A DNA stretch of 64,000 nucleotides from Streptomyces sp. WM6386 (GTDB lineage Bacteria > Actinomycetota > Actinomycetes > Streptomycetales > Streptomycetaceae): positions 3,877-67,876 of the forward strand of contig NZ_JXTE01000051.1 in the NCBI RefSeq assembly GCF_000972385.1. The letters are read 5' to 3'. A model generated the notes under the pieces. That model ran no database searches. It was not told the DNA's origin and was given only the letters and a program-made list of their open reading frames with translations. The position numbers and the translations under genes were made by a program. Position 1 is the stretch's first letter. Each line of letters starts with the position of its first letter. Positions 1 through 64,000 of this stretch are shown piece by piece.

Positions 1-78
1 GTCCTTGACGTGATTCTGCGGCTTCCTCCGCGTCGCGCCGGTGCCTTCCCCGCCGGGCACGTCGAGGACCCAGGTCAT
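1..78 (-). CDS. Possible small hypothetical protein, runs off the left edge
   Basis: An ATG on the minus strand at 78 is preceded by a purine-rich GAGGGGA four bases upstream, and the frame stays open to the window edge (begins MTWVLDVPGG). I do not recognise a family. The frame is also open upstream to a TAG at 133-135, so a GTG at 120 is an alternative start. It would be transcribed divergently from hemL. Weak call that rests on the ribosome binding site and open frame only. Confidence 0.3.
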   Translation of the reverse strand, partial: MTWVLDVPGGEGTGATRRKPQNHVKD

Positions 79-394
79 CAGTCCCCTCGCCCAGTCCGCC
101 ACCGCGATGCATATCTCCACCCGACTGCTTTTCTAGGAGGCGTGGCCCCCGCCGCGCAACCCGATCATCGTGTCAGTGACCTCCCCCACGGCCGCCCGCC
201 GAAACGTGCGTTGAAACACCTGTCCGCAGGATCTTCGCAGCACCCGAACACCAAGGGCCGCACGAGCTGTGTCTATCAGCTCTCAGTTTCGCAGATGCCG
301 TCGGACCACAGACCGCTGTCGCCCAGGGCCGCTGGCCTACCCTGAGGAGGAAAGTCGGCAACCGGAGTCCGAGAAGTCGGAGAAGTCGCAGGTC
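79..394. other. Intergenic region upstream of hemL
   Basis: About 316 bases without a convincing gene. It should hold the promoter of the hemL-phosphatase unit, but I see no clear -35/-10 pair, operator or hairpin. The only structure is purine-rich sequence (GGAGAAG) 10-20 bases before the hemL start, a weak ribosome binding site. Confidence 0.5.
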
Positions 395-1711
395 ATGAGC
401 GAAACGCCCTATTCATATGATGCGCCTGCCTCACAGGCACTGTTCGACCGTGCGGCCACCGTCACACCAGGCGGCGTGAACTCCCCGGTGCGCGCCTTCC
501 GCGCCGTGGGCGGAACGCCCCGGTTCATGGTGTCCGGCACCGGCCCGTATCTGACCGACGCCGACGGGCGTGAGTACGTCGACCTCGTCTGCTCCTGGGG
601 GCCCATGATCCTCGGGCACGCACACCCCGAGGTCATCGCCGCGGTCCAGGACGCCGTCTCGCGCGGTACGTCGTTCGGTACGCCCGGCGAAGGCGAGGTC
701 GCGCTCGCCGAGGAGATGGTCGCCCGGATCGAGCCGCTGGAGCAGGTGCGGCTGGTGTCCAGCGGCACCGAGGCCACCATGTCGGCCATCCGGCTCGCCC
801 GCGGGTTCACCCGGCGGACCAAGGTCATCAAGTTCGCCGGGTGTTACCACGGTCACGTCGACTCGCTCCTCGCCGCGGCCGGGTCCGGTGTCGCCACCTT
901 CGCCCTTCCCGACACGCCCGGTGTCACCGGCGCCCAGGCCGGCGACACCATCGTCCTGCCGTACAACGACCTCGAGGCCGTGCAGGAGGCCTTCCACCGG
1001 CACCCCGGCGAGATCGCCTGTGTGATCACGGAGGCCTCGCCCGGCAACATGGGCGTCGTACCGCCGCGCCCCGGGTTCAACCAGGGCCTCAAGGACGCGT
1101 GCTCGAAGAACGGCGCCCTCTACATCTCAGACGAGGTCATGACCGGCTTCCGGACGAGCCGCGCCGGCTGGTACGGGATCGACGGGGTCAAGCCCGACCT
1201 GATGACCTTCGGCAAGGTCATGGGCGGCGGCTTCCCGGCCGCGGCCTTCGGCGGTCGCGCCGACGTCATGGCGCACCTCGCGCCCGCCGGGCCCGTCTAC
1301 CAGGCCGGCACCCTCTCCGGGAACCCGGTCGCCACCGCCGCGGGCCTCGCCCAGCTGCGGCTGCTCGACGACGCCGCGTACGACAAGGTCGACGCCGTGT
1401 CCGCGCGGATCCAGTCGCTCGTCACCGAGGCGCTCACCAAGGAAGGCGTCGCCCACCGGGTGCAGAACGCCTCCAACATGTTCTCCGTCTTCTTCACGGA
1501 CCGTGAGGTGCGGGACTACGAGGACGCCAAGAAGCAGGAGTCCTTCCGCTTCACCGCCTTCTTCCACTCGCTGCTGGCCGACGGCGTCTATCTGCCGCCG
1601 TCCTCCTTCGAGTCCTGGTTCGTCTCCACGGCCCACGACGACCAGGCGGTCCAGCGCATCGCCGACGCCCTCCCGGCGGCGGCCCGAGCGGCAGCGGAGG
1701 CGACCGCGTGA
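395..1711 (+). CDS. hemL: Glutamate-1-semialdehyde 2,1-aminomutase
   Basis: PLP-dependent class III aminotransferase-fold enzyme that isomerises glutamate-1-semialdehyde to 5-aminolevulinate, the last step of the C5 route to haem, sirohaem and cobalamin precursors; cytosolic. The 438-residue product is the usual family length. It shows the N-terminal [12 protein letters not shown] signature, [10 protein letters not shown] and YHGH segments, DEVMTGFR, and the PLP lysine in FGKVMGGG (about K274). The ATG at 395 is chosen because homologues begin at this MSE; the frame is open farther upstream but without similarity. The stop overlaps the GTG of the next gene by 4 bases, so the two are co-transcribed. 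Very secure. Confidence 0.97.
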
Positions 1712-2397
1712 GCACCTCGACCAACCCCGACATCACCGTCGTACACCTCATGCGGCACGGTGAGGTGGCCAACCCCGACGGGGTGCTCTACGGCCGTCTC
1801 GCCGGCTATCACCTGTCCGAGCTGGGGCGGCAGATGGCCGACCGGGTCGCCGAGCACCTGGCCCCCCGGGACGTCACGTACGTCTGCTCCTCCCCGCTGG
1901 AGCGCGCTCAGGAGACGGCCACGCCGATCGCCAAGGCGCACGGCCTCGACCTCGCGACCGACGGGCGGCTCATCGAGGCCGACAACGTCTTCCAGGGCAA
2001 GACGTTCGGCGTCGGCGACGGGGCCCTGAAGCGGCCCGAGAACTGGAAGCACCTCGTCAACCCGTTCAAGCCGTCGTGGGGCGAGGCCTACGTAGACCAG
2101 GTCGTCCGCATGATGGGGGCGCTGGACGCCGCGAAGGATGCCGCGCGCGGGCATGAGGCGGTGCTGGTCAGCCATCAGCTGCCGATCTGGATCGTGCGGT
2201 CGTACGTCGAGAAGCGGCGGCTGTGGCACGACCCGCGGCGGCGGCAGTGCACGCTGGCTTCGCTGACGACGTTCACGTACCAGGGCGACAAGATCGTGTC
2301 CGTGGGGTACAGCGAGCCCGCGATCGATCTCGTCCCCGCGCATCTGCGTGCCGGTGCCAAGCCGGTGAAGGGCAAGAGCAAGGCGTTCGGCGCATAG
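1708..2397 (+). CDS. Histidine phosphatase family protein (phosphoglycerate mutase-like)
   Basis: A 229-residue cytosolic protein of the histidine phosphatase (PGM/acid phosphatase branch 1) superfamily. The phospho-accepting LMRHGE motif is at residues 14-19, the second arginine motif is [10 protein letters not shown], and the second catalytic histidine is in VLVSHQLP. The substrate is not evident; the family includes phosphoglycerate mutases and phosphatases of sugars and cofactors. GTG start overlaps the hemL stop (GTGA), indicating translational coupling with hemL. The basic C-terminal tail ([12 protein letters not shown]) is probably unstructured. Confidence 0.9.
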
Positions 2398-2528
2398 CCG
2401 ATAGGGCTGATGCGCAAGACGTGTTCGTGACATTTGTTGCGGAATCCGTGTGATCGAGAGGAACCTCCTCGTTCGTCGCGTCCTCTGAATGGGTGACCAC
2501 TTCGCAGGACATGACGAACGGGGATGCA

Positions 2529-3821
2529 ATGCGCACTCTCACCCGTAGGGGAGCACTCGGACTCGGTGTGGGTGGTGCGGCAGCCCTCGGGCTCGCGGGC
2601 TGCGGCACCCTCACCCCGTCAGAGGGGTCGAGCGGCGCTTCGGGTTCCACCGGCGACAAGCCCAGCAGCAAGCCCAGCGGCCAGAGCCACCGCGCCCGCC
2701 CCATCGGCGACGGCTCCACCTCCTACACCGGCAAGCAGCCCGGCCAGCCCGCCAAGCCCGAACCGCTGGAGCCGGGCCAGACCCCGCCGCAGTTCGTCGT
2801 CTTCTCCTGGGACGGCGCCGGCGAGGTCGGCAACGGACTCTTCCCGCGCTTCCTGGACCTCGCCAAGGAGCACGGCGTCCACATGACCTTCTTCCTCTCG
2901 GGGCTCTATCTGCTGCCCGAGTCGAAGAAGCGGCTCTACGACCCGCCCAACAACCCGGTCGGTGCCTCCGACATCGGCTATCTCACCGACGAGCACGTCA
3001 AGGCCACCCTGACCAACGTCCGGCGCGCCTGGCTCGAAGGGCACGAGATAGGCACCCACTTCAACGGCCACTTCTGCGCCGGCTCCGGCACCGTCGGCAA
3101 CTGGACGCCCCAGCAGTGGCGCAGCGAGATAGACCAGGCCAAGGCCTTCGTGAAGGAGTGGCGGACCAACACGGGGTGGACCGATCTGCCCGCCCTGCCG
3201 TTCGACTACGACAAGGAACTCGTCGGCGGTCGTACGCCCTGCCTCCTCGGCCAGGACAACCTGCTGCCCACCGCCAAGGAGCTCGGCTGGCGCTACGACG
3301 CCTCCTCGCCCGGCGGCCGCCAGGTCTGGCCGGAGAAGAAGGACGGGCTGTGGGACCTGCCGCTCCAGGCGATCCCGTTCCCCGGGCACAGCTTCGAGGT
3401 CCTCTCGATGGACTACAACATGCTCGCCAACCAGTCGATCAACTCCACCAACGCGCCCGCCCACAACTACCCGGCCTGGCGCGAGCAGTCCGCCGGGGCC
3501 TACATCGCCGGCTTCCAGCGTGCCTACGAGACCAACCGCGCCCCGTTCTTCGTCGGCAACCACTTCGAGCGGTGGAACGGCGGCATCTACATGGACGCCG
3601 TCGAGGAGGCCCTGAAGCACATCGCGGCGGAGAAGGAGAAGGGCGAGGACGTACGGCTGGTCTCCTTCCGGCAGTTCGTCGACTGGATGGACGTACAGAA
3701 GCCGGAGGTGCTGGCCCAGCTGCGGACGCTGGACGTCGGGCAGGAACCGGCCGGTGGCTGGAACGCGTTCATGAAGGACAGCTCGCAGAGCACGGCGGGG
3801 AGCTCCTCGAACGCCGCCTGA
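2529..3821 (+). CDS. Lipoprotein related to polysaccharide deacetylases
   Basis: Predicted exported lipoprotein of about 430 residues. The ATG at 2529 has GGGG six bases upstream; in-frame GTG 2493 and ATG 2511 are alternatives. The N-terminus reads LTRRGALGLG (twin arginine) then a hydrophobic stretch and lipobox LAGC, so Tat export with lipid anchoring is likely. A Ser/Gly/Lys/Pro-rich linker follows. The main domain has SWDGAGE, placed like the catalytic Asp of carbohydrate esterase 4, and a HEIGTHFNGH segment with the H-x3-H zinc spacing of NodB domains. It may deacetylate a cell-wall or extracellular glycan, but substrate and activity are inferred. It precedes the cytochrome c maturation genes without an obvious functional link. 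Confidence 0.8.
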   Translation: MRTLTRRGALGLGVGGAAALGLAGCGTLTPSEGSSGASGSTGDKPSSKPSGQSHRARPIGDGSTSYTGKQPGQPAKPEPLEPGQTPPQFVVFSWDGAGEVGNGLFPRFLDLAKEHGVHMTFFLSGLYLLPESKKRLYDPPNNPVGASDIGYLTDEHVKATLTNVRRAWLEGHEIGTHFNGHFCAGSGTVGNWTPQQWRSEIDQAKAFVKEWRTNTGWTDLPALPFDYDKELVGGRTPCLLGQDNLLPTAKELGWRYDASSPGGRQVWPEKKDGLWDLPLQAIPFPGHSFEVLSMDYNMLANQSINSTNAPAHNYPAWREQSAGAYIAGFQRAYETNRAPFFVGNHFERWNGGIYMDAVEEALKHIAAEKEKGEDVRLVSFRQFVDWMDVQKPEVLAQLRTLDVGQEPAGGWNAFMKDSSQSTAGSSSNAA

Positions 3822-3887
3822 AATGCGGATTTCCGCCCGCAAGGGGGGTGCGCAAGATCCTCAGAACGGGCATGCGAAACTTTTCAC

Positions 3888-4490
3888 ATGAGTGCCCTGA
3901 CCCGCACCAACCGCCGTGCCGTCCTGTTCACCGCCACGGCCGCCGCAGCCGCGCTGACCCTCACCGCGTGCAGTTCCGGCGGCAAGGTGGGCGGCAGCGG
4001 TGACACCAACTTCATCACGGGAAACGACGGCGTCGACACGGTCGCCCAGGGCAAGCGGGACGCCGCCCCGGTGCTGTCCGGCAAGACCATCGACGGCGAG
4101 CAGCTCTCCACCGCCGACTACAAGGGCAAGGTCCTCGTCGTCAACGTGTGGGGCTCCTGGTGCACCCCCTGCCGGGCGGAGGCGAAGAACCTCCAGGCCG
4201 TCTCCGAGAAGTTCAAGGGCCAGGGCGTCCAGTTCGTCGGCATCAACACCCGGGACACCAACACCACCTCGGCGATCAACTTCGAGAAGGAGTTCGGGGT
4301 CACCTTCCCGAGCCTGTACGACCCGACGGGCAAGCAGATGCTCCGGTTCAAGAAGGGCACGCTCAACCCGCAGCTGATCCCCTCCACGCTCGTCATCGAC
4401 CGGAGCGGCAAGATCGCGGCGCGGGCGCTGATGGCGCTCGGCGAGGACACGCTGACCGGCATGATCAAGCCCGTGCTCGCGGAGAAGTGA
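3888..4490 (+). CDS. resA: TlpA/ResA-like thiol-disulfide lipoprotein
   Basis: A 200-residue membrane-anchored thioredoxin-fold protein. The N-terminal signal ends in lipobox LTAC (Cys about 28), followed by an AhpC/TSA-like thioredoxin domain with active site WCTPC near residue 90 and a cis-proline segment LIPSTLVID. In system II cytochrome c biogenesis such proteins reduce the haem-binding cysteines of apocytochrome c outside the membrane, taking electrons from CcdA. The stop lies one base before the ccdA GTG, and resB and ccsB follow, so the role is well supported by context. The symbol follows the Bacillus ResA analogy. Confidence 0.92.
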   Translation: MSALTRTNRRAVLFTATAAAAALTLTACSSGGKVGGSGDTNFITGNDGVDTVAQGKRDAAPVLSGKTIDGEQLSTADYKGKVLVVNVWGSWCTPCRAEAKNLQAVSEKFKGQGVQFVGINTRDTNTTSAINFEKEFGVTFPSLYDPTGKQMLRFKKGTLNPQLIPSTLVIDRSGKIAARALMALGEDTLTGMIKPVLAEK

Positions 4491-4491
4491 C

Positions 4492-5265
4492 GTGAGCGCG
4501 ACGTTGACGCTCGCCGAAGCCGTGGGCCACAACGAGACCGTGTTCAGCGGCGCCCTGCTCCTCGCGCTGCCGATCGCCGTGCTCGGCGGACTCGTCTCCT
4601 TCTTCTCCCCGTGCGTGCTGCCGCTGGTCCCCGGCTATCTGTCGTACGTCACCGGCGTCAGCGGCACCGATCTGGCCGAGGCCCGGCGCGGGCGGATGGC
4701 CGCCGGGGCCTCCCTCTTCGTGCTCGGCTTCACCGTCGTGTTCGTCTCCGGCGGGGCGCTGTTCGGGTACTTCGGGCAGACCCTCCAGGAGGAGCGGGAC
4801 ACCCTGTCCAAGGTGCTCGGTGTCCTCATGATCCTCATGGGTGTCTTCTTCATGGGCATGATGCCCTGGCTCACCCAGCGGGAGTTCCGCTTCCACACCA
4901 GGCCCGCCACCGGACTCGCCGGCGCCCCCCTGCTGGGCGCCCTGTTCGGCATCGGCTGGACGCCCTGCATCGGTCCGACGCTGTCCTCGGTGCAGACGCT
5001 CGCCATGCAGGACGGCAGCGCGGTACGCGGCGCCGTACTCACCGTCGCCTACTGCCTCGGCCTCGGTGTCCCCTTCGTGCTGGCTGCCGTAGCCTTCCGC
5101 AAGGCGCTCGGCGCCTTCGCCTGGGTCAAGCGCCACTACGTCTGGGTGATGCGCATCGGCGGCACGATGATGATCGCGACCGGTGTGCTGCTGCTGACCG
5201 GGGCGTGGGACAGCATCGTGCAGGAGATGCAGGGCTGGTCCAACGGCTTCACTGTGGGGATCTGA
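4492..5265 (+). CDS. ccdA: Cytochrome c biogenesis protein CcdA (DsbD transmembrane family)
   Basis: A 257-residue integral membrane protein with about six transmembrane segments. It moves reducing equivalents from cytoplasmic thioredoxin across the membrane to the extracytoplasmic TlpA/ResA protein. The two conserved redox cysteines are visible in the segments FFSPCVLPLVPGY and GWTPCIGPTLS. GTG start one base after the preceding stop; resB begins three bases after its stop. The order resA-ccdA-resB-ccsB is the standard Gram-positive system II arrangement. Confidence 0.95.
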   Translation: MSATLTLAEAVGHNETVFSGALLLALPIAVLGGLVSFFSPCVLPLVPGYLSYVTGVSGTDLAEARRGRMAAGASLFVLGFTVVFVSGGALFGYFGQTLQEERDTLSKVLGVLMILMGVFFMGMMPWLTQREFRFHTRPATGLAGAPLLGALFGIGWTPCIGPTLSSVQTLAMQDGSAVRGAVLTVAYCLGLGVPFVLAAVAFRKALGAFAWVKRHYVWVMRIGGTMMIATGVLLLTGAWDSIVQEMQGWSNGFTVGI

Positions 5266-5268
5266 TCG

Positions 5269-6993
5269 ATGAGCAAGACGACAACCAACGCGCCCACCGA
5301 CCCCACCCCCGCCACCGGCGACGAGGACCTCGGCGCCGCCGGCTCCCAGCTCTCCACCGCCCCCGAGGACACTCTGAGCGTGCCCGCCCTGGGCGTCATC
5401 GGTTGGGCCCGCTGGTGCTGGCGGCAGCTCACCTCCATGCGGGTCGCGCTGCTCCTGCTCCTGCTGCTGTCGCTGGGCGCGATCCCCGGCTCGCTGATCC
5501 CGCAGACCGGCACCGACGAGACGAAGGTCGCCGACTTCCGTAACGCCAACCCCACCCTCGGGGACGTCTACGACAAGCTCGGTCTCTTCCACGTCTACAG
5601 CTCGGTGTGGTTCTCCTCGATCTACATCCTGCTGTTCGTCTCCCTCATCGGCTGCATCGTGCCCCGCACCTGGCAGTTCGTCGGCCAGCTGCGCGGCCGC
5701 CCGCCGGGCGCCCCGAAGCGGCTGACCCGGCTGCCCGCCTACACCACCTGGCGCACCGAGGCCGAGCCCGAGCAGGTCCGCGAGGCCGCGCTCGCCCTGC
5801 TGAAGAAGCGCCGCTTCCGCGCCCACCTCGCCGGTGACAACGTCGCCGCCGAGAAGGGCTATCTGCGTGAGGTCGGCAACCTCGCCTTCCACATCGCGCT
5901 CATCGTGATGCTGATCGCCTTCGCCTGGGGCCAGCTGTTCAAGATGGAGGGCAACAAGCTGGTCGTCGAGGGCGACGGGTTCTCCAACACCCTCACGCAG
6001 TACGACGACTTCAAGTCCGGCACCCTCTTCACCCAGGACGAGCTGGACCCGTTCAGCTTCACCCTCAACGACTTCCAGGGCAGCTACGAGAAGACCGGCC
6101 CCAACCGGGGCACCGCGCGCACCTTCCAGGCCGACGTCAGCTACAGCGTGGGCGCCTACGGCAAGGACGAGCGGACGGTCATCAAGGTCAACAAGCCCAT
6201 GGAGATCGGCGACTCCAAGGTCTACCTCACCGCCCACGGCTACGCCCCCGTCATCACGGTCCGCGACGGCAAGGGCAAGGTCGTCTACCGCGACGCCGTA
6301 CCGCTGCTGCCGCTCGACAACAACATCACCTCCTCGGGTGTCATCAAGGTCATGGACGGCTACCGCAACACCAAGGGTGTGCGGGAGCAGCTGGGCTTCG
6401 AGGCCTTCTTCCTGCCGACGTACACGGTCGGCAGCGAGACGGCCTCCACCTTCCCCGCGCTGAACAACCCGGTGCTGAACCTCGCGGGCTACTACGGCGA
6501 CCTCGGGGTCGACGCGGGTATCCCGCAGAGCGTCTACCAGCTCGACAAGTCCCATCTGAAGGAGTTCAAGGACGCCAAGGGCAAGCAGCAGCGGGAGAAC
6601 CTCAAGCCGGGCGAGACCATGAAGCTCCCGAACGGCGCCGGTTCGATCACCTACGACTCCACGGCGGAGTGGGCCAACTTCCAGGTCACCCGCCAGCCCG
6701 CCAGCGACTGGGCACTGACCGGCTCGATCGTCGCGATCTTCGGCCTCGCCGGCTCTCTGTTCATCTCCCGCCGCCGGGTGTGGGTGCGGGCGGTCAAGGG
6801 CGCCGACGGTGTGACGGTCGTCGAGATGGCCGGCCTGGGCCGCAGCGAGTCCGCGAAGGTGCCGGAAGAGCTGGGTGACCTCGCGGGGATTCTTTACGAC
6901 CAGGCGCCGGGGGTATCCGGCGAGACGGAGGCGGAGCCGGATGGTGTGTCCGACTCCGACGCGGCGTCTGTTGCCGAGGGGGCCGAGAATTGA
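5269..6993 (+). CDS. resB: Cytochrome c biogenesis protein ResB (Ccs1)
   Basis: A 574-residue membrane protein, half of the ResB-ResC (Ccs1-CcsA) haem delivery and cytochrome c synthase complex. It has a cytoplasmic N-terminal tail, transmembrane segments near residues 60-80 and 110-130, a third (LAFHIALIVMLIAFAWGQLF), then a large extracytoplasmic domain of about 300 residues, and a final transmembrane segment (ALTGSIVAIFGLAGSLFIS) before an acidic cytoplasmic tail. This is the usual family layout. It starts three bases after ccdA; the partner ccsB follows after a 187-base gap. Confidence 0.95.
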   Translation: MSKTTTNAPTDPTPATGDEDLGAAGSQLSTAPEDTLSVPALGVIGWARWCWRQLTSMRVALLLLLLLSLGAIPGSLIPQTGTDETKVADFRNANPTLGDVYDKLGLFHVYSSVWFSSIYILLFVSLIGCIVPRTWQFVGQLRGRPPGAPKRLTRLPAYTTWRTEAEPEQVREAALALLKKRRFRAHLAGDNVAAEKGYLREVGNLAFHIALIVMLIAFAWGQLFKMEGNKLVVEGDGFSNTLTQYDDFKSGTLFTQDELDPFSFTLNDFQGSYEKTGPNRGTARTFQADVSYSVGAYGKDERTVIKVNKPMEIGDSKVYLTAHGYAPVITVRDGKGKVVYRDAVPLLPLDNNITSSGVIKVMDGYRNTKGVREQLGFEAFFLPTYTVGSETASTFPALNNPVLNLAGYYGDLGVDAGIPQSVYQLDKSHLKEFKDAKGKQQRENLKPGETMKLPNGAGSITYDSTAEWANFQVTRQPASDWALTGSIVAIFGLAGSLFISRRRVWVRAVKGADGVTVVEMAGLGRSESAKVPEELGDLAGILYDQAPGVSGETEAEPDGVSDSDAASVAEGAEN

Positions 6994-7180
6994 ATCCTCT
7001 CCCGCGCGGAACTAGGGAGATTCCTGGCTCACGCCGCCTGGCGGACCAGCGGCCCTCCAGGCCTTCCACGATCAACTCCAGCCGGGTTGAAACCAGCCCG
7101 GTATCACGACTGCCAGCTTCTCCGAAGACCACATCACCCGACGGCAAGTCGCCGGGATATTCACCCGAAGGAGTGCTGAG

Positions 7181-8281
7181 GTGACTCTCGCCGCCACAAC
7201 CGAGTTGGCCGCCGCCACCAACGAACACCTCGCGAATCTCAGCAACACGCTGATCTACTCCGCGATGGCCGTCTACACCCTGGCCTTCTTCGCCTACATC
7301 ACCGAATGGATCTTCGGTAGCCGCAGCAAGATCGGCCGTACCGCCGCCGCGCTCACCGAGGGGGCGGACGGCAAGGCGAAGGCGCCGGCCGTGACGGTGA
7401 AGAAGGGCGGCTCCACCGCCGTACTGGAACGGCCGAAGGTCGTGGTGCGGGCCGCGGCCGGTCAGCGGGATGTGCCGGACGGTCCCGGGGCGCACGGTGG
7501 GGACGAGCAGGGGGACCTTTACGGGCGTATCGCCGTGTCCCTCACCGTGCTCGCCTTTCTCATCGAGCTCGCCGGGGTCATCGCCCGCGCGGCCTCGGTG
7601 GAGCGGGCGCCGTGGGGCAACATGTACGAGTTCAACATCACCTTCTCCACGGTGGCCGTCGGCGTGTACCTCACGCTGCTGGCGCTGAGGAAGAACGTGC
7701 GCTGGATGGGCCTGTTCCTGATCACCACGGTCCTCCTCGATCTCGGCATCGCCGTCACTGTCTTGTACACCGCCAGCGACCAGTTGGTTCCCGCCCTCCA
7801 CTCGTACTGGCTGTACATCCACGTCTCCACGGCGATCCTGTGCGGCGCGGTCTTCTACGTGGGCGCGGTCAGCACGATCCTCTACCTGTTCAAGGACTCG
7901 TACGAGAACAAGCTCGCCGGCGGCGGCAAGCCCGGCAGCTTCGCCACCTCCTTCCTGGAGCGGCTGCCCGCCTCGGCGTCCCTCGACAAGTTCTCCTACC
8001 GCGTGAACGCGGCCGTCTTCCCGCTGTGGACGTTCACGATCATCGCGGGCGCGATCTGGGCGGGCGACGCGTGGGGCCGCTACTGGGGCTGGGACCCCAA
8101 GGAGACCTGGGCGTTCATCACCTGGGTCGCCTACGCCTGCTACCTGCACGCCCGGGCCACGGCCGGCTGGAAGGGCCGCAAGGCCGCGTACCTCGCTCTT
8201 CTGGCGTTCGGCTGCTGGCTGTTCAACTACTACGGCGTCAACATCTTCGTCTCCGGCAAGCACTCCTACGCGGGCGTGTAG
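7181..8281 (+). CDS. ccsB: Cytochrome c biogenesis protein CcsB (CcsA/ResC family)
   Basis: A 366-residue polytopic protein that handles haem and completes the ResB-ResC cytochrome c synthase. The tryptophan-rich haem-binding (WWD-type) signature WGRYWGWDPKETWAF is near residue 300, followed by a transmembrane histidine-containing region. The first ~130 residues hold one transmembrane segment and a charged loop of low complexity, then the core membrane domain. The GTG at 7181 has a GAAGGAG ribosome binding site. The 187 bases before it carry no gene. Transcription of the cluster likely ends at the hairpin just downstream. Confidence 0.94.
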   Translation: MTLAATTELAAATNEHLANLSNTLIYSAMAVYTLAFFAYITEWIFGSRSKIGRTAAALTEGADGKAKAPAVTVKKGGSTAVLERPKVVVRAAAGQRDVPDGPGAHGGDEQGDLYGRIAVSLTVLAFLIELAGVIARAASVERAPWGNMYEFNITFSTVAVGVYLTLLALRKNVRWMGLFLITTVLLDLGIAVTVLYTASDQLVPALHSYWLYIHVSTAILCGAVFYVGAVSTILYLFKDSYENKLAGGGKPGSFATSFLERLPASASLDKFSYRVNAAVFPLWTFTIIAGAIWAGDAWGRYWGWDPKETWAFITWVAYACYLHARATAGWKGRKAAYLALLAFGCWLFNYYGVNIFVSGKHSYAGV

Positions 8282-8307
8282 GCGCAGGGCGTAACCGCCT
8301 TACGGTG

Positions 8308-8348
8308 AAGGCCGGTTCCATGTGACCTGAGTCACGGGAACCGGCCTT
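8308..8348 (+). terminator. Strong hairpin terminator after ccsB
   Basis: Perfect 12-bp inverted repeat (AAGGCCGGTTCC at 8308-8319 and GGAACCGGCCTT at 8337-8348). The loop contains a further GTGAC/GTCAC pair. It starts 27 bases after the ccsB stop and is followed by a short T-containing run. Confidence 0.85.
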
Positions 8349-8503
8349 CGTTATGCGGACAGGTGGAGGGGCGTGGATACGAATCTGCGGAAACGGATTC
8401 GCTCGTGGCCATCACCGCGGTCCTGGAGCGCGCCATCGTCGACAAGAAGGACCAGCGCCCCTGACCACGTGCGGAACCTCGCCCCACGGCCCACGCTGGT
8501 GTC

Positions 8504-8914
8504 ATGAGCGGTTCCATCGAGCAGGGCGCCAGCCAGACCCATGGGAACACGCACATCCTGCACTTTCTGGTGCGGCTGCCGAGGCCCATGGAGATGGTCT
8601 GGCCCGCGCTGGCCACGGCGGGCGGGCTCGCGGGCTGGTGGACGGAAGCCGAGGTGCTCGAACCCCGGCTCGGCGGCGCTGTCGCGCTGCGCGGGCTGGG
8701 GGCCGGGCAGGTCACCGCCTGGGACGTGGAGCGGGTCGCCGAGTACACGGTGGAGGGCGGTGGCCGGATCAGGTTCCATCTGGAGCGCGACGGTGACGAC
8801 GGCTCGGTCCTCCGCCTCACCCACGAGTTCCGGGGTGAGGCGGAGGCCGAGCCGCGCCGGCGGGCCCGCTGCGAGCGGCTGGTCGAGAAGCTCGCGGGTC
8901 AGTCGACCGGTTAG
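8504..8914 (+). CDS. SRPBCC (START-like/AHSA1) domain protein
   Basis: A 136-residue protein with the pattern of small SRPBCC ligand-binding proteins: an initial strand (LHFLVRLPRPMEMVWPAL), the helix-turn GLAGWWTEAEV typical of AHSA1/PRTase-CylR relatives, alternating strands, and a long C-terminal helix (RRRARCERLVEKLAG). Ligand and role unknown. Its stop overlaps that of the converging oxygenase gene by 4 bases. The 190 bases upstream (after the ccsB terminator) show nothing else clear. Confidence 0.75.
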   Translation: MSGSIEQGASQTHGNTHILHFLVRLPRPMEMVWPALATAGGLAGWWTEAEVLEPRLGGAVALRGLGAGQVTAWDVERVAEYTVEGGGRIRFHLERDGDDGSVLRLTHEFRGEAEAEPRRRARCERLVEKLAGQSTG

Positions 8915-9891
8915 CCGACCGTGATCGAGTCCAGCTTCTCCCGCAGATACACATGCGAGTCGACCGGCTCGTACGCCACCCGCCCCACCGGAGCCGGTAC
9001 CGACTCCACCACCGTGCCCGGGGTGCACTCACCGAAGTAGACGAGGGACATGAGCTCCTCGGCGGGCGCGTCCGCCGGCGGCGGCAGCACCCGGTGCCGT
9101 CCCGAGCGCCAGCGGTCGCCGGTCCAACGGGCCATCAGGTCACCGATGTTGATGGTGAAGGCGTCCGGGTCGAAGGGCGCGTCCTCCCAGCCGCCCTCGT
9201 CCGTCCAGACCTGGAGCCCGCCCTTGCCCGCCTGCCGGTCGAGGATCGTCACCGTGCCGAAGTCGGTGTGCGGGCCGATGCGGAACTGACCGGGCTGGGG
9301 TTCGCCGATGACCTCGGTCCCGGGGTACCAGTTGATGTTGAAGCCGTAGGTGGGGTGATCCATGTGCCGGGAGAAGAAGTCGTGTTCGAGCCCGAGGGCC
9401 ACACCGAGCAGGTCGAGGAGCCGGTTCTCCAGTTCACCCATCCGTGCCAGGTACTCCGCGCACAGGGTCTGTAGTTCCGGCACCTCCGCCGGCCAGACGT
9501 TGGGCGCGTACCACTCCGCGTTGATCTCCGGGTCCTCGAAGGGCTCGTGCGTCGCGAAGGTCAGCGACTCCTTCAGGTCCGGCGGGGTCTCGGTGCCTTC
9601 CGAGTAGCCGTTGGCCTCGGCGCCGGGGCCGAGCCAGCCGCGGCCGCCGACCTTCGCGGTGTAGGGCTCCTTGACGTCGACGGGCATCCGGAAGAAGGCA
9701 CGGGCGGCCTCGCGGATCGCCGCGCGCAGCTCCGGGTCCACACCATGCCCGGTGACCAGCAGGAACCCGGCGGTCTGGAGGGCCTCGTCGACGGTACGGG
9801 CGATGGCGGCGCGGGTGTCCGTGTCACCGTCCACCCAGGGCCTCAGGTCGATCGTGGGGATGCGCGGCTGGTCAGTCACCAATGTCCTCAT
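8911..9891 (-). CDS. 2-oxoglutarate/Fe(II)-dependent oxygenase, isopenicillin N synthase family
   Basis: A 326-residue non-haem iron oxygenase. The DIOX_N region (IPTIDLRPWV, then GFLLVTGHGVD) is followed by the double-stranded beta-helix core with the iron triad HTD (about H207 and D209) and the distal H in SGRHRV (about H266); an Arg near residue 275 (HRVLPPP region) would bind the 2-oxoglutarate carboxylate. Such enzymes hydroxylate or oxidise small molecules; the substrate cannot be read. Its ATG lies inside the 3' end of the upstream deaminase gene (20-base overlap), so the two form an operon. With the divergent PucR regulator this hints at nucleobase or related catabolism (inference). 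Confidence 0.9.
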   Translation of the reverse strand: MRTLVTDQPRIPTIDLRPWVDGDTDTRAAIARTVDEALQTAGFLLVTGHGVDPELRAAIREAARAFFRMPVDVKEPYTAKVGGRGWLGPGAEANGYSEGTETPPDLKESLTFATHEPFEDPEINAEWYAPNVWPAEVPELQTLCAEYLARMGELENRLLDLLGVALGLEHDFFSRHMDHPTYGFNINWYPGTEVIGEPQPGQFRIGPHTDFGTVTILDRQAGKGGLQVWTDEGGWEDAPFDPDAFTINIGDLMARWTGDRWRSGRHRVLPPPADAPAEELMSLVYFGECTPGTVVESVPAPVGRVAYEPVDSHVYLREKLDSITVG

Positions 9892-10321
9892 TCCAGAGAG
9901 CCGGGTTGTTCTTGATGAAGTCGCGCATCAGCTCGACGCACTCGGGGTCGTCCAGGAGGACGATCTCCACGCCGTGTTCGGCGAGCCAGTCGTGGCCGCC
10001 GTGGAAGGTGGTCGCCTCGCCGATCACCACCCGGGAGATGGCGAACTGCCGGACGAGGCCGGAGCAGAACCAGCAGGGCGAGAGGGTCGTCACCATCGTC
10101 GTACCGCGATACGACCGCTGCCGCCCCGCCGCGCGGAACGCCGCCGTCTCCGCGTGCATGGACGGGTCGTCGTCCTGGACGCGCCGGTTGTGGCCGCGGC
10201 CCAGCAGGGTGCCGTCGGCTGCGTAGAGCGCGGCGCCGATCGGGATGCCGCCCGCGGCGAGACCGGCGCGGGCCTCCGCGACGGCGGTGGCGAGCTGGGT
10301 GTGCGGGTCCGTGGGGTCCAT
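9872..10321 (-). CDS. Cytosine deaminase-like nucleoside/nucleobase deaminase (yeast Fcy1 type)
   Basis: A 149-residue zinc deaminase (CDA/tRNA-A34/APOBEC fold). Zinc ligands and the proton-shuttling Glu are in MHAETAA (H about 56) and SPCWFCSG (Cys about 82 and 85). The whole C-terminal half, including TTLSPC, VVIGE and the ending WNEDIGD, resembles Saccharomyces cytosine deaminase Fcy1 more than CodA or guanine deaminases, as far as I recall those sequences. It should convert cytosine to uracil and ammonia. The ATG at 10321 has GGAGAGTGAAGG just upstream; an upstream in-frame extension lacks similarity. Divergent from a PucR regulator, and an NCS1 permease lies 8 kb away. Confidence 0.85.
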   Translation of the reverse strand: MDPTDPHTQLATAVAEARAGLAAGGIPIGAALYAADGTLLGRGHNRRVQDDDPSMHAETAAFRAAGRQRSYRGTTMVTTLSPCWFCSGLVRQFAISRVVIGEATTFHGGHDWLAEHGVEIVLLDDPECVELMRDFIKNNPALWNEDIGD

Positions 10322-10433
10322 GCCTTCACTCTCCTGTGGCCGAAACACGAGGGCAACGTGCGGAAAGTACTCTCCCCGCAGCCCGCAGCCGGACGTTCTG
10401 TCAGCGGGACTGTCAGCGGCCTGGAGGTTCCCC

Positions 10434-11747
10434 GTGCCCGCCCTCACCCTCCGCGAAGTCCTCACCCTCGACCCCGTCCGCGCCGCCGAGCCCGAGCTGC
10501 TGGCCGGGGAGGGCGCCCTGGACCGTCCTGTCCGCTGGGTGCACTCCAGTGAGGTCTACGAGGGCGCCAACTTCCTCGACGGCGGCGAACTGCTGCTGAC
10601 CAACGGTTTCGGGCTGAGCGAGCCGGACGAGGAGGTCCGTCGCCGGTACGTCCGGGAGCTGGCCGCGCGCGGTGCGGCCGGGCTCGCGGTGGAGGTGGGC
10701 AGGTCGCTGCCCGCCATGCCGGCCGAGGTGGTGGACGAGGCCCGCCGCCTGGAGCTGCCGCTGCTGGCCATGCACCGCGTCGTGCCGTTCGTACGGATCA
10801 CGGAGGCCGCCAATCGGGCGATCGTGGCACGGGGGCTGTCCGGGCGGTCGGTCGTACGGCCCTGGGGCGACGACCACACGGCGGCCCTGCTGGCCGACCT
10901 CGCCGACCGGGCGGCACTGAACCAGCCCGAGGTGGAGGCGCGGGCGGCGCTCGCGGGGTTCCATCCGGGGCCGGGGGCGCGACTGATCGGGGTGTCGGTG
11001 CACGGGACCCGGGAGACGGGGGTGGTGGACCGGGCGGTACGGGTGCTGGGCGGGGCGAGTGTCCTGCGGGCGGCGTTTCCGGGGGACGTGCTGGCGCTGC
11101 TGGCGTTGCCCGGGACCCGGTCCGGCGACCCCGTGCGAGGGGTCCAGGACGCGTTCCGCTCCGCTGCGGAACCCGGGCTGACCGTGGCCGTCGGGCATGC
11201 CGTTGCCGTCGGGAGCGGCTGGCTGCGGTGGAGCGACACGTTGCGGGCGGCCCGTACGACCTTGGAGCTGGCGCTGACCGTCCCGGCCGCCGAGCCCGGG
11301 GCGCCCGAGGGGCCGCTGGTGACGTCGTCCCGGGCCCTCGCGCTGGAGCGGGAGCTGACCCGGGATGGCGTCGACGCGAACCGTGACCGGCTTGCGCGGC
11401 TGGTGCAGCATGCGTTGGGGCCGTTGCTGGAGTGGGAGGCGGCGCATGCGAGCGATCTGGTGCGGACGCTGGAGGTTCATCTGCGGAACGGTTGCTCGCC
11501 GACGCGGACGGCGGCTCTGCTGCACATCGGTCGGCAGTCGCTCTACCAGCGGTTGGAGCGGATCGAGTCTCTGTTGGGGCTGGAGATCGGGGATCCGGAT
11601 CTGTTGGGGGAGCTGTTGGCGGCGGCTTGTGCGTATCGGGTGGTTCGGGGGCGGTCTGCTGGTGTGACCGAGATGGGTAGTCGTTCGGGCGCGGGGCCGT
11701 CGTGGCTGGTCGCGCAGTTCCCCGCGCCCCTGCGTGGGTTGGCCTAG
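10434..11747 (+). CDS. PucR family transcriptional regulator
   Basis: A 437-residue regulator. It has the N-terminal purine-catabolism (PucR) ligand-sensing domain (LTLREVLTLDP, then VRWVHSSEV and LLLTNGFGL), a central GGDEF-like region, and the C-terminal PucR helix-turn-helix (LVRTLEVHLRNGCSPTRTAALLHIGRQSLYQRLERI). The GTG at 10434 has CTGGAGG six bases upstream. Divergent from the deaminase-oxygenase operon, which is its most likely target. Odd: the normal end of the family is near YRVVRG, and the last ~27 residues include WLVAQFPAPL, encoded by a dispersed repeat, so the stop is displaced. Confidence 0.9.
   Translation: MPALTLREVLTLDPVRAAEPELLAGEGALDRPVRWVHSSEVYEGANFLDGGELLLTNGFGLSEPDEEVRRRYVRELAARGAAGLAVEVGRSLPAMPAEVVDEARRLELPLLAMHRVVPFVRITEAANRAIVARGLSGRSVVRPWGDDHTAALLADLADRAALNQPEVEARAALAGFHPGPGARLIGVSVHGTRETGVVDRAVRVLGGASVLRAAFPGDVLALLALPGTRSGDPVRGVQDAFRSAAEPGLTVAVGHAVAVGSGWLRWSDTLRAARTTLELALTVPAAEPGAPEGPLVTSSRALALERELTRDGVDANRDRLARLVQHALGPLLEWEAAHASDLVRTLEVHLRNGCSPTRTAALLHIGRQSLYQRLERIESLLGLEIGDPDLLGELLAAACAYRVVRGRSAGVTEMGSRSGAGPSWLVAQFPAPLRGLA
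11699..11731 (+). repeat. Dispersed Streptomyces repeat fused to the pucR 3' end
   Basis: Contains GTCGCGCAGTTCCCCGCGCC plus CCTG. Nearly the same sequence occurs at 13596-13635 and, inverted, at 40077-40111, with a diverged inverted relative at 42027-42059. Here it is translated as the tail of the PucR regulator. Confidence 0.8.
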
Positions 11748-12655
11748 CGAAGGGTTATGACGCTCGGGCCGTTGAAGGGGGCGTAGGAGGTCACCGTTTG
11801 TGGGGTGCGCAGCACCTCGTTCTCGGCGAACAGCCGTTGCGCCGCCTCGAAGGAGATCTCGTCCGAGACGACCGGGGCCACCCCGTCGTAGAACTTCCGC
11901 GACGGCTCCGGGAGCGGAGTACCCGGTTCGCCCTCGTCCTCTCCCCAGACGTCCCACAGCAGGGTCTCGACCTTGTTGAGGGCGGCGAGGTCGAGGCGGA
12001 TGCTGCCGGCCACGTACCGCTCGCCCCAGAACGGTCCCTCCTGGGGGCCGTGGAGGCCGAACGTCCTCTCGTCGGCGCCCTTCTCGCGGATCGCCCGCCA
12101 TGCCTCGCCCGCGACGAGGAAGCGGTCGCGGGGGACGTCCATCGGGTCGAAGTTCACCTTCCAGTGGCCGCTGACGAAGGGGTCGGCGAGTTGGGCGTCG
12201 GCGAGCAGCCAACCGCGTTCGTCGTCCCAGTACTCGGTGACGACGTGGTCGCCGTGGAAGCTCGACCCCCAGTAGTCGGCGAAGCCGATCCGGACCCGGG
12301 CCGGGATGCCCGCGTGGCGCAGGAACGAGCAGTGCAGCAGCGTGAAGTCCCGGCAGGTGCCGACGAAACGGTCGCCGAGTTCGCGTCGCACGGACAGTGG
12401 GGCAGCGTTGCGCTCGACGAGGATGTTCAGGGTGTCGTCGATGTACCGCGACTCGGCGTCGTTGTGCAGCCGTTCGGTCGGGTGGGTGTGGCCGAAGAGG
12501 CCGCCCTCGATGCGGTGGATGAGCAAGTCCCGGGAGATACGGGCGAGTTCGACCGGGTCGTGCGGCAGATCGGCGTAGACACCGGCGAGTGCACCCGGGT
12601 CGGAGTACGTGCTCTGGGCGGCGTAGAAGGCGAGGGCTTCCTTGGTCTCGGGCAT
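11744..12655 (-). CDS. Transglutaminase-like domain protein
   Basis: A 303-residue predicted cytosolic protein with a transglutaminase/protease-fold core. The catalytic Cys is in GTCRDFTLLHC (about C100), the His in DHVVTEYW (about H139) and the Asp in LLADAQLADP (about D153), so the triad is complete. Family members crosslink, hydrolyse or otherwise act on amide bonds; many short bacterial ones are peptidases. The substrate is unknown. No signal peptide is seen. Its stop overlaps the pucR stop (convergent), and it diverges from the CDP-alcohol phosphatidyltransferase-like gene across a 133-base gap that should hold both promoters. Confidence 0.85.
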   Translation of the reverse strand: MPETKEALAFYAAQSTYSDPGALAGVYADLPHDPVELARISRDLLIHRIEGGLFGHTHPTERLHNDAESRYIDDTLNILVERNAAPLSVRRELGDRFVGTCRDFTLLHCSFLRHAGIPARVRIGFADYWGSSFHGDHVVTEYWDDERGWLLADAQLADPFVSGHWKVNFDPMDVPRDRFLVAGEAWRAIREKGADERTFGLHGPQEGPFWGERYVAGSIRLDLAALNKVETLLWDVWGEDEGEPGTPLPEPSRKFYDGVAPVVSDEISFEAAQRLFAENEVLRTPQTVTSYAPFNGPSVITLR

Positions 12656-12788
12656 GGCTCGACGGTGTCAAAATTCGGCACAAAATGTCCAGAGGCCCTG
12701 TCGGGAAACTTTCGCAACAGGTCAAGTAGCCTGTGCCGACCACCGCCGCTCCAGCGGCAGTTGGGCCCCTGCAGAAGGAAGAACGGTC

Positions 12789-13556
12789 ATGGTCGCTGCC
12801 CCGGTTCTGGAGGAGCTGCGGGAGGTGGTCCAGCCGCAGGCCAAGCTGGCCAGCCGCAACGGTGAGCACTGGGCGGGCCGGCTGTACATGCGGCGCGTGT
12901 CGCTGCGGTTCACCCGGCAGCTGGTGCGGACGCGGGTCACGCCGGACCAACTGACCTGGACCATGGTCGTGTTCGGGGTCGCCTCGGGGGCCGCGCTGAT
13001 GATTCCGGGGCTCACCGGTGCCGTACTGGCCGTGGTGTGCATGCAGTTGTTCCTGCTCTTCGACTGCGTGGACGGGGAAGTCGCGCGCTGGAAGGGGCAG
13101 AACAGTGCGGGTGGGATCTATGTCGACCGGCTGGGTGCCTATCTGGCCGACGCGGCGCTGATGGCGGGGGCGGGGTATCGGGCGGCCGAGTCCGGGGCCG
13201 GGGGGTGGCTGTCCGTCGGGGTCGCCACCGCGTTGGGGGTTGTGCTGCTGAAGGCGTCCACCGATCTGGTGGATGTGGCCCGGGCGCGGCGGGGGCTCGG
13301 GGTTGTCGACGACGAGGCGACGCGGCCGCGGTCGCAGGGGGTGGCGTCGGTACGGCGACTTGCCGCCGCGTTCAAGATTCACCGGGTGACGAATGGGATC
13401 GAGGCGTCGCTGGTTCTGCTGGTTGCCGCGGTCGCGGATGAGGTCACCGGCGGTATCGAGCCGACTCGGTGGGTACTGGGTGCGTTGGCTGTCATCACGT
13501 GGGTGATGGTGCCGGCGCATCTGTTGTCGATCTTGTCGTCGTCGCGATTGCGCTGA
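12789..13556 (+). CDS. CDP-alcohol phosphatidyltransferase family membrane protein
   Basis: A 255-residue membrane protein with several transmembrane helices. The CDP-alcohol phosphotransferase signature appears as DCVDGEVARWKGQNS followed by GGIYVDRLGAYLAD. The first three Asp positions match the D-x2-DG-x2-AR-x8-9-G-x3-D-x3-D motif, but the last, normally the catalytic base, is Ala, with Asp four residues later. Such enzymes move a phosphatidyl or related group from a CDP-linked donor to an alcohol; this could be a subfamily with a shifted acidic residue or altered chemistry. The ATG at 12789 has GAAGGAAG upstream. It ends before a dispersed repeat and a bidirectional terminator. Confidence 0.85.
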   Translation: MVAAPVLEELREVVQPQAKLASRNGEHWAGRLYMRRVSLRFTRQLVRTRVTPDQLTWTMVVFGVASGAALMIPGLTGAVLAVVCMQLFLLFDCVDGEVARWKGQNSAGGIYVDRLGAYLADAALMAGAGYRAAESGAGGWLSVGVATALGVVLLKASTDLVDVARARRGLGVVDDEATRPRSQGVASVRRLAAAFKIHRVTNGIEASLVLLVAAVADEVTGGIEPTRWVLGALAVITWVMVPAHLLSILSSSRLR

Positions 13557-13595
13557 GCGGCTGCCGTCATCGGTGGTTGGCTGACTGCTGCGCCG

Positions 13596-13635
13596 TCGTG
13601 GCTTGTCGCGCAGTTCCCCGCGCCCCTGACGGGGC
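13596..13635 (+). repeat. Dispersed Streptomyces intergenic repeat
   Basis: Intergenic copy of the CGCAGTTCCCCGCGCCCCTG repeat, here continuing with ACGGGGC so that CCCCTGACGGGG forms a small stem. It lies between two convergent genes, just before the argG terminator. Confidence 0.8.
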
Positions 13636-13660
13636 GCTGCAGGACCCGGCGGAAACAAGA

Positions 13661-13689
13661 AAGGCCGGTCGGATGTTCCGACCGGCCTT
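13661..13689. terminator. Bidirectional terminator between convergent genes
   Basis: Perfect 13-bp stem (AAGGCCGGTCGGA at 13661-13673, TCCGACCGGCCTT at 13677-13689) with a three-base loop, flanked by A-rich sequence on one side and TTCC on the other. It serves the CDP-alcohol transferase gene (+) and argG (-). Confidence 0.9.
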
Positions 13690-13711
13690 TTCCTTACGTT
13701 TGTTGCCTTGC

Positions 13712-15202
<1,491 letters not shown>

Positions 15203-15224
15203 CCCCGGTGGTGAGTGGCGCCCG

Positions 15225-15821
15225 TCACTCTCCCGCGACCGAGCGCCAGATGCGTTCCGGCAGGATCCGCGCCGCCTCGTCGAGGTCGACGTCGTCGATA
15301 CCGGACAGCCGGCGCCGGGCGACGCCGATCACCGGCCCCATCACCAGCGACTCGATCAGCCCGAGAGGAAGCGGTGCCAGCTCTCCCGACTCGACGTGCA
15401 GCTGGATCCACGCGGTCATCGGCGACAGCCTCGCCTCCTGGGCGTCACGGAGTTCCCGGCCGTTGGCCATGCCGCGGCGGTCGGCCATGGGGGAGTGGAG
15501 GAGCAGCGCCGCGTCGTGGTGTTCCTGGACGAATCTCAGGTACGCGGCCACGATCGCGCGGATGCCGGTGCGTGCGGTACGGGTCCCTTGTACCGCCGTG
15601 ACCAGCTCGCCCAGCATGCGGCCCAGCCAGCGGTTCATCAGTGCGTCGGTCAGGCCGTTCAGGCTGCCGAAGTGGTGGTAGAGGCTGCCGAGGCTCACGC
15701 CGCTGGCCTGGGTGATCGCGTTGACGGTCAGGCCCTGCTCGCCCGCCTCCGCGTACACGCGCAGCGCGGCGTCGAGAAGCAGCTCGACCGTGGCCTCGCC
15801 GCGTTGTTGCTTGGGGCTCAT
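15225..15821 (-). CDS. TetR family transcriptional regulator
   Basis: A 198-residue regulator with an N-terminal TetR helix-turn-helix (LLLDAALRVYAEAGEQGLTV, then ASGVSLGSLYHHFGS) and a C-terminal ligand domain without recognisable specificity. The nearest gene upstream is the oxidoreductase at 15979-16956 on the same strand, 157 bases away, and a good palindrome lies 26 bases upstream of the start, so autoregulation and possibly control of the oxidoreductase are likely. Convergence with other genes is absent; argG lies downstream on the same strand. Confidence 0.88.
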   Translation of the reverse strand: MSPKQQRGEATVELLLDAALRVYAEAGEQGLTVNAITQASGVSLGSLYHHFGSLNGLTDALMNRWLGRMLGELVTAVQGTRTARTGIRAIVAAYLRFVQEHHDAALLLHSPMADRRGMANGRELRDAQEARLSPMTAWIQLHVESGELAPLPLGLIESLVMGPVIGVARRRLSGIDDVDLDEAARILPERIWRSVAGE

Positions 15822-15846
15822 CGGCGTCAGCGTAGAGCAGCTGTCG

Positions 15847-15867
15847 TTCTAGAGTGAATTTCTAGAA
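15847..15867. promoter_or_regulatory. Palindromic operator upstream of tetR gene
   Basis: Perfect inverted repeat TTCTAGA-N7-TCTAGAA (15847-15853 and 15861-15867) starting 26 bases from the TetR start codon. It is AT-rich against a very GC-rich background, as expected for a TetR-family site that also overlaps promoter sequence. Confidence 0.65.
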
Positions 15868-15978
15868 AACTCCTCCAATTTTTCCCCCGACTGGTCCAGA
15901 CTGATCGCTGCCGGACGTGCGCGTCCGCCCGTATCCGGGGGGAACGGGCGGGCCGCCGCCGGTCTTACGGGGAGTGCC

Positions 15979-16956
15979 CTACTGGCCGTTCACCCGCAGC
16001 AGCAGCTTGCCCGTGCTCGACCGCGTCCCCATCAGCCGGTGCGCCTCCGCCGCCTCGGCCAGGCCGAACTCGGCGGTGACGGGGAGCGTGACGGTTCCGT
16101 CGGCGACCTTCGCGAAGGCCCGCTCGGTGAGTGCCCGCAGCTCGTCCGGCGCGGTCTGGGCGAGGGTGAGGATGGAGAAGCCGCCGACGGTCACGCCGTA
16201 CGGGAACAGCTCGGGCTGCCCGACGCTCCATGGCTGGGCGCCGCTCGCGTTGCCGAAGGAGACGAGGCGCCCGAAGGGGGCGAGGGCGGCGAGTGAGGCG
16301 CGGAAGGTGTCGCCGCCGACGGGGTCGAGGGCGAGGTCGACGCCGCGGCCGTGGGTGGATTCCTGTACGGCCTTCTCGAAGTCGCCGACGAAGACCTCGT
16401 CGTAGGAGCCGTGCTCCTTCGCGAACGCGGCCTTCCCCAAGCTCGACACGACCCCCAGGACGGTGGCCCCGGCCGCCTTCGCCAGCCGGCCCGCGACCGT
16501 CCCGACACCGCCGGCGGCACCCTGTACGAGGACCGTCTCGCCGGGCTGGAGCCGGCCTACGGAATGGACGAGCGCGTACGACGTCGGCAGCACGGTCGGC
16601 AGGGTCGCGGCGGTGCGCAGACCGACGCCGGAGGGCACCGCGAAGACGGTGGCCACGTCCGCGACGACGACCTCGGCATAGGCGCCGCCGGCGGTCAGCG
16701 CGGCGACCTCCTGCCCGACGGCGAGCCCGGTGACGCCCGCGCCGAGGGCCCGCACGCGCCCGGAGACCTCCAGCCCCGGCCGGAAGGGAAGTGACGGCAC
16801 CCGGTACCCGGTCTCCCTCGCCTTCAGATCGGCGAAGTTGATCCCGGCGTACGCCACGTCGACGCTCACCTGCCCGGGACCGGGCTCGGGGACGTCCACC
16901 TCGACGACCTCGAGGACCTCGGGACCGCCGTGTTCCTGGATCTCGACCGCGCGCAT
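15979..16956 (-). CDS. NADPH:quinone oxidoreductase (zeta-crystallin-like MDR)
   Basis: A 325-residue medium-chain dehydrogenase/reductase of the zinc-free quinone oxidoreductase type: N-terminal GroES-like domain (EHGGPEVLEVVEV, YAGINFADLKAR), Rossmann motif VQGAAGGVGTVAGRLAKAAG for NADPH, and a C-terminal catalytic half ending in RSSTGKLLLRV. It likely reduces quinones or other electrophiles. ATG at 16956 is chosen; the open frame upstream has no similarity and crosses the operator. Divergent from an ArsR-type regulator across a 54-bp palindrome, which strongly suggests regulation by that protein. Confidence 0.9.
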   Translation of the reverse strand: MRAVEIQEHGGPEVLEVVEVDVPEPGPGQVSVDVAYAGINFADLKARETGYRVPSLPFRPGLEVSGRVRALGAGVTGLAVGQEVAALTAGGAYAEVVVADVATVFAVPSGVGLRTAATLPTVLPTSYALVHSVGRLQPGETVLVQGAAGGVGTVAGRLAKAAGATVLGVVSSLGKAAFAKEHGSYDEVFVGDFEKAVQESTHGRGVDLALDPVGGDTFRASLAALAPFGRLVSFGNASGAQPWSVGQPELFPYGVTVGGFSILTLAQTAPDELRALTERAFAKVADGTVTLPVTAEFGLAEAAEAHRLMGTRSSTGKLLLRVNGQ

Positions 16957-16973
16957 GCCACACCTCGTCCGGA

Positions 16974-17027
16974 GAGTGTTCAATGAAAAGCGAACACTCA
17001 CGAGTGTATGGTTTTCATCGAACACTC
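16974..17027. promoter_or_regulatory. Large palindromic operator between divergent genes
   Basis: An almost symmetrical 54-bp palindrome centred near 17000. Outer arms are GAGTGTTC (16974-16981) and GAACACTC (17020-17027), inner arms ATGAAAA and TTTTCAT, with a central CACTCACGAGTG; a nested GAGTGTTC-N10-GAACACTC also occurs (16974-16999). It covers the space between the divergent oxidoreductase and winged-helix regulator genes and is the likely dual operator. Confidence 0.75.
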
Positions 17028-17072
17028 TGCAAGCAGCCACTCGGCAAGGGGCGCACGGAAGGACCACGCACC

Positions 17073-17405
17073 ATGGCCACCACCAGTCATCGCGCCGCCC
17101 CCGAGCACACCCACCCCGACGACGTGCCCGTCCTGACGGCGCTCGCGGCGCTCGCCGACCCCGTACGCGTGCAACTGGTACGGGAGTTGGCCGCCTCCGC
17201 CGACTGGTCGCGCAGCTGCGGCACCTTCGACGTGCCGGTCGGCAAGGCGGCCAAGAGCCATCACTTCGCGGTGCTGCGCGCGGCCGGGCTCATGGAGCAG
17301 CGCGACGAGGGGCCCAAGCGGGTCAACCGGCTGCGGCGGGAGGAGTTCGACGCCCGTTTCCCGGGGCTGCTGGCGCTGGTTCTGCGCGAGGATGTCGTTT
17401 CCTGA
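17073..17405 (+). CDS. ArsR-type winged-helix regulator
   Basis: A 110-residue DNA-binding protein with a winged helix-turn-helix: LTALAALADPVRVQLVREL, the recognition region GKAAKSHHFAVLRAAGLM and the wing RDEGPKRVNRL. No cysteine cluster for metal sensing is visible apart from one Cys in SRSCGTFD, so it may sense redox or an organic ligand. ATG at 17073 fits the family start. Divergent from the quinone oxidoreductase, whose promoter region carries a large palindrome; repression of that gene and its own is the probable role. Confidence 0.85.
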   Translation: MATTSHRAAPEHTHPDDVPVLTALAALADPVRVQLVRELAASADWSRSCGTFDVPVGKAAKSHHFAVLRAAGLMEQRDEGPKRVNRLRREEFDARFPGLLALVLREDVVS

Positions 17406-17446
17406 CCCGTTGTGAACCGTTTGGCCCGCTCCGGCGTCACAGTGGC

Positions 17447-18073
17447 ATGACGAACCTCAGGTGGATCGCGGCGGCCGTCGCCACTGCCGGTGTGGTGGTG
17501 GGGGCAGCCCTGTACATCGACGAGCTGGAGACCGGGCACACCGACGGCGGCCTGCTCGACGCCCCCCGGGAAAGCGCCTCGGTCAAGAAGGCGAGCGCTC
17601 CGGCCGAGGACCGGTGTGTCGGCACGGTCCCGGTGCCCCCGGACGCCGACCCCGAGGAGACCCCGCTGGACCGCAGCCTCACCCGCATCGACAAGCTGGC
17701 CGCGGGCGAGCACTCCGCCGTCTACACCGGCATGGGGGTCGACGAGGACAAGAACGCCGCCGACATCTGGCGCATCCCCTCCGACGCCTTCGACGCGGCC
17801 GTCTGCGCCGCCGCCGAGAAGGGCGTGAAGCTACGGCTGCACTCCGCCGACGTCGACCGCGGGACCCTCGAAGCCCTCGCCGAGCGGATCAGCGAGGACA
17901 TGTACCGCTGGGACGGCACCTTCCAGCTGCGTCAAGTCGGCGTCGACGAGCGGGGGTTCGTACGTGTGGGCGTCGACGACCCGAAGACGGCCGAACCCCT
18001 CGTGGAGAAGGAGTTCGGCCCCCGGTACATCAAGGTGGAGTACGTCACGCAGGCTCACGCCGACGTCGGCTGA
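17447..18073 (+). CDS. Membrane-anchored hypothetical protein
   Basis: A 208-residue protein with one N-terminal hydrophobic segment (WIAAAVATAGVVVGAALYI) and no lipobox, so it is probably anchored or secreted with most of the chain outside. The exterior part has two Cys (about 61 and 117) that could pair, and a repeated alpha/beta look (SAVYTGMGVDEDKNAADIW, FQLRQVGVDERGFV) but no family I recognise. Its 3' end overlaps the converging permease gene by 19 bases. Confidence 0.7.
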   Translation: MTNLRWIAAAVATAGVVVGAALYIDELETGHTDGGLLDAPRESASVKKASAPAEDRCVGTVPVPPDADPEETPLDRSLTRIDKLAAGEHSAVYTGMGVDEDKNAADIWRIPSDAFDAAVCAAAEKGVKLRLHSADVDRGTLEALAERISEDMYRWDGTFQLRQVGVDERGFVRVGVDDPKTAEPLVEKEFGPRYIKVEYVTQAHADVG

Positions 18074-19452
18074 TCCGCCCGCCGCAGCACCGCGTACAGC
18101 CCCGCGCTCACCGCGAACCCGACCAGACAGGTGATGTCGCCGAACGACGGCCACTGCTCCGGCACCCATCCGACGTACTTCTCCTGGTTGGAGAAGAGCG
18201 GCACGGACACCACGATGCCGGTCAACAGGGCCGCGATACCCGGCCAGTTGGCGAAGGAGCGGTCGCTGATCCGGAGCGACAGCACCTCGTCCGGCGTCCG
18301 CGCCTGCCGCCACCGCTCGACCAGCACCACCCCGAGCCACGGCCCCACCCAGTACGCGATCACCAGCAGGAACGCCTCGTAGGCGTGCCCCGCGTCCGCC
18401 AGCGACGTCCACGCCGCCGCCGTACCGGCGAGGCCGCACAGCACGACGATGGCGCCCCGGCCGAGCCACGGCGGGAGCTTCAGACCCAGCGAAGTGATGG
18501 ACATGGCCGAGGAGTAGACGTTCAGGGCGTTCGCGGAGACCGCGCCGAGGATGATCGCCAGCAGTACCAAGTGGCTGAGCCAGCTGGGGAGATGGCCGGT
18601 GAAGGCGGCCGTAGGGGTGGCGCCCTCGGGGGCGACGATCGTCGCCGAGGCCGCGCCGATCACCGACACGACCGCGATCGACACGAAGAGACCGACCGCC
18701 GGGTACAGGACCGTCCGGAAGCGGTTCGCCGTGCGCGGGAGGTAACGGGAGTAGTCCGAGGCGCCCGGGTTCCAGCCCGCCGCGTAACCCCAGGCCGTGC
18801 TGAACGCCAGCAGGAAACCGCCGATGCCGCCGCCCGCGCCGGAGCCGCCCAGGTCGGCCTCCTTGAAGGTCCACACCCCGGCCAGCAGGAAGACCACCGC
18901 GAGGGCCGGGAAGGCGTACTTCTCGAAGGCGTGGACGAAGTTGTGGCCGACGAAACCGATCACGATCTCGGCGGCGACCACGACCAGCAGGGAGGGGAGC
19001 GGCCGCAGGTCCGTCAGCGTGTTGAGGGCGAAGGCCGCGCTCACACTGTTCACCGCGAACCAACCGACGCCCGCGACGAGGGCGTTGACGCCCGACGGCA
19101 GCAGATTCCCCCGGTAGCCGAAGGAGAAGCGGCCGATCGCCATCTGCGGAACACCGAACCGCGGACCGTCCAGCGACAGGATCCCCTGCGTCAGCGCGCC
19201 CAGCGCCGTGCCCAGGAGCAGGGCCGCGGTCGCCTGCCAGAAGCTCAGACCGAAGAAGAGGACCGAGATCACGCCGATGTAGACGGTCGCGAACTTGATG
19301 TTCGGAGAGGCCCACGTCCACAGCAGCTGGAGCGGGCTGCCGTGGCGCTCGGAGTCCGGGATCGGTTCCGAGCCGGCCGTCTCGACGGCGATGACCTTGT
19401 CACCGTATGCGGGGGCGATGGCCGTGGCGGAGCCGGCCGGAGCAGTCGTCAT
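18055..19452 (-). CDS. NCS1 family nucleobase permease (cytosine/purine permease-like)
   Basis: A 465-residue transporter with about 12 transmembrane helices. It carries nucleobase:cation symporter-1 features: the N-terminal WTWASPNIKFATV segment, GPRFGVPQMAIGR, VGHNFVHAFEKY and the AGWNPGASDYSRYLP signature. It likely imports cytosine or a purine with a cation. The only related gene nearby is the cytosine deaminase-like gene 8 kb upstream; a joint role is inference. Divergent from the EamA gene across ~170 bases. Confidence 0.88.
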   Translation of the reverse strand: MTTAPAGSATAIAPAYGDKVIAVETAGSEPIPDSERHGSPLQLLWTWASPNIKFATVYIGVISVLFFGLSFWQATAALLLGTALGALTQGILSLDGPRFGVPQMAIGRFSFGYRGNLLPSGVNALVAGVGWFAVNSVSAAFALNTLTDLRPLPSLLVVVAAEIVIGFVGHNFVHAFEKYAFPALAVVFLLAGVWTFKEADLGGSGAGGGIGGFLLAFSTAWGYAAGWNPGASDYSRYLPRTANRFRTVLYPAVGLFVSIAVVSVIGAASATIVAPEGATPTAAFTGHLPSWLSHLVLLAIILGAVSANALNVYSSAMSITSLGLKLPPWLGRGAIVVLCGLAGTAAAWTSLADAGHAYEAFLLVIAYWVGPWLGVVLVERWRQARTPDEVLSLRISDRSFANWPGIAALLTGIVVSVPLFSNQEKYVGWVPEQWPSFGDITCLVGFAVSAGLYAVLRRADQPTSA

Positions 19453-19621
19453 GCGAGGTAAGTGTCCGGTTCCGGGCGGTCGCGGCCCAGAGGCGCACTG
19501 TCCGCTTCGGGAGCCTCACCGGCGTACAACCTGCACGCATCGGCGCCACCGATGGGGGCATCGGCAGGACACCCCACTGGCGCGTGGACCAGCACCGATG
19601 CCCGCTCGTAGCGTCGGGGAC

Positions 19622-20563
19622 ATGACCTCAGAGAGCAAGGGCACAGAGACCAGGGGCATCGCCCAGCTGACGACCGCGATGGTGCTCTCCGGCACCCTCG
19701 GCGTCTTCGTCGTCGAGTCGGGCGCCTCGCCGTTCAACGTCGTCTTCTTCCGCGTCCTGTTCGGCGCCCTCGCGCTCGGCGGCTATGTCATCGCCCGCGG
19801 CTGGCTCCGCGACCACGGCTTCACCCCGCGCACCCTCGGACTCGCCGTCCTGGGCGGGGTGTTCATCGTCTTCAACTGGGTGTTCCTCTTCCAGTCGTAC
19901 GAGAACACGTCGATCTCCGTCGCGACGGTGGTCTACCACACCCAGCCGTTCTACGTCGTAGTGCTGGGCGCCCTGCTCTTCCGCGAGCGGCTGACGGCCG
20001 CCAAGGTCGGCTGGATCGCGCTGGCCTTCGCGGGCCTGACCCTCGTATCGGGCGTGACACCAGGGGACTTCACCAGCGGCGGCACCTATCTCCTCGGCGT
20101 CGGACAGGCGTTGCTCGCCGCCCTCCTCTACGGGCTGTCCACCCTGGTCACCAAGCGCATTACCGGCGTACGCCCCCACCTCATCGCCCTCGTCCAAGTC
20201 CTGGTCGGCATCCCGCTGTTGCTCCCCTTCGCCGACTTCGGCGCGATGGCCGGCGCGGGCGCGGACTGGGGCTGGCTGGTCGGGCTCGGGTTCATCCACA
20301 CGGGCGTCATGTACGTCCTGATGTACGCCGCCTACGCCCAGCTGCCGGTCTCGAAGATCGCCGTACTCGCCTTCGTCTACCCGGCCGTCGCGATGGTCAT
20401 GGACTGGGCGGTGTACGGCCACCACATCGGCCTCGTGCAGTCGCTGGGCGTCCCGCTGATCGTGCTGGCGAGCCTCAAGGTCACCCTGGCCCGCGATCCC
20501 CGGGTCGTCACGTCCCGTCGTACGACGTCTGCTCCCGCACCAGCCGCACCGCAGCCTCGATGA
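19622..20563 (+). CDS. EamA family (DMT) transporter
   Basis: A 313-residue membrane protein with ten predicted transmembrane segments in two EamA repeats (first ending near residue 140, second ending near 290), a drug/metabolite transporter superfamily exporter or importer of unknown substrate. The ATG at 19622 follows a TAGCGT -10-like hexamer by seven bases and TGGACC lies 18 bases before that, predicting a leaderless mRNA. The last 56 bases overlap the end of the converging LysR gene, an unusually long convergent overlap. Confidence 0.88.
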   Translation: MTSESKGTETRGIAQLTTAMVLSGTLGVFVVESGASPFNVVFFRVLFGALALGGYVIARGWLRDHGFTPRTLGLAVLGGVFIVFNWVFLFQSYENTSISVATVVYHTQPFYVVVLGALLFRERLTAAKVGWIALAFAGLTLVSGVTPGDFTSGGTYLLGVGQALLAALLYGLSTLVTKRITGVRPHLIALVQVLVGIPLLLPFADFGAMAGAGADWGWLVGLGFIHTGVMYVLMYAAYAQLPVSKIAVLAFVYPAVAMVMDWAVYGHHIGLVQSLGVPLIVLASLKVTLARDPRVVTSRRTTSAPAPAAPQPR

Positions 20564-21416
20564 ACAGGGTCAGATGGCGTGGCAGGCGCTTCCCCGCCCG
20601 CCACGCCACCTGCGTGTACAGCTGGAACGGCGGCTCCCACGGCAGCTCGACCAACGCCCCGGACGCCAGCTCCGCGTCCACCGTCACCCGGGGCAGCAGC
20701 GCGACACCGAGACCGCCCGCCACACCCCGCTTGGTCGCCTCGATCGTGCCGAACTCCATGAAGGGCGGCGGGGATCCGGTGCGGTGCACGAGCTCGGACT
20801 CGAAGAGGTCGCGGTAGGGGCAGCCGGGTTCGGTGCCGACGAGCTGGACCTCGGTGAGGTCCTCCGTCTTGAGCGTGGGGGTCCGCATGGCGAGGGGATG
20901 GCCGGGCGCGGCGACCAGGACCAGCGGCTCCGGCGCGAGCACCCTGCTCTCCAGCCCCGCGTGCCCGGTCTCCGGCTCCATCAGGAAGCCCACGTCGTAC
21001 GTGCCCTGCCGCAGAGCCTGCCGGGTCTCGTCGCCCAGCGTCGTGCGCAGGGAGAGCCGGACCTTCGGATGGCGGTGGTGGAAGAGCTCCAGGAGCGGCG
21101 GCAGCCGGTAGGAGGTCAGCGACTCCATCGTGCCGACGGCGAGCGTGCCCGAGGGTTCCTCCGCGTCGACGACCGCCGCGCGGGCCTCCTCGCTCAGCTC
21201 GATGATCTGGCGGGCGTACGGCAGCAGCCGCTCACCGGCCTGTGTCAGCCGGATGCGGCTGCCGAGCCGGTCGAAGAGCGGGGTGCCCAGGGAATCCTCC
21301 AGGGCGCGGATCTGGCTGGTCACGCTGGACTGCGCGTAGTTCAGCTCGGCCGCGGCCCGGGTGAAGCTCAGGACGGTCGCGACCTTCTCGAAGGTGACGA
21401 GCAGCCGCAGCTCCAT
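20508..21416 (-). CDS. LysR family transcriptional regulator
   Basis: A 302-residue LysR-type regulator: N-terminal winged HTH ([40 protein letters not shown]) and a periplasmic-binding-like effector domain. Start ATG overlaps the stop of the upstream PLDc_N gene by one base (TGATG), so they are an operon. LysR proteins often control a neighbouring transporter; the EamA gene facing it is a candidate, though it is convergent rather than divergent. Confidence 0.92.
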   Translation of the reverse strand: MELRLLVTFEKVATVLSFTRAAAELNYAQSSVTSQIRALEDSLGTPLFDRLGSRIRLTQAGERLLPYARQIIELSEEARAAVVDAEEPSGTLAVGTMESLTSYRLPPLLELFHHRHPKVRLSLRTTLGDETRQALRQGTYDVGFLMEPETGHAGLESRVLAPEPLVLVAAPGHPLAMRTPTLKTEDLTEVQLVGTEPGCPYRDLFESELVHRTGSPPPFMEFGTIEATKRGVAGGLGVALLPRVTVDAELASGALVELPWEPPFQLYTQVAWRAGKRLPRHLTLFIEAAVRLVREQTSYDGT

Positions 21417-21736
21417 CAGCCGTCCTTGGAGCCGTCCTCGCCGCGCTCCTTCTTCTCCTCGCCCAGGGACTTCAGGAAATCGGGGTTGTCGTCGGGGGCG
21501 ACCCACTGGCCGCGCCCGCCCCGCTCCCGCACACCGGACCAGCCCTCGGCCGCAGGGCTGCGCTTCTTGCCCGCGATCAGCCACGAGATCGAGCCGACGA
21601 GCGGGAACAGCAGCACGAGGATGGCCCACAGCGGCTTGGGCATGTGGCGGACGTCCTCCTCCTTCGTGCTGATGCAGTCGATGAACGTGTACACGCTCAG
21701 CGCCAGTGGGACGAGGAACATCAGCACCCGGAGCAT
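21416..21736 (-). CDS. PLDc_N domain small membrane protein
   Basis: A 106-residue protein with two transmembrane helices ([39 protein letters not shown]) joined by a short basic loop ending RHMPKPLWA, the PLDc_N (cardiolipin synthase N-terminal-like) pattern, followed by a charged cytoplasmic tail. No phospholipase D HKD catalytic motif, so it is a stand-alone membrane module of unknown role. Coupled to the downstream LysR gene by a one-base stop/start overlap and divergent from the menaquinone decarboxylase gene. Confidence 0.82.
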
Positions 21737-21823
21737 GGGTCCTCTCCAGCGAAACGGTCGACGGGCCGGGGGCACGGCCCCCGGGTTCAGGCCCAGGGTA
21801 GCCGCTCGGGGATACTTGACCCC

Positions 21824-23281
21824 ATGGCTTACGACGATCTTCGCTCGCTGCTCAGGGCCCTGGAGCGCGAGGGCGACCTCAAGCGCATCAAGGCCGAGGT
21901 GGATCCGTACTTGGAGGTCGGGGAGATCGTCGACCGGGTGCAGAAGTCCGGGGGTCCGGCGCTGCTCTTCGAGAACGTGAAGGGCTCCGCGATGCCCCTC
22001 GCGATGAACGTCTTCGGGACCGACCGGCGGCTGCTGAAGGCGCTGGGCCTGAAGTCGTACGCCGAGATCTCGGAGAAGATCGGCGGCCTGCTGCGGCCCG
22101 AACTGCCGCACGGCTTCGTGGGGGTGCGCGAGGCCTTCGGGAAGCTCGGTGCGATGGCGCACGTGCCGCCGAAGAAGGTGAAGTCCGGGGACGCGCCGGT
22201 GCAGGAGGTCGTCCTCACCGGCGACGACGTCGACCTGGACCAGCTCCCCGCCCTCTTCACCTGGCCGCAGGACGGCGGCTCCTTCTTCAACCTGGGCCTG
22301 ACCCACACCAAGGACCCGGAGTCCGGGATCCGCAACCTCGGTCTGTACCGGCTCCAGCGCCACGACAAGCGCACGATCGGCATGCACTGGCAGATCCACA
22401 AGGACAGCCGCAACCACTACCAGGTCGCGGCGCGGCGGGGCGAGCGACTTCCGGTCGCGATCGCCTTCGGGTGCCCGCCGGCCGTGTCGTACGCCTCCAC
22501 CGCGCCGCTCCCCGGCGACATCGACGAGTACCTCTTCGCCGGCTTCCTCGCGGGCAAGCGGATCGAGATGGTCGACTGCAAGACGGTGCCGCTCCAGGTG
22601 CCGGCGCAGGCGGAGGTCGTGATCGAGGGCTGGCTGGAGCCGGGCGAGATGCTGCCCGAGGGCCCCTTCGGCGACCACACGGGGTTCTACACCCCGCAGG
22701 AGCCGTTCCCGGCGCTGAAGATCGACTGCGTGACGATGCGGAAGCGGCCGCTGCTCCAGTCGATCGTGGTGGGCAGGCCCCCGACGGAGGACGGCCCGCT
22801 GGGCAAGGCGACGGAGCGCTTCTTCCTCCCCCTGCTGAAGATCATCGTCCCGGACATCGTGGACTACCACCTGCCCGAGGCGGGCGGCTTCCACAACTGC
22901 GCGATCGTCTCGATCGACAAGAAGTACCCCAAACACGCCCAGAAGGTGATGCACGCGATCTGGGGTGCCCACATGATGTCCCTCACCAAGCTGATCGTGG
23001 TGGTCGACTCCGACTGCGACGTCCACGACCTTCACGAGGTCGCGTGGCGCGCCCTCGGCAACACGGACTACGCGCGCGACCTCTCGGTCGTCGAGGGTCC
23101 GGTCGACCATCTCGACCACGCCTCCTACCAGCAGTTCTGGGGCGGTAAGGCGGGGATCGACGCGACGAAGAAGTGGCCCGAGGAGGGCTACACCCGTGAC
23201 GGAGGCTGGCCCGACATGGTGTTGTCCGACCCGGAGACGGCGGCGACGGTCGACCGACGCTGGAAGGAATACGGACTGTGA
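21824..23281 (+). CDS. mqnL: Menaquinone biosynthesis decarboxylase, UbiD family
   Basis: A 485-residue UbiD-family decarboxylase that uses prenylated FMN. In the futalosine pathway it removes the carboxyl group of (prenylated) 1,4-dihydroxy-6-naphthoate. Characteristic segments are [18 protein letters not shown], the cofactor/metal region [22 protein letters not shown] and the acidic [16 protein letters not shown] at 21824 with homology from the first residues. Its stop overlaps the GTG of the prenyltransferase gene, and the UbiX gene that makes the prenyl-FMN cofactor lies 1.6 kb downstream, so the pathway assignment is firm. Confidence 0.93.
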
Positions 23282-24180
23282 GTTCAGCTTCAGCCGCGAT
23301 CCCGCAGCCGGGACGCACCAAGGCGTTCCTGCGCCTGGTGATGATCGAGCACTCGGTCTTCGCGCTCCCCTTCGCGTACATCGCCGCGCTCACCGCGATG
23401 TTCCAGATGGACAGGAACATCCACTGGGGCCGGCTGCTCCTGGTGACGATCTGCATGGTCGGCCTGCGCACCTTCGCGATGGCCGTCAACCGGATCATCG
23501 ACCGCGAGATCGACGCGCGGAATCCCCGGACAGCCCAGCGCGAGCTGGTGACCGGCGCGATGTCGGTGCGCCACGCCTGGACGGGGGCGCTGGTCGCGGT
23601 CGTGGTCTTCCTGGGCTCGGCGGCCCTGCTGAACCCGCTCTGCCTGGCCCTGGCCCCCGTCGCGGTGATCCCGATGGTGGTCTACCCCTACGGCAAACGG
23701 TTCACGAACTTCCCGCAGGCCATCCTGGGCCTCGCCCAGGCCATGGGCCCGGTCGGCGGCTGGCTGGCCATCACCGGCGAGTGGTCCTGGGACGCGGTGA
23801 TCCTCGGCCTCGCGGTCGGCATCTGGATCGGCGGCTTCGACCTGATCTACGCCTGCCAGGACGTGGAGACCGACCGCGAGATCGGTGTCATGTCGGTCCC
23901 GGCCCGCTTCGGCATCCCGGCGGCGATCTGGGGCGCCCGCGTGTGCCACGCGCTGACGACGGCGCTGCTGCTCTGGTACGCGGTGGCCACGGACGCGGGC
24001 GGGTTCTTCTGGTTCGGCCTGATGATCGTCGCCGCCGCGTTCGTGTACGAGCACAACATCGTCCGCCCGACTGATCTGTCCCGGCTGAACAGGGCGTTCT
24101 TCAGCGTCAACGGGTTCATCGGGATCGCCCTGTTCGTGTGCGCGCTGCTCGATCTGCTGGTGCGCGGCCTCACGGTGTGA
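23278..24180 (+). CDS. mqnP: UbiA family prenyltransferase of menaquinone biosynthesis
   Basis: A 300-residue polytopic membrane enzyme. The first Asp-rich motif is [12 protein letters not shown] (about residue 78) and the second is [14 protein letters not shown] (about 195), which bind the Mg-diphosphate of the polyprenyl donor. It attaches the isoprenoid side chain in the futalosine menaquinone route, acting next to the UbiD-like decarboxylase, to which it is coupled by GTGA overlap. About nine transmembrane helices. Its 3' end overlaps the converging rhomboid gene by 11 bases. Confidence 0.93.
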
Positions 24181-24772
24181 GCGCAGGGGCGGTGGCGCGG
24201 CGCCGGAACACGAACGCCGCCGCCACGCCCGCGACCAGGCCCAGCAGATGCCCTTGCCAGCTGACCCCCGTCTGGGTCGGCGCCAGGCCCGTCAGTATCG
24301 AGCTGCCCCAGACGGCACCGACGAGCAGGCCGGCCAGGACGCCGAGCAGTCGTCGCTCCACGAAACCGCTGACCAGCAGGAAGCCGAAGAGGCCGAAGAT
24401 CAGGCCCGAGGCGCCGGCGGTGTTGGTGCGGTCGGGGGCTATGAGCCAGACGCCCAGCCCGTCGGCCACGATGACCAGCGCGCAGACCGCGAGGAAGCGG
24501 CGGATGCCGCCGAGGGCCGCGAGGAAGCCTATGACCAGCAGCGGGACGGTGTTCGCCGCCACGTGGGCCCAGCCGAAGTGGATGAACGAGGCCGGGACCA
24601 CGTCGATCAGTTCCGAGGGCTCGCGCGGCACGATGCCGAAGTCGTCCAGCGCGTGGCCGCTCACCACGTCCACGACTTCCAGCAGCCACAGCAGCGCGAC
24701 CCAGCCCAGCATCAGCTTGGCCGCGGTCCGCGCACGGTCGCCTCGCGACTGCTCCAGCCCGGTACCGGACAT
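24170..24772 (-). CDS. Rhomboid family intramembrane serine protease
   Basis: A 200-residue membrane protein with six transmembrane segments. Rhomboid marks are HVAANTVPLL (the conserved His/Asn region of helix 2), the catalytic GASGLIFG (Ser near 127) and the second catalytic His in SWQGHLLGL (near 177). It would cleave single-pass membrane proteins within the bilayer; substrate unknown. The ATG at 24772 is supported by similarity starting soon after. Divergent from ubiX, convergent with the prenyltransferase. Confidence 0.9.
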   Translation of the reverse strand: MSGTGLEQSRGDRARTAAKLMLGWVALLWLLEVVDVVSGHALDDFGIVPREPSELIDVVPASFIHFGWAHVAANTVPLLVIGFLAALGGIRRFLAVCALVIVADGLGVWLIAPDRTNTAGASGLIFGLFGFLLVSGFVERRLLGVLAGLLVGAVWGSSILTGLAPTQTGVSWQGHLLGLVAGVAAAFVFRRRATAPALTP

Positions 24773-24853
24773 GGCAACCCCCAATCCCCTCCGGAGAACG
24801 GCCAGACCCCCTTGACCGGTTCCCACCCTGCGACGCCGGATAGGCTCGGGGGT

Positions 24854-25543
24854 GTGAACCCAGCCAAGCCAGGAGAGACACGGCGTACGCCTTGGATCGT
24901 AGGGGTGTCCGGCGCTTCCGGCACCCCGTATGCCGCGTCCGTGCTGCGCGCGCTCCTCGACGCCGGCGAGAGCGTCGACCTGGTCGTCAGCCGGGCCTCG
25001 CGGCTCACGCTGCTGGACGAGACGGGGATCTCCTTCAGGGACGCGCACTGGCAGGACGACCTGCGGGAATGGCTGGCCAGGGGGGCCGACGGCAAGCCGG
25101 GAAGCTTTGCCATCGACGCCGGTATCGAGCGGGTGCGGTACTGGGCCGCCGGGGACCTGGCCGCGGGGCCGTCCTCGGGGTCGTATCCCGTCAAAGGGAT
25201 GCTGATCGTGCCCGCCTCGACCGGCTGTGTCGCCGGTGTCGCCCTCGGGCTCTCCAAGGACCTGCTGCAGCGTGCGGCGAGCGTGACCCTCAAGGAGGGG
25301 CGCAAGCTGGTGGTAGCCGTTCGGGAGACCCCGCTGAACGGTCAGACGCTCCGGCACCTGGTGACCCTGGACGACGCGGGCGCCACCGTGGTGCCTGCCT
25401 CGCCCGCCTTCTACGCGGGGGCGACGCACATCCAGGACCTGGTGGACTTCGTCGCCGGACGGGTCCTCGACGCGGCGGGCGTCGAGCACCGGCTCTACCG
25501 CCGCTGGAAGGGCGAACTAGGCGGCGGGACCCACACGACGTGA
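24854..25543 (+). CDS. ubiX: UbiX family flavin prenyltransferase
   Basis: A 229-residue flavoprotein that makes prenylated FMN, the cofactor of UbiD-type decarboxylases. It has the N-terminal GVSGASGTPYAASVLRAL Rossmann-like FMN loop, the VPASTGCVAGVALGLSKDLL segment (here the family's usual CS-MKTLA region is varied) and the RETPLNGQTLRHL motif. An insertion around residues 60-95 makes it longer than E. coli UbiX (189). GTG at 24854 follows TAGGCT by seven bases, pointing to a leaderless or near-leaderless mRNA. It serves the UbiD-like decarboxylase upstream. Confidence 0.92.
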   Translation: MNPAKPGETRRTPWIVGVSGASGTPYAASVLRALLDAGESVDLVVSRASRLTLLDETGISFRDAHWQDDLREWLARGADGKPGSFAIDAGIERVRYWAAGDLAAGPSSGSYPVKGMLIVPASTGCVAGVALGLSKDLLQRAASVTLKEGRKLVVAVRETPLNGQTLRHLVTLDDAGATVVPASPAFYAGATHIQDLVDFVAGRVLDAAGVEHRLYRRWKGELGGGTHTT

Positions 25544-25622
25544 ACGCCGTCTGAGCACGTCGCAGCAGGTCAGCAGTACCTCTCATCACTTCGGGAACTT
25601 TTCAGCGGAAGGCTTCGATCGC

Positions 25623-26078
25623 ATGGACGCGGTGGACAGGCAGCTCATCCAGGCCCTGAGGGAGAACGGCCGGGCCTCCTACGCGGAGCTGGGGCGCCTC
25701 GTCGGTCTGTCGGGACCCAGTGTCACCGACCGCATCAACCGGCTGGAGGCGGCCGGCGTCATCACCGGTTACCGCGCCACCGTCGACTCCGCCTCGCTCG
25801 GCCTCGGCGTCACCGCGCTGATCGGCATCTCCCTCTCCGACGCCACCGACCACGAGGACGTGGCCCGCCGGCTCAAGGACCTCGGCGAGATCGAGGACTG
25901 CTGGTTCATCGCCGGCGACGACTCGTACATGCTCAAGGTGCGGGCAGCCGATGTCGACGGCCTGGAGAAGACCATCCGGCGGCTCAGCGGCACGAAGGGC
26001 GTCTCGCGGACCCGTACCACCATCGTGCTCTCCACGAAGTGGGAGAACCGGGTCGGAGAGCTTCCCGAAGAGGCGTAG
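25623..26078 (+). CDS. Lrp/AsnC family transcriptional regulator
   Basis: A 151-residue regulator with an N-terminal AsnC-type HTH (DAVDRQLIQALRENGRASYA, ELGRLVGLSGPSVTDRINRL) and a C-terminal RAM ligand-binding domain (residues ~65-140). It lies between ubiX and mqnE on the same strand with gaps of 79 and 38 bases, so it is probably co-transcribed with mqnE. Family members respond to amino acids or related small molecules; a role in menaquinone control is possible but inferred from position only. Confidence 0.92.
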   Translation: MDAVDRQLIQALRENGRASYAELGRLVGLSGPSVTDRINRLEAAGVITGYRATVDSASLGLGVTALIGISLSDATDHEDVARRLKDLGEIEDCWFIAGDDSYMLKVRAADVDGLEKTIRRLSGTKGVSRTRTTIVLSTKWENRVGELPEEA

Positions 26079-26116
26079 ACGTACGGTTGGACAGGTCGTC
26101 GGAGAAAGGTTGTGAC

Positions 26117-27280
26117 ATGGACGTCGGGCTCAGGCGCGAGCTGGAGGAGAAGGTACGGGCGGGCGTTCGCCTGACCCGCGAGGACGGCATCGCGCTCTAC
26201 GCGTCGGACGACCTGGCCTGGCTCGGCGGACTCGCGCACGAGGTGCGGACGCGGAAGAACGGCGACGTCGTCCACTTCAACGTCAACCGCCATCTCAACA
26301 TGACCAACGTGTGCACGGCGTCCTGCGCCTACTGCTCCTTCCAGCGCAAGCCGGGCGAGAAGGACGCGTACACGATGCGCATCGAGGAGGCGGTGAAGCT
26401 CGCCAAGGCGATGGAGGGCGAGAACCTCACCGAGCTCCACATCGTCAACGGCCTGCACCCGAACCTGCCGTGGCGCTACTACCCGCGGTCCCTGCGGGAG
26501 CTGAAGGCCGCGCTGCCGAACGTCTCGCTGAAGGCCTTCACGGCGACCGAGATCCACCACTTCGAGACGATCAGCGGGCTGTCGGCGTCGGAGATCCTGG
26601 ACGAGCTCATCGACGCCGGTCTGGAGTCCCTCACCGGCGGTGGCGCCGAGATCTTCGACTGGGAGGTCCGCCAGCACATCGTGGATCACCGGACGCACTG
26701 GGAGGACTGGTCGCGCATCCACCGCCTGGCGCACGAGAAGGGGCTCAAGACCCCGTCCACCATGCTCTACGGCCACATCGAGGAGCCGAAGCACCGGGTG
26801 GACCACGTGCTGCGCCTGCGTGAGCTCCAGGACGAGACCGGCGGCTTCCAGGTCTTCATCCCGCTGCGCTACCAGCACGACTTCGTCGACGTGAAGGACG
26901 GCAAGGTCCGCAACCGCCTCCAGGCACGCACGCAGATGGCGACCGGCGCGGAGGCGCTGAAGACCTTCGCGGTCTCCCGTCTGCTCTTCGACAACGTCCC
27001 GCACGTCAAGGTCTTCTGGGTCATGCACGGCGTCCAGACCGCCCAGCTGGCCCTCCAGCACGGTGCGGACGACATGGACGGTTCGGTCGTCGAGTACAAG
27101 ATCACCCACGACGCGGACAACTACGGCACGCCGAACAAGCTGACGCGTGAGGACCTCCTGGACCTGATCCGGGACGCCGGATTCCGGCCGGTGGAGCGGA
27201 ACACGCGGTACGAGGTGCTTCGCGAGTACGACGGTCCTGATCCGGCGCGTAGGGAGTCCCCTCAGCCGATGCGGGTGTGA
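26117..27280 (+). CDS. mqnE: Aminofutalosine synthase (radical SAM)
   Basis: A 387-residue radical SAM enzyme that joins SAM's adenosyl group to the enolpyruvyl-benzoate product of MqnA, giving 6-amino-6-deoxyfutalosine, step two of the futalosine pathway. The [4Fe-4S] motif CTASCAYCSFQ is at about residues 66-76; LTELHIVNGLHPNLPW and LTGGGAEIFDWEVR are typical of MqnE rather than MqnC. ATG at 26117 has GGAGAAAGG upstream. MqnA is encoded 18 kb away at 45011; MqnB-MqnD are not in the window. Confidence 0.95.
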   Translation: MDVGLRRELEEKVRAGVRLTREDGIALYASDDLAWLGGLAHEVRTRKNGDVVHFNVNRHLNMTNVCTASCAYCSFQRKPGEKDAYTMRIEEAVKLAKAMEGENLTELHIVNGLHPNLPWRYYPRSLRELKAALPNVSLKAFTATEIHHFETISGLSASEILDELIDAGLESLTGGGAEIFDWEVRQHIVDHRTHWEDWSRIHRLAHEKGLKTPSTMLYGHIEEPKHRVDHVLRLRELQDETGGFQVFIPLRYQHDFVDVKDGKVRNRLQARTQMATGAEALKTFAVSRLLFDNVPHVKVFWVMHGVQTAQLALQHGADDMDGSVVEYKITHDADNYGTPNKLTREDLLDLIRDAGFRPVERNTRYEVLREYDGPDPARRESPQPMRV

Positions 27281-27366
27281 GGGCGCCGTATTCGACTGCG
27301 CGACCAGCCCCCACCGCCCCGCACTCGGCATGAGTCCGATCGCCCCCCGGCGGGTACCCGGCCCTC

Positions 27367-28014
27367 ATGGCGTCCGAGGACGAATACACCGCCGAGCCCT
27401 TCCTCCCTGAGAACCCGGGGAAGGCGACGCTCACCGCCCTGCGCCGGGCGGCGGCCGACTGCCAAGGCTGCCCCCTGCACCGGGACGCCACCCAGACCGT
27501 CTTCGGCGAGGGCGGCGCGGACGCCCGCGTCATGCTCGTCGGCGAGCAACCCGGCGACCAGGAGGACCGGCAGGGGAAGCCTTTCGTCGGGCCCGCGGGC
27601 AAGCTGCTCGAGCGGGCGCTCGCCGAGGCCGGTATCGACCCGGCGGACGCGTATGTCACCAACGCCGTGAAGCACTTCAAGTTCACGCGGGCCGAGCCCC
27701 GCAAGCGGCGTATCCACAAGGCCCCCACCCTCCGTGAGATGACCGCCTGCGGCCCGTGGCTGGAAGCCGAACTGAGCGTTGTGGAACCGGAGTTGATCGT
27801 GGTCCTCGGCGCCACCGCGGGCAAGGCGCTGCTCGGTTCGTCGTTCCGGGTCACGCAGGAGCGGGGGGCCGTTCTGGAGCGGGAGATCCACGGCCGCGAG
27901 GAGCGGCTGGTCGCCACCGTGCACCCCTCCTCCGTCCTGCGGTCCGAGGACCGCGAGGCCGCCTACCAGGGGCTCGTCTCCGATCTACGGGTGGCGGCCC
28001 GCGCTCTGGGGTGA
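27367..28014 (+). CDS. udgX: UdgX-type uracil-DNA binding protein/glycosylase
   Basis: A 215-residue member of the uracil-DNA glycosylase superfamily, UdgX class. Cysteines for the Fe-S cluster are in CQGCP near residue 32-35 and elsewhere (AVKH, TACGPW). Motif A is GEQPGDQEDRQG and the end motif is VHPSSVLR. The defining R-loop KRRIHKAP is at residues 113-120, with the His (about H117) that in mycobacterial UdgX forms a covalent bond to the uracil site in DNA. It should bind and trap uracil in DNA. It is a monocistronic gene between mqnE and a GNAT gene. Confidence 0.92.
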   Translation: MASEDEYTAEPFLPENPGKATLTALRRAAADCQGCPLHRDATQTVFGEGGADARVMLVGEQPGDQEDRQGKPFVGPAGKLLERALAEAGIDPADAYVTNAVKHFKFTRAEPRKRRIHKAPTLREMTACGPWLEAELSVVEPELIVVLGATAGKALLGSSFRVTQERGAVLEREIHGREERLVATVHPSSVLRSEDREAAYQGLVSDLRVAARALG

Positions 28015-28041
28015 TCGGAGGCCGTTTTAGACTCGTGGCCC

Positions 28042-28563
28042 ATGGAGCTCACGTACCGCTTGGACCCCGACCTCACCCCCGCCCTCCTCGACGAGCTGAC
28101 CCACCTGTGGCTGGCCGTGAACAACGCCGGTGGGGCGGTCGGGTTCGTCGGTACGACGACGTATGACGAGGTACGTCCGGACGTGGAGCGGTACGCGGAG
28201 TCGACCGCGGCGGGGAGGCACCGTCTTCTGGCCGGGTTCGACGCGCAGGGGCGGCTGCGGGCGACCGCCTTCTTCGGCTTCAGCACGCACCGCCTGCAGA
28301 GCCACTACGCCTGGCTCTACACGGTCATGGTCGACCCCGCCGTCCAGGGCGGCGGCCACGGCCGGTCCCTGCTGGCGGAGGTCGAGACGCACGCCCGCGG
28401 CTTCGGCCTGGAGGCGCTGAAGCTGACCTGCCGGGGCGGCCTCGGCCTGGACCGGTTCTACGCGTCCGCCGGGTACAAGGAGGTCGGCCGGGTGCCGGGC
28501 GGGCTGCGGGTGTCCGCGGACGACTACCGGGACGACATCATGATGTGGCTCCCGCTGACCTGA
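28042..28563 (+). CDS. GNAT family N-acetyltransferase
   Basis: A 173-residue GCN5-related acetyltransferase. The acetyl-CoA loop is VDPAVQGGGHGRSLLAEVE (R/QxxGxG/A pattern) near residues 98-113, with GLEALKLTC and GLDRFYASAGYKEVGRV completing motif B. Substrate unknown. The ATG is eight bases after a TAGACT -10-like hexamer (28028-28033), consistent with a leaderless mRNA. Confidence 0.9.
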   Translation: MELTYRLDPDLTPALLDELTHLWLAVNNAGGAVGFVGTTTYDEVRPDVERYAESTAAGRHRLLAGFDAQGRLRATAFFGFSTHRLQSHYAWLYTVMVDPAVQGGGHGRSLLAEVETHARGFGLEALKLTCRGGLGLDRFYASAGYKEVGRVPGGLRVSADDYRDDIMMWLPLT

Positions 28564-28649
28564 CACCCGCTGCAAGATCGGGTACCGGGCGTGCTTCACT
28601 GGAAGGCACCCTTGGGGAACTTTCAGCCGGAACGGAAGAGTGGATTGAG

Positions 28650-28949
28650 ATGCTCCGCTACACACTGATGCGCCTCGGGATCTTCGTGGGCTGCCTCGTG
28701 GTCGTCTGGGGCCTCGTCTACGCCGGTGTCGCCCCGCGCGGCCTCGGCGACTCCAACGGCATGTGGATCGTCCTGCTCTCCCTGGTGATCTCCGCGCCCA
28801 TCAGCTTCGTGGCCCTCCGCAAGGAGCGCGACCGGGCCTCCGTCCAGATCGTCCAGAAGGTCGACCGCGCCAAGGCGAACCTGGAAGCCAACCGCAACCA
28901 GGAGGACTCAGCCGACGACACGGCGCGTGCGCAGGGCCAGACGACCTAG
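28650..28949 (+). CDS. DUF4229 small membrane protein
   Basis: A 99-residue protein with two transmembrane helices (TLMRLGIFVGCLVVVWGLVY; WIVLLSLVISAPISFVAL) and a charged C-terminal tail (RKERDRASVQIVQKVDR), the DUF4229 pattern common in actinomycetes. Function unknown. Its stop codon lies inside the left end of the 220-bp inverted-repeat element. Confidence 0.85.
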   Translation: MLRYTLMRLGIFVGCLVVVWGLVYAGVAPRGLGDSNGMWIVLLSLVISAPISFVALRKERDRASVQIVQKVDRAKANLEANRNQEDSADDTARAQGQTT

Positions 28950-29165
28950 GGCCTCCCCGGCGGATCATGTCGGCGTCGCGGGGTCTGGTGCGCACTCCCC
29001 CACTGCCTTAAAGGCGTGGGGGACCCCCAGCCGCGTTGTCGTCAGAAGCCGACGCTCCGCGTCGACTCCCTCCTCCGCCTTGCAGCTGCACGCACCAGAC
29101 CCCGCTCGGCTCGGTCGCAAGGCACTGCCTCCTGCGGCCGACCTGATCCGCCGGGCAGGCCCTAG
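28946..29165. repeat. MITE-like element with terminal inverted repeats
   Basis: A 220-base stretch bounded by CTAGGGCCTCCCCGGCGGAT (left) and its near-perfect inverse ending AGGCCCTAG (right); about 27 of 29 bases match. A second inner pair, GCGGGGTCTGGTGCG (near 28978) and CGCACCAGACCCCGC (near 29090), and a central hairpin CCCCCACTGCCTTAAAGGCG plus TGGGGG are also present. No transposase. The left end holds the stop of the DUF4229 gene, and the right end supplies the TAG of the -10 hexamer of the TetR gene. Confidence 0.75.
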
Positions 29166-29175
29166 TCTTGCCCCT

Positions 29176-29862
29176 ATGGGTGCAGTGAAGACCAAGCGGA
29201 TGCCGCGCGCGGTCCGTGAACAGCAGATGCTGGACGCTGGCGTGGAGACCTTCGGGCGGCGTGGGTACATGGCCGCCTCGATGGATGAGATCGCCGAACT
29301 CGCGGGTGTCTCCAAGCCGTTGGTCTATCTGTACCTGAACTCCAAGGAAGACCTCTTCACCGCCTGCATCCGCCGGGAGGCGCTCGCGCTGACCGAGGCG
29401 GTGCGCTCCGGGGTCCGTACCGACCAGCCCGCGGACCGCCAACTCTGGGACGGGCTGCTGGCGTTCTTCACGCACACCGGACAGAAGCCGGACGCCTGGT
29501 CCGTGCTGCACCTGCAGGCCCGTACCCACGGTGAACCCTTCGCCGCCGAGGTCGCCGCGATGCGCGAGGAGATCGTCGCGTTCGTGACGCAGTTGATCGT
29601 CGTCGCCGCGCGGGATGCCCTCCCCCACCCTCGACTTCGCTCGTGCGGGGGGACCCCCATCGATCCCGACCTGCCCGAACGCGAGGTCGCCGGGCTCGCC
29701 GAGGCCCTCGTCGGCGCCGCGGAGTCCCTCGCCGCGTGGGCCAACGCCACCCCGGGCGTCACCGCCAAACAGGCGGCGCTGACGCTGATGAACTTCGCGT
29801 GGGCCGGGCTGGGGAATCTGATGGAGGGCCGGCCCTGGGCCCTTCAGGGCGTCAGCGGATAG
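29176..29862 (+). CDS. TetR family regulator with a repeat inserted in its coding sequence
   Basis: A 228-residue TetR regulator. HTH: EQQMLDAGVETFGRRGYMAA, then ELAGVSKPLVYLYLNSKEDL. It is next to fatty-acid genes (hydratase, reductase, thiolase, ligase) and is the natural candidate for their repressor, binding the palindromes between fabG and fadA. A -10 hexamer TAGTCT (29163-29168) ends seven bases before the ATG, so the mRNA is likely leaderless. Odd: residues ~147-160 (ALPHPRLRSCGGTP) are encoded by a dispersed palindromic repeat lying in-frame within the ligand domain. Confidence 0.88.
   Translation: MGAVKTKRMPRAVREQQMLDAGVETFGRRGYMAASMDEIAELAGVSKPLVYLYLNSKEDLFTACIRREALALTEAVRSGVRTDQPADRQLWDGLLAFFTHTGQKPDAWSVLHLQARTHGEPFAAEVAAMREEIVAFVTQLIVVAARDALPHPRLRSCGGTPIDPDLPEREVAGLAEALVGAAESLAAWANATPGVTAKQAALTLMNFAWAGLGNLMEGRPWALQGVSG
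29614..29662. repeat. Dispersed palindromic repeat inside the tetR gene
   Basis: Runs GATGCCCTCCCCC ... GACTTCGCTCG ... GGGGGGACCCCCATC, a hairpin-forming sequence of the kind often seen between Streptomyces genes. It keeps the reading frame, adding about 12-14 Pro/Arg/Gly-rich residues. The sequence is related to the CCCCCACTGCC...GGGGGACCCCC core of the element at 28946-29165. Confidence 0.75.
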
Positions 29863-30686
29863 ACGCTTCCGGAGACGTGGAGCCGGCCTCCACCGCCCCG
29901 CAGCTCGAACCGCTCGCCCTGCGCCGCGTAGGTCACCGCCCCCGGCAGCAGCACCGGCGCCCTGAACTCCGCCCGCACCAACGCCGCTTGGGGAACACCG
30001 TGCGCGGCGAGACACCGGGCCACCGTCCACATGCCGTGCGCGATGGCCCGAGGGAAGCCGAAGAGGCGGGCGGTGAGCGGGTGGAGGTGGATGGGATTGC
30101 GGTCACCGGACGCGGCGGCGTAACGCCGGCCGACGTCCCCGGCGAGACGCCACTCGGCCACCGAGGGGAGCGAAGCGCCCTTCTCGACAGGGGCGGTGCC
30201 TTCGCCGGACGTCGAGCCGTGCCGCGCCAGATACGTGCTCCGCGACTCCCATACGACGTCGTCGCCGACCCGCACCTCGGTGACGACCCCCGCCTCCGTG
30301 CCGCGCCTATGCGGCGCCAACCCGTCGACGTACACGGTGAGTTCGTGTTCCGCGGTGGCGGCGAGCGCCCGGCGCTGAGTGATCGCGATCGACGTATGGA
30401 CGAGACCGAGCAGCGGCAGTGGGAAGTCCCGCGCGCTCATCAGCCGCATGGCCAGCGGAAACCCGAGCACATGCGGATACGTCACCGGCAGTGCGTCGTC
30501 GCCGGTGGCGAAACCGCAGACCCGCTCGTAGGCCGCCAGCCGTGCCAGGTCCACCCGCAGCGCGGGCAGGAGCAGCCGGGTGCGCGGGAACTCGGCGTCC
30601 GGGCGGGGCCGTTTGACGGCGGAGAGCAGGGCGCCGCGGGCGAACAGGGGCGCGAGGGCGGGCGGCCGGGTGAGGACGACGGTCAC
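29844..30686 (-). CDS. MaoC/HtdX-like (R)-hydroxyacyl dehydratase
   Basis: A 280-residue double hot-dog protein. The C-terminal half carries the hydratase-2 motif YAAASGDRNPIHLHPLTARLF with the catalytic Asp/His pair, followed by FPRAIAHGMWT; the N-terminal half is a degenerate hot-dog. This matches mycobacterial HtdX, which dehydrates 3-hydroxyacyl thioesters. GTG start at 30686 overlaps the stop of the upstream reductase gene by one base (TAGTG), so they are one operon. Its end overlaps the converging TetR gene by 19 bases. Confidence 0.88.
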   Translation of the reverse strand: MTVVLTRPPALAPLFARGALLSAVKRPRPDAEFPRTRLLLPALRVDLARLAAYERVCGFATGDDALPVTYPHVLGFPLAMRLMSARDFPLPLLGLVHTSIAITQRRALAATAEHELTVYVDGLAPHRRGTEAGVVTEVRVGDDVVWESRSTYLARHGSTSGEGTAPVEKGASLPSVAEWRLAGDVGRRYAAASGDRNPIHLHPLTARLFGFPRAIAHGMWTVARCLAAHGVPQAALVRAEFRAPVLLPGAVTYAAQGERFELRGGGGRLHVSGSVYPLTP

Positions 30687-31954
30687 TACGCCCCCAACAG
30701 GCTCTGGCCGCAGACCCGTACGACCTGCCCGTTCACCGCGCCCGACGCCGGATGCGCGAGCCACGCGGTGGTCTCGGCGACGTCGACGGGCAGCCCGCCC
30801 TGGGCGAGGGAGTTCATCCGGCGGCCCGCCTCACGGATGAGGAGGGGCACGGCGGCGGTCATCCTGGTCTCGATGAACCCGGGAGCGACGGCGTTCACGG
30901 TCACCCCGTGCTCGGCGAGGGCGCGGGGGGCGAGCGACCGCACCAGACCCACGACCCCCGCCTTGCCGGCGCCGTAGTTGGTCTGCCCCGCGTTCCCGGC
31001 GAGCCCGGCGATGGAGGCGGTGGCGACGATCCGGCCGGCCGGCCTGAGGGTGCCCGCGGCCAGCAGCGCGTCCGTCGTACGCAGCACACTCGCGAGGTTC
31101 ACGTCGAGGACCGAACTCCACCGGTCCGCAGACATGTTGACGAGACGACGGTCCCGGGTGATTCCGGCGTTGTGGATCAACACGTCGAGCCCGTCCGGTA
31201 GTTCGGCGGCGATCCGCTCGCCCGCGTCGGCGGCGGTGATGTCGAGCGCGAGGGCCCTGCCGCCGAGCTTCTCCGCGAGCCTCAGAGCGTCCTCCTCGGC
31301 CTGCGGTACGTCGAGTACGACGACCTCGGCCCCGTCCCTGGCCAGCGTCTCGGCGACGGCCGCGCCGATGCCCCGGGCGGCGCCGGTGACGAGGGCGGTG
31401 CGGCCGGCGAGGGGCTGGTCCCGGTCGACGGTCACGTCCTGGGCCGTCCCCGTCACCTCGATGACCTGACCGCTGACGTAGGCGGACCTGGGGGAGAGGA
31501 GGAAGCGCAGGGTGGACTCGGCGGCGCCCCGGTCGGTGAGCCGTACGAGGTTCACGGTCCTGCCCCGCCCGATCTCCTTGCCGAGCGAGCGCGTGAAGCC
31601 CTCCAGTGCCTGCTGGGCGGCGGCCTGGTGGTGGTCGGCGGGGTCGAGGGGCGCGCCGAGCACGACGATGCGGCCGCTCGCGGCGACCGACCGCACCACG
31701 GGGTGGAGGGCCGCGTGGACGTCGGCGAGGCCGTCGACGTCCCGTACGCCGGTGGCGTCCAGGACGACGGCGGAGGAGCTGCCGACGGAGGAGGGGGCGG
31801 GCTTGCCCGCGGTGAGGTGGAGGACCTCGCCCCCCGCGAGCCCGGGCTGCTCCGGCGACCAGCGGCGCAGCGCCGAGGGCTGCGGCAGCCCGAGTCCGCG
31901 GGTCAGGAAGCGGCCGGGCGCGGTGCCGGTGAAGCTCAGATAACGGTCGGCCAT
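30686..31954 (-). CDS. fabG: High-molecular-weight 3-oxoacyl-ACP reductase (FabG4-like)
   Basis: A 422-residue, two-domain SDR protein, much longer than ordinary FabG (~245). The first ~190 residues are a degenerate flavodoxin/Rossmann-like domain; the second is a full SDR: NADH-binding TGAARGIGAAVAE, NAG in HNAGITRD, and catalytic Ser-Tyr-Lys in ATASIAGLAGNAG and TNYGAGK. This layout and the neighbours (HtdX-like dehydratase, FadA2-like thiolase) match the M. tuberculosis fabG4 locus. It reduces 3-oxoacyl thioesters to 3-hydroxyacyl. ATG at 31954; divergent from the thiolase. Confidence 0.93.
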   Translation of the reverse strand: MADRYLSFTGTAPGRFLTRGLGLPQPSALRRWSPEQPGLAGGEVLHLTAGKPAPSSVGSSSAVVLDATGVRDVDGLADVHAALHPVVRSVAASGRIVVLGAPLDPADHHQAAAQQALEGFTRSLGKEIGRGRTVNLVRLTDRGAAESTLRFLLSPRSAYVSGQVIEVTGTAQDVTVDRDQPLAGRTALVTGAARGIGAAVAETLARDGAEVVVLDVPQAEEDALRLAEKLGGRALALDITAADAGERIAAELPDGLDVLIHNAGITRDRRLVNMSADRWSSVLDVNLASVLRTTDALLAAGTLRPAGRIVATASIAGLAGNAGQTNYGAGKAGVVGLVRSLAPRALAEHGVTVNAVAPGFIETRMTAAVPLLIREAGRRMNSLAQGGLPVDVAETTAWLAHPASGAVNGQVVRVCGQSLLGA

Positions 31955-31994
31955 TGCCGTCTCCCCACTCGGTCCCACCTCTTTATCAGCCTTC

Positions 31995-32024
31995 TTACTC
32001 TGGAGTAAGGTTACCGCAGGTAAG
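31995..32024. promoter_or_regulatory. Paired palindromes between fabG and thiolase genes
   Basis: Two adjacent inverted repeats in the 99-base divergent gap: TTACTC-TG-GAGTAA (31995-32008) and GTTACC-GCA-GGTAAG (32010-32024). Both share TTAC/GTAA half-sites, like TetR-type fatty-acid regulator operators. The TetR regulator encoded at 29176 is the likely ligand-responsive repressor (inference). Confidence 0.65.
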
Positions 32025-32053
32025 CCTACGTCACGCATGAGGAGCAGGTCGAG

Positions 32054-33325
32054 ATGAGCCCCCTTCAGGTGCCCGTGGCCCGGCGGGTCGCGATCATCGG
32101 CGGCACCCGCGTGCCCTTCGCCCGCTCGGACGGCCCGTACGCCACCGCCTCGAACCAGGAGATGCTGACGACGGTCGTGAACGCACTGGTGGAGCGCCAT
32201 GGCCTCCAGGAGCCGGGTGCGGTGGGCGAGTTCATCGCCGGCGCGGTGCTCAAGCACAGCCGCGACTTCAACCTGGCCCGCGAGACGGTCCTCGGCTCCG
32301 AGCTGGCCCCGACGACCCCGGCGTATGACATCCAGCAGGCCTGCGGCACCGGCCTGCAGGCCGTCATCGCCGCCGCCAACAAGATCGCGCTCGGCCAGAC
32401 CGAGTCGGCGATCGCGGGCGGCGCGGACACCGCGAGCGACGCACCGCTGGGCGTCAACGACCAGCTGCGACGGATCCTGCTGGAGGCGCGCAGGGCGAAG
32501 TCACCGGGCGCCCGGCTCAAGGCGCTCGCAGGGGTGCGCCCCCGCCACCTCGTCCCTGACATCCCGCGCAACGCCGAGCCCCGCACCGGCCTGTCGATGG
32601 GCGAGCACGCGGCGGTGACGGCCCGCGCCTGGGGTGTCTCCCGCGAGGTCCAGGACGAACTGGCGGCGACGAGTCACCAGCGACTGGCGGCGGCGTACGA
32701 ACGCGGCTTCTTCCAGGACCTGGTGGTGCCGTTCCGGGGCCTGGACCGTGACCAGAACCTGCGGCCGGACTCGACGGCGGAGAAACTCGCCGCGCTGAAG
32801 CCGGTGTTCGGCCTCGACGGGCCCAACCCGACGATGACGGCCGGGAATTCGACGCCCCTCACCGACGGAGCGGCGGTCGTGCTGCTGGCCTCGCAGGAGT
32901 GGGCTTCGGCGCGCGGGCTTGAGCCGCTGGCGTACCTGTCGACGTACGAGACGGCGGCCGTCGACTTCGTGAAGGGCGAGGACGGTCTGCTGATGGCACC
33001 GGCCTACGCGGTGCCGCGCATGCTGGAACGGTCCGGTCTCGCCATGGCCGACTTCGGACTCGTGGAAGTCCATGAGGCCTTCGCGTCACAGGTGCTGGCC
33101 ACGCTGGAGGCGTGGGAGAAGGCGGGGCTGGACCCGGTGGACCGCGAGCGGCTGAACGTGACGGGCTCGTCGCTGGCCACGGGGCACCCCTTCGCGGCGA
33201 CCGGGGCGCGAATCGTCGCGACGCTGGCAAAGTCGCTCGCGGAGCGCGGGGGCCCGGGCCGGGGCCTGATCTCGGTGTGCGCGGCGGGTGGGCAGGGGGT
33301 GACGGCGGTGCTGGATCGGCCGTGA
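32054..33325 (+). CDS. fadA: Acetyl-CoA C-acyltransferase (thiolase, FadA2/FadI-like)
   Basis: A 423-residue thiolase. The acyl-accepting Cys is in QQACGTGLQAV (about C97), the second pair is GHPFAATGAR (His near 376) and CAAGGQG (Cys near 413), plus NSTPLTDGAA. It cleaves or forms 3-oxoacyl-CoA in fatty-acid degradation. Divergent from the fabG-hydratase operon. Its final codons are repeated four more times after the stop (see the tandem repeat). Confidence 0.93.
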   Translation: MSPLQVPVARRVAIIGGTRVPFARSDGPYATASNQEMLTTVVNALVERHGLQEPGAVGEFIAGAVLKHSRDFNLARETVLGSELAPTTPAYDIQQACGTGLQAVIAAANKIALGQTESAIAGGADTASDAPLGVNDQLRRILLEARRAKSPGARLKALAGVRPRHLVPDIPRNAEPRTGLSMGEHAAVTARAWGVSREVQDELAATSHQRLAAAYERGFFQDLVVPFRGLDRDQNLRPDSTAEKLAALKPVFGLDGPNPTMTAGNSTPLTDGAAVVLLASQEWASARGLEPLAYLSTYETAAVDFVKGEDGLLMAPAYAVPRMLERSGLAMADFGLVEVHEAFASQVLATLEAWEKAGLDPVDRERLNVTGSSLATGHPFAATGARIVATLAKSLAERGGPGRGLISVCAAGGQGVTAVLDRP

Positions 33326-33417
33326 CGGGGGTGCTGGATCGGCTGTGACGGGGTGCTGGATCGGCCGTGACGGCGGTGTTGGGACTGCCGTGACGGGGTG
33401 CTGGAACGGCTGTGACC
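33308..33417 (+). repeat. Tandem repeat built from the thiolase gene's 3' end
   Basis: Five copies of a 22-23-base unit, GTGCTGGATCGGCCGTGACG, beginning at 33308, 33331, 33353, 33376 and 33398. The first copy encodes the last residues and stop of the thiolase; later copies diverge slightly (GTGTTGGGACTGCCGTGACG; GTGCTGGAACGGCTGTGACC). Slippage or unequal exchange has multiplied the gene's own terminus. Confidence 0.8.
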
Positions 33418-33704
33418 GGCGGCCGACCGGGCGTGGGCGGGGACCGACCTGGCGTAGGCGATGGCCAGCCGACTTGCTCACCCGCCCGTAGCTGACAAAG
33501 GTTCATATTGCGGGAGAGGTTGCACAGACCCGGCCCCGGAGCATCCCCGAACCCACACGAACTCGCCACCTGCACCTCCTAGGATCGCCGATCTAACTGC
33601 CGGTAACCCCCCCATATCCGCCCACCACCGGTGAACGCCCAGGTACGCACGGCGCGTACCTATGCAGCAGAGCGGTATCCAGCTGCGCGCCTCAGGAGCT
33701 GCCC
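33326..33704. other. Intergenic region before the acyl-CoA synthetase gene
   Basis: About 380 bases without a gene. The first 90 are the tandem repeat. The rest (33418-33704) is GC-rich with a purine/pyrimidine-biased patch and should contain the promoter of the synthetase gene; CAGGAGCTGCCC before its ATG is the ribosome binding site. I see no clear operator or terminator. Confidence 0.5.
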
Positions 33705-35624
33705 ATGTCCTCGTCCCTCCCTTATGTCTCCGCGACCGACTACGACGGCGCGCCCGTGCTCGTGGAGCCGGAGATCAAGCGACTGGACGGCGAGGTCCGG
33801 GAGGTGTCCGTACCGCCGGTCGTGCCGCCCGTGACACACGGCTCGCTGGCCGACCTGCCCTTCGACAACGCGGCCGCCGCTCCCCAGGACCGGGTGCTCA
33901 GCCGCCGTGCGGAGGACGGCAGTTGGTCGGATGTGACGGCGGCGGAGTTCGCGGCTCAGGTGCTGGCGCTGGCCAGGGGCCTGGTGGCGGAGGGGCTCCA
34001 GCCGGGTGACCGTATCGCCGTCATGGCCCGCACGATCTACGAGTGGACGCTGCTGGACTTCGCCGCATGGGCGGCAGGCCTGGTGACGGTTCCCGTCTAC
34101 CCGACCTCCTCGGTCTTCCAGACCCGCTGGATCCTCCAGGACTCGGGCGCTGTGGCACTGGTGACGGAAACCGTCGCCCAGGCTTCTGCCCTCGGCCCCG
34201 AACTCAACCGCCTGCCCGACCTGCGCCATCTGTGGGTCGTGGAGAAGGGCCATGTGGAGCGGCTGGCGGAGCTCGGCCAGCCGGTCTCCGAAGCGGAGAT
34301 CGACGTACGCCGGGGCATGCTGGGCCCCGACACCCTGGCCACGGTCATCTACACCTCGGGCACGACCGGCCGCCCCAAGGGCTGCGCGATCTCGCACGGC
34401 AACTTCCTGGCGGAGGTCGACAACGCGATCGAGATCCTCCACCCGGTGTTCAGGTCCCGCTCGGACGAGGAGCTGGCGACCCTCCTCTTCCTCCCCATGT
34501 CCCACGTCTTCGGCCGCATGGTGGCGATCGCGTGCATCCGGGCCCGGGTCCGCCTCGGCCACGCACCGAGCCTGAAGTCGGAGGACCTGCTCGGCGACCT
34601 GGCCAGCTTCAAGCCCACCTTCCTCCTGGTCATCCCGTACATGCTGGAGAAGGTCTTCAACAGCGCCCGGGCCAAGGCGGAGACAGGCGGCAGGGTCTCG
34701 GCCTTCGACCGCGCGGTGAACGTGGCCGTCCGCCACGGCGAGGCGACGGAGGCCCGCCAGGCGGGCACCGGCAGCGGCCCGGGCACCGCGCTCAAGGCGG
34801 CCCGCACCTTCTACGACCCCCTCGTCTACCGCCGGATCCGCAACGCCATGGGCGGCCGGGTCCGCCACATCATCAGCGGCGGCTCACCGCTGGGCCGCAA
34901 CCTCCACGCGTTCTTCGCGGGCGCGGGCATGGAGATCTACGAGGGATACGGCCTGACGGAGTCCACGGGCGCGGCCACGGTCACCCCGCCCCTCAAGTCC
35001 CGTCTGGGAACAGTGGGTTGGCCCCTGCCCGGCACCCGGGTCCGCATCGCGGCGGACGGCGAGATCCTGCTGGCCGGCGGCCAGATCTTCCGGGGCTACT
35101 GGGACCCGAACGCGGGCGGCGTGACCCCGGCGTCGTCCGACGGCTGGTTCGCGACCGGCGACATCGGCAGCCTGGACGACGAGGGCTACCTCACCATCAC
35201 CGGCCGCAAGAAGGAACTCCTGATCACGGCAGGCGGCAAGACGGTCGCCCCGGCCCCCCTGGAGAACTGGCTCCGCCAACACCCCCTGGTCTCCCAGTGC
35301 ATGGTGGTGGGCGACCGCCGCCCCTACGTAGCCGCCCTGATCACCCTCGACATGGAGGGCATCACCCACTGGCGCCGCATGAACGGCAAACACCCCGTCC
35401 CGGCGGAACTCCTCGCCGACGACGACGAGTTGCGAGCCATCCTCCAACGCGCGGTGGACGAGGCGAACAAGCTGGTGTCGAGACCGGAGTCGATCCGCCG
35501 TTTCGTGGTCCTGCCGAGGGACTTCACGGAGACGGAGGGCCATTTGACCCCGTCGATGAAGCTGAGGCGGGAGACGGTGATGGGGGACTTCACGGCGGAG
35601 ATCGAGGGCCTGTACACCCGCTGA
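33705..35624 (+). CDS. Long-chain fatty-acid-CoA ligase (AMP-dependent synthetase)
   Basis: A 639-residue ANL-superfamily enzyme that adenylates and thioesterifies fatty acids. The P-loop is YTSGTTGRPKG (near residue 218), the adenine motif EGYGLTES (near 411), TGD in WFATGDIG and the hinge Lys/Arg region ITGRKKELLIT. The size and the YPTSSVFQT segment fit FadD15-type long-chain ligases. It stands alone after the beta-oxidation-like genes and likely supplies acyl-CoA to them. Confidence 0.93.
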   Translation: MSSSLPYVSATDYDGAPVLVEPEIKRLDGEVREVSVPPVVPPVTHGSLADLPFDNAAAAPQDRVLSRRAEDGSWSDVTAAEFAAQVLALARGLVAEGLQPGDRIAVMARTIYEWTLLDFAAWAAGLVTVPVYPTSSVFQTRWILQDSGAVALVTETVAQASALGPELNRLPDLRHLWVVEKGHVERLAELGQPVSEAEIDVRRGMLGPDTLATVIYTSGTTGRPKGCAISHGNFLAEVDNAIEILHPVFRSRSDEELATLLFLPMSHVFGRMVAIACIRARVRLGHAPSLKSEDLLGDLASFKPTFLLVIPYMLEKVFNSARAKAETGGRVSAFDRAVNVAVRHGEATEARQAGTGSGPGTALKAARTFYDPLVYRRIRNAMGGRVRHIISGGSPLGRNLHAFFAGAGMEIYEGYGLTESTGAATVTPPLKSRLGTVGWPLPGTRVRIAADGEILLAGGQIFRGYWDPNAGGVTPASSDGWFATGDIGSLDDEGYLTITGRKKELLITAGGKTVAPAPLENWLRQHPLVSQCMVVGDRRPYVAALITLDMEGITHWRRMNGKHPVPAELLADDDELRAILQRAVDEANKLVSRPESIRRFVVLPRDFTETEGHLTPSMKLRRETVMGDFTAEIEGLYTR

Positions 35625-35651
35625 GGGGGGCCGGGGCGCCAGTCGGTGAGA

Positions 35652-35732
35652 GCGATTGGCAGATCTGTCCCGCACCGAACTCCGCCCACCTGCGCTTTTG
35701 CCGCCGGGGCTCCGGACAGATCTGCCAATCGC
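35652..35732. repeat. Perfect 19-bp inverted repeat
   Basis: GCGATTGGCAGATCTGTCC (35652-35670) and its exact inverse (35714-35732) flank 43 bases. Similarity extends outward imperfectly (GGGGCGCCAGTCGGTG versus CATGTCGGCGCCGGGC inverted). Each arm contains the palindrome AGATCT. It sits between the ligase stop and the HEAT remnant and could be a MITE-like relic, a large terminator or an operator. Confidence 0.8.
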
Positions 35733-35769
35733 GGACATGTCGGCGCCGGGCGGCCGCTACCGTCCTGGC

Positions 35770-36472
35770 ATGGGGCGGGAAGCGGAGCGGGTTGCGGCGG
35801 GTGGGGAGCGGGCGGTCGGGGTCGGGGGTGATGCCAGGGCCGTGGTGACCGGGGACTGCTTGTCCGCAAACACCTTCTCGACGACCCCGACCATGAGGTG
35901 CGCGAGTCCGCCCTGACCGACCTGTGCGGATACCGCAGCCACGAGGCCACCACGTGGGAGCTGGTACGCGACCGGCTGCAAACGACCCGGAAGAGACTGT
36001 TCGGGCGGAGGCGCTGCGGGTGACGAGGTACTACCGAGGCGCGGCCGACATCAGGGCCGTGATCCGTGTCCGTGCGGTCGAAGACCCCCATTCATGGGTT
36101 CGAGAGGTGGTGCTCGCACTGTTGGCCACGACGGCTGGAGACGATGACGCCACCGGCGAGTTCTTCGGGACCCGGGCAGCCCACGATCCCGATCCCAGGA
36201 TCCGAGCCGGCGCCCTGCGCTGGTGGGCCGTGCACGAGACGGAGGAGAACGGCGCCGCGTTCCTGCGGGACCGGGCTGTCACCGACCCCGATGCCTTGCC
36301 GCGCATCGCAGCCCTCCAGTCCCTCGCCTACGGCTGGCCCGCCGACCCGGCCACGGCCCCACAGTTACGGGAGCGGGCCGAGGCGGACGAGGACGAGGGT
36401 GTACGTACGGAGGCGACCCGGTCCCTGGCAGCGGCGGTGGCGCTAGCGCCGGTCGCCGGTCAACTCCCCTGA
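35770..36472 (+). pseudogene. Frameshifted remnant of a HEAT-repeat (possibly STAND-type) protein
   Basis: Pieces of one gene lie in three frames. From the ATG at 35770 the frame reads MGREAERVAAGGERAVGVGG and then DARAVVTGD, like the N-terminus of Streptomyces NACHT/STAND or trypsin-like proteins. From about 35860, in another frame, HEAT-type sequence starts (RKHLLDDPDHEVRESALTDL). At about 35979-35983 one A seems lost (CAAACGAC where CAAAACGAC would continue), and the HEAT repeats go on in a third frame (NDPEETVRAEALRVTRYYRG) to the stop at 36472. A rare TTA codon is present near 36364. Probably an internal deletion plus a frameshift in a larger regulator or defence-type gene. Confidence 0.6.
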
Positions 36473-36637
36473 CAGGAAGGCGGACCAGGCAGCAGGGGAG
36501 AGGGCCACACGAGGGCCGACGGGTTGCTTGGAGTCGCGGAGGTGAACCGTGGCGGGAGTGAGGGCGACCTCCAGGCACTCGCCTCCCTCGCCGTCGCTGT
36601 AGCTGGACTTGAACCAGGTGAGCTGCTCGTTGGTCAT
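36443..36637 (-). CDS. DUF397 domain protein of a WhiJ-type locus
   Basis: A 64-residue protein with the DUF397 signature WFKSSYSDGEGGECLEVA, then VHLRDSK and AWSAFL. Such small proteins accompany XRE-DUF5753 regulators in the numerous WhiJ/AbaA-like loci of Streptomyces and are thought to modulate them. ATG overlaps the stop of the upstream XRE gene by 4 bases. Its 3' end overlaps the HEAT remnant by 30 bases. Confidence 0.93.
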   Translation of the reverse strand: MTNEQLTWFKSSYSDGEGGECLEVALTPATVHLRDSKQPVGPRVALSPAAWSAFLSGELTGDRR

Positions 36638-37506
36638 AGCTCCTCCAGCTTCTGCTCGATCAACTTCCGGCTCTCCGAGGGGGACACTGCCATCGCTCGC
36701 ATGATCCCATAGCGGTCCGCGATCTTCCGGACCTCTTCTGGATCGGTGATCAACCGGGGGTGCCCCTGCGTTTCTGTATACGCCACCTGCCCATGGCCCT
36801 TGGGCACCAATAGGTTGAACCCGCTTCCAGGGTTGGGATGTTCCTCCACCACCGTCGGCATCACCTGGATCTCGACGTTCTGCATCTGTCCCACGCTCAG
36901 CAGGCGTCGAAGCTGGTCCGCATGCACGCGCCTTCCGCCGATGGGGCGGTCCAGCACAACCTCTTCGAGGACATAGCTCACGATCGGCGCGGGCCGACGC
37001 TCGAAGACCTGCTGCCGTGAGAGCCGGTCTGCGACCCGCCTCTCGATCGTCGCCTCATCGAGGAACGGCCGCCGTTTCGCGAACACGACGTGCGCGTGAT
37101 CCTCGGTCTGCAACAGCCCCGGGACACCGTTGTTGGCATAGAAGTGCAGCTCAACCGCCTCCGCCTCCAACCCCGCACAACTCCGATACCACTCCGGATG
37201 CCGAGTCCGGACCTTGGTCATCGCCTCCCTCACTTCGGGAATGGCCTCCTTCAACAGGCCCCCGGCGTCCAGGATCTCGTCGGCCTGCTCCAGGACCTCC
37301 GGACGGATCACCCGTACGCCGCGCTCCATGGCGGAGATCATTTCGGAGCCGTACCCCAACAGCTTCCCGAACTCCTTCTGGGTCAGCCCCTTCCGCTCCC
37401 GCAGCAGTTTGAGCATCTTGCCCAGCGCGGTGAACAACCCGGTCGCCCCGTCGACTTCGGCCGGTGTCTCCGGCCTGCACTCGTCCACAGATGGGCATTG
37501 GACCAC
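36634..37506 (-). CDS. XRE family regulator with DUF5753 (WhiJ-like)
   Basis: A 290-residue protein: N-terminal Cro/C1-type HTH (LKLLRERKGLTQKEFGKLLG, YGSEMISAMERG) near residues 30-75 and a C-terminal DUF5753 domain (GVPGLLQTEDHAHVVFA, RLLSVGQMQNVEIQVMP). This is the WhiJ-type architecture linked to control of differentiation or antibiotic production. Coupled with the DUF397 gene by ATGA overlap and divergent from a HATPase gene, completing the WhiJ-locus triad. Confidence 0.93.
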   Translation of the reverse strand: MVQCPSVDECRPETPAEVDGATGLFTALGKMLKLLRERKGLTQKEFGKLLGYGSEMISAMERGVRVIRPEVLEQADEILDAGGLLKEAIPEVREAMTKVRTRHPEWYRSCAGLEAEAVELHFYANNGVPGLLQTEDHAHVVFAKRRPFLDEATIERRVADRLSRQQVFERRPAPIVSYVLEEVVLDRPIGGRRVHADQLRRLLSVGQMQNVEIQVMPTVVEEHPNPGSGFNLLVPKGHGQVAYTETQGHPRLITDPEEVRKIADRYGIMRAMAVSPSESRKLIEQKLEEL

Positions 37507-37618
37507 CCTCCCGCTCGACTGCTCGTACTCCGGACCGACGGCACACGTACAGCCAGCTACTCAGAGTCGCCGCGTCGGACCTGGTCAGCGTAAATACAAG
37601 TTCGCCACTCTCTGTGAT

Positions 37619-38074
37619 GTGAACGCCGACATCTCCACCCACCTCCCCGCCACCCCGCGCGGCGCCCGCCAGGCCCGTCACCTCGCCGCGATCCAACTCG
37701 CGGCCTGGGGCCACCCCCGCCACACCGAGGTCAACGCCACCGCCCAGCAGGTCGTCGCCGAACTCGCGGCCAATGCCGTCACCCACGGCAGAGTCCCCGG
37801 CCGCGACTTCGCACTGCGTCTGACGCTCACCGGCGAGGACACCCTCCGTATCGAGGTGAGCGACGCCCGAGCCGACCGCCGACTCCGTTACGTCACCGAC
37901 CCGGACGCCGAGGGAGGCCGTGCTCTCATCCTCGTCACGCTCCTCTCCCAGGCCTGGGGTGTCACAGAGCGAACGGTGGGCAAGACCGTCTGGGCCGAGA
38001 TCCCTCTGAAAGAACCGGAGTCATACGCCGCAACCATCACGCCCCACCGCGCGTCTCCTGATCACCACACTTAG
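37619..38074 (+). CDS. Anti-sigma-factor-like ATP-binding protein (HATPase_c)
   Basis: A 151-residue GHKL ATPase domain protein of the RsbW/SpoIIAB type: N box QQVVAELAANAVTHG, G1 box LRIEVSDARADR and a short G2 region (GGRALILVTLLSQAWGV). It may be a serine kinase that binds a partner regulator. GTG at 37619. Divergent from the XRE-DUF5753/DUF397 pair; such ATPases are the usual third member of WhiJ-type loci. About 17 bases separate it from the FG-GAP gene. Confidence 0.88.
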   Translation: MNADISTHLPATPRGARQARHLAAIQLAAWGHPRHTEVNATAQQVVAELAANAVTHGRVPGRDFALRLTLTGEDTLRIEVSDARADRRLRYVTDPDAEGGRALILVTLLSQAWGVTERTVGKTVWAEIPLKEPESYAATITPHRASPDHHT

Positions 38075-38091
38075 ATCACCGCAGGAGACGC

Positions 38092-39471
38092 ATGTTCACG
38101 CGCACCACCCTCCGCCCGGCCCTCGCCACGGCCACGGCCGTGTCCCTGGCGGCCGGAGGACTGCTGGCCCTCTCCGCGGGCACCGCCACCGCCGCCACCC
38201 CGGCGAAGTACGCCGACGACTTCAACGGGGACGGCTACCGCGACTTCGCCGTGGGGGGACTCGGCGACGGCTCGGTCGTCGTGACGTACGGGACGGCGAC
38301 CGGCCCCGGCACCACCACCAAGACCTTCACGCAGGCCACCGCGGGTATCCCGGGCACCCGCGGGGAAGCGGGCGGTTACGGCGATGCCTTCGGGGAGGAC
38401 ATGGCCACCGCGGACCTCAACCGTGACGGATACGCCGACCTCGCCGTCGCCGACTTCACCGAGAAGGTCGGTACCAAGGTGGGCGCGGGCGCGGTCACCA
38501 TCCTGTGGGGTGCCAGGACCGGCCTCTCCGGCACCGGCGCGGTCCGTCTCAAGGTCACCGCCCACGCCCGCTACGGCTTCGGCAAGGCGATCGAGACCGG
38601 GGACTTCAACGGCGACGGCAAGGCCGACCTGGCGGTCGCCGACGGCATCGACACCGTCTACGTCTACCGCGGTGGCTTCGCCAAGTCCGGTACGACGGGG
38701 ACGGTCACCAAGCACACCCTGGACGCCACTTTCGAGTCCACCGGCATGGTCGCCGGCAAGGTCACCAAGGACAAGGCAACGGACCTCTTCGTCCTCGGCC
38801 AGGGATACCACAACGACAAGATGACCCAGGACGTGTGGTTCCTGCGGGGCGGCTCCACCATCAAGCCCGGCAAGGTCACAGTGGTCAACAGCTCGACCCC
38901 CGACTACAGCCCGACCGGTGTCGTCGCCGACTTCGACAAGGACGGCTACGGAGACCTCGCCGTCAGCGACACGCGCTACAACAACAAGGCGGGTTCGGTG
39001 GTCGTCTGGCGCGGTGGCAGCACCGGGCCGACCACGAAGTACCGGATCACACAGGCCAGTTCGGGGGTGGCCACGGGCGCCACGACACGCGACTACTTCG
39101 GTTCCGCCCTCTCCGCCGGTGACACCAACGGCGACGGTTACCCGGACCTGGCGGTCGGCGTGCCCTCCGAGAAGGTCGGATCGATGGAGGACGCGGGCGG
39201 CGTGCACGTGCTGCGTGGCACCAAGTCCGGCGTCACCGGCACCAACTCCCAGTGGTTCACCCGCGCGACGGCGGGCGTCCCCGGCGACGCGAGTGAGTAC
39301 GACCGCTTCGGCTCCCTCGTCCGCCTGCGCGACATCGACCGCGACGGCGACAAGGACCTCCTGGTGTCGAGCAACTACTACGACCCGAGCATCCTGCTGC
39401 CCGGCACGGCAGCCGGTATCACCAGCACCGATGCCAAGGAACTGCGCGTGGTGGCCGCGTTCCCGCAGTAA
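38092..39471 (+). CDS. Secreted FG-GAP (integrin alpha-like) repeat protein
   Basis: A 459-residue exported protein. Signal peptide MFTRTTLRPALATATAVSLA ... ending near ATA-A (residue ~34). Six or seven FG-GAP blades follow, each with a Ca-binding DxNxDG-type loop: DFNGDGYRDFAVG, DLNRDGYADLAV, DFNGDGKADLAV, DFDKDGYGDLAV, DTNGDGYPDLAV and DIDRDGDKDLLV. It folds as a beta-propeller outside the cell; binding partner unknown. RBS GGAGACGC precedes the ATG. Confidence 0.92.
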   Translation: MFTRTTLRPALATATAVSLAAGGLLALSAGTATAATPAKYADDFNGDGYRDFAVGGLGDGSVVVTYGTATGPGTTTKTFTQATAGIPGTRGEAGGYGDAFGEDMATADLNRDGYADLAVADFTEKVGTKVGAGAVTILWGARTGLSGTGAVRLKVTAHARYGFGKAIETGDFNGDGKADLAVADGIDTVYVYRGGFAKSGTTGTVTKHTLDATFESTGMVAGKVTKDKATDLFVLGQGYHNDKMTQDVWFLRGGSTIKPGKVTVVNSSTPDYSPTGVVADFDKDGYGDLAVSDTRYNNKAGSVVVWRGGSTGPTTKYRITQASSGVATGATTRDYFGSALSAGDTNGDGYPDLAVGVPSEKVGSMEDAGGVHVLRGTKSGVTGTNSQWFTRATAGVPGDASEYDRFGSLVRLRDIDRDGDKDLLVSSNYYDPSILLPGTAAGITSTDAKELRVVAAFPQ

Positions 39472-39489
39472 CACCCGCCATCCTCACCG

Positions 39490-40074
39490 TCACCGCCCGG
39501 GCGTCCGCCGGAACCTCTCCACGGTGTCCGCGAACGCCCGGGCCGGCGGACTCAGCGCGTCCCACCGCCGTACGGCCCACCCCACCGGCAACGGACGCAG
39601 CTCGGGCAACGGGATCAGGCGCAGTCCCCCCGTCGCCGCCAGACCGGACAGCTCCGGGACGACCGCCCGGCCCACCCCCAACTCGGCCAGCAGCAGTGCG
39701 GTGTCCCAGTCGGCCACGTTCGTGTCGTAGCCCAGCCGTACGCCCAACTCTGCGCAGGAGGCGTCCAGTTGAGCGGCCGACGCCGAGTTCGGGGGCAGCC
39801 GTATCAGTCGTACGTCCGCCAGCTCGGTGGGGTCCAACCGGTCTCGTTCCGCCAGGGGGTCGTCCGCCCGTACCGCCAGCACCCACGGCAGCTCCGCCAC
39901 CACACGCTGCTCAATGCCCCGCACCGGCGGTCCGAGCGTGATCCACGCCAGATCCAGCGTGCCCTCCGCCAGCGCGTCGAAGCTGCCGCGCCCCGAACTC
40001 ACCGTGCGGAACTCGAGGTTCACGCGCGGATAGCGGCGGCGCCATGTCCAGGCCCCCGGTCCAGGGCGACGGCC
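39490..40074 (-). pseudogene. LysR regulator fragment lacking its DNA-binding domain
   Basis: The open frame encodes only a LysR effector-binding domain, beginning RRYPRVNLEFRTVSSGRGSF and ending ERFRRTPGR; about 100 N-terminal residues with the HTH are absent. Reading upstream, similarity stops a few codons before an in-frame TGA that lies at the edge of a dispersed repeat. The gene is therefore truncated at the repeat and cannot bind DNA by itself. A GTG at 40023 might still start an effector-domain-only protein. Confidence 0.75.
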
Positions 40075-40076
40075 TC

Positions 40077-40111
40077 AAGGGGCGCGGGGAACTGCGCGAC
40101 CAGCCACAGCC
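40077..40111 (-). repeat. Dispersed repeat at the broken end of the LysR gene
   Basis: AGGGGCGCGGGGAACTGCGC followed by GACCAGCCACAGC: the inverse of the repeats at 11699 and 13596. It marks the 5' break of the LysR fragment, which suggests that recombination at or insertion of the repeat removed the start of the gene. Confidence 0.8.
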
Positions 40112-40208
40112 GGCCGGCGGTCGCCCACGCTCCTGTAGCACCCTGCACGGCCCTTGACTTCACATGGTCCCCGCGTCACATTCCCATTTCTGACACACCC
40201 TCAGAAAA

Positions 40209-40220
40209 CCCGATATCGGG
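40209..40220. promoter_or_regulatory. Palindrome in the leader of the flavoprotein gene
   Basis: Perfect 12-bp palindrome CCCGATATCGGG ending 11 bases before the ATG at 40232, next to the ribosome binding site CGGGAG. It could be an operator or a translation-blocking hairpin; no regulator gene is identified. Confidence 0.45.
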
Positions 40221-40231
40221 CGGGAGTGACC

Positions 40232-41986
40232 ATGACGACCACCAGCGCGGACCCCGCAGGACCGAGACCCACCCGCAGGCAGCTCCTCGGCAGCACCGCG
40301 GCCGCCGGGCTGGCCGTGGCGACCGGTGTGCAGCAGAGCGCCCGCGCCGCCGACCTGCCCCTCCTCGGGACGTACGACGTCGTCGTCATCGGTTCCGGTG
40401 CCGCCGGTATGACCGCCGCCCTCACCGCCGCCAAGCGGGGGCTGAGCTGTGTCGTTCTGGAGAAGGCGCCCACCTTCGGCGGGTCCGCGGCCCGTTCCGG
40501 TGCCGGGATCTGGATCCCCAACAACTCCGTGATCCTCGCCGCCGGCGTGCCGGACAGCCCCGCGAAGGCCGCCACCTACCTCGCCGCGGTCGTCGGGCCC
40601 GAGATCCCCGCCGCCCGGCAGCAGGCCTTCCTCGCCAACGGTCCCGCCATGATCTCCTTCGTCATGGCCAACAGCCCGCTGCGGTTCCGCTGGATGGAGG
40701 GGTACAGCGACTACTACCCGGAGCTGCCGGGCGGACTGCCCAACGGGCGTTCCATCGAGCCCGACTACCTCGACGGCAACATCCTGGGCGCCGAACTCGC
40801 CCACCTCAACCCGCCGTACATGGCCGTCCCGGACGGCATGGTGGTCTTCAGCGCCGACTACAAATGGCTCGCCCTGTCCGCCGTGAGCGCCAAGGGCCTC
40901 GCCGTCGCCACGGAGTGTCTGGCCCGCGGCACCAAGGCGCTCACCCTTGGACAGACGCCCCTCACCATGGGGCAGTCGCTCGCCGCAGGACTGCGCAAGG
41001 GACTGCTGGACGCGGGCGTGCCGGTCAGGCTGAACACCCCGCTCACCGACCTCTTCGTCGACAACGGCACCGTGGCCGGGGCGGTGGTCCCCGGCGGTCT
41101 CTACCGGGCGCGCCGAGGCGTCATCGTCGGCTCCGGCGGGTTCGAGCACAACCTCGCCATGCGCACCCAGTACCAGCAGCAGCCCATCGGCATCGACTGG
41201 ACCGTCGGCGCGAAGGAGAACACGGGGGACGGGATACGGGCGGGGCAGCGCGTCGGCGCGGGCGTCGCGCTCATGGACGACGCCTGGTGGGGGCCCGCGA
41301 TTCCGCTCCCGGGCCAGCCGTACTTCTGTCTCGCCGAACGCACCCTCCCGGGCACTCTCCTCGTCAACGCCGCCGGCCGTCGCTTCGTCAACGAGGCCGG
41401 TCCCTACAGCGACGTCGTCCACACGATGTACGAGCGCAACCCCACCGACCCCGACATCCCGGCCTGGCTGATCACCGACCAGAACTACCGCAACCGGTAC
41501 CTCTTCAAGGACGTCGCGCCGACCTTCGTGCTCCCCGACGACTGGTACGGCTCGGGCGCCGCCAAGAAGGCCTGGAGCCTCGATGCCCTCGCCACCGCCA
41601 TCGGTGTCCCGCAGGCGGCGCTGCGCACGAGCGTCGACCGCTTCAACTCCCTTGCCCGGCAAGGCACGGACACCGACTTCCATCGCGGCGACAGCGCCTA
41701 CGACCACTACTACACGGACCCCTCCGTCCTCCCCAACTCCTGCCTCGCCCCCCTCTGGCTGCCTCCCTACTACGCCTTCCGTATCGTCCCCGGCGACCTC
41801 GGCACCAAGGGCGGTCTGCGCACGGACGCCCGGGCGCGGGTGCTGAGGGAGGACGGCTCGGTCATCTCCGGCCTGTACGCCGCCGGGAACGCCAGCGCGG
41901 CGGTCATGGGCCGCAGTTACGCCGGCGCCGGTTCGACGATCGGCCCGGCGATGACCTTCGGCTACATCGCGGCCAGGCATCTCTGA
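40232..41986 (+). CDS. Tat-exported FAD-binding oxidoreductase (3-ketosteroid dehydrogenase-like)
   Basis: A 584-residue flavoprotein of the FAD_binding_2 (succinate dehydrogenase/fumarate reductase, KstD) family. A twin-arginine signal RPTRRQLLGSTAAAGLAVAT ends near residue 42. The FAD dinucleotide-binding motif is VVIGSGAAGMTAAL near 50; later FAD contacts are GVIVGSGGFEHN and GLYAAGNASAAVMG, and the C-terminal GSTIGPAMTFGYIAARHL is characteristic of KstD-like enzymes. Export to the cell exterior is unusual for this family in Streptomyces; the substrate is unknown. ATG at 40232 has CGGGAG six bases upstream. Confidence 0.88.
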   Translation: MTTTSADPAGPRPTRRQLLGSTAAAGLAVATGVQQSARAADLPLLGTYDVVVIGSGAAGMTAALTAAKRGLSCVVLEKAPTFGGSAARSGAGIWIPNNSVILAAGVPDSPAKAATYLAAVVGPEIPAARQQAFLANGPAMISFVMANSPLRFRWMEGYSDYYPELPGGLPNGRSIEPDYLDGNILGAELAHLNPPYMAVPDGMVVFSADYKWLALSAVSAKGLAVATECLARGTKALTLGQTPLTMGQSLAAGLRKGLLDAGVPVRLNTPLTDLFVDNGTVAGAVVPGGLYRARRGVIVGSGGFEHNLAMRTQYQQQPIGIDWTVGAKENTGDGIRAGQRVGAGVALMDDAWWGPAIPLPGQPYFCLAERTLPGTLLVNAAGRRFVNEAGPYSDVVHTMYERNPTDPDIPAWLITDQNYRNRYLFKDVAPTFVLPDDWYGSGAAKKAWSLDALATAIGVPQAALRTSVDRFNSLARQGTDTDFHRGDSAYDHYYTDPSVLPNSCLAPLWLPPYYAFRIVPGDLGTKGGLRTDARARVLREDGSVISGLYAAGNASAAVMGRSYAGAGSTIGPAMTFGYIAARHL

Positions 41987-42026
41987 GCGGGCCGGGTGGA
42001 GTCGACTGCGGTTCGGCAGCGTCCTG

Positions 42027-42059
42027 AAGGGGCGCGGGGCTGTGTCGATTTGCGGCTGC
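42027..42059 (-). repeat. Diverged dispersed repeat
   Basis: GAAGGGGCGCGGGGCTGTGT followed by CGATTTGCGGCTG. It shares GGGGCGCGGGG with the other copies but then follows a different variant that also recurs in Streptomyces genomes as I recall. It lies between two convergent genes. Confidence 0.55.
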
Positions 42060-42084
42060 CGCCGCGTTACTTCCAGCGGAGCGC

Positions 42085-42729
42085 TTAGGCAGGCCTGCGG
42101 GCGATCAGGAACGCCTGCTTCGTGGACTCCCACTCGTGGCAGGGTTCGCGCACCGTCCGCGAGACCATCGCGAACCCGGCCGCCTCCAGCAGTTCCACGA
42201 TCGCCTCCGGCCGCCGCCGCTGGAAGTCGAGGATCACGTCATGACCGAAGGGCCGGTCGTGCCGTTTCGGTTCGTCGCCGACCTGGAACGCGACGAGCAG
42301 ATGGCCGCCCGGGGCCAGGACCCGCCTGAACTCGGCGAAGAGGGAGGGGAGTCTCTCCACAGGGGTGTGGATGGACGAGTACCAGGACACGACCCCCGCG
42401 AGCGACCCGTCGGCCACGTCCAGCTCCAGCATCGACCCCTGCTCGAACCGCAGCCCCGGGTTCTCCCGCCGGGCGATCGCCAGCATCGACGCCGACAGGT
42501 CGAGCCCGAAGACCGACAGCCCGAGGGAGTCCAGATACGCGGTCACCCGCCCCGGCCCGCACCCGAGGTCGGCCACTGCGGCGCCCTTGCCCACGAGTTC
42601 GGCGAAGGCGTCGATCAACCCCCGCTCGATCGGTGTCGCCGTCAACTCGTCACGGAACCGCTCGGCGTAGTCCTCCGCGATGGTGTCGTAGAACGCCCGG
42701 GTGCTGGTCAGGAAATCGGAGTCGGTCAT
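42085..42729 (-). CDS. Class I SAM-dependent methyltransferase
   Basis: A 214-residue Rossmann-fold methyltransferase: motif I VADLGCGPGRVTAYL at residues ~53-67, SAM-ribose acidic residue in FGLDLSASML, motif IV-like VVSWYSSIHTP and FRRVLAPGGHLLVAF. Small-molecule methyltransferase of unknown substrate. A TAGGGT hexamer lies eight bases before the ATG on the minus strand (42738-42743), so the mRNA may be leaderless. Confidence 0.9.
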   Translation of the reverse strand: MTDSDFLTSTRAFYDTIAEDYAERFRDELTATPIERGLIDAFAELVGKGAAVADLGCGPGRVTAYLDSLGLSVFGLDLSASMLAIARRENPGLRFEQGSMLELDVADGSLAGVVSWYSSIHTPVERLPSLFAEFRRVLAPGGHLLVAFQVGDEPKRHDRPFGHDVILDFQRRRPEAIVELLEAAGFAMVSRTVREPCHEWESTKQAFLIARRPA

Positions 42730-42792
42730 GCTCCGGGACCCTAGCCACCCCCACTGACAACGGCTCTCGGCCGATCGGCTCCCTGAGGTCCG

Positions 42793-43107
42793 CTACGCCA
42801 TTCCGAACGCCCGCAACAGCGCCGCGGTTCCCGCCGCCCCCAGCACCACCACCACGAACGGCGCCCGTCGCCAGGCCATCACACCCCCGACCAGCACCCC
42901 GATGGGCCGCGCCCACCCGGCGAAGCCGCCGCCCTCGGTCAGCGCCCCCGTCGCGAGCAGGGCGGTCAGCAGCACGATGGCACCGGCGGAGAGCAGCTCC
43001 TGCACACGTGCGGGCAGTTCGACGCGTCCGTGCAGGGCCGGGCCGACCAGCCGGAAGGCGTACGTCCCGACCGCCAGCGCCAGGATCATCGCGACCGTCG
43101 CGCTCAT
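42793..43107 (-). CDS. azlD: AzlD branched-chain amino acid export subunit
   Basis: A 104-residue protein with four hydrophobic helices, the AzlD family (VAMILALAVGTYAFRLVGPAL start). AzlC and AzlD together export branched-chain amino acids or analogues. Start overlaps the azlC stop by four bases (ATGA), so subunits are made together. Confidence 0.9.
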   Translation of the reverse strand: MSATVAMILALAVGTYAFRLVGPALHGRVELPARVQELLSAGAIVLLTALLATGALTEGGGFAGWARPIGVLVGGVMAWRRAPFVVVVLGAAGTAALLRAFGMA

Positions 43108-43793
43108 GCCGACCGCCCCCGGCCGAAGGCGAGGAGTCCTGCCAGGGCCAGCAGCACGGGGACGCCGGCCGGGGCGACGGGAGCCAGGGCGAGCGCCACG
43201 CAGGCGCCGAGCACCGCGGATCGTCGTACGGCCGCATCCCCCCGCAGCGCGGGCAGCACCAGGGCGACGAGGACGGCGGGGAAGGCCGCGTCCAGGCCGT
43301 AGCGGGCCGTGTCGCCGAGGGCGTCACCGGCGAGGGCTCCGGCCAGGACACCGATGTTCCACACGGCGAACAGGCCGAGCCCCGAGACCCAGAACGCCGT
43401 ACGACGTCGTACCGGATCGCTCTGGGCGAGGGCGAAGGCGACCGTCTCGTCGGTGACGAGGTGCGCCCCGACGAGACGTGCCAGACGGCCCTTGCCGAGG
43501 GTGTCCGCCACGGCGAGGCTGAAGGCCGCCGTGCGGGTGTTCAGGAGCAGGCCGGTGGCCGCCGCGGCGAGCGGACCGCCGCCGGCGAGCAGCACGCCGA
43601 CCGCGCTGAACTGGGCGGAGCCCGCGTAGACGACGAGGGACATCACCACCGGCACCCACACCGGCAGCCCGCCGGCGACGGCGATCGCGCCGAAGGAGAC
43701 GCCGACGATGCCGCTGGCGAGCCAGACGAGGGAGGCGTCCCGGATCAGATCCGGGGCGAAGGGGAGGCGCGGTGTTCGCTCTGCCGTACGCAT
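43104..43793 (-). CDS. azlC: AzlC branched-chain amino acid export subunit
   Basis: A 229-residue membrane protein with seven to eight helices and the AzlC pattern: ASGIVGVSFGAIAVAGGLPV, then YAGSAQFSAVG and VTDETVAFA. It forms the exporter with AzlD. Divergent from an XRE-cupin regulator, the typical partner of azlCD, across a 68-base gap with inverted repeats. Confidence 0.93.
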   Translation of the reverse strand: MRTAERTPRLPFAPDLIRDASLVWLASGIVGVSFGAIAVAGGLPVWVPVVMSLVVYAGSAQFSAVGVLLAGGGPLAAAATGLLLNTRTAAFSLAVADTLGKGRLARLVGAHLVTDETVAFALAQSDPVRRRTAFWVSGLGLFAVWNIGVLAGALAGDALGDTARYGLDAAFPAVLVALVLPALRGDAAVRRSAVLGACVALALAPVAPAGVPVLLALAGLLAFGRGRSA

Positions 43794-43796
43794 GTT

Positions 43797-43858
43797 CTCT
43801 ACAGTGGACAGTAGAGGCCGCGTTCGTCAAGGCGAACGTTCGTACCGATGGAGCGAAC
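43797..43858. promoter_or_regulatory. Operator region between azlCD and its regulator
   Basis: The divergent gap holds CTCTAC-N8-GTAGAG (43797-43816), then GTTCG-N6-CGAAC (43822-43837) and a second pair GTTCG-N11-CGAAC (43838-43858). The azlC ATG begins four bases from the first repeat. Binding of the XRE-cupin protein here would control both directions. Confidence 0.6.
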
Positions 43859-43861
43859 AGT

Positions 43862-44431
43862 ATGTCCGACAGCCAGCCGCCCGCCCGACTGCCCCTGGAG
43901 TGGATCGCCGCCTCGCTGCGGCGGGAGCGCACCCGCGTCGGGCTTTCGCTGTCCGAGCTCGCCAAGCGGGCCGGGATCGCGAAATCGACGTTGTCGCAGC
44001 TGGAGGGGGGCAGCGGGAACCCGAGCGTGGAGACGCTGTGGGCGCTGGCGGTGGCGCTGGGGGTGCCGTTCAGCGCCCTGGTGGAGCCGCCGGCACCGTC
44101 GGTGCAGGTCATCAGGGCGGGGCAGGGACCGTCGGTGGCGTCCGAGCAGGCGAACTACGTCGGCGCGCTGCTGTCCTCCAGTCCGCCCGGGGCGCGGCGG
44201 GACATCTACCGGATCACCGCGGAGCCCGGCGCGGTCCGTGACTCGGAGCCGCACATCCCCGGCTCGGTCGAACACCTGATCGTGAGCACCGGGCGGGTCA
44301 AGGCGGGGCCGAAGGGTGAGGAGGTCGAGCTGGAGCCCGGGGACTACATGGCCTACCGCGGGGACGTGGCGCACTCCTACGAGGCGCTGCTGCCCGGGAC
44401 GACGTTCGTGCTGGTCATGCAGCACATGTAG
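43862..44431 (+). CDS. XRE family regulator with cupin domain
   Basis: A 189-residue regulator: Cro/C1 HTH (LRRERTRVGLSLSELAKRAG, IAKSTLSQLEGGSGNPS) and a C-terminal cupin sensor (HLIVSTGRVKAGP, LEPGDYMAYRGDVAHSYEA). This type commonly regulates azlCD and other small-molecule exporters, sensing an amino acid or similar ligand. Divergent from azlC. It ends at a strong bidirectional hairpin before the cold-shock gene. Confidence 0.93.
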   Translation: MSDSQPPARLPLEWIAASLRRERTRVGLSLSELAKRAGIAKSTLSQLEGGSGNPSVETLWALAVALGVPFSALVEPPAPSVQVIRAGQGPSVASEQANYVGALLSSSPPGARRDIYRITAEPGAVRDSEPHIPGSVEHLIVSTGRVKAGPKGEEVELEPGDYMAYRGDVAHSYEALLPGTTFVLVMQHM

Positions 44432-44448
44432 CGCGGACGGGAAAAGGC

Positions 44449-44481
44449 AGGAGCCCCGCTGCCTTGCGGCACGGGGCTCCT
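44449..44481. terminator. Bidirectional terminator between regulator and cold-shock gene
   Basis: AGGAGCCCCG (44449-44458) pairs with CGGGGCTCCT (44472-44481); the loop TGCC...GGCA extends the stem. A-rich sequence GAAAA precedes and TT follows, so it can end transcripts from both convergent genes. Confidence 0.85.
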
Positions 44482-44521
44482 TGGGTACTGCACTCAGGTC
44501 CGGATCAGAGACTCAGGAGTC

Positions 44522-44725
44522 TCAGACGGGGGTGACGTTCTCCGCCTGCGGGCCCTTCGGGCCCTGGGTCACGTCGAAGGAGACCTGCTGGTTCTCCTCC
44601 AGCGAACGGAAGCCGTTCGCGTTGATGGCGGAGTAGTGGACGAACACGTCCGGGCCGCCACCCTCCTGGGCGATGAAGCCAAAGCCCTTTTCGGCGTTGA
44701 ACCACTTCACGGTTCCGGTAGCCAT
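44522..44725 (-). CDS. Cold-shock protein, CspA family
   Basis: A 67-residue single cold-shock domain: RNP1 KGFGFIA, RNP2 VFVHYSAI, start [13 protein letters not shown]. Nucleic-acid chaperone that melts RNA structure, often strongly expressed. RBS AGGAGGG ends five bases from the ATG. A promoter about 155 bases upstream implies a long structured leader, as for E. coli cspA. The position next to mqnA suggests it is the S. coelicolor scoF3 counterpart (from memory). Confidence 0.95.
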
Positions 44726-44880
44726 AAGCCCTCCTTGGGCCCAAAGGGTTGCCCTGCTCCAGAACCTGCAAGTGCGAAACGGTGCTGCACGACTGCATAC
44801 GTCTGAAAACGACTAGAGCCCGCGGTCACATGCTCCGCAGGCTCTGTACTGCAAGGGAAACCAAACTGCAACTTGCGGCG

Positions 44881-44908
44881 AGCCTAGCATGCAGGCAGCC
44901 GAAAGCAA
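44881..44908 (-). promoter_or_regulatory. Promoter of the cold-shock gene
   Basis: Minus strand -35 TTGCTT (44903-44908), 16-base spacer, -10 TAGGCT (44881-44886). Transcription would start near 44874, giving a leader of about 150 bases before the ATG at 44725. The leader contains several possible stems and a T/A-richer patch. Confidence 0.55.
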
Positions 44909-45001
44909 TAGAGGCCAAGATCACGTCACCCGTATGTTTGATCTCGCTCGTGTCGGGTTGACGGTGGGGGTGCCCATCGTACGTCAGTCAACAGGGTCTA
45001 G

Positions 45002-45859
<858 letters not shown>

Positions 45860-45943
45860 ATCGCCGGTGGTGGCCAAAAACCGTATGTCGAACGTCAGTT
45901 GGGATACAGTCCCCGCTGACCGATCTACCACGGGGAGGAACAC

Positions 45944-46372
45944 GTGCGTCGTCACATCGTCGCGCTCCTGGCCGCCACCGCCACCGCCGCCGCACTGGGC
46001 GTCGCGGGGGCGCCCTCGGCTTCGGCCGCCGCACTGGTGAAGAGCTGCTCCACATCGGACGGCGGAGCCAGCGGTGGCATGCAGTGGGACTGGAACAGCA
46101 AGAAGAGCATGGATGTCGCCCTGATCCTGGCCGACACCGAGGCGGACAGCAACTGGGTCCGCATCCGGCTCGACATCACCACCGGCGAGGGCAACCGCTA
46201 CACCTACAAGTGGCGCGAACTCCGCGACGGCAACGGCTCCAACAAGACCTGGACGACCACCGCCACGCATGACGACGGCATCGTCAGTGCGCGTGTGCAG
46301 GTGGAGGACGTGCACGGGACGAGCCCGCAGTCGACGTGTTACAGCGGCAAGGCGTACAACTCGTACTACTAG
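45944..46372 (+). CDS. Small secreted hypothetical protein
   Basis: A 142-residue protein with a Sec signal peptide (MRRHIVALLAATATAAALGV, cleaved near ASA-A, residue ~28). The mature part has two Cys that may pair, a Trp-rich segment (MQWDWNSKKSMDVAL) and a beta-rich look (TYKWRELRDGNGSNKTW); no family recognised. Single gene ended by a strong hairpin. RBS GGGGAGGAA precedes the GTG start. Confidence 0.8.
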   Translation: MRRHIVALLAATATAAALGVAGAPSASAAALVKSCSTSDGGASGGMQWDWNSKKSMDVALILADTEADSNWVRIRLDITTGEGNRYTYKWRELRDGNGSNKTWTTTATHDDGIVSARVQVEDVHGTSPQSTCYSGKAYNSYY

Positions 46373-46390
46373 GGCGCCGGTTGCGTGCGG

Positions 46391-46419
46391 ACGGGCCCCG
46401 GCGTGATGCCGGGGCCCGT
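46391..46419 (+). terminator. Terminator after the small secreted protein
   Basis: Perfect 12-bp stem ACGGGCCCCGGC (46391-46402) with GCCGGGGCCCGT (46408-46419), five-base loop and a following TTCCT. It begins 18 bases after the stop codon. Confidence 0.85.
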
Positions 46420-46552
46420 TCCTCTGCACTGCCCCCGGGCGTCCCCCACTCCTGCCCCGTCAGCCTCACCCGTGCCGACCGTTACTACTGTGTCTGCGAT
46501 GGCGAACACGGTCACGCCACTCGCACGCGCGTCACGACGGGGAAGGCCCACC

Positions 46553-48898
46553 ATGGAGACACTGCAGCCGGACGACCCGCGGGAGCTGGGGAGTTACCGC
46601 ATGCTGCGGCGGCTCGGGGCCGGTGGCATGGGACGGGTCTACCTCGCCCGTTCGCCCGGTGGCCGTACCGTCGCCGTGAAGGTCGTCCGCCCGGATCTGG
46701 CGGCGGACGCCGACTTCCGGAGCCGGTTCCGCCATGAGGTCGAGATAGCGAAGGCCGTCTCCGGCCGCTACACCGCTCCCGTCGTGGACGCCGACCCCGA
46801 GGCGCCACTGCCGTGGCTGGCGACGTCGTACGTGCTCGGCCCGGACCTCACGGACGTGGTCGCCGCGCACGGCGCGCTGCCCGAGCGGACCGTGCGCGCG
46901 CTGGCCGCGGGGCTCGCCGCGGCCCTTCAGGAGATCCACGCGGCGGGTCTGATCCACCGCGACCTCAAGCCCTCGAACGTCCTGCTCGCGGCCGACGGCC
47001 CGCGCGTCATCGACTTCGGCATCGCGCGTGCGGTGGACGGAAGCCGTATGACGCAGACGGGAGTCGTGGTCGGCTCTCCCGGATACATGCCGCCGGAGCA
47101 GGCGCTGGGCAAGGACGTGGGGCCCGCGGGCGACATCTTCTCGCTGGGCGCGGTACTGGCCTTCGCGGCGACCGGCCGCGGGACTTTCGGCGACGGTGCC
47201 GTCTCGCACGCGGCACTGCTCTACCAGGTCGTCCATGGCGAGCCGGACCTCAGGGACGTACCGCCGTCCCTGCTCGGCCTGATCCGCGCCTGTCTGCAGA
47301 AGGATCCGGCACAGCGGCCGGCCCCCGCCGAGATCGTCGCGGCACTGGCTCCGCAGGGCGTCGAGGGCGTACTGAGCGACTGGCTCCCGTCCGCGGTGGC
47401 CTCGACGATCGCCACGCACGCGGCGGGGATCCTGGACCTCGAGGCGCCGGCTGCGGCCGGGTTCGGCCCGGCGCCGACGACGGCGGGTCACGCGGGGACG
47501 GGTACGCCCACGCCGGGCTACGGATATCCGGCCGCGCCGGGCTACGGCACTCCCCCCGGAGGCACACCCGCGCCGGGTTACGGCACTCCCTCCGGAGGCA
47601 CACCCGCGCCCGGTTACGGATATCCGCCCGCCCCGCAGCCGGGCACCGTACCGCTGGGTGCCGCCCCGGCCGCCGCCTCCTCCCCGTCCCGCCGTCGCGC
47701 CCTCACCCTCGGGCTCGGCGGGGCGGCAGCCGTCGTCGCGGTCGGTGGTGGTGCCGCGTGGTGGCTGGGCTCGGCCGGGGAGACCTCCGGCAGCGGGACG
47801 GGCGCGGCGGGCGGGGGAGGGTCGGCGCGGCCCGTCGAGGAGAGCTTCACGACTCCGCCGGCCGGAGTGGCGCCGCAGCCGCTGTGGCGCAAGAAGGTCG
47901 CCGAGGACAGCACATCGTCGGCCGTACCGCTGCTCACCCATGACGGGCTGCTGCTGGTCAGCGGTGACCCGCTCGTGGCGTACGACGTGAAGACCGGCAA
48001 GACACGCTGGTCCGGATCCGGCATCTGCCGGCCCGGCGCCCCGCTCCTCTTCCACGGCGGCAAGGTGTTCCTGGCCGACGGCGACTACGACGGCGTACTC
48101 GTCGCCTGCGACGTGAAGACCGGCGACGAGGCCTGGCGCAGCCGGCTCGGCAAGAAGATCACCGTCGAGGACACCATCGCCATCGACGACAAGAACGTCT
48201 ACGTCACGGCGACCGACTACAGCGACTCCCGGAGCGCCACCAAATACCGCACCGCCATCGCCGCCATCAACCACACCACCGGTACGAAGGTGTGGCTCCA
48301 GAAACGGGACTGGGGCACCAAGGACTACGACGTCCAGGGCTCCGTCCTGGGCAAGTACCTGGTCTACGCCGACTCCAACCACAACCTCACCGTGCGGTCC
48401 ACCGCCACCGGTGCCCAACTGTGGACCAAGAAGATCGGCGACGACTGGAGCTGGCGGCCCACCATCGCGAACGGTCTGGTCTTCCTGCCGGGCGCGACGC
48501 TGAGGGCCGTCGACGCGGACACCGGTGAGGTGAGCTGGACGCTGTCGCCCAACGGCCGCCGCGGTTTCAAGAATCCGACCGTCATCGACGGGGTGCTCTA
48601 CGTCAGCGACTACGACGGTGGCGTCTGGGCGGTCGACGTCAGGACGCGCAAGCGGATCTGGCTCTGCGACGAACTGGAGATCTCGGGCCCGGAGACGTTC
48701 GTGAAGGCCGGCAACTCCCTTTACGGGGCCGCCGGTTCCCTGGACGGCGGGCTCGTCGCCCTCCAGGCCAGGACCGGCAAGCTCCGCTGGACCTACACCG
48801 ACAGCGACAACTGGGGCGAGCCGTGGCAGGTCGCCCTCGCCGGCAACCGGCTGCTGGTGTCGAACGGGCCGGAGTTCTACGCGCTGGCGGCTGTCTGA
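46553..48898 (+). CDS. Ser/Thr protein kinase with PQQ-type beta-propeller sensor
   Basis: A 781-residue membrane kinase. Cytosolic N-terminal kinase domain: glycine loop LGAGGMGRVYLA, Lys in VAVKVVRPD, catalytic HRDLKPSNV near 135 and DFG near 153, APE-like SPGYMPPEQA. A Pro/Gly-rich linker with repeated TPAPGYG units follows (about 300-370), then one transmembrane helix near 385-403 and an extracellular seven- to eight-bladed PQQ-like propeller (APLWRKKVAE, VVAYDVKTGKTRW repeats). It may sense an external ligand. It converges on the EccC gene, only ten bases from its stop. ATG at 46553 has GGGGAAGG upstream. Confidence 0.93.
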   Translation: METLQPDDPRELGSYRMLRRLGAGGMGRVYLARSPGGRTVAVKVVRPDLAADADFRSRFRHEVEIAKAVSGRYTAPVVDADPEAPLPWLATSYVLGPDLTDVVAAHGALPERTVRALAAGLAAALQEIHAAGLIHRDLKPSNVLLAADGPRVIDFGIARAVDGSRMTQTGVVVGSPGYMPPEQALGKDVGPAGDIFSLGAVLAFAATGRGTFGDGAVSHAALLYQVVHGEPDLRDVPPSLLGLIRACLQKDPAQRPAPAEIVAALAPQGVEGVLSDWLPSAVASTIATHAAGILDLEAPAAAGFGPAPTTAGHAGTGTPTPGYGYPAAPGYGTPPGGTPAPGYGTPSGGTPAPGYGYPPAPQPGTVPLGAAPAAASSPSRRRALTLGLGGAAAVVAVGGGAAWWLGSAGETSGSGTGAAGGGGSARPVEESFTTPPAGVAPQPLWRKKVAEDSTSSAVPLLTHDGLLLVSGDPLVAYDVKTGKTRWSGSGICRPGAPLLFHGGKVFLADGDYDGVLVACDVKTGDEAWRSRLGKKITVEDTIAIDDKNVYVTATDYSDSRSATKYRTAIAAINHTTGTKVWLQKRDWGTKDYDVQGSVLGKYLVYADSNHNLTVRSTATGAQLWTKKIGDDWSWRPTIANGLVFLPGATLRAVDADTGEVSWTLSPNGRRGFKNPTVIDGVLYVSDYDGGVWAVDVRTRKRIWLCDELEISGPETFVKAGNSLYGAAGSLDGGLVALQARTGKLRWTYTDSDNWGEPWQVALAGNRLLVSNGPEFYALAAV

Positions 48899-48908
48899 GG
48901 AACCACCT

Positions 48909-51900
48909 CTACATCGGCGTCGTGACGGTCACGTGCTCCCCGGTGCCCAGGTGCAGCATGCCCTTGCCGGGAGTGATCTGGCCGCCGACCATGCTCCGGT
49001 TCGTGCGGATGCCGATCAGCTCGCCCGCGGAACTGTCCTGCGGGGACAGCAGGATGCCGCGGCGGGCCTTCTTCATGTCGACCTGCCAGCCGGAGAAGCC
49101 GTCACAGATCTCCTCCTCGTCGCCGGCGATGACGACGGCGAGACCCTCCTCGACGCCGCGCTCCACGATGCGCTTGAAGATGTCCTCGGCGTCGCAGTCG
49201 TCGTGCACCTCCGCGTCGTCGACCAGGGTGACGATCGGCTGCTCGGGACTGGCCGAGCCGATGAGCTCCTCCATCTCGTCCTCGTCGATGTCCCGGCCCG
49301 TGAAGACCTTCAGGACGCCTTCCTGGCCCTCCAGTTCACGCAACGGGGACGGGCGGGGCGCGGCGAGGATCAGCCGGACGCCCTGGGTGAGATAGGACCG
49401 CGCGATGTTCAGCAGCACCGTGCTGCGCCCGGACTTCGCGGGGCCGCCGATCACGAACGCCGGGACACCCTGGGAGAGATCGGGGCCGAAAGCGGTGAGC
49501 TCGTCGCCGCCGACACCCGCCAGGGACCAGAGCGGCGAGGCGCTGGTCGCCGGGTCGCGCATCGCCCAGGCGTCGGCGAAGGAGATCCGGCTGGGCAGCA
49601 CGTCCACGCGGAACGGGCGGCGGGAGCGCGGCAGTTCGGCGTCCCGCGCGGCAGCGGTCTCGCCGATCGCGACGAGCGCCGCGGCCTGGCCCTGACCGGT
49701 GGTGTCCTCGGCCAGCAGGGCGAACTGGGTCTCCGTGGCCGTCTCGCCGGCGTACCCGCGGCCGGGCGGGATCTCCTCGGGGATCTTGCGGGCGTTGATG
49801 TCCAGCATCGAGAAGTCGCCGCGGTCCGCCAGACGCAGACCGTACTTGTCCTCGGTGAGGGAGGAGATCCGCCCGGTCAGCAGCTGGCGGTCGCCGGTGA
49901 TCACCAGATGCAGGCCGACGCTCGCGCCCTCCCGCATCAGCGCCATCACCTGGTCGGTGAGGTCACCGTGATTGTACTCGCCGAGGGTGGGCAGCCAGCC
50001 CTCCCAGCGGTCCAGCAGCACCACGATGTGCGGCAGCCGCTCGTCCTCGGCGGCGAAGGAACGCTGCTCGCCGATGTCGGCGTAGCCCTTCTCCGCCAAC
50101 AGCTCCTGGCGGCGGTTGAGTTCACCGGTCAGCCGGCTGAAGAGGCGGATGACGCGCTCCTGCTGGTTGCGGCTGACGACCGCACCACAGTGGGGCAGGC
50201 TGGTCAGCGCGTTCAGGGCGCCGTTGCCGCAGTCGATGCCGTACAGGTGGACGTCGGCGCTGGACAGCGTACGGGCCAGTGAACCGGCGATCGTGCGCAG
50301 CACCTGCGAGCGGCCGCTGCGCGGGGCGCCGGCGACGAGCAGGTGCCCGAAGGTCGAGAAGTCGACGACGACCGGGCGGCGGGCCTGATCGGACGGCAGG
50401 TCCTCGATGCCGTACGGCGCCGCCGGCAGCGTCCCGCGGCCCTGCACCGCGGGAATCTCGTCCAGCAGCAGCATCTCGTCCAGGGCGGGCAGCCACGGGG
50501 AGTGCTGGGCCGGGATGCCCAGCGCCTGGTTGGCCTCCCGTACGGCGTCCACCAGCACCTTGAGGTCGGTGATCTCGTCGTCCTCGCGGGCCTCGGACTT
50601 GGGCTTGGTGAGCCCGGCCCGGCCCAGGTCCTGCCAGGCGAGCTGACCGGCCCACGGCGCGAGCGCGGTGGGATCGGCGGCACCGGGGCGGCGGCCACCG
50701 ACGCGGCCGGACTGGAAGGGGACGAGGGAGGCGTGGCCCAGCCGGACGTACGCCCGGCCGGGGGTGCTCTTGGCGATGTGACCGGCGTCGGGCGCGTCGA
50801 TGACGTCGGTCGACTCACCGGCGTCGGTCACGCGCAGCGCGATCCGCAGGTTGGTGTTGGCGCGGATCTCGGGCGACACGACACCGCTGGGCCGCTGGGT
50901 GGCGAGCAGGAGGTGGATGCCGAGGGAGCGGCCTCGCTGGGCGATGTTGACGAGGCCGGTGACGAAGTCGGGCAGGTCACGGACCATGGACGCGAACTCG
51001 TCGATGACGATGAGCAGTCGGGGCACATGCGGGTGGGACGGGTCCCGGCGCACCAGGTCCTGGTAGTCCTCGATGTCCTTGGCGTCGGCGGCGGCGAGGA
51101 TGTGCTCGCGCCGCTTCAGCTCCGCGCCCAGCGACTCCAGGGCGCGTTCGACGAGGTGGGCGTCGAGGTCGGTGACCATGCCGACGGTGTGCGGGAGCTT
51201 GACGCAGTCCTTGAAGGCGGATCCGCCCTTGTAGTCGACGAGGACGAACGTCATGTTCTCGGGGGTGTTGGCGACGGCGAGCGCGGCCACGATCGTCTGC
51301 AGCAGCTCCGACTTACCCGAACCGGTGGTACCGGCGATGAGTCCGTGCGGGCCGTCGCGCCGCAGGTCGATGCCGAAGGGACCGTCGTAGGACTCGCCGA
51401 TGACCGCCATGGTGGACTGCCCGCCCATGCGCCAGCGCGCGGCGATGTCGTCGCGCGTCGGCGGTTCCAGCTGGAGCACGTCGAGGAGCCGGCTGGAGGA
51501 CGGGAGCGCGGAGTCCTCGGTCTCGCCGCTGATGTCCCGCAGCGGCGACAGTGACCGGGACAGCCGTGCGCACCAGCCGGCGGAGACGAAGTCGGGCCGG
51601 ACGTCGGTCCTGCGGCGGGATCCGGTCTGCTCGACCCGCAGCCGCAGCTCAAGGGCCTGCTCGGTGCCCTGCGGGTCCTGCTGGGCGCCGTGGTGCCAGG
51701 CCTGGAAGGAGGGGAAGCCGCCGGCGGAGGCCTGCGCCACGGGTGTCGCGGCGGCGGTCTCATCGGTGTGCCGGGGTTCGGCGACGACGTAGGCCTGGCA
51801 CTCGCCGGGCAGGAACCGCTCCTCCTCGTCCAGGCACAGGGCGTAGATGGCGACGGCCGGGCCTTCGCGCAGCAGCCGTACGACACCGGGCATCGACCGC

Positions 51901-53522
51901 AGCCGCCGGGAGCCGTCCCATACGACGACGATGTCGGGGTCGGAGAAGGCGGGACCGCCGCTGTTGTTGTTCTCCTTGAGGGCCTTCTGCCGGGCGTCGA
52001 GCAGCTGGGTCAGCTCGCCGACGCGCGCGCCGACCGTCTCGGCGTCGGTCCCGATCAGGACGTTGACGTCCTGGCCGCTCGCCGGGCGGGCGTGCGGCAG
52101 CCAGCGCACCCAGTCCCAGCGCGGGTGCGCCTCGTTCTCGGTGAGCACATAGAACTGCACGTCCATCGGGCTGTGCAGCACGGCGGTCTGGGCGACGATC
52201 CAGCGTCCAAGCGCCTGGGCGGAGTCACCGGGACCGGCGATACCGACGACCCCGAGGTCCCGCAGCGGCAGGGCGACTGGCGAGTCCTGGATCTTCCAGG
52301 TGACCTGACGCTTGTGCTCGTCCTGCTCGGGGTCGTCGAGGACGACCTCGGAGCGGACCCGGCCGGTGCCGACGCGCAGGAGCAGGTGGTCGGCGTCGGT
52401 GCGCCGCCGCTCCCACAGCCGGGTACGGGGTCCGGTGCCGAAGGCGAGGACGGCGGCCGGGTCGGGAATGGCCTTGCGCCGGTCGAGCCGCTCCAGACGC
52501 AGCGCGTCCTCGGCGTCCTTCTCGATCCGCTCCTTGTGCTCCTTGTACTCCTTGACCTGCTTCGCATGGGACTTGCGCCCGTGCTTCTTGTCCATGAAGT
52601 AGTTGCCGAAGAGCATCAGGGGGCTCATCAGCGCCATGATCATGTAGTACCAGCGACCGAAGATCATGACCGAGACGACGGCGCCGACCAGCGGGAACAG
52701 GGCCATCAGCCAGGGCAGCGGCCGTGCCTCGTAGTCCCTGGGGGGAGAGGGCAGCCGGAACTGTGTCTTGCGCTCGGCCGGGCGCAGTCGCGGAGGCCGG
52801 TTGTAGTCGAGTCCGGCGCCGTCCTCCGACCACTTCAGGGCCGCGTTCGGCGGGCTGTAGCCGTCGATCTCCAGCAGGGTGTTGCCGAGGGCGAGTTGGG
52901 AGCCGAGGGGCCAGGAGCCGCCGTCGAAGTCCTCACCGTCGAGACGGGGGCGGTCGCCGTCCTCGTCGTCCTTCTTCCTGGACGCGTCCTTCTTGTCGTC
53001 TTTCTTGTCGTCCTTCTTGTCGACGCCGTGCAGGGTGACATCGCACTTGCCGTCGATGGCGATGGACAAGGTGGCCGCCCGCGCGGCGAGTTCGGGATCC
53101 TCGATACGCAGGGGCGCGGCCGGACCGCTGCCGATGTCGTACCGTCCCACGCCGAGCCGGTGCACGGCGCCCGCGGCGGGGCCGCCGGCCACCCGGAACT
53201 CGACGATGCCGGTCGGCTCACCGAGGAGACAGCCGGCCGGATCGTGCAGGCTGACGACGGCGCCCTCGCGCAGCGCCGAACCGACGACGTTCGCGGCGGG
53301 GTCGAGGGGGTAGCCGTCGACGTAGGCCTGCGGTGCGCCCCCGGGGTTCCCATGGCCGCCGATGTGTCCGCCGATGGGGATGATCTGCGCGCCGCCGTCG
53401 AGACCGACGTGCCGCGCCAGCTCCCGAGTGATGTCACCGACCGACGACTCCGGATCGGCGTCGAGCACCACGTCGGCGCTGGCCCCGCCGATCGGGTCGA
53501 CGACGGTCAGACTCAGGCGCAC
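48909..53522 (-). CDS. eccC: Type VII secretion EccC-family ATPase (FtsK/SpoIIIE, three domains)
   Basis: A 1537-residue secretion motor. The N-terminal ~200 residues hold a ubiquitin-like/FHA-type region (FRVAGGPAAGAVHRLGVGRY) and a low-complexity run of DKKDDKKDD units. Two transmembrane helices lie near 270-315. Three FtsK/SpoIIIE ATPase domains follow: Walker A GTTGSGKS (~730) with Walker B LLIVIDEF (~837), degenerate GAPRSGRS (~1064) and GGPAKSGRS (~1360). ATPase 1 is canonical; later Walker A loops have Arg for Lys or an extra residue, as in EccC. No EccB/D/E or mycosin genes are nearby, so the motor is solitary here. Divergent from WXG100-like genes it may export. Confidence 0.94.
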   Translation of the reverse strand: MRLSLTVVDPIGGASADVVLDADPESSVGDITRELARHVGLDGGAQIIPIGGHIGGHGNPGGAPQAYVDGYPLDPAANVVGSALREGAVVSLHDPAGCLLGEPTGIVEFRVAGGPAAGAVHRLGVGRYDIGSGPAAPLRIEDPELAARAATLSIAIDGKCDVTLHGVDKKDDKKDDKKDASRKKDDEDGDRPRLDGEDFDGGSWPLGSQLALGNTLLEIDGYSPPNAALKWSEDGAGLDYNRPPRLRPAERKTQFRLPSPPRDYEARPLPWLMALFPLVGAVVSVMIFGRWYYMIMALMSPLMLFGNYFMDKKHGRKSHAKQVKEYKEHKERIEKDAEDALRLERLDRRKAIPDPAAVLAFGTGPRTRLWERRRTDADHLLLRVGTGRVRSEVVLDDPEQDEHKRQVTWKIQDSPVALPLRDLGVVGIAGPGDSAQALGRWIVAQTAVLHSPMDVQFYVLTENEAHPRWDWVRWLPHARPASGQDVNVLIGTDAETVGARVGELTQLLDARQKALKENNNSGGPAFSDPDIVVVWDGSRRLRSMPGVVRLLREGPAVAIYALCLDEEERFLPGECQAYVVAEPRHTDETAAATPVAQASAGGFPSFQAWHHGAQQDPQGTEQALELRLRVEQTGSRRRTDVRPDFVSAGWCARLSRSLSPLRDISGETEDSALPSSSRLLDVLQLEPPTRDDIAARWRMGGQSTMAVIGESYDGPFGIDLRRDGPHGLIAGTTGSGKSELLQTIVAALAVANTPENMTFVLVDYKGGSAFKDCVKLPHTVGMVTDLDAHLVERALESLGAELKRREHILAAADAKDIEDYQDLVRRDPSHPHVPRLLIVIDEFASMVRDLPDFVTGLVNIAQRGRSLGIHLLLATQRPSGVVSPEIRANTNLRIALRVTDAGESTDVIDAPDAGHIAKSTPGRAYVRLGHASLVPFQSGRVGGRRPGAADPTALAPWAGQLAWQDLGRAGLTKPKSEAREDDEITDLKVLVDAVREANQALGIPAQHSPWLPALDEMLLLDEIPAVQGRGTLPAAPYGIEDLPSDQARRPVVVDFSTFGHLLVAGAPRSGRSQVLRTIAGSLARTLSSADVHLYGIDCGNGALNALTSLPHCGAVVSRNQQERVIRLFSRLTGELNRRQELLAEKGYADIGEQRSFAAEDERLPHIVVLLDRWEGWLPTLGEYNHGDLTDQVMALMREGASVGLHLVITGDRQLLTGRISSLTEDKYGLRLADRGDFSMLDINARKIPEEIPPGRGYAGETATETQFALLAEDTTGQGQAAALVAIGETAAARDAELPRSRRPFRVDVLPSRISFADAWAMRDPATSASPLWSLAGVGGDELTAFGPDLSQGVPAFVIGGPAKSGRSTVLLNIARSYLTQGVRLILAAPRPSPLRELEGQEGVLKVFTGRDIDEDEMEELIGSASPEQPIVTLVDDAEVHDDCDAEDIFKRIVERGVEEGLAVVIAGDEEEICDGFSGWQVDMKKARRGILLSPQDSSAGELIGIRTNRSMVGGQITPGKGMLHLGTGEHVTVTTPM

Positions 53523-53829
53523 GTTCGTCCTCCTCGCTGGGCTGAGGCCGCCCCCGCAACGCTGAACACAAGGTGAGTGAACACAGTGGGAGTGACCTTA
53601 ACCGGCGCACCTTTCCCCTGCGCAACGGGATGCACACGGGCTTCACAGGACCGGGACGCTCCCGGGATGTGCACTGGTTCACGCTTCCGTTGCCGGACGT
53701 CCCTGTCATCCCAACAGCCCCACCCGTAGGATCTTTGCTCATGCGGACGGCCGGTGATGTGCGGCCCGATCGCATCAGTCAAGCCACGGGGATGGCCCTG
53801 CGGCGACCGCAACGGGAGGGAGAGCCGTC
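53523..53829. other. Divergent promoter region of eccC and the WXG100-like genes
   Basis: 307 bases with no gene. It should contain both promoters. A TAGGAT (near 53726-53731) resembles a -10 hexamer for the plus-strand genes, with TGTCAT 17 bases upstream, but the match is modest. The ribosome binding site before 53830 is GGGAGGGAG. No strong palindrome is seen. Confidence 0.4.
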
Positions 53830-54129
53830 ATGGCCAAGGACACAGACCTTACTTATTCCGAGATGGAGAAGAAGGCCAACGACCTCATCAAGGCGATGGG
53901 CGACATGGAAGACATGTTGAAGTCCATCGAAAAGGGTGTCGAGGAGCTCGTCGCCAACGGCTTCACCACCACGAAGGCCTCCGGCGCCTACGACGAGTCC
54001 ATCAAGGACTTCACCAAGGGCGCGGCGAAGACCGTCAAGGGTCTGGAGGGTCTGTCCAAGTTCCTCACCAACGCGAAGAAGGCGTACGAGGACCTGGACG
54101 ACCAGCTGGCGAAGAGCGCCAAGGGCTGA
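53830..54129 (+). CDS. WXG100-like small secreted protein (T7SS)
   Basis: A 99-residue all-helical protein with WXG100 size and a helix-turn-helix centre, but no Trp: the turn reads VANGFTTTKASGAYD. The end AYEDLDDQLA gives the YxxxD/E export signal of type VII substrates. It lies divergently next to eccC. A stable hairpin directly after its stop suggests it is made in larger amounts than the following genes. Confidence 0.78.
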   Translation: MAKDTDLTYSEMEKKANDLIKAMGDMEDMLKSIEKGVEELVANGFTTTKASGAYDESIKDFTKGAAKTVKGLEGLSKFLTNAKKAYEDLDDQLAKSAKG

Positions 54130-54149
54130 GCCTGCCACGGGCGACACAC

Positions 54150-54187
54150 CCCGGTGCGACGGGACCTGAACGTCCTGTCGCACCGGG
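54150..54187 (+). terminator. Hairpin after the first WXG100-like gene
   Basis: CCCGGTGCGAC (54150-54160) pairs exactly with GTCGCACCGGG (54177-54187); GGGA and TCCT inside may add pairs. It starts 21 bases after the stop. There is no T-run, so partial termination or mRNA stabilisation are both possible. Confidence 0.65.
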
Positions 54188-54256
54188 CTGTCTGTCGCCG
54201 GGCTGTTTTCAACGGGGTGCCGGCTCGGGCCGGCGGATCGACATGATGGGGGCGCC

Positions 54257-54571
54257 GTGGCGGGCGAGAGCGATCAGCGGCTCGACCTTGAAGTGATCAA
54301 GGAAATGGGCAAAGGGCTCGGCAATATCAAGAAGGCGTTCGACGGCCTGGAGGATCTGGGCGGCAAGTACGAGGACGACTTCGGGAACGGCGATCTCGCC
54401 GACAAGTTCGGGGACTTCGCCGACAACTGGAAGCTCAGCCGTAAGAGGCTGACGGAGGAGATCGACGTGCTGGCCCAGATAGCCAAGGCCGCGGGGCAGG
54501 CGTACGAGGACATCGACCATCAGTTGGCCCAGGCACTTCGTGATGCCCAGGATCCGAAGAAGGGGAACTGA
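54257..54571 (+). CDS. WXG100-like protein with YxxxD signal
   Basis: A 104-residue helical protein: DLEVIKEMGKGLGNIKKAF, the loop region GDFADNWKLSRKRL (W about 59) and C-terminal AYEDIDHQLAQAL with YxxxD. Paralogous to the protein encoded at 61194-61511 (shared GDF-x3-WK and YE-x2-D). GTG start with GGGGG upstream. Three bases separate it from the large effector-like gene, so they are translated as a pair, probably forming a heterodimer for export. Confidence 0.78.
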   Translation: MAGESDQRLDLEVIKEMGKGLGNIKKAFDGLEDLGGKYEDDFGNGDLADKFGDFADNWKLSRKRLTEEIDVLAQIAKAAGQAYEDIDHQLAQALRDAQDPKKGN

Positions 54572-54574
54572 CCG

Positions 54575-55969
54575 ATGGCTGGACGCCCACGCGACTGGCA
54601 CCCCGTCGCGGACAGTGACCCCATACCCGGGGACGCCGACCGCATGGCGTCCCTGGGCAAGACGCTGCGCAAGACGGCGGACGAGGTCGAACGCCAGATC
54701 CGTAATCTGAAGGCCGTCGCCGAGGTCGACGCCTGGGACAGCAAGGCCGGTAAGGAGTTCCGCGAAAAGGCCTCGGGCAACGTCAAGAAGCTCGAGGCGG
54801 TTTTCAAGAGGTACGACACCGCCGCCACGGCGATCGGTAGCCGTGTCGATGAAGTGGGCGGCGGATACCAGGACAAGCTGACCGCCGGCGCGAAGAACTA
54901 CGCCTCCGACCTCAACCGCGCCCAGGAGATAGCCGACGCCGCCCTCAAGGACGCGAAGGACGCCGACGACCGCAAGAGCGCGTCGCAGAAGAGCATCGAC
55001 GGACTGTCCGGCAAGGACCGCAAGAAAGAGGACGCCGACAAGGACCGCAAGGACCTGGAGGCGAAGCGGGACGCGGCCGGTGACGAGATCGAGGCCGCAC
55101 GGGAGAAGATCAACGAGGCCAAGAGGATCCGTGACGCCGCCGCCAAGCGCGCACGTGAGTCCCTGGACGCGGTCATCAACCATGACTCCCTGAAGGACGG
55201 GTTCTGGGAGACCCTGACCGACAGCATCGCGGAGATCACCTCCTGGGTCGCCACCGTATGTGGAATCCTCTCGCTGATCGTCGGCTGGATCCCGGTGATC
55301 GGGCAGGCCCTGGCCGGTGTGCTGGGCGCCATCGCCATGATCGCGACACTCATCAACTTCATCGCCACGCTCGTCCAGGTCGCCCAGGGCAACGCCGACT
55401 GGATGGATGTCGGAATGGCGGCCCTCGGATTCCTGATGATGGGTGTCGGAAAGGGCTTCTCCAAGATCGCGGGCAAGTTCGCGAAGAACACCCTGGGGCG
55501 GGTCGTAAAGGCCGGAGGGGCGCGCACCGCCAAGCAGGTGAGCCGGGCCAACAAGAATCTGCGGCGGGCCGCCTACAAGGACGTGAAGTTCCAGAAGGGC
55601 GACATCATGAAGTCGCTCAAGGAGCCTTTCACGGAACCTTTCTCGAAGGCCGCGTGGGCGAAGAACCTGAAGACGCTGAAGCCCGGCGGCGGAAACTGGG
55701 CCGCGGCCAAGAACGAGTTGGGCCTGCGCGGCGGGGGAAGCGCTCTCAAGGGAATGCCCAAGTCGTTCTCCATGGCCGACCCCGGCGTCGCGTCCGATCT
55801 GAAGTCGGTCAAAATGGGGACCGCGGCTCTGGGTGGTCAATTCGATGCCAACGCCGTCAACCAGATCTCCAAGTCTGCCAGCCGTCTGTCCATCGTCGGG
55901 GCCGGTATTACCCTGGGCGGGCTGGGCCTGGACGGGAACCTTCAGAAGATGGTCGGTCTCGGTGGCTGA
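54575..55969 (+). CDS. Large T7SS-signal-type protein with hydrophobic core
   Basis: A 464-residue protein. N-terminal ~130 residues are a WXG/LXG-like helical hairpin (VDAWDSKAGKEFREKASGNV, then a long coiled-coil), as in the T7SS signal domain of secreted toxins. A charged coiled-coil continues to ~190. Hydrophobic helices (WVATVCGILSLIVGWIPVIG, ALAGVLGAIAMIATLINFIA) span ~225-275, followed by a basic, glycine-rich C-terminal region with no toxin domain I recognise. Probably a secreted or membrane-inserting T7SS client. Its paralogue is the frameshifted gene at 59840-61197. Confidence 0.7.
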   Translation: MAGRPRDWHPVADSDPIPGDADRMASLGKTLRKTADEVERQIRNLKAVAEVDAWDSKAGKEFREKASGNVKKLEAVFKRYDTAATAIGSRVDEVGGGYQDKLTAGAKNYASDLNRAQEIADAALKDAKDADDRKSASQKSIDGLSGKDRKKEDADKDRKDLEAKRDAAGDEIEAAREKINEAKRIRDAAAKRARESLDAVINHDSLKDGFWETLTDSIAEITSWVATVCGILSLIVGWIPVIGQALAGVLGAIAMIATLINFIATLVQVAQGNADWMDVGMAALGFLMMGVGKGFSKIAGKFAKNTLGRVVKAGGARTAKQVSRANKNLRRAAYKDVKFQKGDIMKSLKEPFTEPFSKAAWAKNLKTLKPGGGNWAAAKNELGLRGGGSALKGMPKSFSMADPGVASDLKSVKMGTAALGGQFDANAVNQISKSASRLSIVGAGITLGGLGLDGNLQKMVGLGG

Positions 55970-56014
55970 GCCCCTGCTCGACGGAGCGTCCACACCCGCA
56001 CGAAAGGACCGAGC

Positions 56015-56665
56015 ATGACCGCACCGGACGATCCGGCCCCGCTGGACGAGACTTTCGAGTGCACCTTTGAGTTCCAGCCGGGCTGGATCGATCTGACGCT
56101 GCGCGAAGGCACCAAGGCCGAGGCCAAGGCGCTGGCCACGGAGGTCGTGAACCGGCTCAATCCGCTCGGCCTGGAGATCGAGAAGAGCGCGGTCTTCGAC
56201 GACATGGTCGAGCGGGCCGTCGACCTCAACGACGACGTGCCCACCCTCGCGGCGGCGTACTACTCCGAGGCGGGGGAGGCCCTGGCCAACCTCATGGTCG
56301 ACTCCTACGGCGACGAGGGCGTGCCGCGCCCCGGCGCGGACGAGGTCATCCCGCTGCTTCTGGAGTGGGGAAACGCACAGGTCACAGGCGCCCCCGAGAT
56401 CACCCACCTCGAACTGGCCGCCGGACCCGCCGTGCGCATCCAGGCCATGCTCCAGGCCAATCGCATGCTCGGCTTCGGCCGGAAGCTGACCGAGTTCATC
56501 AAGTACGCCGTCTTCCCGCCCGATATGCAGAGTCTCATCGTCGTCACGGTGACCTGGGAGAAGATCGCCGTCACCGAGCGGATCGCCGAGCTGGCCGACG
56601 AGGCGGTCCGCACGATGCGGATCACCCCGCTGCCGACGCGTCCCACCGAGGGGGGTACGGCATGA
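56015..56665 (+). CDS. Hypothetical protein of the T7SS-associated cassette
   Basis: A 216-residue soluble protein with no signal or membrane segment. It is mostly acidic, with alternating strands and helices (FECTFEFQPGWIDLTLREGT, VTVTWEKIAVTERI). It may share the PsbP/Mog1/DcrB-like layout of the next protein, but this is only a pattern impression. Stop overlaps the start of the next gene (ATGA). Placement after an exported-protein gene suggests a chaperone or immunity-type role (inference). Confidence 0.65.
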   Translation: MTAPDDPAPLDETFECTFEFQPGWIDLTLREGTKAEAKALATEVVNRLNPLGLEIEKSAVFDDMVERAVDLNDDVPTLAAAYYSEAGEALANLMVDSYGDEGVPRPGADEVIPLLLEWGNAQVTGAPEITHLELAAGPAVRIQAMLQANRMLGFGRKLTEFIKYAVFPPDMQSLIVVTVTWEKIAVTERIAELADEAVRTMRITPLPTRPTEGGTA

Positions 56666-57273
56666 GGACGGCCGACCAGTTCTCCTCGGCACCCACGGAC
56701 TACAACGTCGTCGTCCCGGACGGCTGGTTCCAGCTCTCACTCGACCCGGAGGAGCGCGACCGGGGCATCATCGCCCTGGCCGAGCTGACGTTCCGCGGCC
56801 AGGACAACGCCCCGCTGCTGAAGAAGCAGTTCATGCAGGACCTCCAGCGCAAGGCGAAGGACGCCTACCAGGTCGGCGGCACGGAGCTCTACCTCTCCAC
56901 GATGGCCGTCGGCCCCGTTCCCCTAGCGTCCTCACTGCTCATCAGCGTTCCCGGCCCCGACGAGTGGCCGGAGACCTCGGACGCCGAGGCACTGGCCGAG
57001 CACCTTGCCGACCGGAGCCGCGGCGACAACGGTGAGATCGGCGTGGTGGACCTGGCCGTCGCCGGCAAGGCGGTACGCCAACGCCGACGCGAAGTGGCCG
57101 ACCCCGCACGGCAGTTGGGCAACACCCTGCCGACCACCACCCTCACGTACTACGTGCCGATCCCGACCACCACACGCTGGCTGCTGCTGAACTTCTCCAC
57201 GCCCATCGATCAGCTCGCCGATCAGATGGTGGAGTTGTTCGACACGGTCGCGGGGACGTTGCACTGGAAGTGA
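56662..57273 (+). CDS. Hypothetical protein, possible PsbP/DcrB-like fold
   Basis: A 203-residue soluble protein starting YNVVVPDGWFQLSLDP and ending TRWLLLNFSTPIDQLADQMV, a pattern like proteins of the Mog1/PsbP/DUF1795 fold. The protein at 58458-59114 has the same order (VPGGFTEL ... MAVLMLSTTAERRQQY), so the two cassettes share this component. Function unknown; translationally coupled to the gene upstream. Confidence 0.65.
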   Translation: MRTADQFSSAPTDYNVVVPDGWFQLSLDPEERDRGIIALAELTFRGQDNAPLLKKQFMQDLQRKAKDAYQVGGTELYLSTMAVGPVPLASSLLISVPGPDEWPETSDAEALAEHLADRSRGDNGEIGVVDLAVAGKAVRQRRREVADPARQLGNTLPTTTLTYYVPIPTTTRWLLLNFSTPIDQLADQMVELFDTVAGTLHWK

Positions 57274-57279
57274 GCGGGG

Positions 57280-57837
57280 ATGAGTGAGCCGGAGGCGGAG
57301 TTCCGCGTCCGGGACGGGTTCATGTTCGCCGGAGTGGCGCTGACCCTGATCGCCCTCGGATTCGTGTTCGTCGTGACCATGGGCGCTTGGAAGTGGTTCG
57401 TACGGACCTCGGCTCCGACGGTGCTCAACTGGCCCGGCGGATCATGGGGGTTCGGCATGGCTTGCGGCCTGCTCGTGGTCTTCGGCTCACGCGGTGCCTG
57501 GCGGTTCTTGGAGCGACCCCGAGGTGAGTCGCTGCCGGCGCGTGCGGGACGCATGGCCGGTCTCACGGTGTGCGTCGGCGCGGCATTCGGCGCGGTGCTG
57601 TACATCATCGCTTCCCTGCCCGGCAGGAACTGCCCTTCGTACCGTGACGGTTGCGAGTACATCCCGGGGACGGGCGGTGCGCTCGTCACCTGCCTGGGCA
57701 CTGCGGCGCTGGTGGGCTACGTGGTGTATCGGGTCCGCAGCGTGCGCGCCGAGCGACGCCAGGCTGGTGAGCGGGAACGGCTGCGAAAGCTGCGTAAGAA
57801 GGGGAAGGGGAAGAGCCGGGCGGCTCGGCGGGGATAG
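57280..57837 (+). CDS. Four-helix membrane protein of the T7SS-associated cassette
   Basis: A 185-residue membrane protein with four transmembrane segments (near residues 14-35, 50-68, 90-110 and 130-150) and a strongly basic C-terminal tail. Two Cys lie in an exterior loop between helices 3 and 4 (NCPSYRDGCEY) and may form a disulfide. It ends the plus cassette and converges on the similar-sized membrane protein of the minus cassette (22-base gap). Confidence 0.65.
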   Translation: MSEPEAEFRVRDGFMFAGVALTLIALGFVFVVTMGAWKWFVRTSAPTVLNWPGGSWGFGMACGLLVVFGSRGAWRFLERPRGESLPARAGRMAGLTVCVGAAFGAVLYIIASLPGRNCPSYRDGCEYIPGTGGALVTCLGTAALVGYVVYRVRSVRAERRQAGERERLRKLRKKGKGKSRAARRG

Positions 57838-57859
57838 CGGGGCCGCGCGAGGAGACGAC

Positions 57860-58438
57860 CTACGGCGTTCGCTGTCGGCGGTTGTGCAGAACCAGGGCGC
57901 AGGCGATTGCTGCCAGCGCGGCGATGGTGCCGAGCAGACCGACGGACCAGAGCCAGGGGAAGTTGCGGAACACCCAACTGGGCGGTGTGTCACGTCCCCT
58001 GCCCCACTTCCCGGTGTCCTGGGCGTTGAAGACGAGGGCCACGTAGGGCACGAGCGCAGCCAGGCTGACGATGGCCGCCCCGGTACTGAGCACGGTGCTC
58101 CCCGGATGCTCCCGCCAGGACCTCCACCGCATCCGGCTCAGACAGAACAGCGACAGGACGAACACGCACGGCCCGACCACGCCGACGCAGGCCGCGAAGC
58201 CGTACGCGCCGCCAGGCCAGGTCTCGGCCGCCCACTGCCATGTGCCGTCGCCCCAGAGCCGGTCAAGGACGGCCAACAGGACGATGATCGCCGCAAAGCC
58301 GAGGAACAGCAGACAGCCGAAAGCCCATTCACCCTTCTTCTCAGCCCTGTCGGCGGAGCCCGGTTTGCCGGACCGCCGTTCGTAGCGCAGCGCGGGCGCG
58401 GATGCTTTACGGCGTCGCGGCTTGGCGGACCCTGCCAT
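57860..58438 (-). CDS. Membrane protein of the minus cassette
   Basis: A 192-residue membrane protein with a basic N-terminal tail (KPRRRKASAPALRYERRSGK) and about four transmembrane helices. Size, topology and cassette position match the plus-cassette membrane protein at 57280, though the tails are at opposite ends. Function unknown. ATG at 58438. Confidence 0.65.
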   Translation of the reverse strand: MAGSAKPRRRKASAPALRYERRSGKPGSADRAEKKGEWAFGCLLFLGFAAIIVLLAVLDRLWGDGTWQWAAETWPGGAYGFAACVGVVGPCVFVLSLFCLSRMRWRSWREHPGSTVLSTGAAIVSLAALVPYVALVFNAQDTGKWGRGRDTPPSWVFRNFPWLWSVGLLGTIAALAAIACALVLHNRRQRTP

Positions 58439-58457
58439 GTCTGTGTCTCCGTGTGGC

Positions 58458-59114
58458 TTAGGTCTTGAGCAACGGCGATTCGAAGCTGGTGAGTTCAGCA
58501 ACCTGCTGAAGGATCTCGCGGTACTGCTGTCGTCGCTCCGCCGTGGTACTCAGCATCAGGACTGCCATCCGCTTGCAGTCAGGGTGAGGGAGGTATGCGT
58601 AGATCTGGAGCAGCGGGGTCGCCGGGAGGCCGGATTCGGGAGTCGGCGTGCGTACGGTCTCACTCATCGACGCGGGGCCGCTGGGCAAGTCCATGTACTC
58701 GATGTGAGAGTGCTCCTCCACCGTGGCAACTGCCCGTGCCGCGCTCGCCGACCGCGGGGCCCAGGCGATGTCTCGCCAGGACACGGTGAAAAGCGAGTGC
58801 AGAATGGCGCCGCTGTCCCCCTGCACGTCGTCGCGATGCACTCCGAGGGAGCAATGAACCGTGCCCACTTCGCTCAGCGCACGCAGGAGTTGCTGGCCCG
58901 ATGCCAGCTGAGCGATGAACTGCTGACGGGTAACGCCGTCCGAAATGCTTTCGACCAGTGGAGCGAGTGCTTCCCGGAGCCGTTCCGCCTCGGCGGAAGC
59001 AGGCGAGGCGAGGAGAACGTCGATGGGCAACTCGGTGAAGCCGCCGGGTACGGCGAACCAGATGTCAGTACTGGGGTCAGTGACGGAATCGGCGATGATG
59101 ACGCGAGATGTCAT
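58458..59114 (-). CDS. Hypothetical protein, counterpart of the 56662 protein
   Basis: A 218-residue soluble protein with the same order of features as the protein at 56662-57273: WFAVPGGFTELPIDVLLASP at the start, hydrophobic strands in the middle, and an ending with QIYAYLPHPDCKRMAVLMLS then RRQQYREILQQVAELTSF. Likely the same fold. It is the fourth gene of the minus cassette. Function unknown. Confidence 0.65.
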   Translation of the reverse strand: MTSRVIIADSVTDPSTDIWFAVPGGFTELPIDVLLASPASAEAERLREALAPLVESISDGVTRQQFIAQLASGQQLLRALSEVGTVHCSLGVHRDDVQGDSGAILHSLFTVSWRDIAWAPRSASAARAVATVEEHSHIEYMDLPSGPASMSETVRTPTPESGLPATPLLQIYAYLPHPDCKRMAVLMLSTTAERRQQYREILQQVAELTSFESPLLKT

Positions 59115-59149
59115 GTCTGTGGGTTCCGGAAGATCAGGGAATCGGGGGA

Positions 59150-59815
59150 TCAGGAGTTGGCCGGGCGGACTCCTGCGCGGCGACCACGCTCGATGTCTTC
59201 GGCGGTGGCTCCCCACTCGGCGACGGAATGACGCCCCCCGTCCGCCCCGGTCTGCTGGCTGAGAAAGCGGAAGCGGCGTGGCGCCGATCCATCGGGAGTG
59301 GACGCAGCGATCACGCCGATGAAACGGGGATCTCCCGCGAGCCACACCACGCCGATCTCGGCCTTCAGCTCAGGCGTTGCCCGAGGGGCCATACGGCGGT
59401 GCCACCAGCCCACACCCCAGTGCCGGGGGAACACCATGGGAAGTCGTTCTTCCGGGCGGGCCGGGTTCGGAAACTCGAACCACCCGTATTGCCTGCCGAC
59501 GACATCGGCCCGGTCTGCCAGCCCATGTGCCGTGTCTCTCAGAAGGAGCCACGGGTACTCCTCCAGGACATGCTTCATCCGGAAGACGGCAGGAAAGACG
59601 AACAGCTGGATGAATGCCCGGTAGAAGCTGTAGATCAGGAACGGCACGAAAAGGATCGTGTAGCCGGGCGACAGATACACCACCAGGACTGCCAGCAAGG
59701 AGACCCACAGAGCGATCCAGCCGAGGAGAGCGGCTGCGTTCGCTGCCAACTGCTTCGACCAAGCACGCCGGGTCGGCGGGTGCTCCCATGCGACAGAATG
59801 GTCTGTGGGGTTCAT
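59150..59815 (-). CDS. Hypothetical membrane protein of the minus cassette
   Basis: A 221-residue protein with two N-terminal transmembrane helices (near residues 30-50 and 55-78) and a cytosolic domain of ~140 residues rich in aromatic residues (GWFEFPNPARPEE, HWGVGWWHRRM). No family recognised. It starts 24 bases after the frameshifted large gene. It has no clear counterpart in the plus cassette. Confidence 0.65.
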   Translation of the reverse strand: MNPTDHSVAWEHPPTRRAWSKQLAANAAALLGWIALWVSLLAVLVVYLSPGYTILFVPFLIYSFYRAFIQLFVFPAVFRMKHVLEEYPWLLLRDTAHGLADRADVVGRQYGWFEFPNPARPEERLPMVFPRHWGVGWWHRRMAPRATPELKAEIGVVWLAGDPRFIGVIAASTPDGSAPRRFRFLSQQTGADGGRHSVAEWGATAEDIERGRRAGVRPANS

Positions 59816-59839
59816 ATGAGTTCTCTCTGGTCCTCTGAA

Positions 59840-61197
59840 TCAGAACACGTACTGCGCGAGGTCGATCAGGGCACCGCCGTCCAAGATGCTCCGCGCGCCG
59901 TCGATGCCGGTGCCGGAGTCTTTCGCGCCGTCGTTGTCCAGTGCGTCCACCGCGCTGGAGACCAGACCGTACCCGGCAGTCACGACGCCGAGTGAAGCTG
60001 AGGTGATCTCGACGACCTCACCGGCCTTGGCGGAATTGCTTGCCCCGCGCACCACGAGGTCCAAGGTGGTGTTACCGAGACCGGCGATGGCCTTGGCCTC
60101 ACTCATTGTCTTGGTGCCCAGCGTCGTCATGACTCGCCCGAGGGTCACTGCCTCTTCGCTGGCGCGGAGCGCACTCATCGTTCCCCGTACCCCGATGCCC
60201 ACGGCAGCGACGCCCGGAACGGCTCCCAGGATGTCGCCACCGACGCTGACGAGGTTCCCCCAGAAGTCGGAGTCGAGCTCACCGTTGAGGAAGCCGTCTT
60301 TGAGGGAGACAAGGACTTCGGAGTCGGACAGCCTCATGGTGAGGGCGGAGGCGCTCAACGCGGCCGCAGCGAGGAGCAGGACGGCGGCGGCCGTGCCACC
60401 CGTGGCCACGAACAGGGCCACCAGGCCGATGACACCGGCGGTGAAGCTCAGGATGTCGGGGAGGTTTTCGGTGAACCATTCGCCGAGTTCGTCGAGCCAT
60501 CCAGGCTCCTGAGGAGCCAGCTTGTCGGTGGCGCCGCGGATCTTCCGCGCGCGATATTGAGCCTTCTCCTCGTGCTCCTCGGCGAGTGACTTCGCCCGGC
60601 CGATGATCTTGTCAAGCTCGGCCTGGGCTTCCTCCATTGCGGTGTTCGCCTTGGTCAGGTTCTTCTTGGCCTCGTCCTGACGATTGCCCTTGCCGTCGAG
60701 GTCGGGGTTGTTCTTCGCCGTATCGGCGTGCCCCTTGGCGGCGTCAACGGCATCCTGCGCGGCCTTGGCTTCTTCCTCCAGCTTCCGGGCTCGGCGCTGG
60801 AAGTCGTCGAGTTCGCCCTCCCAGCGGCCCAGCTGTCGCGCGGCTTTGCGGATGGAATGAGCGGCGTTCTTCAGATTGAGCTGAAGCGGCCCGTCCTCGA
60901 GTTGTTCCGGAAGGCGACAGCGGCGTCGCCCTTCCAGTAGCTGCCTTCCATGAGCTTGGTGACGAGCTCATGAGTGTCTTCCAAAGTCTTGGCACACGTG
61001 GACAGCTTCTTGTGCAGGTTGCGCACGGTATCGGTTGTGCCAGGAGTCGGATTAAAGCCGAGGTGAGGGTAGTTGGGATTCGGAATGGACGGAGAGGACT
61101 TGAGGCCTTGGGGCAGCTTGGCGTTTCGTGCGGCCTCCGAGTTGGCATAGGGAGACTGGTCCAGGCTTGGTTGCTCCAGGCCGGGCGTTTCCGTCAC
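59840..61197 (-). pseudogene. Frameshifted large T7SS-signal-type protein
   Basis: Two reading frames make one protein. The first, from a GTG at 61197 (overlapping the WXG gene's stop), encodes TETPGLEQPSLDQSPYANSE and reaches YWKGDAAVAFRNN, the W-x-G/F-R pattern of T7SS signal domains. Near 60900 it shifts and ends in a short tail (SRTGRFSSI). In the -1 frame the natural continuation LEDGPLQLNLKNAAHSIRKA runs into coiled-coil, a TM region (VIGLVALFVATGGTAAAVLL) and a C-terminal domain. One base missing restores a 452-residue protein, close to the 464-residue paralogue at 54575. No obvious slippery heptamer is present, so a mutation or assembly error is more likely than programmed shifting. 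Confidence 0.72.
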
Positions 61198-61511
61198 TTC
61201 TTGCCCTCCGAATTGCCCTTCTTGGCCTTCTCCAGAGCCGCTTCCAGCGCCTTGTCCACTTCTTCGTAGCTGGCCTTGTTCTGGCCGATGATCTTTGCGA
61301 GATCCTCGGTCTGCGAGCCAATCTCCTCGGTGCCGTACTTCCAGTCTTCCTGGAAGTCCCCACATGCTGAGTCCAGATCATCCGTGCCCAGGCCGATGAC
61401 GGTGGCGTCGCTCAGTGCTTTGCGTAGCCCCTTCAAGGAATCACTTGATTTATTCAAGAGCTTCATGAAGTGTGCGACTTCGCCATGGTCTACGGCGAGC
61501 TGCTCAGCCAT
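61194..61511 (-). CDS. WXG100-like protein of the minus cassette
   Basis: A 105-residue helical protein: AVDHGEVAHFMKLLNKSSDS, GDFQEDWKYGTEEI (the WxxG turn) and SYEEVDKALEAAL with the YxxxD export signal. Paralogue of the protein at 54257-54571. Its stop overlaps the GTG of the large gene (GTGA), so the two are translated together and may be exported as a pair. Confidence 0.8.
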   Translation of the reverse strand: MAEQLAVDHGEVAHFMKLLNKSSDSLKGLRKALSDATVIGLGTDDLDSACGDFQEDWKYGTEEIGSQTEDLAKIIGQNKASYEEVDKALEAALEKAKKGNSEGKK

Positions 61512-61569
61512 GTGCCGGTGTCCTCTTCCGTTCAGAGTCGGGTGCGTGAGGTGGCGACGCTATCCAGAC

Positions 61570-62649
61570 CTATCGGTTCACGGCCTGGATCTCCTGGACG
61601 GTGACGGCCTGTTCGTTGCCGAACGTGCCGTTGGGGAGGTCGCCGCCGGTGCCGCCCGTGCCGGTCCAGGCGATTTCCCAGGTGATGGTCGCGCGGAGCT
61701 TGTAGGTGCCGTCGCCGGAGGAGCGGAGGTACTTGAGGCCGCAGGGTGGAGTCTCGTCGGACTTGCCCTTTGCCCAGGGTTCGCCGATGGAGCCGTCGGT
61801 GTTGATGGTGCACTCGCCGGAGGACGGGTAGGTCTGGGCGTCGTCCGTGCCCGGCTCCAGCTTGAGGGACACCGGCTTCGCGGTGGTCGTGGCCTGGATG
61901 TTGAAGCCTGGGACGTTGAGGGCCGCCGTCGCCTGGACCTCGTCGAAGACGGCCTTGTCGAGCCAGGCCCATGTCGGCAGGTTCACCTTGGTGATGGCCT
62001 CGGGTGCGAGGGTGACCTCGGTGTCGGGGAGCTCCATGTGCTGGTACGCGAGGGCGGCGAGCATCTCCGGCTTGATCGCCTCCTCGTACTGGGGCGGCGG
62101 GGCCTCGCCGTTGTCGACCCAGAACGGGATGTCGTTGCACGAGCTCCGCTTGAGGATGTCCGGCTCGTCGGGGTTCTCGACGCCGGCCCAGAACATCCCC
62201 TTGCCGTCCTTGTCGACGTTGTAGTCCTTGTAGCCGGGGGTGTCGGTCCAGCCGTAGTCGTCCTCGTAGTGGCGCTGCAGTTCGTCGAGTGCCGCGCCTG
62301 CGTGGCCGCCCATGCCGGGGGTGTTCATCTGGCTCTCGATGTCCTTGGACATCTTTTCCTTGAAGTCCTTGGCGCCGAGGTAGGGGGCGTACCAGCAGGG
62401 CGGGGGTGTCCAGTTGACGTCGGAGGACGTTACGTTGCCGGTGCCGCCGCCCTTGGCGACGGAGCCGGAGTACTGGATGCGGGCGGCCGCGTAGATGCCG
62501 GTGTCGTCGCTGCCGCCCGTCTCTTTCGTGTTGCCGCCCTTTCCGTCGCCCACACCCGTTCCCGCGTAGGCGGTTCCTGTGAGGGCGAGGGTGCTGAGAG
62601 CCAGCGTCAGCGCTGCTGCGGCGAGGCGTGGTCCACGTGAAGCCTTCAC
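61570..62649 (-). CDS. Secreted hypothetical protein
   Basis: A 359-residue exported protein. The GTG at 62649 overlaps the upstream stop; the signal peptide (LAAAALTLALSTLALTGTAY) is cleaved near AYA-G. The mature part has several Cys, WY-rich segments (CWYAPYLGAKDFKEKM) and a C-terminal beta-rich domain with TITWEIAWTGTGG. No family recognised. It lies upstream of the minus cassette and may be part of it, with 58 bases before the WXG gene. Confidence 0.75.
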   Translation of the reverse strand: MKASRGPRLAAAALTLALSTLALTGTAYAGTGVGDGKGGNTKETGGSDDTGIYAAARIQYSGSVAKGGGTGNVTSSDVNWTPPPCWYAPYLGAKDFKEKMSKDIESQMNTPGMGGHAGAALDELQRHYEDDYGWTDTPGYKDYNVDKDGKGMFWAGVENPDEPDILKRSSCNDIPFWVDNGEAPPPQYEEAIKPEMLAALAYQHMELPDTEVTLAPEAITKVNLPTWAWLDKAVFDEVQATAALNVPGFNIQATTTAKPVSLKLEPGTDDAQTYPSSGECTINTDGSIGEPWAKGKSDETPPCGLKYLRSSGDGTYKLRATITWEIAWTGTGGTGGDLPNGTFGNEQAVTVQEIQAVNR

Positions 62650-63317
62650 TGGCACTTCGCCGCCTTCTCCTCGACGTACACGTTCGACGCCTGCCACAGG
62701 TCGGTACCCGTGGGGTGCTTGACCATGATGATTTTGAAGTAGCTGAAGTCCGTGATGCTGGGGTCGGTCGTGAGGACCTTCCTGGTCTTGATCTCCCTGC
62801 CGTAGAACTTGGTCGAGTCGGAGCAGAACGCCACTTCCACCGACTTGCCGTTCGCGGCGGACCGAGTGGTGGCGTCGTAGTGGCGCCGTGTGCCGGTGAC
62901 CGTCCAGCCACCTTCGATATAGGCGTCGATCTGGGTGTTCGCGTACGTGAGACCGCCGCCGGTCGCGTAGGTGGCGACGGCTGCGCTCTTGGTCGTGCCC
63001 TTGTCGACGCCCTGGTAGATGGCCCGGATGTAATTCGCGGCGTCATCCATCGCCGCCGCCTCGTTCTTGTCCTTCGGCTTGCCCCAGTCGAAGACCAGGT
63101 TGATGTCCTTCGGCAGCGACACATCCACCCCGTCCGGCTTGTCCTCCGCCGGTGCCCCGGAGGCTGATGCCGACGCGCTCGGCGTCTTCGAACCCTGGCC
63201 GGCGCCCGCGATCTTGTCGTTGTCGCTGGCTTTGTCGTCCCCGCTACCGCAGGCCGTCAACAGCAGTGCCGCCGTCGCCGCCAGAGCGGCAGCAACGGGC
63301 AAAGAGCGGCGCTTCAC
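62646..63317 (-). CDS. Putative lipoprotein of unknown function
   Basis: A 223-residue protein with a signal peptide and lipobox LLTAC (Cys about 23), an Asp/Ser-rich linker, then a domain of ~140 residues (INLVFDWGKPKDKNEAA, FSYFKIIMVKH) and a Cys-ending C-terminus. GTG at 63317 has GGGGAG upstream. Overlaps the next secreted protein gene (GTGA), so the two are co-expressed cell-surface proteins. Function unknown. Confidence 0.78.
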   Translation of the reverse strand: MKRRSLPVAAALAATAALLLTACGSGDDKASDNDKIAGAGQGSKTPSASASASGAPAEDKPDGVDVSLPKDINLVFDWGKPKDKNEAAAMDDAANYIRAIYQGVDKGTTKSAAVATYATGGGLTYANTQIDAYIEGGWTVTGTRRHYDATTRSAANGKSVEVAFCSDSTKFYGREIKTRKVLTTDPSITDFSYFKIIMVKHPTGTDLWQASNVYVEEKAAKCQ

Positions 63318-63476
63318 AGTGAGCTCCCCGTGAGAAATAAGTTCAGTCAAGAGGTCTGACGGTATCGGTGGGGTTCCGGGTTTCGCCAGGGCGAACTTGC
63401 CTGTGAACGGGGGCAATTCCGGTCGTATGGGGCGCTCGTGGATGTGACCTGTGTCCTGATCTTGCCCGAACGGGCG

Positions 63477-63515
63477 ACGGTCCCGGACGCGTTGGGGAGG
63501 GGCGTCCGGGACCGT
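63477..63515 (-). terminator. Hairpin terminator after the zinc-ribbon-like gene
   Basis: ACGGTCCCGGACGC (63477-63490) and GCGTCCGGGACCGT (63502-63515) make a perfect 14-bp stem with an 11-base loop. It lies 26 bases downstream of the stop of the minus-strand gene at 63541. Confidence 0.8.
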
Positions 63516-63540
63516 CTGCGTGCCGAGGTGTTTCGCTTTG

Positions 63541-63885
63541 CTATCGCCGGGTTCTGCATCTCGGGCAGGCGCACGGTGGATACGCCGAGGTGCGTGGCGG
63601 TGGTTCGGCCCGTCCGCCGGCCAGGATCTCTAGCTTGCCCCGGTCTTCGGTCACGGTCCCGTCGGCGCCGAGCTTGTAGACGCGCAGGGTGAGGCGGGAG
63701 CGGCGGTGGGTGCGGCTGTCGATGAGGTCGAGTGCGTCCGTCTGTGGCGGGTAGTGCACGGCGCAGTCCGGGCAGGCGTAGACGTTGAAGCCGGGGCCGG
63801 TGGCGGCGTGGACCTCGTGGACCAGGACGGGTTCTTCGGTGGTGCGCTCGCAGCGGGCGCACATGCGCAGCGCGGGGCGGGTCAT
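63541..63885 (-). CDS. Hypothetical Cys-rich (zinc-ribbon-like) protein
   Basis: A 114-residue protein with CARC near residues 9-12, CPDC near 38-41 and CPRC near the end, spacing suggestive of zinc binding, and the segment VREVHAA-like LVHEVHAATGPGFNVYACPD. Similar small proteins occur near integrated elements in actinomycetes as I recall, but no function is assigned. Its ATG overlaps the stop of the gene upstream (ATGA). Confidence 0.55.
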   Translation of the reverse strand: MTRPALRMCARCERTTEEPVLVHEVHAATGPGFNVYACPDCAVHYPPQTDALDLIDSRTHRRSRLTLRVYKLGADGTVTEDRGKLEILAGGRAEPPPRTSAYPPCACPRCRTRR

Positions 63886-64000
63886 CGGGTGGCCGCCGCG
63901 ACGTGGACGCCGTGGATGTGGGTCGGGCCTACGTCGATGCCGAGGGTGGCGAGGTAGGCGGCGCGGCGGCGTGCGCGTTGGAGGCGGGGGGCGGGTGGGG
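63883..64000 (-). CDS. C-terminal end of an unknown gene at the right edge
   Basis: An open frame entering from the right ends RLQRARRRAAYLATLGIDVG and then PTHIHGVHVAAATR, with a TGA overlapping the next gene's ATG. Codon use looks coding. Too short to assign; it forms an operon with the zinc-ribbon-like gene. Confidence 0.5.

Follow-up and report, generated by a model that had tools for sequence, protein, structure and literature searches.

Paired effector-like cassettes beside an FHA-type EccC ATPase in Streptomyces encode a protein with a predicted Mog1/PsbP fold, a possible Eag-like chaperone

The window (the whole 64,000-nucleotide stretch of Streptomyces sp. WM6386 DNA that was analyzed) contains a gene for an EccC-like ATPase, with a Ser/Thr kinase gene on one side and, on the other, a WXG100 gene (W1) followed by two facing cassettes of five genes each (Table 1). 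Each cassette encodes a small WXG100-like protein (E), a large protein (X), one or two members of a family designated M, and further small proteins with hydrophobic segments. The large gene of the minus cassette, B2, is split across two frames and has intact homologues (40-58% identity). An exported pair, S1/S2, sits beyond that cassette. An earlier note on this DNA had described two facing cassettes beside a solitary EccC, converging at about 57.84 kb, and the gene positions bear this out (convergence at 57.84-57.86 kb). It had allotted one VPDGW-type protein to each cassette, which is correct for the minus cassette; the plus cassette has two (A4 and A5).

Table 1. Positions of the genes at the locus, in window coordinates.
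Feature	Coordinates	Strand	Description	Basis
Kinase	46385..48898	+	Ser/Thr kinase, PQQ-propeller repeats; gene convergent with that of EccC	
EccC	48909..53522	-	EccC/EssC-type ATPase, 1537 aa; N-terminal FHA/YscD-like, possibly YukD-like region	
W1	53830..54129	+	WXG100 protein, conserved EccC partner, outside both cassettes	Pfam 5.3e-12
A2	54257..54571	+	E gene of plus cassette, WXG100-like, YxxxD near C-terminus	WXG100 17.1 bits, below cut-off
A3	54575..55969	+	X of class C5; helical hairpin, coil, hydrophobic pair (residues 225-267), variable C-part	Profile and family assignment
A4	56015..56665	+	First M protein of plus cassette; orphan copies of its clade occur in relatives	Family assignment, tree
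A5	56662..57273	+	Second M protein of plus cassette; predicted Mog1/PsbP fold; proposed Eag-like chaperone	Model, pLDDT 91.4
A6	57280..57837	+	Membrane protein with 3 hydrophobic segments; immunity candidate, but loosely tied to class C5	
B5	57860..58438	-	Membrane protein with 4 hydrophobic segments; immunity candidate	
B4	58458..59114	-	M protein of minus cassette	Family assignment
B3	59150..59815	-	Class-specific protein, 2 hydrophobic segments	
B2, C piece	59840..60967	-	Remainder of broken X, with hydrophobic pair	
B2, N piece	60871..61197	-	WXG-like part of broken X, other frame	
B1	61194..61511	-	E gene of minus cassette, WXG100-like, YxxxD near C-terminus	WXG100 16.8 bits, below cut-off
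S1	61570..62649	-	Exported protein with a hydrophobic segment at its N-terminus (start uncertain); conserved beside cassettes	
S2	62646..63317	-	Lipoprotein-like, pair partner of S1	

The ATPase has an FtsK_SpoIIIE domain (Pfam, 2.8e-60) and matches EccC of T. curvata (4nh0, 2.8e-87) and YukB of B. subtilis (9qks, 1.7e-68). The locus therefore has an EccC/EssC ATPase, with a WXG100 gene beside it, as expected of a type VII secretion system (T7SS). EccB and EccD, which are encoded with EccC in T7SSa (ESX) systems, are both missing from the contig of the window; the only EccB match of the genome (contig C11), its only EccD match (contig C12) and a second EccC-like ATPase are on other contigs, and the EccC studied here is therefore solitary. 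Its N-terminal region matches the structure 3gqs (E 7.9e-4) and scores 21.3 bits against PF16697, which we take to be an FHA-related family, below the cut-off of 33.2; all 26 N-termini searched match that family at E ≤0.1 (best 7.1e-10). Related loci were drawn from the best 80 of at least 99 confirmed, and 78 were counted (L019 and L046 were left out). A W1-type gene was found within 1.2 kb of EccC in 77 of these 78, so that W1, with which the plus cassette had earlier been thought to begin, goes with EccC. Of 71 relatives, 51 have a kinase gene close to EccC, and the locus combines the FHA-region ATPase and Ser/Thr kinase of T7SSd. The available parts of the T7SSd account (Garrett et al. 2024, PMC11217815) also resemble the locus in the WXG100 protein, in the Actinomycetota hosts and in the RHS and small toxins nearby, but describe no Mog1/PsbP protein; Streptomyces is not named in its main text.

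The E proteins A2 and B1 fall below the WXG100 cut-off (27.3 bits) and are related to W1 only via an iterated profile. Of the WXG100 and T7SS-signal homologies proposed earlier, that of W1 is above the Pfam cut-off and those of A2, B1 and A3 are below. The C-terminal YxxxD, which had been regarded as the export signal, is present in W1, A2 and B1. Across the family no more than 49 of 118 members have it, against a shuffled mean of 17.5 and maximum of 29. A3 scores 26.3 bits against PF21725 (T7SS_signal), just below the cut-off of 27, and 59 of 69 aligned X proteins match this family at E ≤0.01, which upholds the relationship of the large protein to the T7SS signal. Its hydrophobic core was likewise recovered when hydrophobic segments were computed, and X is probably a membrane-seeking protein meant for secretion. 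No LXG family match (Pfam, E 0.1) and no recognized toxin or enzymatic domain was found in A3 or either piece of B2 by domain searches, and the best match to the predicted A3 structure was no better than E 0.4.

The cassettes of the 78 related loci are built of modules: E, X, class-specific genes and M. X consists of a constant helical-plus-membrane N-part and a variable C-part, and the genes neighboring X (clustered into classes U0-U10) switch together with the C-part, the combination expected of polymorphic toxins. The families were built iteratively on the loci that supplied the counts, independently of gene order. E-X-M is a recurrent order in relatives and also outside the genus (28 X places, second pieces of one gene omitted), beyond chance and consistent with the earlier description of client-plus-companion units beside EccC. 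The idea that the two cassettes are a local duplication was rejected because their effectors belong to different classes (A3 to class C5, B2 to class C11); relatives hold other classes at the same position. The paralogy of A3 and B2, also proposed earlier, was detected by iterated profiles and not by direct comparison: neither appeared among the matches listed for the other, and a pairwise alignment was not sensible.

The same genome encodes an X-type N-part fused to RHS repeats (16 RHS repeat matches, DUF6531 and T7SS_signal; 31.4 bits, above the PF21725 cut-off). A Pfam-type domain search found no PAAR family in this protein or in A3. RHS toxins whose C-parts differ share the hydrophobic region of X, which for that reason resembles a delivery module more than a membrane attacker. 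The fusion to RHS repeats, and neighbors that switch with the C-part as immunity genes do, make it improbable that Streptomyces exports X proteins with their helpers for a structural or envelope role, even though no enzymatic domain was recognized in the searches, the C-part is conserved inside a class (similarity 0.33 in C5, 0.51 in C2) and the exported S1/S2 pair is close by.

A4, A5 and B4 form the single family M, with a VPDGW/FQPGW-type motif. M lies downstream of X at 82 of 86 X genes, and 38 of the 86 have two or more M genes (loci in both counts from the best 80 of at least 99). A5 is confidently predicted to have the Mog1/PsbP fold, as the earlier note had suggested for the VPDGW protein. 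Structure matches show this fold to be common to A5, the T6SS Eag chaperones and the T6SS immunity proteins TplEi/Tli4 and Tsi3. In predicted fold A5 agrees with the Eag/DUF1795 chaperones; in terms of sequence, no M member of 87 matched the DUF1795/DcrB profile at E 0.1, and Pfam linked M to none of DUF1795, LpqN or PsbP. An M profile search of solved structures gave nothing usable (top match a designed repeat protein, E 8e-4; CyanoP, E 0.061).

Both M and E co-diverge with the N-part of X. M tracks the helical hairpin most closely (0.627, partial 0.504) and, unlike E, is independently correlated with the membrane region (partial 0.31 vs -0.096). M proteins are also still related to one another when the C-parts are not, and it is for this reason that M is considered to be tied to the N-part; the near-zero correlation between M and C-part weighs little alone, as C-part similarity between classes is at the noise floor. 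Judging from co-divergence, M may bind the transmembrane segment of the effector. Alternatively, M could be a targeting adaptor similar to EspG or EsaE, binding the helical shaft rather than the membrane segment so as to dock E and X as a pair on EccC. The peak of co-divergence at the hairpin is in keeping with this, and EspG, EsaE and EspK are globular chaperones of known T7SS in the available part of PMC10765036, each a helper for a helical substrate as M would be. However, the independent correlation with the membrane region and the resemblance of A5 to known membrane-segment chaperones make the adaptor role the less likely one. EspG-type folds are not among the fold matches listed for A5, an absence that excludes nothing.

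The shared fold also raises the possibility that M proteins confer immunity to the adjacent effector, like Tsi3 and Tli4, and that the membrane proteins do something else; the part of PMC3482391 consulted lists PsbP/MOG1 domains as fusion partners of SuFu-family immunity proteins. The multiple M genes at many X genes would suit such a role, as would the 16 M genes flagged as outside an X operon among the 147 that lie >1.5 kb from the locus edge. Two of the flagged genes (L083 and L087) sit just beyond E, and three are orphans of the A4 clade (L018, L027 and L043). The A5 clade (n=20, support 0.595) has no flagged orphan, although one member has no X nearby. M had been expected beside RHS toxins in general, which was ruled out: only 5 of 20 RHS genes with a related N-part have M nearby, a scarcity that again favors immunity. 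All 13 genomes with such RHS genes nevertheless encode M somewhere (whole-genome search), and a single M appears to serve several RHS proteins of the same N-part. This, the orphan-free A5 clade and the relatedness of M across unrelated C-parts render an immunity function unlikely. Greater hydrophobicity was rejected as the reason why some RHS genes have M and others lack it, since two segments with similar peaks occur in either group. G007, at first one of three comparison genomes without M, has a B2-like X (4.6e-54) in a locus (L151) of E, X, a B4-like M and B3. The whole-genome search therefore misses B4-like members and its M absences are lower bounds; with G007 removed, only G013 and G005 are left for comparison. 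Genomes with weaker matches were lost to the 1e-10 threshold, 15 of 43 in the case of X and 6 of 40 in that of M.

The reading preferred here, to which we assign a probability of roughly 55%, is that the cassettes encode polymorphic effectors of a minimal EccC system of the FHA type in which M is an Eag-like chaperone. FHA-type EccC, W1 and the nearby kinase would form the core of a second, minimal T7SS served by two exchangeable cassettes. E would pair with the WXG-like hairpin of X and bring X to EccC for secretion, while M, chiefly A5, would bind the N-part and sheath the transmembrane hairpin in the cytoplasm of the producer, as Eag does in T6SS. Once exported, the hairpin could help the variable, presumably toxic C-part to work in or across the membrane of a competitor, and class-specific genes (perhaps A4 or A6; B3 or B5) could protect the producer. 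We hold rather more tentatively the broader proposal that M is the T7SS counterpart of Eag in Gram-positives and that E, for the helical hairpin, and M, for the membrane part, are a portable delivery unit, used in trans by RHS toxins and serving a Streptomyces T7SS of little beyond FHA-type EccC, a WXG100 protein and a kinase.

T6SS Eag chaperones sheath transmembrane segments of effectors. Like the pairs EagT6-Tse6 and SciW-Rhs1, the cassettes combine a small cytosolic protein of Mog1/PsbP fold with an effector that has an N-terminal transmembrane region, and RHS effectors occur on both sides. Unlike Eag systems, which have VgrG/PAAR, the cassettes have T7SS genes, no Pfam-level relationship was detected, and M proteins, described here from sequence and predicted fold, are larger (~200-220 vs ~140 aa). 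The order of small WXG-like partner, polymorphic effector and candidate immunity genes is that of T7SSb LXG systems with Lap1/Lap2, but the cassettes have no LXG Pfam match, one E in place of two Laps, an added Mog1/PsbP protein and Actinomycetes hosts. TspA-TsaI and the glycine-zipper toxins likewise pair a membrane-acting T7SS effector with an immunity gene; compared with what the available accounts of them describe, X differs in that its hydrophobic pair lies in the constant part, common to RHS toxins.

No report of the Mog1/PsbP fold in a T7SS role was found in the literature searched (subscription papers and preprints lay outside the search). The available parts of PMC3482391 and PMC12419801 associate the PsbP/MOG1 fold with T6SS, the latter treating the gene as diagnostic of T6SS, and those of PMC12605009 and PMC8636562, which mention both T7SS and Eag, link Eag to T6SS. 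If the Eag-like reading is correct, a PsbP/MOG1 gene would no longer be diagnostic of T6SS, and two unrelated contact-dependent weapons would share one way of carrying membrane-inserting cargo. The X hairpin would then be the part that takes T7SS toxins into target cells. Two general problems of T7SS, the solubility of effectors that have membrane segments and the entry of toxins into target cells, become testable by co-expression through a conserved helper whose predicted fold is that of transmembrane-segment chaperones and which is tied to the delivery part of the effector.

The cassette classes also provide a catalogue of unrecognized C-parts and candidate immunity genes in Streptomyces. 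A6 and B5, the membrane proteins at the ends of the two cassettes, are barely similar. On recount A6 became a weaker candidate for class C5 immunity, an A6-type gene being present in three of seven C5 cassettes and in other classes too. A homologue of B3 adjoins a B2-like X in four other genome stretches.

The two converging cassettes were compared with the best 80 of at least 99 EccC loci (79/80 from Streptomyces and 1/80 from an Actinobacteria bacterium), 78 of which entered the locus counts. Iterated profiles on these related EccC loci placed the WXG100 gene W1 and the WXG100-like genes A2 and B1 (together termed E) in one family of 142 members, the large candidate effectors A3 and B2 (X) in one of 96-98 members, and A4, A5 and B4 (M, candidate helpers) in one of 117-120 members. 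Within M, hhalign paired A5 with B4 (E 1e-9) and with A4 (E 4.9e-7). Direct comparison of A3 with B2 detected no relationship, and their kinship therefore rests on profile matches and on each gene's place behind an E gene; the iterated A3 profile gave 136-191 bits on four intact B2-type proteins, B2-type members having been in its training.

An earlier note had described two facing type VII secretion system (T7SS)-like cassettes beside a solitary EccC. That outline stands; what lies here is more aptly called a polymorphic effector locus belonging to a minimal FHA-type T7SS, with the M family its most interesting part. The note had also opened the plus cassette with W1; this gene instead belongs with EccC, a WXG100 gene lying within 1.2 kb upstream of EccC in 77 of 78 relatives. 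T7SS effector cassettes and Mog1/PsbP helpers are each already known as kinds, and this locus is a variant.

Features of the locus and of a related host-genome site (window coordinates unless a locus is named)
Feature	Position	Strand	Remarks
Menaquinone biosynthesis gene	45011-45859		ordinary; PF02621, 1.8e-74
Small secreted-looking protein	45944-46372		ahead of PQQ kinase
Ser/Thr kinase with PQQ repeats	46385-48898		convergent with EccC
EccC/EssC-type ATPase	48909-53522	-	true EccC/EssC relative, solitary
W1	53830-54129		WXG100 gene
Plus cassette		+	A2 (E), A3 (X), A4 (M), A5 (M), A6 (membrane)
Minus cassette		-	B1 (E), B2 (X, broken), B3, B4 (M), B5 (membrane)
S1 (exported) and S2 (lipoprotein-like)	61570-63317		conserved pair beside cassettes
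Small protein, paired CxxC motifs	63541-63885		cluster U8
RHS protein, 1532 aa	L097:7104-11702 (host contig C390)		A3-type N-terminal delivery part; M and E genes upstream; S2/S1 on same fragment

Pfam profiles on aligned N-termini indicated that EccC residues 1-250 include a YscD/FHA-like region: PF16697 matched 26/26 at E <=0.1 (best 7.1e-10; the window EccC, at 21.3 bits, fell under the cut-off of 33.2), and YukD was matched weakly by 2/26. The nearest solved structure to this region was 3gqs (E 7.9e-4). Among T7SS subtypes c to j, as set out in the main text of PMC11217815, where the word Streptomyces is absent, T7SSd is nearest. Alarmone-synthetase toxins of Streptomyces have been reported adjoining T7SS components (PMC12691689). 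The host genome spans 9.2 Mb in 856 contigs, one of which supplied the 64 kb window; its contigs C11 and C12 carry EccB, EccD, another EccC-like ATPase and a WXG100 pair, so the window locus is a second system. Contigs C379 and C445 of G000 hold more FtsK/EccC-like ATPases, 33-39% identical to the window EccC over parts. An opposite-strand kinase lay within 6 kb of EccC in 51/71 relatives with enough sequence; among 71 relatives examined, the PQQ kinase was matched over its full length in five, and the small protein ahead of it was seen in one.

At least one X was present in 66/78 loci (one in 33, two in 32, three in one), and 19 of these 66 carried X genes on both strands, as in the window; four of the 12 loci with no X end within 1.5 kb of EccC. 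For X genes away from contig edges, E lay upstream in 81/86 and M downstream in 82/86, the four without downstream M being two fragments (L036, L055) and two whose M lies beyond E (L083, L087). Clustering of the 93 X proteins shorter than 700 aa gave a single N-terminal cluster and 12 C-terminal ones, and class-specific neighbour genes change together with the C cluster, except that U3 also occurs in one C1 stretch, U2 and U3 in two C3 stretches, and B3 in one C2 stretch. A3 falls in class C5. Among 80 loci B2 is the sole C11 member; on the N side it most resembles C6 members. Its reading is divided between two frames, whether by a sequence error in the draft or by a genuine lesion; its eight best homologues elsewhere have open frames of 455-529 aa at 40-58% identity. 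Cassettes of the B2 kind (E, X, B3, M) were found in four further genome stretches, L151-L154; L153 has another S2, B3 and M set after its first B3 and M. G+C is 0.636-0.684 across the cassettes (54001-62000) versus roughly 0.70 in most of the window, and AT skew is strong at 54-56 kb and 60-64 kb, a pattern as for recently exchanged DNA.

Strong X matches (E <=1e-10) occurred in 28/101 Streptomyces genomes. M reached the same threshold in 28/28 of these versus 6/73 others (Fisher 1.9e-19), and EccC exceeded 1400 bits in 23/28 versus 1/73. In a class-wide sample, M was present in 46/296 genomes (18/114 genera) and X in 42/296. Outside Streptomyces, M lay within 3.5 kb of 22/28 strong X places and occurred in 18/18 X genomes; EccC was also present in 6/12 of the X stretches examined.

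The relevant Pfam families matched 0/87 M members at E 0.1. The predicted A5 model (pLDDT 91.4, pTM 0.87) has a Mog1/PsbP fold, and its best structural matches include 3lyd (12.2), TplEi (11.1), Tli4 (10.5), LpqN (10.4), EagT6 with the Tse6 N-terminus (10.4), SciW with the Rhs1 membrane domain (10.3), DcrB (10.2) and Tsi3 (10.0). Because these are of several kinds, the fold alone permits chaperone, immunity or other roles. In the literature, Eag chaperones of the T6SS bind the transmembrane segments of effectors and distort them (PMC7773334, PMC12881460); Zhang et al. 2012 suggested an adaptor for PsbP/MOG1 genes adjoining T6SS toxins and listed PsbP/MOG1 as one of the fusions that an immunity family forms (PMC3482391); and a 2025 paper takes the fold as diagnostic of T6SS secretion (PMC12419801). 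Globular T7SS chaperones are known (EspG, EsaE, EspK; PMC10765036), LXG effectors come with Lap targeting factors (PMC9600955), and in Listeria an EssC variant has been linked to an Rhs toxin that has small partner proteins of helical type (PMC10327511).

Three sequence results favour M as a putative helper of the X delivery part (the N-part, a helical hairpin and membrane region). Between C2 and C3 effectors, N-parts (0.28) and M (0.275) are still related, whereas C-parts (0.05), U0 (0.077) and U3/U5 (0.00) are almost unrelated. Across 2471 between-class, between-genome pairs, M (0.664) and E (0.678) co-diverged with the N-part, unlike W1, the control for genome relatedness (0.016), and S1 (0.114, 1035 pairs). 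E tracked the hairpin (0.719) but showed no such relation to the membrane region (0.012), whereas M correlated with each of them, at 0.627 for the hairpin (partial 0.504) and 0.299 for the membrane region (partial 0.31). The third result is that RHS proteins also carry the N-part.

Orphan copies count against a helper role: 16/147 M genes were flagged outside an X operon, three belonging to the A4 clade (L018, L027, L043), so A4 may instead use this scaffold as an immunity protein. The A5 clade contained none among its 20 members, although its support is just 0.595. The membrane gene A6 has a looser tie to class C5 than a cognate immunity gene would be expected to have: A6-like genes occur in 14 loci, 10 without a C5 effector, some of them at the tail of other classes (4/19 C0, 1/17 C1, 1/9 C4), and in only 3/7 C5 cassettes. 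A putative chaperone role for M is probable enough to warrant testing.

The X N-part is joined to RHS repeats in the host genome and to RHS-length proteins in many others. M lay within 4 kb of only 5/20 RHS-length genes, and E of 3/20, but M was encoded somewhere in 13/13 of their genomes. RHS-length N-parts within a genome are near-identical, sharing 97.7% across 309 aa in one genome, 98.6% across 353 aa in another and about 91% in a third, and in the first two genomes M adjoins one member only of each compared pair. We infer that one M may serve RHS-length proteins in trans. In L126 and L128, E-M pairs stand alone, with no effector found adjoining. Comparison genomes without M numbered three, one of which, G007, turned out to hold a cassette of B2 type whose M is B4-like.

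S1 and S2 gave no Pfam family match. Of the 73 loci with 6 kb or more of upstream sequence, 48 had one or both. They also occur at L097 and L098, two cassette sites in the host genome, with no EccC within those stretches. The small CxxC protein recurs near S2 in some relatives.
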